A stretch of 19,100 nucleotides of DNA from Amoebophrya sp. AT5.2 (lineage: Eukaryota > Sar > Dinophyceae > Syndiniales > Amoebophryaceae), in assembly GCA_005223375.1 (NCBI GenBank), contig RXOD01004692.1:1-19100 (forward strand), given 5' to 3'. Positions 1-19,100 of the stretch are shown piece after piece. How positions within the stretch are numbered: the stretch's first letter is position 1; every line of letters begins with the position of its first letter. Under the pieces are notes generated by a model that searched no databases, was not told the origin of the DNA, and saw only the letters and a list, made by a program, of their open reading frames with translations. Position numbers and translations under genes: made by a program.

Positions 1-662
1 GGGAAATGCCGCTTGACCAGCCGCACGATGAGCTGCTGCGCATTGAACACAACGGAACTGCTGTCCTCCTTACCGTCCAGCGACGGAGGGATGACTATGT
101 TCGTGTTCGGATTCTCCGGCTTAGCCTTCTCCATCTCCTTCTCCGCAGATTCCGTAGCGCCCCCACCGCTTTTCACCTCCCTCAGCTTGGCGGTGCCGTT
201 GGGCCTGCCGAACAGGGGAAACAAATCCGGTCCGTCCTTCTCATTTCGTGCGCTGGGCAGCACGACGTAGTACTCGCCCTCTTTGAACTGGCCGATGTCG
301 TCGGGCGGCGCCGGCGGCGCGGGGTCTCCAGCTTCGTCGTCGGGCGGAGGCAGGAATTGCTGCGCCGACTTCGGCCCGAAGAAGCGGTCCGCAGCCTGCT
401 CCTCAGCAAGACTGCCGCGGAAAGCGCCTGGCACCGGCAGGTACGGGTCGGCAAGAAAGGAGGAACCAGTGGATGGCCGTCGCGTTGTTCTCCGTTGCAC
501 CTGCAACGAGTGCTGCTGGGCGAAGGTTTGCTGCCACTTCTGCGCTGCAGCGGTCACAGCTGGATGTCGCAAAGACCAGGCACAAGTTGCCGTGTAACCA
601 GTTGTATCGGTCTGCGCCGTTACAGGGGCGTCACCCTGAAAATAGCGGGCCACGATCGCCAT
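1..662 (-). CDS. Unrecognised protein, 5' part only (runs off the window)
   Basis: I read this frame by hand on the minus strand. It starts at the ATG at 662-660 (context GAAGAAGATGGC) and stays open for 220 codons to the window edge, so the C-terminus is missing. The protein begins MAIVARYFQGDAPV. It has a Gln/Ala-rich stretch around residues 38-55 and a short basic patch at about 57-62. An Ala/Pro/Asp linker covers about 105-122 (QFLPPPDDEAGDPAPP). A better-ordered block follows at about 125-162, containing FKEGEYYVVLPSARN and LFPLFGRPNG. A Lys/Glu-rich stretch and the segment FNAQQLIVRLVKRHF then run to the edge. I recognise no domain or motif. The 220-codon open frame, codon-like composition and the shared strand with all neighbours argue for a real gene. 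The plus-strand frame over the same bases is Arg/Leu-rich and looks like its shadow. Confidence 0.6.
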   Translation of the reverse strand, partial: MAIVARYFQGDAPVTAQTDTTGYTATCAWSLRHPAVTAAAQKWQQTFAQQHSLQVQRRTTRRPSTGSSFLADPYLPVPGAFRGSLAEEQAADRFFGPKSAQQFLPPPDDEAGDPAPPAPPDDIGQFKEGEYYVVLPSARNEKDGPDLFPLFGRPNGTAKLREVKSGGGATESAEKEMEKAKPENPNTNIVIPPSLDGKEDSSSVVFNAQQLIVRLVKRHF

Positions 663-1096
663 CTTCTTCTTCTTCAGGAAAAGAGAAAGTGAAAGATACG
701 CAAAAACTGAGGCTAGTAGCCTGGGGCGCAGAATACTCGAAAGCAACGTACGAGTTTTTCCCTTTCCTCGAAGATCCTACCGAAAACTACCCCGATTAGA
801 TTGATAGATACGTATACAATGACCACGCTCACGACCTCGTCTCTCGCAGGATAACGAAAAGATCTCCACGAGGTCGAGGTACACAGAGAGACCAATTCTA
901 CTTGTCCCGTCTCCGTTCGATCCTCGGCTACAACAAGACACGAAGTAAGGATCATCCGAAGACCACATCTTCACATCGACATCACATCGTCACGCGGGCC
1001 GCAATAGCGCGTGCCCGTGCGCGAGCAGCACGAAATTGATAAAAGAATAAAGGTGGCAAGAACGGCAAATAATGGTCTGACAGTCGTCTTCAGGTT
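663..1096. other. Intergenic stretch, 434 bp, no supported gene
   Basis: This stretch lies between the start of the partial gene on the left and the stop of the mitochondrial ribosomal protein gene. Frames here are under 110 codons, lack ATG starts or have unstructured products. It presumably holds the 5' leader of the left gene and the 3' UTR of the next one. I see no RNA gene or repeat. Confidence 0.5.
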
Positions 1097-1444
1097 TCAG
1101 TCGTCGTCAGGTCTTTCGAGGTTGTGGTCTTTCATGTACTCCATGTGTGCTTCGTACTGCCATTCGTCCACGATGTGCTGCATTTCGTACCTGGAGTAGT
1201 GCTCGATCAGAAAGCGTTTTTCCCGTCCATTCAAGAACTCAACCTGCACGGTCGAGGGTGCATCGTACCCGAGCAGCTCCCACGTTGCGTTCAGGTTCGG
1301 GAACTTCTTCTTCGTATTTTCGGACGTCATCCGCATGATTAATCTCCGCGCGACCTCGGTTTTGGGCCGGCCGGGGTGGTACGAAACGTGAATCCGCTTC
1401 AGGTAAGCGAGGAAGTCCAGCCGCGGAAAGAGATTGTACTTCAT
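1097..1444 (-). CDS. Probable mitochondrial ribosomal protein, L51/S25/CI-B8 type
   Basis: The frame encodes 115 aa from the ATG at 1444-1442 to TGA at 1097-1099. The N-terminus, NLFPRLDFLAYLKRIHVSYH, resembles the start of mS25, where a FP-x-R-x-x-L-x-YL segment leads into a beta strand. Residues about 30-45 (VARRLIMRMTSEN) fit the conserved helix after that strand. FPNLNATW, then PSTVQVEFLNGREKR and SRYEMQHIVDE, fit the hallmark of the L51/S25/CI-B8 thioredoxin-like domain: a strand ending in NG-x-EK, then a helix beginning S-x-x-E-I/M. The tail is acidic (ERPDDD). Family members are mS25, mL43 and complex I subunit NDUFA2; mL53 has a similar architecture. Dinoflagellates lack canonical complex I, so a mitoribosome subunit is likelier. 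I see no clear cleavable transit peptide, which is usual for such small proteins. Which subunit it is remains open. Confidence 0.6.
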   Translation of the reverse strand: MKYNLFPRLDFLAYLKRIHVSYHPGRPKTEVARRLIMRMTSENTKKKFPNLNATWELLGYDAPSTVQVEFLNGREKRFLIEHYSRYEMQHIVDEWQYEAHMEYMKDHNLERPDDD

Positions 1445-1459
1445 CCTCTGTCTTTCTCT

Positions 1460-1678
1460 TTACTCTATGTATAGTAAGGCTGAAACTACGTATAGAGACC
1501 TCAACCGCTCATGGGTTCCTCGGCTGTCACAGAGAGTCAGCAGTCCCTCCGCAAATGCGCGAGCGCCGCAAAATAAACGCATTCTGAAAGTCACGCCGAA
1601 CATCACGCCGAACACAATCTGCATATGGCATGCCACGGCCATCCACACTACATTCGGATTCGCCTTGGTGTTGCTCAT
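1460..1678 (-). CDS. Possible 72-aa single-pass membrane microprotein
   Basis: The minus-strand frame runs from the ATG at 1678-1676 to TAA. The first half reads MSNTKANPNVVWMAVACHMQ followed by IVFGVMFGVTFRMR. That is a short polar N-terminus, about 22 hydrophobic residues (roughly 10-31), then a basic flank, like a tail- or signal-anchored microprotein. Codons in the first half are GC-ending and resemble the neighbouring genes; the second half is less convincing. It sits 15 bp upstream of the mitochondrial ribosomal protein start and about 120 bp downstream of the ribosomal oxygenase stop, on the shared strand. I recognise no family. It could equally be UTR sequence that happens to be open. 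A 13-base T run on the plus strand at 1747-1759 lies just upstream. Confidence 0.28.
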   Translation of the reverse strand: MSNTKANPNVVWMAVACHMQIVFGVMFGVTFRMRLFCGARAFAEGLLTLCDSRGTHERLRSLYVVSALLYIE

Positions 1679-1782
1679 CTTCCGCAGCTGCCGCGATACC
1701 GTCTTGCATCCTTTTTCAAAGCTTTTGCATTCCACTGTTTATGTGCTTTTTTTTTTTTTCGTTGCGCTTTTATTTCATCGGG

Positions 1783-1799
1783 GGATAAGACGCTTATCC
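1783..1799. repeat. 7-bp hairpin right after the ribosomal oxygenase stop codon
   Basis: GGATAAG at 1783-1789 and CTTATCC at 1793-1799 are perfect inverted repeats with a 3-nt loop. On the minus strand they follow the TAA stop (1802-1800) directly. This may be a 3' UTR stem or chance. Confidence 0.4.
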
Positions 1800-4771
1800 T
1801 TATGCATTAGCTTCTTTCAGTTTCGCACCGCGAGAGCTTTCCTCCTCGTCGTCATCCATATCCTCTTCATCCGGATCGATCAGATCTACCTCCACCAATT
1901 TCAGTGTGTGCAGCAGCTCTCCTAGCGCTCGCCGATCGCAGGCCTCCGCTAGTGGCAGCTCCCCCAGCCCGCACCCCTTCGCCTCCTTCCCGATTGCCTC
2001 CAAAGCCGGATCTATGGTGGACTTCTCCATCAGAAACTGCAGCGCGGGAAAGAACATCTCCTCCAACCTCACCGAGCCCCGCGGGTCCGCCATCTCCCCG
2101 TCCAGCTGGCTCTCATAGTACTCGAGGAGCTTAGCCTCTCCGCACATGTGCAGTTCGGCTAGGTTCCGGTGCGGAAATAGCAGGAGCAGCTGCTGTTCTC
2201 CGGTTTCCGGGTCGGTGTCGCGCGCGCACCGAGCAGAACGTTGTGCCGTGCGAGTGAAGCGAACTCGGATCGCTGCCTCAGGCACCTCAGGCGGTGGGAA
2301 AGGCAAGTCAGCGTTGTCCTCGCACTCGCTTCCGTCCCCATCAACGCCCTCGTCGTCGCTCGTCCCACCCTCTCCCTCGCCGTTCGCGCCGACAGCTGGG
2401 AATTCGTCAGTGTCGGCGATGCCCATGCTGTCGTCGTCGCATAGGGCGCCAGAATCGTCCTCTTCCTCCTCTTCTTCTTCGTGCTCTGCCATGTCATCGG
2501 CCGCTTCATCACCGTCTTTGCCCTCCTCCATGTCCACTTCCACAAGCTGCTTCGCTGCACTACCACTAGTATCCCCAGTCGCTGACGCTGGCGGCAGTCG
2601 CATCGTCGCAAAATCGCTTCCCATCTGGTCCGCTGCCGTTTCCACGATTTTGTTGTCTTGCAGCACTCTTGTGGAGAGTTTTTTCAGCAAGTTCGAAAGC
2701 GTTTCTCTCATGTTACCAGCCCCTGGGCTATCACCGAGAGAAATCCCGCTCTGCAGGCTTCCGTTTGAGCGCAAGAAATCAACCGGCAGTCCGCGCCGAA
2801 AGTCTACGTCGTCATCGAAGCACTGCTTGACTGCGGTCGGGAGCAACTCGTTGAGGAAATCGAACCACGAATGCTTCTGGAAGGTTGACACGGTCAGGTG
2901 GTGCGAGAAGTTTCTAGGAGATGACGAAGACGACCCAGACGAGCCCGTAGTCGAAGTCGTCGTCCTGTTGGAGCTACTACTAGCTTTATTTTTACTGCCG
3001 CCAGCAACAGCATCTATTCCTTCTTCTTCTTCTAGAGACTCCCCGAAATGCACAGTCCCTCGCGGAATGTAGAGCACGTCACCCGGCTCCAAGACCACAT
3101 CCAGCCGCAGCGTCATCTTCTGCTCGCACTCCTGCAGTGTGAAATCGCGACTGTAATCTCGCGGCAATGATCCGGAATATTGCCCAGAGTCTAGTACAGC
3201 GGTACTCAGAGGTTCTGTCGAACCACCTTTCGAGCTTGCGTTTGTTCCGCTTCCGTTAACGTTGTCCTCCTCGGCACCTCCTGCTCCACCTCCCGGCGCG
3301 TAGAAGGTTTCCTTGTCGTTGACAGTCCAGCAGCGCCAGCGCTTCTTGCCCTCAAGTTGGAGCATCCACACCTCCACGTCGTCAAAGTGTGGCGCGAACC
3401 CGACGCAGCCCGCTGGCGTCACGTACGAATTCGCTCCGAACAAGCACCCAAACTCGTCCTCCAAGGCTGCCAGAAACCCCGCCACCTCTCCGTCAAAGCG
3501 CTGCGGATGCATCACTTGACAGGAAAGCCCGAATTTCGCGATCGCGTTTTCAACCTCGTCGCGGGTGGCCGGCTCACCCGCGTCCTTCACGTTCTCGACG
3601 ATTTTTTGCTGCGACGCGTGGTCAAACAGGGCTAAGTTCACCTCCGACCCGTACTTTAGCGGGACAGGAGTAGACGAAGTCGTGTTCTTTTTGTTCTTCC
3701 CCTCGTCTGCCTCGTTGATGTTACGAAGGAATACAATGACCTTAACCTTTTTTTTCTGATGCAAAACAATGCAAAAGCTCGAAGGACTTGCGATGGCTTG
3801 AGCACCATGGTCGCAGACCTCTAAAATAGGGCACCAAAATGCAGTCTCCACGAATGCAAAGGTCAATGGAATTTTTGCATGTTTCGGGTCCCTTTCGTCG
3901 GCGTATGATGCAAAATAAGCTTAATGTAAAGGTTAGTGTAAAGGTCAATGTAAAGGTTAATGAAAATGCCACTAACCTCGCCATTAAGCTTATTTTGCAT
4001 GATTCGGACAGGATTTTGCATACTTTTCCAAGACTTTCCCCGGGCGCACGATGCAAAATGGCGCCCCGTTTTTTTGCATCCGATCGCCGCGGAGAACTGC
4101 CGGATCCGTCTGCGTGACACCTACACCGATTCTTTTCATCCACATTGAGCTTTTGCATCGTTTTGCATCAAAAAATAAGGTTAAGGTCATTGCATTCCTT
4201 CGTAGATGTGCTCCTGGTGTTGTTCCACGCGCTCGAGGTGCGCCATGATTGCCTCGAAGTTGTAGTCGAGCTTTAGACCTTGCGCCCTCTTCGTAGCTTG
4301 TGCACCAGAACCAGTTGTTCCAGAAGTGGCAGAGGGGGCCTCCCGCTCCACCTGCCTGTAGTAGGTCTTGCTGCGTTTCACGACGAGCGGTCGCTTTTCG
4401 AAGTAGGTGTTGTAGAACCTTTGCCGCGACACCGGATACATGAGACGCGAGAGCACATCTTGTTCTCCCGGTTGCGAGTCTGTTTCGGTCGCGTCCTCCA
4501 CCCGAACCACGTCCGCAAGAGAAGTGTGGAGCTGGTTCGACTGCTGTCGCCTCTTGTTCCCAGAAACTGCGGGACCACGACCAGGAACGGTCCTACTGGC
4601 GCTCGCAGCGTTCTTTTTCATTTTTTCAGACGCGCCTTGCATCTCCTTGGTCGTTTGCATCCGCTTTTCCTTTGCGCTTTTCTTGCCCTTGGGGCCGCCA
4701 CCCTCGCCGGCCGCGCCAGCATCGCCGAGCCGGATGCTCAGCCCCGTCTTCTTGCCTTTCTTCTTCGCCAT
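1800..4771 (-). CDS. RIOX1: Ribosomal oxygenase (JmjC, RIOX1/NO66-RIOX2/MINA53 family), two exons
   Basis: This is a two-exon gene: exon 1 is 4771-4205 (189 codons) and exon 2 is 3716-1800 (638 codons plus TAA). The join gives 827 aa; human RIOX1 has 641. Family members are 2-oxoglutarate/Fe(II) oxygenases that hydroxylate a histidine in a large-subunit ribosomal protein, in the nucleolus or nucleus. Exon 1 holds a basic N-terminus (AKKKGKK) and the entry to the catalytic domain, PVSRQRFYNTYFEKRPLVVK (residues 114-132), then KTYY. Exon 2 holds TPAGCVGFAPHFDDVEVW with iron ligands H299 and D301, then LQLEGKKRW, and VLEPGDVLYIPRGTVHF with the third ligand H412. STFQKHSWFDFLNELLP and VDFRRGLP lead into dimerisation and winged-helix parts. 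Extras are a Ser/Thr-rich insert just after H412 and an acidic run at about 584-659. VDFRRGLP favours RIOX1, while TPAG and DDVEV resemble RIOX2, so the paralogue is not settled. The intron is the introner at 3722-4204. Confidence 0.9.
3717..3721. repeat. 5-bp target duplication, distal copy (GATGT)
   Basis: GATGT on the plus strand (ACATC on the minus strand) directly abuts the terminal repeat of the introner. An identical copy sits at 4205-4209. The matching bases stop exactly at five: the outer flanking bases differ. Confidence 0.8.
3722..3780 (+). repeat. Introner terminal inverted repeat, distal arm
   Basis: The arm begins TACGAAGGAATACAATGACC and ends GATGCAAAACAATGCAAAAG plus CTC. It matches the reverse complement of 4147-4204 except for a few substitutions and a one-base length change in the T run near its middle. 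Confidence 0.85.
3908..4000. repeat. Perfect 19-bp inverted repeat nested inside the introner
   Basis: ATGCAAAATAAGCTTAATG at 3908-3926 is the exact reverse complement of 3982-4000, with a 55-nt spacer. Inside that spacer AGGTTAGTG (3930-3938) pairs with CACTAACCT (3970-3978), so a stem within a stem is possible. I see no clear duplication flanking this inner structure, so a second nested insertion is only a possibility. Confidence 0.8.
3927..3962. repeat. Three tandem copies of a 12-bp unit inside the introner
   Basis: The unit is TAAAGGTTAATG, with copies TAAAGGTTAGTG, TAAAGGTCAATG and TAAAGGTTAATG. Its core resembles the GGTTAAGGTCATTG stretch in the terminal repeats, so the inner array may derive from the ends. 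Confidence 0.75.
4147..4204 (-). repeat. Introner terminal inverted repeat, proximal arm (next to exon 1)
   Basis: This is the partner of 3722-3780. On the minus strand it begins TACGAAGGAATGCAATGACC, immediately after the ACATC duplication that ends exon 1. Pairing of the two arms would bring the two splice boundaries together. Confidence 0.85.
4205..4209. repeat. 5-bp target duplication, proximal copy (GATGT)
   Basis: This is the second copy of the duplication; it carries the last codon of exon 1 (ATC at 4207-4205). See 3717-3721. Confidence 0.8.
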
Positions 4772-5302
4772 CCTACAAAGTTTGGGTCTCAGGCGTGACT
4801 ATTGCACCTTCCGCGAACGAAATCGAAGTCGTCGTCGTATCTAGACCTACTGGACCCTTGTCCTTAGTTAGTACTACTTGTACTCACTCTTCGTTTACGT
4901 TTTCTCTTCCTTGCGCAACGCGACAGAACCTGGCATAACATTTACCTTCCGATCATATATACTTCGGTGACCAGCATCATGACGGCCCGCTTGTTTATCT
5001 ATCGAGCCAGGAACCGTGGGTCTAGGAGAACGAACAAGTGAGATCTTTTCCACTACGATTCTTTGATCATGATCTACCAGTTCGTTGTAGGCCTAGGCAT
5101 CACGAAATGGCAGGATCTTGATCTTGATCTTCATTTTCTACCAGAAGTAGATGAACAAGCTGCGAATATACAGTTCCACGACGCTGATTCTTGTTTATTT
5201 TAATTTGTGTAGTTGTACTTCCTAATTGATCTGCGTCTGCGTTGACCTTGACCTTCAACATGATCTTGCAGCAGTGGCGGTCGACGCGGCTGTCCTGCTT
5301 TT
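4772..5302. other. Intergenic stretch, 531 bp
   Basis: This is the 5' flank of the ribosomal oxygenase gene and the 3' flank of the next gene. It holds a short GATCTT triplet repeat (5114-5131) and a 10-bp palindrome GATCATGATC near 5065-5074. Open frames here are short or lack ATG. I support no gene. Confidence 0.5.
5114..5131. repeat. GATCTT x3 simple repeat
   Basis: Three perfect 6-bp copies in the intergenic stretch downstream of the 456-aa gene. Confidence 0.7.
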
Positions 5303-6673
5303 TTACTTGTTCACTTCTACTTTTTCTTTTGGTTCTCGATCTTCTGCGCAGCTCGGTCTTGCTGCGCCGATACATTGCTCCAGTAATGACTGTAGCTCTT
5401 TTTTCGCAAACGCGTAGTCTCGATACACGCCTACTGTGAGGAGAATTGGAGTCCAGTCTGTGTCCACGTGCTGCAGCCCAAGTGTGTTGCTTTTCTTTTT
5501 AGTGCGGTCATCAGCATCACCACAATCACCATTACCACCAGCAGGTCGCCGTAGAAGTGCTCCGCGGCAATCTTCATGCATCACTTTCCTCATCAGGCCC
5601 GGCAGACCCATCTGCGGGATTTTGATTTGCTTATTGTTCGAAGCCGGCACTGGATCGGACGGACGCAGCACCTCCGGCAACGGCAAGGTCGACGGAGTTT
5701 TGTTCGCGCCCATCGGACCCGAAGTAGATCGGGTCGCTGGGCCTGCTGAAGACGACGAGGTGGTCCCACTGTTCGTCGTCGTCACCAGTTCCCTGTGACT
5801 TCTGTCTGGCACCGCAATTGCAGCGGCACCGCCAGGTACAGTAAGCGAAATCACGGGGCGATGATGTTCGAGTTCGCCAGAGGTGGGAGCCTGGTCGTTT
5901 TGCAGTCCGTGCCCAAGTCCAAGTAGTGGGTGCCCGGCGTCGCCTGAGGATTCGACGTCCTCTGCTGGTGCTTCGCCCCTGTCGTTCTCCAGCAGCCTTA
6001 GGTTTCTTTCCTTCACAAACTGCGAGTATGGGACTGCGTCGCCTCGGTGGTTGCAGTCGAAGCCCACCGCTCCCGGGCGGCCAAAAAAGTCCGTACGGCC
6101 GCCGTGGACGGTGACCAAGTGCTGGATCTGCGTCACCCTTTTCCCGTACCACGGGTGCTTCTCGGCTAGCTGAATGACGCCGCACCACGCCAAGTAGCTG
6201 TTGCGATACAGTTTGGCCGACACCACGCCGCTGCAAGTACTGCAGGAGTTTTGCGTACTACGGTCTACAATGTTCATGTCCGCGGCCTCCGCGCGAGCAT
6301 TATTTGTGAGCTGCATCCGAGACCCCGGACGAAACCGCTGACTCAGTGGATCTTCCGCGGTCATAGTTGTAGAAGCCCCGGCAGGAGACACGGCACCAGG
6401 AAGAAACAGAATGGTGCCAGGAGCAGGCGCGGCAAATAATGAAGGTGCTTGCGCCGGGACATTTTCTTCCCCTGTTGGAACTCCTCGACCTGCAGACACG
6501 GCGGAGTCCGTCATTGCTTTCCTTGCTGGGAGAAACTCTTCGTAATCCGCACCATATTGCTGCAGGTCTTTGCGCCACGGTCCCGTTGTGCGAGAAATCC
6601 AATCCTCGAGTTCGGTCTTCTCCGCGGACGTGACAAGATCCGCAAACGAAGGTCGAGGGGCCAATCTCATCAT
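5303..6673 (-). CDS. Unrecognised 456-aa protein with a Cys-containing core
   Basis: The frame runs from the ATG pair at 6673-6668 (stop codon TGA three codons upstream) to TAA. The N-terminus, MMRLAPRPSFADLVTSAEKT, is mildly basic and could be a targeting peptide. Low-complexity Ala/Pro and Gly/Ser/Thr stretches cover about 55-130 and 270-370. The best-ordered block is about 139-229. It contains CSTC (C144, C147), YRNSYLAWCGVIQLAEKHPW, TQIQHLVTVHGGRTDFFG, and FDCNHRGD (C207, H209). Three or four Cys plus His could bind a metal, but the spacing matches no family I know. A second ordered piece near the C-terminus reads WTPILLTVGVYRDYAFAKKE and ends in a Lys/Glu-rich tail. The frame is clearly coding in length and composition; the function is unknown. 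Confidence 0.75.
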   Translation of the reverse strand: MMRLAPRPSFADLVTSAEKTELEDWISRTTGPWRKDLQQYGADYEEFLPARKAMTDSAVSAGRGVPTGEENVPAQAPSLFAAPAPGTILFLPGAVSPAGASTTMTAEDPLSQRFRPGSRMQLTNNARAEAADMNIVDRSTQNSCSTCSGVVSAKLYRNSYLAWCGVIQLAEKHPWYGKRVTQIQHLVTVHGGRTDFFGRPGAVGFDCNHRGDAVPYSQFVKERNLRLLENDRGEAPAEDVESSGDAGHPLLGLGHGLQNDQAPTSGELEHHRPVISLTVPGGAAAIAVPDRSHRELVTTTNSGTTSSSSAGPATRSTSGPMGANKTPSTLPLPEVLRPSDPVPASNNKQIKIPQMGLPGLMRKVMHEDCRGALLRRPAGGNGDCGDADDRTKKKSNTLGLQHVDTDWTPILLTVGVYRDYAFAKKELQSLLEQCIGAARPSCAEDREPKEKVEVNK

Positions 6674-7562
6674 GAATGTTCATGCCTCATGTTCGCAGAC
6701 CAGGGCGAGTGGCCTCATGATGAATGAAAACATAGCATACAAAGTACAACATCAAAGAAATGAAGGCGAGGCCCCGCAGCTCTTCAGGAACTTGGTCGTC
6801 TCGCCCAGACCTCAACTGACCTGACTCTCTGGCCTAGGGCTATGGCCATGCGTAGTTGCGGGGGCATCAGGAGAATATTTTTTCTTCTATCCCTTCTGCT
6901 TCTTACTTCTGTGTAGGGGGGGGCGTCACCGTTCGAGCATCAGGCGTGGCACTTTAGAACATTTATTTTCGCTGTAGCGGATGGGGATGCAGACTCAGAC
7001 AATGTACGAGATAAAGAGAAAAGAGCGGCGCATTGACTTGCATAGCAACGGGGAGAACTCGTCTAACACACAGGAACAAAACCTACAAGCGGAAGAACGC
7101 ATGGAATCAAAAATAGCAGTGTAGTTTTCCTCATGTGTCCGTACGGATCTTCAGCCAGTGAATCCAAATGAAATCCATTTATCACGACGCCCGGACTAGG
7201 AAGGAGAACAGATGACATCACAAACAAAAATTACTCAAGTACTAGTACCGAGAAAACCACATTGATTCATTGATTGACGGGGCGTTGCCGTTGCGAACAT
7301 CTTCAAGCGCCCTGTTTTCTCGTACCTCCAGCTTCGATTTCGAATCGAGACGTCAGCCGAGGGTATCACTCTCTGGCGTGGCGACAGGCGCATCCGCTTA
7401 GATCGGCTTCCCCATCGGCACCAGGTGGACCTGGACCCCAGCTGCAAAATTCAAAAACTTGCATAAAAGGTATGTCTCAAATTTAATTTTAGGAACGATT
7501 TGCACAGCATTGGCACCACTTGCCTCCGCCCACCCTACATATTCTTCAACTTCTTCTGCCGC
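6674..7562. other. Intergenic stretch, 889 bp, no supported gene
   Basis: This is the longest gene-free stretch in the left half, between the start of the 456-aa gene and the stop of the RING-like gene. Frames are short, start at non-ATG codons or have Arg/Ser-rich nonsense products. CATGATGAATG-like words recur near 6668-6727. AT-rich sequence occurs around 7445-7495. I see no RNA gene. Confidence 0.5.
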
Positions 7563-8177
7563 CTATTCTTCCGCCCCTTCTGGCACACCTGCTTCTTCTG
7601 CTTCTGCTGGCGCTGCAGCTTCATCGTCCGGTCGCCCTTCTTCTGGTTCTGCTTCTGCTGGCTCGTCTACCTCTACGTCTTCAAATGCATCTGCTAGTAG
7701 GTCTACTTCTGCACCAGCACCATCTTCATCATCATTTTCATCTGCTGACGCTTTCGGGACTTCTTGCCTGCAACAAGGGCAGCGGAGCTGGTCCGGGGCA
7801 GGGGTCTCACCGGCGGCTCGCAACATTCCCTTGAGGCAGTCTAAACAGATCTTGTTGCCGCCACATTCAGCAGGGTGGGCCCATAGCGGCGTCCGCCCGT
7901 GCGCCACAAATTTGTCCTCGAAACAGATGTTACAACACTCGAGAAAGCACGGCATTCCTTCCCCCTCGCCTCCTGCAGCTGTCGCCCCGCTCATCATCGT
8001 ATCTATCATCGCCTCACGCTGCTGCCGAGCTGCCGAGGTAGCTGACGAGAAATTATATTCGTCCGTGACCGTGTGAACAATTTCAACAAGGATTGTTTTT
8101 TTACAGTCTAGTGTGGATGTCGAGATGCTTGGTCCCCCCAGTGCCGGAGACGGGCTTTGATCAGCAGTGGGGCGCAT
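7563..8177 (-). CDS. RING-like zinc-finger protein with acidic C-terminal tail
   Basis: The frame encodes 204 aa from the ATG at 8177-8175 (context CACCAAAATGC) to TAG. The frame is open further upstream but without an ATG. The finger spans about 82-140: CNIC (C82, C85), a loop with WAHPAECGGNKI, CLDC (C111, C114), and LRCPCCRQEV (C133, C136). This is the layout of a RING-HC E3 ubiquitin ligase domain. However, the usual C-x-H-x-x-C centre is C105-GGNKI-C111, with no His in the normal place; H101, four residues before C105, may substitute. The tail from about 145 is rich in Asp, Glu, Ala and Pro (ADENDDEDGAGAEVDLLADA and on to EGAEE). The N-terminal 75 residues look disordered. By family it would position an E2 enzyme for substrate ubiquitination. 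Substrate and location are not visible. Confidence 0.8.
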   Translation of the reverse strand: MRPTADQSPSPALGGPSISTSTLDCKKTILVEIVHTVTDEYNFSSATSAARQQREAMIDTMMSGATAAGGEGEGMPCFLECCNICFEDKFVAHGRTPLWAHPAECGGNKICLDCLKGMLRAAGETPAPDQLRCPCCRQEVPKASADENDDEDGAGAEVDLLADAFEDVEVDEPAEAEPEEGRPDDEAAAPAEAEEAGVPEGAEE

Positions 8178-8376
8178 TTTGGTGAAGAATGGAAGTGAGG
8201 AGAAATACGGCAAGTGCTCAAAGCGAGAACACTGGCTACACGTACACAGAGTAGAGTGAGCGTGCTGATTTTTTTATGGTGTATCACGCAGAATTCTTCA
8301 ACGCTGACAGCCATAATTCACGTGACTGATGAAGGTGAACTAATGCGGTAGAGATGGACGGACACGGAGTCGGAGA

Positions 8377-9999
8377 CTAGGAGAAGCCATCTGCTGAAGA
8401 AATACCTTCCTCCTGCAGCCCCTCAATGGTTCTCCGTCGCGTAAACGAATCCATAGCTGCATACTCAAGCGGAACGCTCGGGTGACGTCTCAAACCTTCC
8501 AAGACCTCTCTTTGCACGTCATTCGGAAGTTGGTCGAAATGGTCGGGCAAGTGTGGGGGGTTCAAAGGCGCCGCGGCAGCAGCTTGGGTAGCACCTGCTC
8601 CCGCCCCCGCTCCTGCCGCAGGTCCGCTCCCATGCGCAGGAGCAAGGAAAATCGAGGACAAATATTTTTTGAGCGACGTAAGGATAGCTGTAGGGGCAAC
8701 ATCTTTGAACAGCCCGCCAGCTGCTCGACGAAGACTTTGCAGGAGTCTGGCGGCCGCGCTTTCGTTTCTGGTTTTCCAGTCGGCCAGCAAAGCGGAACTG
8801 CCCGCGTCCAGTGTGGGGTCTTGCCAGTCGCCGCGCCCGGCGGACCGGGGCGCTGCTGTCGCACGATCTGTTTCAGCATCGGCATCTGGCTGAAAAACGC
8901 CAGCAAGGCGGCTGAGCAAAGATCGGCGTCGATCTTCACGAAACGGCTCCTCCTCCTGAGCAAGCTCCTTATCAGCACGCTGCCAGTCATCCTCCAAGAA
9001 CGTGGACTGTCCGCGATCGGACTCTCCAAGTTCTGCCAGGCGGTCTCGTCGAGCGTCTTGCGCCAGCTGCTCGTACTTCGCAAAGGAAATTGTAATCGGC
9101 TCCGCCCTCAGCTTCCCCGTGCGCGTATGGTAAAATTCGGCCTCGATTTTGCCGCTGGCGCGCTTGCGTGTCGCTTCCTCGTCTCCCTCGCTGTCCGACT
9201 CCGCAGAGCGCGCCCAAAGCAATGTCTTCCACGCCTGAAAGCGGTTCTTGTACGCATCTAGGTTGAGGAGGGCAGGGACCACACCACGATTGGCGCGCTG
9301 CGCTTCGAGTTTGCGGCCAAATTCGGCGTCCGCGATAAAAAAAGCACGGCTGCGCGCCTCCGGCATGGACAGACCGAAGTCAGGACTCACGAAGAACCCC
9401 ACCCACGCTCGGTAGCGCTCCTTGTACGAGCGAAGATCAATCTCTGCCCGTTGAACGCCCGCGCCACTGCCAGGACTCTCCTCACCGCCACGGAACTCAA
9501 TGTCGGTTCTCGCGAGAGCGCGCTTGCACACTTCATCGTGGGGTATCCTATCGTCCGACTCGCCGTCGCCATTTAAAAACCGCGCTTGGTCGAAGTGAGG
9601 CAGCGAAGTTTTCCACAGCCGAAAACGGTCTTTGTATTCCTGATGGAACAATCTATGATTGTTGTGATAACAGGCACCGGCGACATAGTGGTCAGCGTGC
9701 GTGCCGGCGTCGTTTTGGTTAAGGCCGGCTCCATTGTAGTCGACGGTGCAGCTGCTGTGAAAAAAATCGTACCAGTCCTGGCGTTTTCGCTGAACCTCAG
9801 CCGCCTGCGCTTCCGGATCTCCCGGCACACGAGGACATGTGCTGCGCCCGAAAAGTTTACGAAGTGCTCCTTCCACTGCCTGCAGTGGCACTGCACCAGC
9901 GAGAGTTTCCTCGGAGTGCCATGTTGCGGCAAAGGCGAATACCCTCAACCACGAGCACGAATTTGAATTTCTCTGCCTTTTCAGTAGAAGTCGTACCAT
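8377..9999 (-). CDS. Unrecognised, probably secreted protein with three diverged YK-x-R...W repeats
   Basis: The frame encodes 540 aa from the first ATG (9999-9997) to TAG. The N-terminus, MVRLLLKRQRNSNSCSWLRV then FAFAATWHSEETLAGA, has a basic stretch and a hydrophobic core and could be a signal peptide or anchor. Three related units follow. They open with EYKDRFRLW (Y122), SYKERYRAW (Y192) and AYKNRFQAW (Y250), spaced 70 and 58 residues. Each closes 28-40 residues after the Trp with an Arg/Ala helix and a D/E-x-EF end (RTDIEF, ADAEF, KIEAEF). A looser RKRQDWYDFF lies ahead of them and a KYEQLAQDARRDR segment after. Next come a charged region, a possible amphipathic segment ILTSLKKYLSSIFL, a Gly/Ala spacer (about 455-480), and a C-terminal helical piece with FDQLPNDVQREVLEGLRRHP. 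I recognise no known domain. Three repeats suggest internal duplication. Confidence 0.75.
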   Translation of the reverse strand: MVRLLLKRQRNSNSCSWLRVFAFAATWHSEETLAGAVPLQAVEGALRKLFGRSTCPRVPGDPEAQAAEVQRKRQDWYDFFHSSCTVDYNGAGLNQNDAGTHADHYVAGACYHNNHRLFHQEYKDRFRLWKTSLPHFDQARFLNGDGESDDRIPHDEVCKRALARTDIEFRGGEESPGSGAGVQRAEIDLRSYKERYRAWVGFFVSPDFGLSMPEARSRAFFIADAEFGRKLEAQRANRGVVPALLNLDAYKNRFQAWKTLLWARSAESDSEGDEEATRKRASGKIEAEFYHTRTGKLRAEPITISFAKYEQLAQDARRDRLAELGESDRGQSTFLEDDWQRADKELAQEEEPFREDRRRSLLSRLAGVFQPDADAETDRATAAPRSAGRGDWQDPTLDAGSSALLADWKTRNESAAARLLQSLRRAAGGLFKDVAPTAILTSLKKYLSSIFLAPAHGSGPAAGAGAGAGATQAAAAAPLNPPHLPDHFDQLPNDVQREVLEGLRRHPSVPLEYAAMDSFTRRRTIEGLQEEGISSADGFS

Positions 10000-10690
10000 A
10001 TTGATTGAAGTGGAAGTGCGGGTGATTTGCAGTTCTGCGAAATCTAAAAGCAATTTTGTATTTGTCTACTTTAGGCAAGACTTGCTCGAAGAGCTTGAGC
10101 TAGAGGACCTCAGTAGCGCAAGGAGAAGCCCCCTGTGAATGTCGAGAAAGAGAAGCTCGAGCTCCACCTGCTACTTGCAAACTACGCGGAGAATTCGCCA
10201 ATATTACCGTCGGGCCCCACGCCTTTTTCACTCCGTGTTGGACTTCCTTGCATGGCCCATCGGCATTCTTTTTCAATTGGAATTCTCTTGTGCTTGTCCA
10301 TGTCCCTCGAGCGGACCGATACGAACAAGAGAAAGAAAAACTAAAACCAAGCAAAGGGGCAAGCGCAGGATAAGTTTTTACTTTTAGATTTAGACTGAAT
10401 CTGAACCGAGTTAGTAGGAGTAAGGCACTTCCATTACCATTGGATTTCTCTTTCGTTCTAGCACCGATTCATTTAGGTGTAAGACTACGATGACATGACC
10501 ACCGCCTTGAACTTCATCCACGCATATCTGCATTGCAGTTCGTCGATGTTTGGGGACCACGCCCGTGCACAACAATGCTGAGTCAGGAACAGGGTGTGTT
10601 TCGACACCAGGAGCCCAGCCTGGGGACCACGACCATAGATTTAAATTACAATTCTTTCGAACATTCATCACAGTCACACATTCGTTCACT
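10000..10690. other. Intergenic stretch, 691 bp, with one weak small ORF
   Basis: This stretch separates the repeat protein start from the methyltransferase stop. A minus-strand frame at 10668-10411 could encode 85 aa beginning MNVRKNCNLNLWSWSPGWAP. It has an ATG, but no recognised motif and mixed codon use; I do not annotate it as a gene. GGGGACCACG occurs twice on the plus strand, near 10553 and 10622. Nothing else stands out. Confidence 0.45.
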
Positions 10691-11623
10691 TTAGCCGGCT
10701 CGGCGGTGGAGGCAGCCACATCGTGGGCAGCGGCTTCCCGCTGCGATGTTCGCGCGCAAGTTTTTTTTCGAGCACTTCGGGCACTGCAACCCCTTGTTTA
10801 CCGACGCTCTTCTCAACACAATGAGATCAGATCCACCAGGTGATCCGGTTTTTGCACTTGCGGCGGCGGGGATGCGTTTCCCGCTTCCGCCGAGTTCGAA
10901 CTCGAGACTCGGCGGCACGCCGGCTTTCTTCATCGCGTCCAGCAACCTCTGGCCCTCGAGCGTGAAGAACAGCGCGGCCCCCCCCAGCGCCAGCACTTCG
11001 CACGCTTCCTGCAGGTAGATACCGATGCTTCGCAGCCGTTTCGCCTCGTCCGGTTCGCACAGAAGCGCATCTGCTAGCCCCTTTTCCACGATGAGCGCGA
11101 CGCTGCTCCGGCGGTAGGAACTCTGGAGGCCGTCGGCGACAATGTCGTTGCGCACCCAGCGGTTCATGCTTTTAACTTGCATCAAAGAAGTCGAGCAAGA
11201 GGCCGCACGCTCCCGCATCTGCTGCACAACGATGTTGCTGTAGTCCAAATTGTCGATTTCCAGCGAGGGTGAGTGGTCTTGTTCACCTCTGACCGGTGGA
11301 ACTCCTACTGGGTCTGCCGCAGCGCCGCCGCCGGATGTGTCCGCCGCGGATGTGTCCACCCCGAATGTGTCTTTTTTTTTAGCGTTAGTATCAGCAGCAC
11401 GACACCATGCTGCTGCCAATCCGACGCCCAGAAGACTGTTGCCGCAACCGAGGTGCAGAACCTTTTTCGCCTTCGTGCTTGGCAAACGCGGGTCGTGGGT
11501 GGAAACCAGGTAGGGCAAAACGTGCGGCACTATGTCGTCGACCTCGCCAAGCCACTCGTAGTCGTCCCCGAAATTTCCGGCTTTGTATTGCCGGTCCCAA
11601 TACAGACGCTCATGGTAGTCCAT
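10691..11623 (-). CDS. SAM-dependent methyltransferase (EEF1AKMT4/METTL13-like) with C-terminal zinc ribbon
   Basis: The frame encodes 310 aa from the ATG at 11623 (context CAAGATGGA) to TAA. The start HERLYWDRQYKAGNFGDDYE then WLGEVDD matches the YWD-x-RY...YDWFG opening of the EEF1AKMT4/METTL13 N-terminal family. Motif I is VLHLGCGNS (55-63). The acidic motif II region is IDNLDYSNIVVQQM (about 123-136), where DYS-x-VVV is typical. LIVEKGLADALL (178-188) matches the VLEKG-x-x-DALL block, and VLALGGAALFFTL is the late strand. Known members methylate lysines of translation elongation factor eEF1A; that this one does so is inference. A low-complexity insert sits between motifs I and II (about 76-120). 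The end adds a four-Cys ribbon, CPKC (C281, C284) and CPRC (C299, C302), usually absent from the human proteins. No membrane segment is seen. Confidence 0.85.
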   Translation of the reverse strand: MDYHERLYWDRQYKAGNFGDDYEWLGEVDDIVPHVLPYLVSTHDPRLPSTKAKKVLHLGCGNSLLGVGLAAAWCRAADTNAKKKDTFGVDTSAADTSGGGAAADPVGVPPVRGEQDHSPSLEIDNLDYSNIVVQQMRERAASCSTSLMQVKSMNRWVRNDIVADGLQSSYRRSSVALIVEKGLADALLCEPDEAKRLRSIGIYLQEACEVLALGGAALFFTLEGQRLLDAMKKAGVPPSLEFELGGSGKRIPAAASAKTGSPGGSDLIVLRRASVNKGLQCPKCSKKNLRANIAAGSRCPRCGCLHRRAG

Positions 11624-11781
11624 CTTGCTCCTAAAAGCGTGTTCTCGCAGCTGTGAATCGTTTAGCTGAAAACGGTATAGTGCATTTTAAGTTCTCGGAC
11701 TGCTGCATCCGGAACCGGATCCTGATTCGATGCCGAAGGAAGGTGACAGGTGGGCGTGGGGCTAGCGCTAGGTTGTGGTAC

Positions 11782-11967
11782 TCATGGACGAGATAGAAGC
11801 AGAACATGAAGATCGTGAACGTGATCGACGGCGAGGTACTTTCTTGAGATCGAGTGGAATGACACGTCGCATTTGTCCGGCTGCAGCGAGGCTGGATCGA
11901 GATCGTCTCCTTCTCGAAGTTTCTGGATTTCGTCTTCAACAACGGCCGCATGCTCGCTCGTGATCAT
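11782..11967 (-). CDS. Possible 61-aa protein just downstream of the TPR gene
   Basis: The minus-strand frame runs from the ATG at 11967-11965 to TGA. The product begins MITSEHAAVVEDEIQKLREG, then DDLDPASLQPDKCDV, which reads as an acidic amphipathic helix and linker. Codons (ATC, ACG, AGC, GAG, GCG, GCC, GAC, CTC) resemble real genes here. The ATG lies 17 bp past the stop of the TPR gene in another frame, and that frame is also open upstream inside the TPR gene. It could be a separate small gene, an alternative last exon of the TPR gene, or chance. No family recognised. Confidence 0.35.
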   Translation of the reverse strand: MITSEHAAVVEDEIQKLREGDDLDPASLQPDKCDVSFHSISRKYLAVDHVHDLHVLLLSRP

Positions 11968-11983
11968 GCAGGGGCCATACTGC

Positions 11984-13927
11984 CTATGTCGTCGCGGCGC
12001 CGCCGGGTACAGCTGGCGACGACGATGCGGATGTGGTCGGCGACGAGGACGCGAGGACTACATCGTTTTTTTCCGCGGATGTGCCAGAAATGATCACGCC
12101 CGCACCATCTTCTTCGCCACGCGTCCGCTTTGCTGCGAGGTCGACCACTTCGTACTTCTTCGCGTTTGCCCCCAGGAGCCCTTCCATCTCATCTCCCAGC
12201 TTCCCGGCGCGCTCCGCCTCCGCCTTCGCTCTTTCGTCCGCGTCTTGGAACTGGTCCTGCAGCTCCGGGGTAGTCGTTAGGTGTGCCGGGTTTACTAGCC
12301 TGGCCACTTCTTCGATCGCGTGCCGTTCGGGGTCGTCTTTCTCGAACATGCGCTTGCATAGCTCGCTCGCGCGGGCCATCTCCTCCCGGCCGCCGCCGTT
12401 CAGGTACCACTTGCAGCATCCGAGGTTGTAGTAGGTGAGGCAGATGTAGCGGTTGTTGTCGTCCCCCTCGTAGTACTCCAGCAGCCTGTCCAGCGCGATC
12501 TGGTAGTAGTCGATCGCCTTCTGGTACGACTCGCGCCGCTGCAGACAGGCGCCGAGGTTGTTGTACGCCTCGGCGAGCTCGGACTTCGCGGGCGGAGCGG
12601 CGGAGGAGGACTTGTTACGCAATTCGATTGATGTCAGGTGTTCCAGCGCGTCCCGCAGGTGCCGCTCGGCGGCGTCGCCGTTGGCTTCGATGTCTGCCTC
12701 CATGAGGCAAAGACCGACGTAGGCGTGGCACTCCGCAAGCATCGAGAGGATCGGAAGCTCCTCCAGCCACTTCAGCAGCGCGTCGCGCACAGACGAGGGG
12801 CCGCGCTGACGCTTCTGGTCGCCCGTCGTCGCGGCAGGGGGGCGACGACCAGTGATCTTCTCGACGACAAGAAGAAGCTTCTCCTCGGCAGGAATAAGCT
12901 GGTCATCGACAGCACGAGGACCAGTGGCGGGCGTTCCGCTGGTCGTGCCTGTGGACGAGGTTTCAGGCGCCGCCGCGTTTGCGGCGCTCGTGGTCGCGGT
13001 TGGACTCCTCGTCGATGCCGCTGAATCGGTCGGTGCTTCCTGTGCGGAAGCGGCAGGCCTAGAAAGGGGCAGCTGCGCCCTCGTAGTGCTCTCGTCGATA
13101 ACTCGCCTTGTCGTATCATCTCCTCGACCGCAATCTGCAGTCGCTCCCCGATGCCGCTTACTCGACTGCATGAATTCACTTTCCAATCTACCCCGTCTGG
13201 CCTTGGCTTCTTCCGCTTCATCCTCCTCACTATTCAAATGCCACCTGCCCCGCATCACATTCCACGCGCGCCTCGCCGATCTTTTCACTTTCTGCACCAT
13301 GGCCCCACTGCTTCCTTCTCCTCCCCCGGTCCCGAACAGCGTCATCCCGGTAGCGCCTACCACGGTGACGTCCTTTTTCCGGCTGTCCCCCGTTGCGTAC
13401 AGTTCGGACAAGTACGCTTCGCGCACCTCCGCCAGCATCCGGCATTCCTCGAGCGCCTTTCCGAAGTACCCGCTCGCACGCGTGTGGTGGCCGCCACTGT
13501 GGTAGTGCTTCCCGAGGGTGATGAACGCCTCCACCCGCGCCATCACGTCCTGCATCGAGCGGTCCTCTACCCTCTTCTTGTCGATCACGAGCCGCAGCAT
13601 CTGGTCCAGGTTTTGGAGCCCCTGCAGCCCGTTTTCGGACGACTTCGGGTCGTAGCGACCCAGGGACAGGAAGGAGAAGGAGCGAAAACCCGTTTTCGGC
13701 CGGCTCTGCAGCAGGTGGTCCGCGCCGAGGCATGCGGTGGCGGGCTGTAGTTCTTGCGGCTGGTCGTGCGGCTGGGGACGGGGCAGAGGACGCAAAGAAT
13801 GCACTATCGAGGTCACAGCCCGGCGGGACATATGTTGTTGTGCGCGCCGCCGCAAGATCAATGGCGTCACGGCACAGCAGCTCTCGACCACGCCCAGCAG
13901 CGAAGGGTAGGATGAAGCGGCGCGCAT
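11984..13927 (-). CDS. TPR-repeat protein with a probable mitochondrial targeting region
   Basis: The frame encodes 647 aa from the ATG at 13927 (context TCAAGATGCG) to TAG. Residues 1-55 are rich in Arg, Ser and Leu and free of acidic residues apart from one Glu (MRAASSYPSLLGVVESCCAV, LRRRAQQHMSRRAVTS), which fits a mitochondrial presequence; M33 is an alternative start. A helical repeat lies at about 128-168 (FITLGKHYHSGGHHTRASGY). A cluster follows at 394-434 (CHAYVGLCLMEADIE), 449-488 (LAEAYNNLGACLQRRESYQK then AIDYYQIALDRLLE, a canonical TPR) and 492-531 (CLTYYNLGCCKWYLNGGG). Between them are a basic/acidic stretch and a Ser/Thr/Ala linker (about 290-340). The C-terminus is a charged helix then Ser/Ala-rich. 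TPRs are protein-binding scaffolds; the partner is not visible. No enzyme domain is present. Confidence 0.8.
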   Translation of the reverse strand: MRAASSYPSLLGVVESCCAVTPLILRRRAQQHMSRRAVTSIVHSLRPLPRPQPHDQPQELQPATACLGADHLLQSRPKTGFRSFSFLSLGRYDPKSSENGLQGLQNLDQMLRLVIDKKRVEDRSMQDVMARVEAFITLGKHYHSGGHHTRASGYFGKALEECRMLAEVREAYLSELYATGDSRKKDVTVVGATGMTLFGTGGGEGSSGAMVQKVKRSARRAWNVMRGRWHLNSEEDEAEEAKARRGRLESEFMQSSKRHRGATADCGRGDDTTRRVIDESTTRAQLPLSRPAASAQEAPTDSAASTRSPTATTSAANAAAPETSSTGTTSGTPATGPRAVDDQLIPAEEKLLLVVEKITGRRPPAATTGDQKRQRGPSSVRDALLKWLEELPILSMLAECHAYVGLCLMEADIEANGDAAERHLRDALEHLTSIELRNKSSSAAPPAKSELAEAYNNLGACLQRRESYQKAIDYYQIALDRLLEYYEGDDNNRYICLTYYNLGCCKWYLNGGGREEMARASELCKRMFEKDDPERHAIEEVARLVNPAHLTTTPELQDQFQDADERAKAEAERAGKLGDEMEGLLGANAKKYEVVDLAAKRTRGEEDGAGVIISGTSAEKNDVVLASSSPTTSASSSPAVPGGAATT

Positions 13928-14069
13928 CTTGATCTTGTCTTCTCTGGATGCGGGCCAGAATTTTTACTCAGTTTTTTGATGTTTTCAACAATCTTGTTCT
14001 TTACTGACAATGATTGAGTGCTGCAATGAATCATGAAACAAGGGCTTTGGGAGAAGGAGCAAGTGCAAG

Positions 14070-14336
14070 TCAGCGTCTGCCGTCTGGCGGCTCAGTACAT
14101 ATTTTGCCTGCGCCCCCCTCTTGCGCTGCTCTCCACTGACTTTCCTGAAGAGCACATGCAAATCCACTACAGGCGTTCACGACTGCTTCCACATCAAACA
14201 TGCAAGTCGTGAACGTGAAGTGCTGCTGAACGAGATGCCCCAGTTTCTTGCCCGTCAATCTCACTTCCATCGTACACTTGCCGTGATGAGGAAAGAAACA
14301 CTCACAGGACCATCTTCTGTCACGGTTTCTTGTCAT
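14070..14336 (-). CDS. Weak candidate: 88-aa Cys-rich small ORF
   Basis: The frame runs from the ATG at 14336-14334 (in-frame stop TGA a few codons upstream) to TGA. It contains WSCECFFPHHGKCTMEVRLT, then FTFTTCMFDVEAVVNACSGF, with about seven Cys spread through it. Codon use is mixed. No signal peptide or family is evident. An 11-bp inverted repeat lies inside the frame, which counts slightly against coding use. Confidence 0.25.
   Translation of the reverse strand: MTRNRDRRWSCECFFPHHGKCTMEVRLTGKKLGHLVQQHFTFTTCMFDVEAVVNACSGFACALQESQWRAAQEGGAGKICTEPPDGRR
14174..14215. repeat. Perfect 11-bp inverted repeat with 20-nt loop
   Basis: CGTTCACGACT at 14174-14184 pairs with AGTCGTGAACG at 14205-14215. 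It lies within the weak Cys-rich ORF. Role unknown. Confidence 0.6.
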
Positions 14337-14984
14337 CAAATGTGCCCCTCAACCTCATCATCTCTGGGCCTGGAGGCGGAAATAAGATAGACCCGGTACG
14401 CATCCGCATGGCCGTGTCAGTTTGTTCAAAATAATATTGTCATTAGATCAAAATAAAAGTACTATGGTAAAAGCTGCTACTTTCTATGTTTGTATGATCA
14501 ATCCTCGAATCTAGTTCACGACAGGTACAAACGTCGAATACTCGACAGAGCGCGTCGACGTCGTGTACGAGTACGCGTGTGTCGTCCCCTCGACGATACT
14601 TTTTACATCGCATCCGCAAAGTAACTTTCGGTTCTAGAAGAAGAACATAGATACAAGTTTTAAGTCTTGATGCCGTTCAGTGGATCTCCTCGCTTCTCCA
14701 GCACAAGCCAGCTCGTACTATCGGATGACGTCGCTTCTCGCTGCCGCTGTTAGTTAAGTTTCGACGTAAAAAGAATAAGAAAGTATCTGTTGACGTCCGT
14801 CATCGGTTCAACATCCCGCATGGGAGTCCTCCTCGCTGCGCGACGCGTGCCGCGCTTACCTTCTCTTCTGAGTCCACCCTGGTCATACTGCTACCAAACG
14901 CAAGCGCAAGCCATGCATTATACTCACTTATTACTTTCAAAAATCAGCCACCACCTAGTTCCCTCGTCCATGGATGGAAGCGTA

Positions 14985-15329
14985 TTATTCGCTATCGTCT
15001 TCTGCTCCGGCTTGTCCCTTGATGTAGGACACCAGCACTCCGGAGTTCATTTGCCGGCTTTCCATTGGTCTGTAGACCGTGCTGCCGTAGCTTCTCACCG
15101 ACGGCTGATACAGCGACCCTTTGGATGGAGGTTGGTACGCGCTGGGGGTCGGAAGGGTGGACTCCTGATAGTAGTGCGTGTAGCCGGCGGGCCGCTCGAT
15201 GTCGTCGTGAGTGCTGGGCTGAAAGTACAACACCTCATCGCCACCAGCGGTCATGCGAGCATTCTTGCGCGCGCTGCCGCTCGCGACGTCGTCACGATTG
15301 CGACACCCACAACAATTCTGTTGGCCCAT
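14985..15329 (-). CDS. Small protein starting MGQQNCCGC, probably myristoylated and palmitoylated
   Basis: The frame encodes 114 aa. The ATG at 15329-15327 is the first ATG in the frame (codons upstream include none), so the protein begins MGQQNCCGCRNRDD. Gly2 with a small polar context fits an N-myristoyltransferase site, and Cys6, Cys7 and Cys9 are placed for S-palmitoylation. Such dual acylation anchors proteins to the plasma membrane or, in alveolates, to pellicle membranes. The rest is polar and Tyr/Ser/Pro-rich (GYTHYYQESTLPTPSAYQPP, SLYQPSVRSYGSTVYRP). It ends in an acidic GAEDDSE, with no transmembrane segment or known domain. The regular Tyr-x-Pro/Ser spacing suggests a disordered, phosphorylatable tail. 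A second protein with the same kind of start lies 1.4 kb upstream on the same strand (16720-17265). Lipidation is inferred from sequence only. Confidence 0.7.
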   Translation of the reverse strand: MGQQNCCGCRNRDDVASGSARKNARMTAGGDEVLYFQPSTHDDIERPAGYTHYYQESTLPTPSAYQPPSKGSLYQPSVRSYGSTVYRPMESRQMNSGVLVSYIKGQAGAEDDSE

Positions 15330-15514
15330 TGTCGACGCCGATGTTGTGGTCTTTAAGTTCAATGGATGCGCTAGAAAAGATGAATGTACTAGCTCCCAGT
15401 GCTTGTGTAGTTATCGTGCGCGATGGGTCGTTGTCGTGGATAAGCTGTGAAATCAACACTTCGAACAAGTTGGTTTGTTCAGAATCGAATGGAAAAAAAG
15501 CAGGGGCAGGAAAA

Positions 15515-16045
15515 TCAATCGCACCTCCTCCCTGCCGTCGCTGTCGAAAGAAATGAAATTTGGAGGACTTCATCATGATGATGATTCTGTGTACGAGGGC
15601 ACAGATGATCAACAGACAACCGATACGCGCGTTTTACATCAACGCGACCGAGAGGACGATGTTTCACGAGCAACGCTGAGGCTGATTCGCTGACCGATTC
15701 TAAACGACGTCCAGAACCTCCTGCACCTGCAGCACCAGCAACGATGGGACCGACGAATGCGGCAGCAATAACGAATCCATCTGCTCTGCACGTGCACCGA
15801 TACGAATCATATAAATACATATTACTTAACATGATACTTAGGCACGAGATCGAAGACTTCGATTCGAAGTCAGGAAAAACTAGAGGTTCAGGTACGGCAG
15901 CAGTGAAAGACATCACACTTGTGGCACATCGATCATGTCCAGCATGGGCTCCTGTCGCTAGATATTCGAGTATCCATGATTTTTCGTCCAAAATTGTTCC
16001 ATCCAACACGTTTCTGGGGGCATGTCTCACCCGTAGCTTTATCAT
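15515..16045 (-). CDS. Weak candidate: 176-aa ORF with one hydrophobic segment
   Basis: The frame runs from the ATG at 16045-16043 to TGA. It begins MIKLRVRHAPRNVLDGTILD. Its only structural mark is a hydrophobic Ala/Gly/Val segment at about 91-110 (FVIAAAFVGPIVAGAAGAGG), which could span a membrane. The C-terminus is His/Arg-rich and ends TATAGRRCD. Codon use is less GC-biased than in the secure genes, and the opposite strand is also open for 117 codons. No family recognised. It may be noncoding or an old gene remnant. Confidence 0.25.
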   Translation of the reverse strand: MIKLRVRHAPRNVLDGTILDEKSWILEYLATGAHAGHDRCATSVMSFTAAVPEPLVFPDFESKSSISCLSIMLSNMYLYDSYRCTCRADGFVIAAAFVGPIVAGAAGAGGSGRRLESVSESASALLVKHRPLGRVDVKRAYRLSVDHLCPRTQNHHHDEVLQISFLSTATAGRRCD

Positions 16046-16237
16046 GTATACGATCCCGCCTGCTTGCACGAACAAGTACTTGGAAGCAAGTACTTAAGTA
16101 AGCTTCTTGCTCGGAAGTGACAAGAACGGTCAGGCCTCCCCACGCTCGTGGTTTGTCCTCCACTCTTGGATGGTTGAATGGGGTCTCTGCTAAATCAATG
16201 TCAATCTCGATGTCTGTGCTCTAAACGTAAACTCTAA

Positions 16238-16486
16238 CTATGTTGTACATGTTGCTAATAAATTCATATGAATGCATATGCATAGCCGCCCGCCTCCCGA
16301 TGTTTCTCGGATCCACCACATCCACCACGCCGACGCCGTCCCGTCCGCTTTTAGCGATCCAATTATTTTTTTTTTAGAAAAAAAAAGGTAATTTTCCTTG
16401 TCCGCCGCGATGCCCATGGGGCACTGTCGCGCTGACCAGAAGGCATCGGCACTCCCGGTCTCAAACTCAATCAGTCCGCTCTTCAT
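16238..16486 (-). CDS. Weak candidate: small ORF or first exon
   Basis: The frame runs from the ATG at 16486-16484 to TAG. The first 33 codons (MKSGLIEFETGSADAFWSAR, then QCPMGIAADKENY) have a gene-like composition and GC-ending codons. They then run into a T/A homopolymer palindrome and lose coding character. This looks like a short first exon or a truncated gene piece rather than an intact 82-aa protein. No family recognised, and I could not find a convincing continuation. Confidence 0.28.
   Translation of the reverse strand: MKSGLIEFETGSADAFWSARQCPMGIAADKENYLFFSKKKIIGSLKADGTASAWWMWWIRETSGGGRLCICIHMNLLATCTT
16366..16386. repeat. T10-AG-A9 homopolymer palindrome
   Basis: Ten T, then AG, then nine A. 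It can fold as an A-T stem and marks the point where the 16486-16238 frame stops looking like coding sequence. Confidence 0.7.
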
Positions 16487-16719
16487 GTTCGCGATCGCGA
16501 AGACGGATCGATATTAGTGCCGCACCGCACGCGCACCCCCGGAAAGATCGACCATTTCAAAACTCAATCCATGAGTTCGTCGTTCTACTACTTCTACTCC
16601 CCCCGGGAGCGGGACCACTTCGCTTCTGCCAACTTTCTGCTCCATCCGTCCAGGGAACCCGGCGGTCTGTTGGTGTTGTCAACCGCAAGAACTTCTTCTA
16701 CTCTGACCACGACCACCGT

Positions 16720-17265
16720 CTACACTTCCCCAGGCGACTTTTTCCGTCCCTTACCGCCCTTGCCCTTGGAGCCGCGTTTTCCCTTCTCACCTTGCTTTCC
16801 CTTCTTTCCGGAGCCCTTTCTCCCGGCGTACGACATGTTCATCACGCCCGAAGACGCCGTCGTCGACGGGCTAAATTCCGCCGCGCTTCCCTGCTCTCTC
16901 TCCATCATGTCAGTGGCCGGGAGCGGCTGCCCTCCCCCTGAAGTAGCGGAAGAGTAGATCATGGGATCGATGGCCATCATCCCAGACTCCCCCTGCGATC
17001 CCTGCTTCTGCGACTTTTTCAGGTTCGGCGCGGATCCTGTGGTAGTCACCGAATACAACTCCGGGTTGATAGCAAAGCCAGTGTCATCATTCGCGGCGAC
17101 CAGCTTGGGATCCGCGATAAAACCGTCGGAAGAACGACCGATGGAACCGCGCGACGACATCTGGTACACCTTCGATCCCATCTGGGAAGCAGGCGGCACC
17201 GACCCAACTTTCCTCGTGCCGGTCGGTTTGCCGTCGCGGGCCTCCGCACAGCACTGGTTTCCCAT
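16720..17265 (-). CDS. Small protein starting MGNQCC with a Lys/Gly-rich tail, probably lipid-anchored
   Basis: The frame encodes 181 aa. The ATG at 17265-17263 is the first ATG in the frame (context CAAAGATGGG), so the protein begins MGNQCCAEARDGKP. Gly2 and Asn3 fit an N-myristoyltransferase site and Cys5-Cys6 fit palmitoylation. The middle is polar and Ser/Gly-rich, with two similar pieces: DGFIADPKLVAANDDTGFAI and the following NPELYS, and MMAIDPMIYSS. The last 30 residues are almost only Lys, Gly, Arg and Ser (GRKGSGKKGKQGEKGKRGSK and on). This strongly basic tail could bind acidic lipids or nucleic acid. There is no transmembrane segment or known domain. With the MGQQNCC protein at 14985-15329 it makes a local pair of similar architecture, though the bodies do not clearly align. 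Lipidation is inferred from sequence only. Confidence 0.7.
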   Translation of the reverse strand: MGNQCCAEARDGKPTGTRKVGSVPPASQMGSKVYQMSSRGSIGRSSDGFIADPKLVAANDDTGFAINPELYSVTTTGSAPNLKKSQKQGSQGESGMMAIDPMIYSSATSGGGQPLPATDMMEREQGSAAEFSPSTTASSGVMNMSYAGRKGSGKKGKQGEKGKRGSKGKGGKGRKKSPGEV

Positions 17266-18222
17266 CTTTGTTGAAGCCAAAAGTTTAGGGAAAAGGTAAT
17301 TTAAATCTTATCGAGGATGCTCCAGCAGCAGCAGTACAACACGTACGGTGGTGCTGCTGAGAACTGGACGTACGTCTCTTGATTTTAGCCTATTAGGCAA
17401 TGGAGGTCGAGGGGAGAAGTTGGATGCTACCACCTCTCAATCCTTCCCCTGCAGGTTGGCATCAACAGCGGTACTGTACCAACGGTGTGGCGTAGGCATC
17501 TTCTAGGTCGTCTTCTTTAACTACTACGTATACTCACAAGAAACTGAAACTCGAATTACAATTTACAAAAAGGGCCGAGGGCAAGACTACCACTACGTGA
17601 ATGTAAGTAATTCTTGTAAACTGCTTCTACGGCTTCGAGCTAGACCGATGCTGCACCGACGATGCGCGGAACCAAACCGACAACTACAGGTGGAGTCGAC
17701 AAACATCGACCACGACAGAATCAGAAAATGCTGCGCCTAAACCAATTGCGATTCCGAGTCACTGTCACAGAGTTAGCAGCGCATGCTTTTTGTCGTGCGA
17801 GGCGTCCTGTCTTCGCCAGCCTGGAGGAAAGGCAAAATCATTTATCATGATCATCTCTGTCTCTGCAACAAAAATATGAAGAACCAGCTTCATCATTGCA
17901 GCACCGTAATCGCCGAAATATACAGTAATGAAATATGTCCTGAACAACAAACAGAAACGGATGATGTAGATGTTGATGTTGAAGGCCCAGCTTCTTCTTC
18001 CCAGCACAAAGCCGGTTGTAGGAGCGCGCGCATCAAGCATAGTGCGTCAGTGTCAAGCTTTGGAAAATGAGCAAGAAGAAGAAGCGTTCGGCGCGTAGGA
18101 ATTTCAGATCGAGAGATCATGAGTACTCCTTCAGTTCTTCATGTCCAAGCTTGTCTTGAAGGAGCAGCTCAATCACCTCCCCACCCATCGCGTTCCCCTG
18201 CCCCATATCGCTACGCCGTCTA
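17266..18222. other. Intergenic stretch, 957 bp, no supported gene
   Basis: This is the upstream region of the MGNQCC gene and the 3' flank of the last gene. On the plus strand at about 17317 a 21-codon frame reads MLQQQQYNTYGGAAENWTYV before a stop, with gene-like codons; it could be an isolated exon. A plus-strand frame at 17783-18070 (95 codons) has an acidic DDVDVDVEG piece but no family. Both oppose the strand of all secure genes, so I do not call them. Confidence 0.4.
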
Positions 18223-18231
18223 CTAGACGGC
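18215..18231. repeat. 7-bp hairpin spanning the stop codon of the last gene
   Basis: GCCGTCT (18215-18221) and AGACGGC (18225-18231) are perfect inverted repeats with a 3-nt loop. The stem contains the final GTC codon and the tandem TAG TAG stops of the gene at 18223-19100. Confidence 0.45.
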
Positions 18232-19100
18232 AGCCGTCAGCGTTTGCTCGTCCAGGGGCACCTGGTGCAGGGGCGTGAAGCCCAACCTGGCGCGCAGTCC
18301 GTAGTGGTTTTTGAACCCAAACTCGTACTTCGAGAGAAGGTGGTCCGCAGGGTTCGAGTCGTTCACGTGCATCAGTTTCTGCCGCGAGAAACTGTTCCCC
18401 GGGTCGTTGCTCAATACGATGGCCTTGGTTGGCGGCGGCATTTCACGCACGTCCACCTCCTCCGGATTCTTTTCACCATCGCGGGTCCGGGGATCTTTGG
18501 CGCCTTCTCGCGGGGAGGGCTTCGGGGAGGGGGTGGGGGAGGCTTTGGGAGACGCTTTGGGCGATGCCTTCGGAGCTGTGCCCCCGTTTTTGGTCGCGCC
18601 TTGTTGCTCGACGTACTGTTGCGCGGCGTTGGCCACGAGGCCAGCCGCCATACCGAAGGCCGCGCCGAAAAAGCCACCTCCGGAACCACCGTCGCTTGTA
18701 CTCGAAGACGTCCGCTGTGGTCCGCCGCTCCGAGGCGGCTCTCTCGAGGCCGCTTTCGAGGATTTACTAGTAGTTGCAACTGCATTCGTGGAGGTAGCGC
18801 CATCCCCATCTTCAGTGCCCGCGGAGTTTCCTGATTCCCCCCCAGTTTTCGAGTTTGCGTTTTTCTCAACCGTTTTCGTCCACCAATTGGAGACTCCGTC
18901 TTTGACAAATTTTCCCGCCTCTTTCGCGGTGTGCCAATTCGCCATCAGGAGGTCCGGGAGCATCCAGATTGTGGTCTCCTGCGGATGGTGGATGTAGTGA
19001 TTCACACTCAACACTTTCTCGTGTGCGGAAGTTGTTCCGAACCGGCCAAGCAGATTCAACAGCACGTTATGGTGGGACCAGCTGGTAAGTGGGTAAATGG
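18223..19100 (-). CDS. Unrecognised low-complexity protein, 3' part only (5' end outside the window)
   Basis: The frame is open from the right edge; reading in from it gives IYPLTSWSHHNVLLNLLGRF with no ATG forced as the start, so the N-terminus lies outside. About 291 codons are visible, ending in TAG TAG. An ordered opening part holds NHYIHHPQETTIWMLPDLLM and ANWHTAKEAGKFVKDGVSNW. A Ser/Thr/Gly-rich linker follows, then a short Gly/Ala helix (GGGFFGAAFGMAAGLVANAA) that could sit in a membrane. Next is an Ala-Ser-Pro-Lys repeat (APKASPKASPKASPTPSPKP). The C-terminal piece is better ordered and reads YEFGFKNHYGLRARLGFTPL then HQVPLDEQ. I recognise no domain. The PKAS repeat is a simple-sequence expansion and is expected to be disordered. 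Confidence 0.65.
   Translation of the reverse strand, partial: IYPLTSWSHHNVLLNLLGRFGTTSAHEKVLSVNHYIHHPQETTIWMLPDLLMANWHTAKEAGKFVKDGVSNWWTKTVEKNANSKTGGESGNSAGTEDGDGATSTNAVATTSKSSKAASREPPRSGGPQRTSSSTSDGGSGGGFFGAAFGMAAGLVANAAQQYVEQQGATKNGGTAPKASPKASPKASPTPSPKPSPREGAKDPRTRDGEKNPEEVDVREMPPPTKAIVLSNDPGNSFSRQKLMHVNDSNPADHLLSKYEFGFKNHYGLRARLGFTPLHQVPLDEQTLTAAV

Follow-up and report, generated by a model that had tools for sequence, protein, structure and literature searches.

A low-copy transposon with 59-bp inverted ends interrupts an NO66-type gene of an Amoebophrya-like dinoflagellate and plausibly acts as an intron

The window (the whole of contig C896, 19,100 bases, from a 50.7-Mb assembly of 2759 contigs) carries an NO66-type gene on the minus strand, in two coding parts separated by a 483-bp insert. 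The first coding part (4205..4771, minus strand) was defined from the frame listing and from the reading obtained after excision of the insert; the second (1800..3716, minus strand) was identified by its frames, by Pfam, by structure matching and by genome search. The second part contains a JmjC_2 domain (E 6e-23), and the joined protein was matched to NO66 structures with a best E of 9e-34, in agreement with the first-pass annotation, which had placed the insert within a conserved ribosomal oxygenase gene. The best relatives of the joined protein were P0001, a publicly available gene model for this locus that is identical to it over 171 + 276 residues, and an Amoebophrya sp. A120 protein (40% identity across 65% of the length). 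P0001 is a gene prediction, probably made on the same assembly, and is uninformative on splicing. In the alignment, the insertion site falls in a variable protein linker, shortly ahead of a conserved YG pair; relatives, P0003 (38% identity) among them, are continuous across it at the protein level. When the second coding part was searched against the assembly, its one match was itself, and neither a spare copy nor an insert-free allele of that part was seen. The JmjC_2 family gave weaker matches on seven further contigs; the match on C218 looks like a MINA-type paralogue.

The entire insert (3722..4204) was delimited by direct reading, repeat listing and BLAST. Its left terminal inverted repeat (3722..3780, plus strand, 59 bp) and right terminal inverted repeat (4147..4204, minus strand, 58 bp) were set by repeat listing, BLAST and end alignment; both ends begin TACGAAGGAAT, and they align over 59 columns, of which 55 are identical, 3 mismatched and 1 gapped (93% by BLAST). 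Two copies of a 5-bp target-site duplication, GATGT, were read directly on either side (3717..3721 and 4205..4209). When the first 34 bases were compared with the last 34 in reverse complement, 32 positions matched; the highest count among 2000 dinucleotide shuffles was 17, and a chance origin of the paired ends is therefore excluded. The size, inverted ends and exact duplication that had been reported for the insert were thus recovered by direct reading, by the end alignment and by the shuffle test. Folded as RNA together with its duplications, the insert gave -218.6 kcal/mol, versus -127.4 +/- 5.3 kcal/mol for 100 shuffles (z -17), and its ends pair as a long stem.

Within the insert lies an inner inverted repeat (3902..4006; repeat listing and BLAST), with arms at 3902-3938 and 3970-4006 that are 86% alike, and this repeat contains tandem repeats with a 12-bp spacing (3917..3964, plus strand; repeat listing). 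The motif TTTTGCAT or its reverse complement occurs ten times in the insert and once in the remaining window. An ATGAT direct repeat around the inner inverted repeat (3910-3998) was considered as the trace of a nested transposon and was set aside, since the inverted repeat itself would probably give rise to it. The longest listed frame wholly within the insert encodes 138 aa (3742-4158, minus strand); Pfam gave nothing above the cut-off for it and one sub-threshold match (E 0.011), so the earlier description of an insert with no coding capacity is a reasonable one. The insert is a non-autonomous, MITE-like DNA transposon with terminal inverted repeats, which duplicated 5 bp at insertion, and the insertion was made by a transposon of the cut-and-paste type.

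Other copies of the element were sought across the assembly. When the complete insert and its left end were searched as DNA for near-identical copies, the window was the one match; for the inner repeat half (up to 3 mismatches), the assembly held no match beyond the two arms of the window. The end sequence with up to 3 mismatches was found, apart from the window, at a place on C2716. A looser end pattern (up to 3 mismatches) was found at 13 places, versus 2 for a control pattern: four matches were perfect and are the ends of two whole elements, one had 2 mismatches (contig C126) and eight had 3 mismatches. At one of these eight, on C23, no correctly oriented second end was found within 8 mismatches. 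A match to the 13-base core on C262 was discarded, agreeing with the end at just 14 of 22 positions.

The second whole element (C2716:5063-6159, 1097 bp) has its own 5-bp duplication, AACGG, of the same length as GATGT in the window. Its ends are 86% and 89% alike to those of the window element over 28 bp, and its own arms are 74% alike over about 230 bp; the interiors of the two elements show little similarity by BLAST. No Pfam match was obtained for the two plus-strand frames of at least 90 aa inside it. By reading, about 120 bp separate it from the ATG of a minus-strand frame downstream; on its excision that frame would continue for at most 29 codons on the far side, where an exon may or may not lie. 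The same contig carries a 752-aa frame (L009:4464-6722, minus strand) with no Pfam match at E 0.01, which, by eye, we take to resemble a reverse transcriptase from its motif.

The lone end on C126 is 84% alike over 44 bases and lies in a coiled-coil-like gene, 13 bases into a GT-AG intron. At that locus (L035, about 1450-1750 on the reverse strand), a direct repeat of 38 bp (36/38) includes the exon end and its GTGAGG donor, and it flanks 219 bases that start with the related transposon end. In total, two whole elements and one lone end were found, with one copy within a coding frame. Repeats are easily dropped from assemblies this fragmented, and the copy number is a lower bound, as the best candidates were scored in an assembly of 2759 contigs. 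The exact end pattern had 0 matches in viral contigs and prokaryote genomes; viral or prokaryotic carriage was set aside, the 3 viral matches of a shorter end pattern being taken as chance.

The transposon family is real, was once mobile and is low-copy here, and its visible copies have diverged. The inverted ends, duplications of equal length and more than one copy with related ends are those of a DNA transposon with terminal inverted repeats, or MITE. MITEs are short, non-coding elements with terminal inverted repeats and a target duplication. The present element shares these features, together with a second element that has similar ends and a different interior, but differs from MITEs in its very low copy number in the present assembly. 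The first-pass annotation had proposed a genome search with the terminal repeats, in which many copies, mostly inside coding frames, would support an active introner family; the search returned a single additional whole element and a lone end.

A wider search for introns of this structure was carried out in a sample of 227,101 bases, made up of the window, part of C2716 and other contigs picked by contig number. Scanning for inverted repeats of at least 14/16 with a 4-10 bp duplication gave 10 matches, against 0 in a single-base shuffle: 3 in the window insert (one of them the whole element), 4 overlapping at L022, 2 at L023 and 1 at L021. Exact repeats with a duplication that joined frames numbered 32 versus 19 in the control at 8 bases, 13 versus 6 at 10 bases and 18 versus 2 at 12 bases; 15 of the 18 matches at 12 bases lay at the window, L022 and L023, and repeats of 8-12 bases are hard to separate from chance in such frame-joining tests. 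Among 135 near same-strand frame pairs (nearest and next-nearest), 3 had strong inverted repeats around the break, with scores of 33, 31 and 28 (the last being the window), while the rest scored at most 14 and the control reached 13.

L023:4976-5463 (C200) and L022:3026-3609 (C100) have arms of 31-39 bp around same-strand frame breaks. Their arms lie in open frames, and their duplications look like parts of the inverted repeats or stand without a clean partner; a GTAAGG donor is present between the arms of L022. These two loci are a lead, not copies of the window element. A burst of introners was unsupported by the assembly searches and by the scan of 135 pairs in 227 kb. A Pfam search of ten sample frames matched 2 of the 10 at E 0.01 and was useless for intron finding.

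By its protein matches to A120 and A25, the host is an Amoebophrya-like dinoflagellate. Besides the NO66-type protein, another gene of the window matched A120 (46% over 79%) and A25 (58% over 26%). Both A120 matches lie on one A120 contig of 1,750,138 bases, which suggests that gene order is conserved. Across positions 3-19098 of the window nearly all well-scoring frames are on the minus strand, with one of 80 aa on the plus strand; this bias agrees with the clustering of genes in one direction that the available part of Farhat et al. 2021 describes for Amoebophrya (PMC7789003). The U6 snRNA was found twice in the assembly (C954:5337-5443 and C1707:2594-2699). A search of the assembly for U1 snRNA found none, a weak result, as control genomes gave neither U1 nor U6 and the assembly may be partial; it parallels the pattern of A25 and A120, in which U1 was undetected according to that work (PMC7789003).

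Removal of the insert together with one GATGT rejoins the frame exactly and yields an uninterrupted protein of 827 residues. Both coding parts, stop-free over 2481 coding bases, belong to one NO66-type protein. Six equivalent boundaries allow this exact excision. None of the six is GT-AG, and none pairs a GT, GC or GA donor with AG; one reads AT...AC, with a donor that does not fit the minor-spliceosome consensus. Because the insertion site lies in a variable linker, conservation does not demand exact excision. Of six junctions proposed in two other genes of the genome, four left the frame open and were all read as GT-AG, the form proposed for them at the outset; an alternative acceptor gave no open frame, and for the sixth the donor string was absent from the sequence. 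These four introns are too few to call non-canonical introns absent.

On this evidence we give about an even chance to the reading that the transposon sits in an NO66-type gene that functions through removal of the element from the RNA, likeliest by exact, hairpin-aided excision at non-GT-AG boundaries. A non-autonomous transposon with terminal inverted repeats entered the coding sequence of the gene and duplicated 5 bp, as the sequence itself shows. The gene would have stayed functional, the element leaving the RNA as an intron. The likeliest route would be excision of the element with one copy of the duplication at non-GT-AG boundaries, and a hairpin of the two ends would bring the exon ends close to each other, as proposed for the introner elements of A25 and A120. 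The family, being low-copy here, would depend on a partner transposase. We infer the survival of the gene from the single-copy second part, from exons that are stop-free despite the drifted ends and from the long RNA stem. The recovery of U6 with a blank U1 search also fits this reading, if weakly. It is plausible that the insert acts as an intron, and its splicing is likely. Against this reading stand the exact boundaries, none of which is GT-AG or otherwise resembles a splice site, the GT-AG form of the four other introns, and the fact that only 3 of the 135 frame pairs had strong inverted repeats.

The same observations on boundaries and on the introns checked elsewhere would favour a broken gene, in which the insert is recent or polymorphic and stays unspliced; we consider this somewhat unlikely. 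Without splicing, the first coding part runs 5 codons into the insert and then meets an in-frame TGA (ORF 4187-4771). The 16 GT donors between 330 bases upstream and this TGA were scored with a simple ad hoc scheme; the nearest, 24 bases upstream of the insert, scored 1.0 and the best two 2.5, which also suits a broken gene. However, the coding parts are stop-free despite the 3 substitutions and 1 gap that have come to separate the two ends, and the assembly search showed neither another copy nor an insert-free allele of the second part. In a simulation with a drift of about 2.6% per end, an estimate that assumes ends identical at insertion, about 2.4 stops were expected in a dead gene and 9% of the runs were stop-free; the drift argument for an intact gene is weak.

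Ordinary splicing at GT-AG sites close to the element's ends, which would slightly alter the protein linker, is unlikely by our estimate, and a little more so than a broken gene. Frame-keeping GT-AG pairs do exist, for instance with the donor 24 bases before the insert and acceptors inside or beyond its right end; the site is a variable linker, and the other introns are GT-AG. Three of those introns have donors that scored 4.5, 4.0 and 3.0, in contrast to the 1.0 of the nearest and the 2.5 of the best donors at the insert. The fourth, L041-a, scored just 1.5 (2.5 at an alternative GT), and weak donors therefore occur in this genome. The two best-scoring donors at the insert lie at least 147 bases upstream, and their use would cost the first part 49 codons or more.

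It is very improbable that a leader trans-spliced within the insert has split the gene into two separate messages. Reading on from the second part, the frame does stay open for 66 codons of the insert, and the P0001 model begins inside the insert, but a split there would cut through a domain region that is uninterrupted in the single protein of relatives. P0001 also lacks a portion of the conserved catalytic region and so looks like a prediction error. Exact excision from the DNA during the life cycle, comparable to that of the internal eliminated sequences of ciliates, would also restore the frame exactly, but is the least probable of all, given a C2716 element and a C126 end with no demonstrated interruption of a coding frame, and we know of no such excision in the Amoebophrya-like lineage.

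The favoured reading, RNA removal of a transposon from a functional gene, resembles what is described for the introner elements of Amoebophrya A25 and A120 in the accessible part of Farhat et al. 2021 (PMC7789003): the host is related, inverted repeats at both ends could form a hairpin, direct repeats flank the boundaries (3-5 nt there, 5 here), a transposase is absent inside, and the boundaries are non-GT-AG, if the present element is excised exactly. The inverted repeats differ in length, with 8-20 nt there versus 59 here. The start motifs are TTA in A25 and TAT in A120, versus TAC in the window and C2716 elements and TAT in the C126 end (PMC7789003); as such motifs are strain-specific, the mismatch counts against identity with the A25 and A120 families, not against an element of the same kind. 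The repeated introns reported by Farhat et al. (2039 in A25 and 29,850 in A120) came from RNA-supported sets, whereas the three related copies here come from the genome sequence, and the 3 strong frame pairs among 135 in 227 kb are unlike the abundance in A120 (PMC7789003).

Similar terminal inverted repeats and duplications of 3-9 bp occur in part of the introner families of Gozashti et al. 2022 (PMC9860276), as far as the consulted portion of that paper goes. Those families have 5 to more than 2000 copies, as against one copy in a coding frame here, and include rare GC and GA donors, whereas exact excision here yields none of GT, GC or GA with AG (PMC9860276). Several similar copies lying as introns in different genes, the mark of an introner in the sense of Gozashti et al., were not among the copies found, whose number is a lower bound. 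Of the introner reading in the first-pass annotation, the non-autonomous transposon in a conserved gene of an Amoebophrya relative stands; a many-copy introner family is not supported, the copies found being few and diverged. The unusual introns may be confined to a subset of the genus, as a 2025 paper suggests in its available part (PMC12005148).

Two open questions are how transposons become introns and how some Amoebophrya remove introns with non-GT-AG boundaries. The insert of the window is a clean test case for both: its 5-bp duplication is intact and its ends are long, the frame can be restored exactly, and copies are few. A low-copy transposon with 59-bp ends, spliced exactly with the guidance of a hairpin at non-GT-AG boundaries in a lineage that also has GT-AG introns, may represent an introner at its founding stage, before multiplying; we put this forward tentatively, as a possibility short of an even chance. 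If it is true, an introner would here be seen before its multiplication, in a further Amoebophrya-like lineage.
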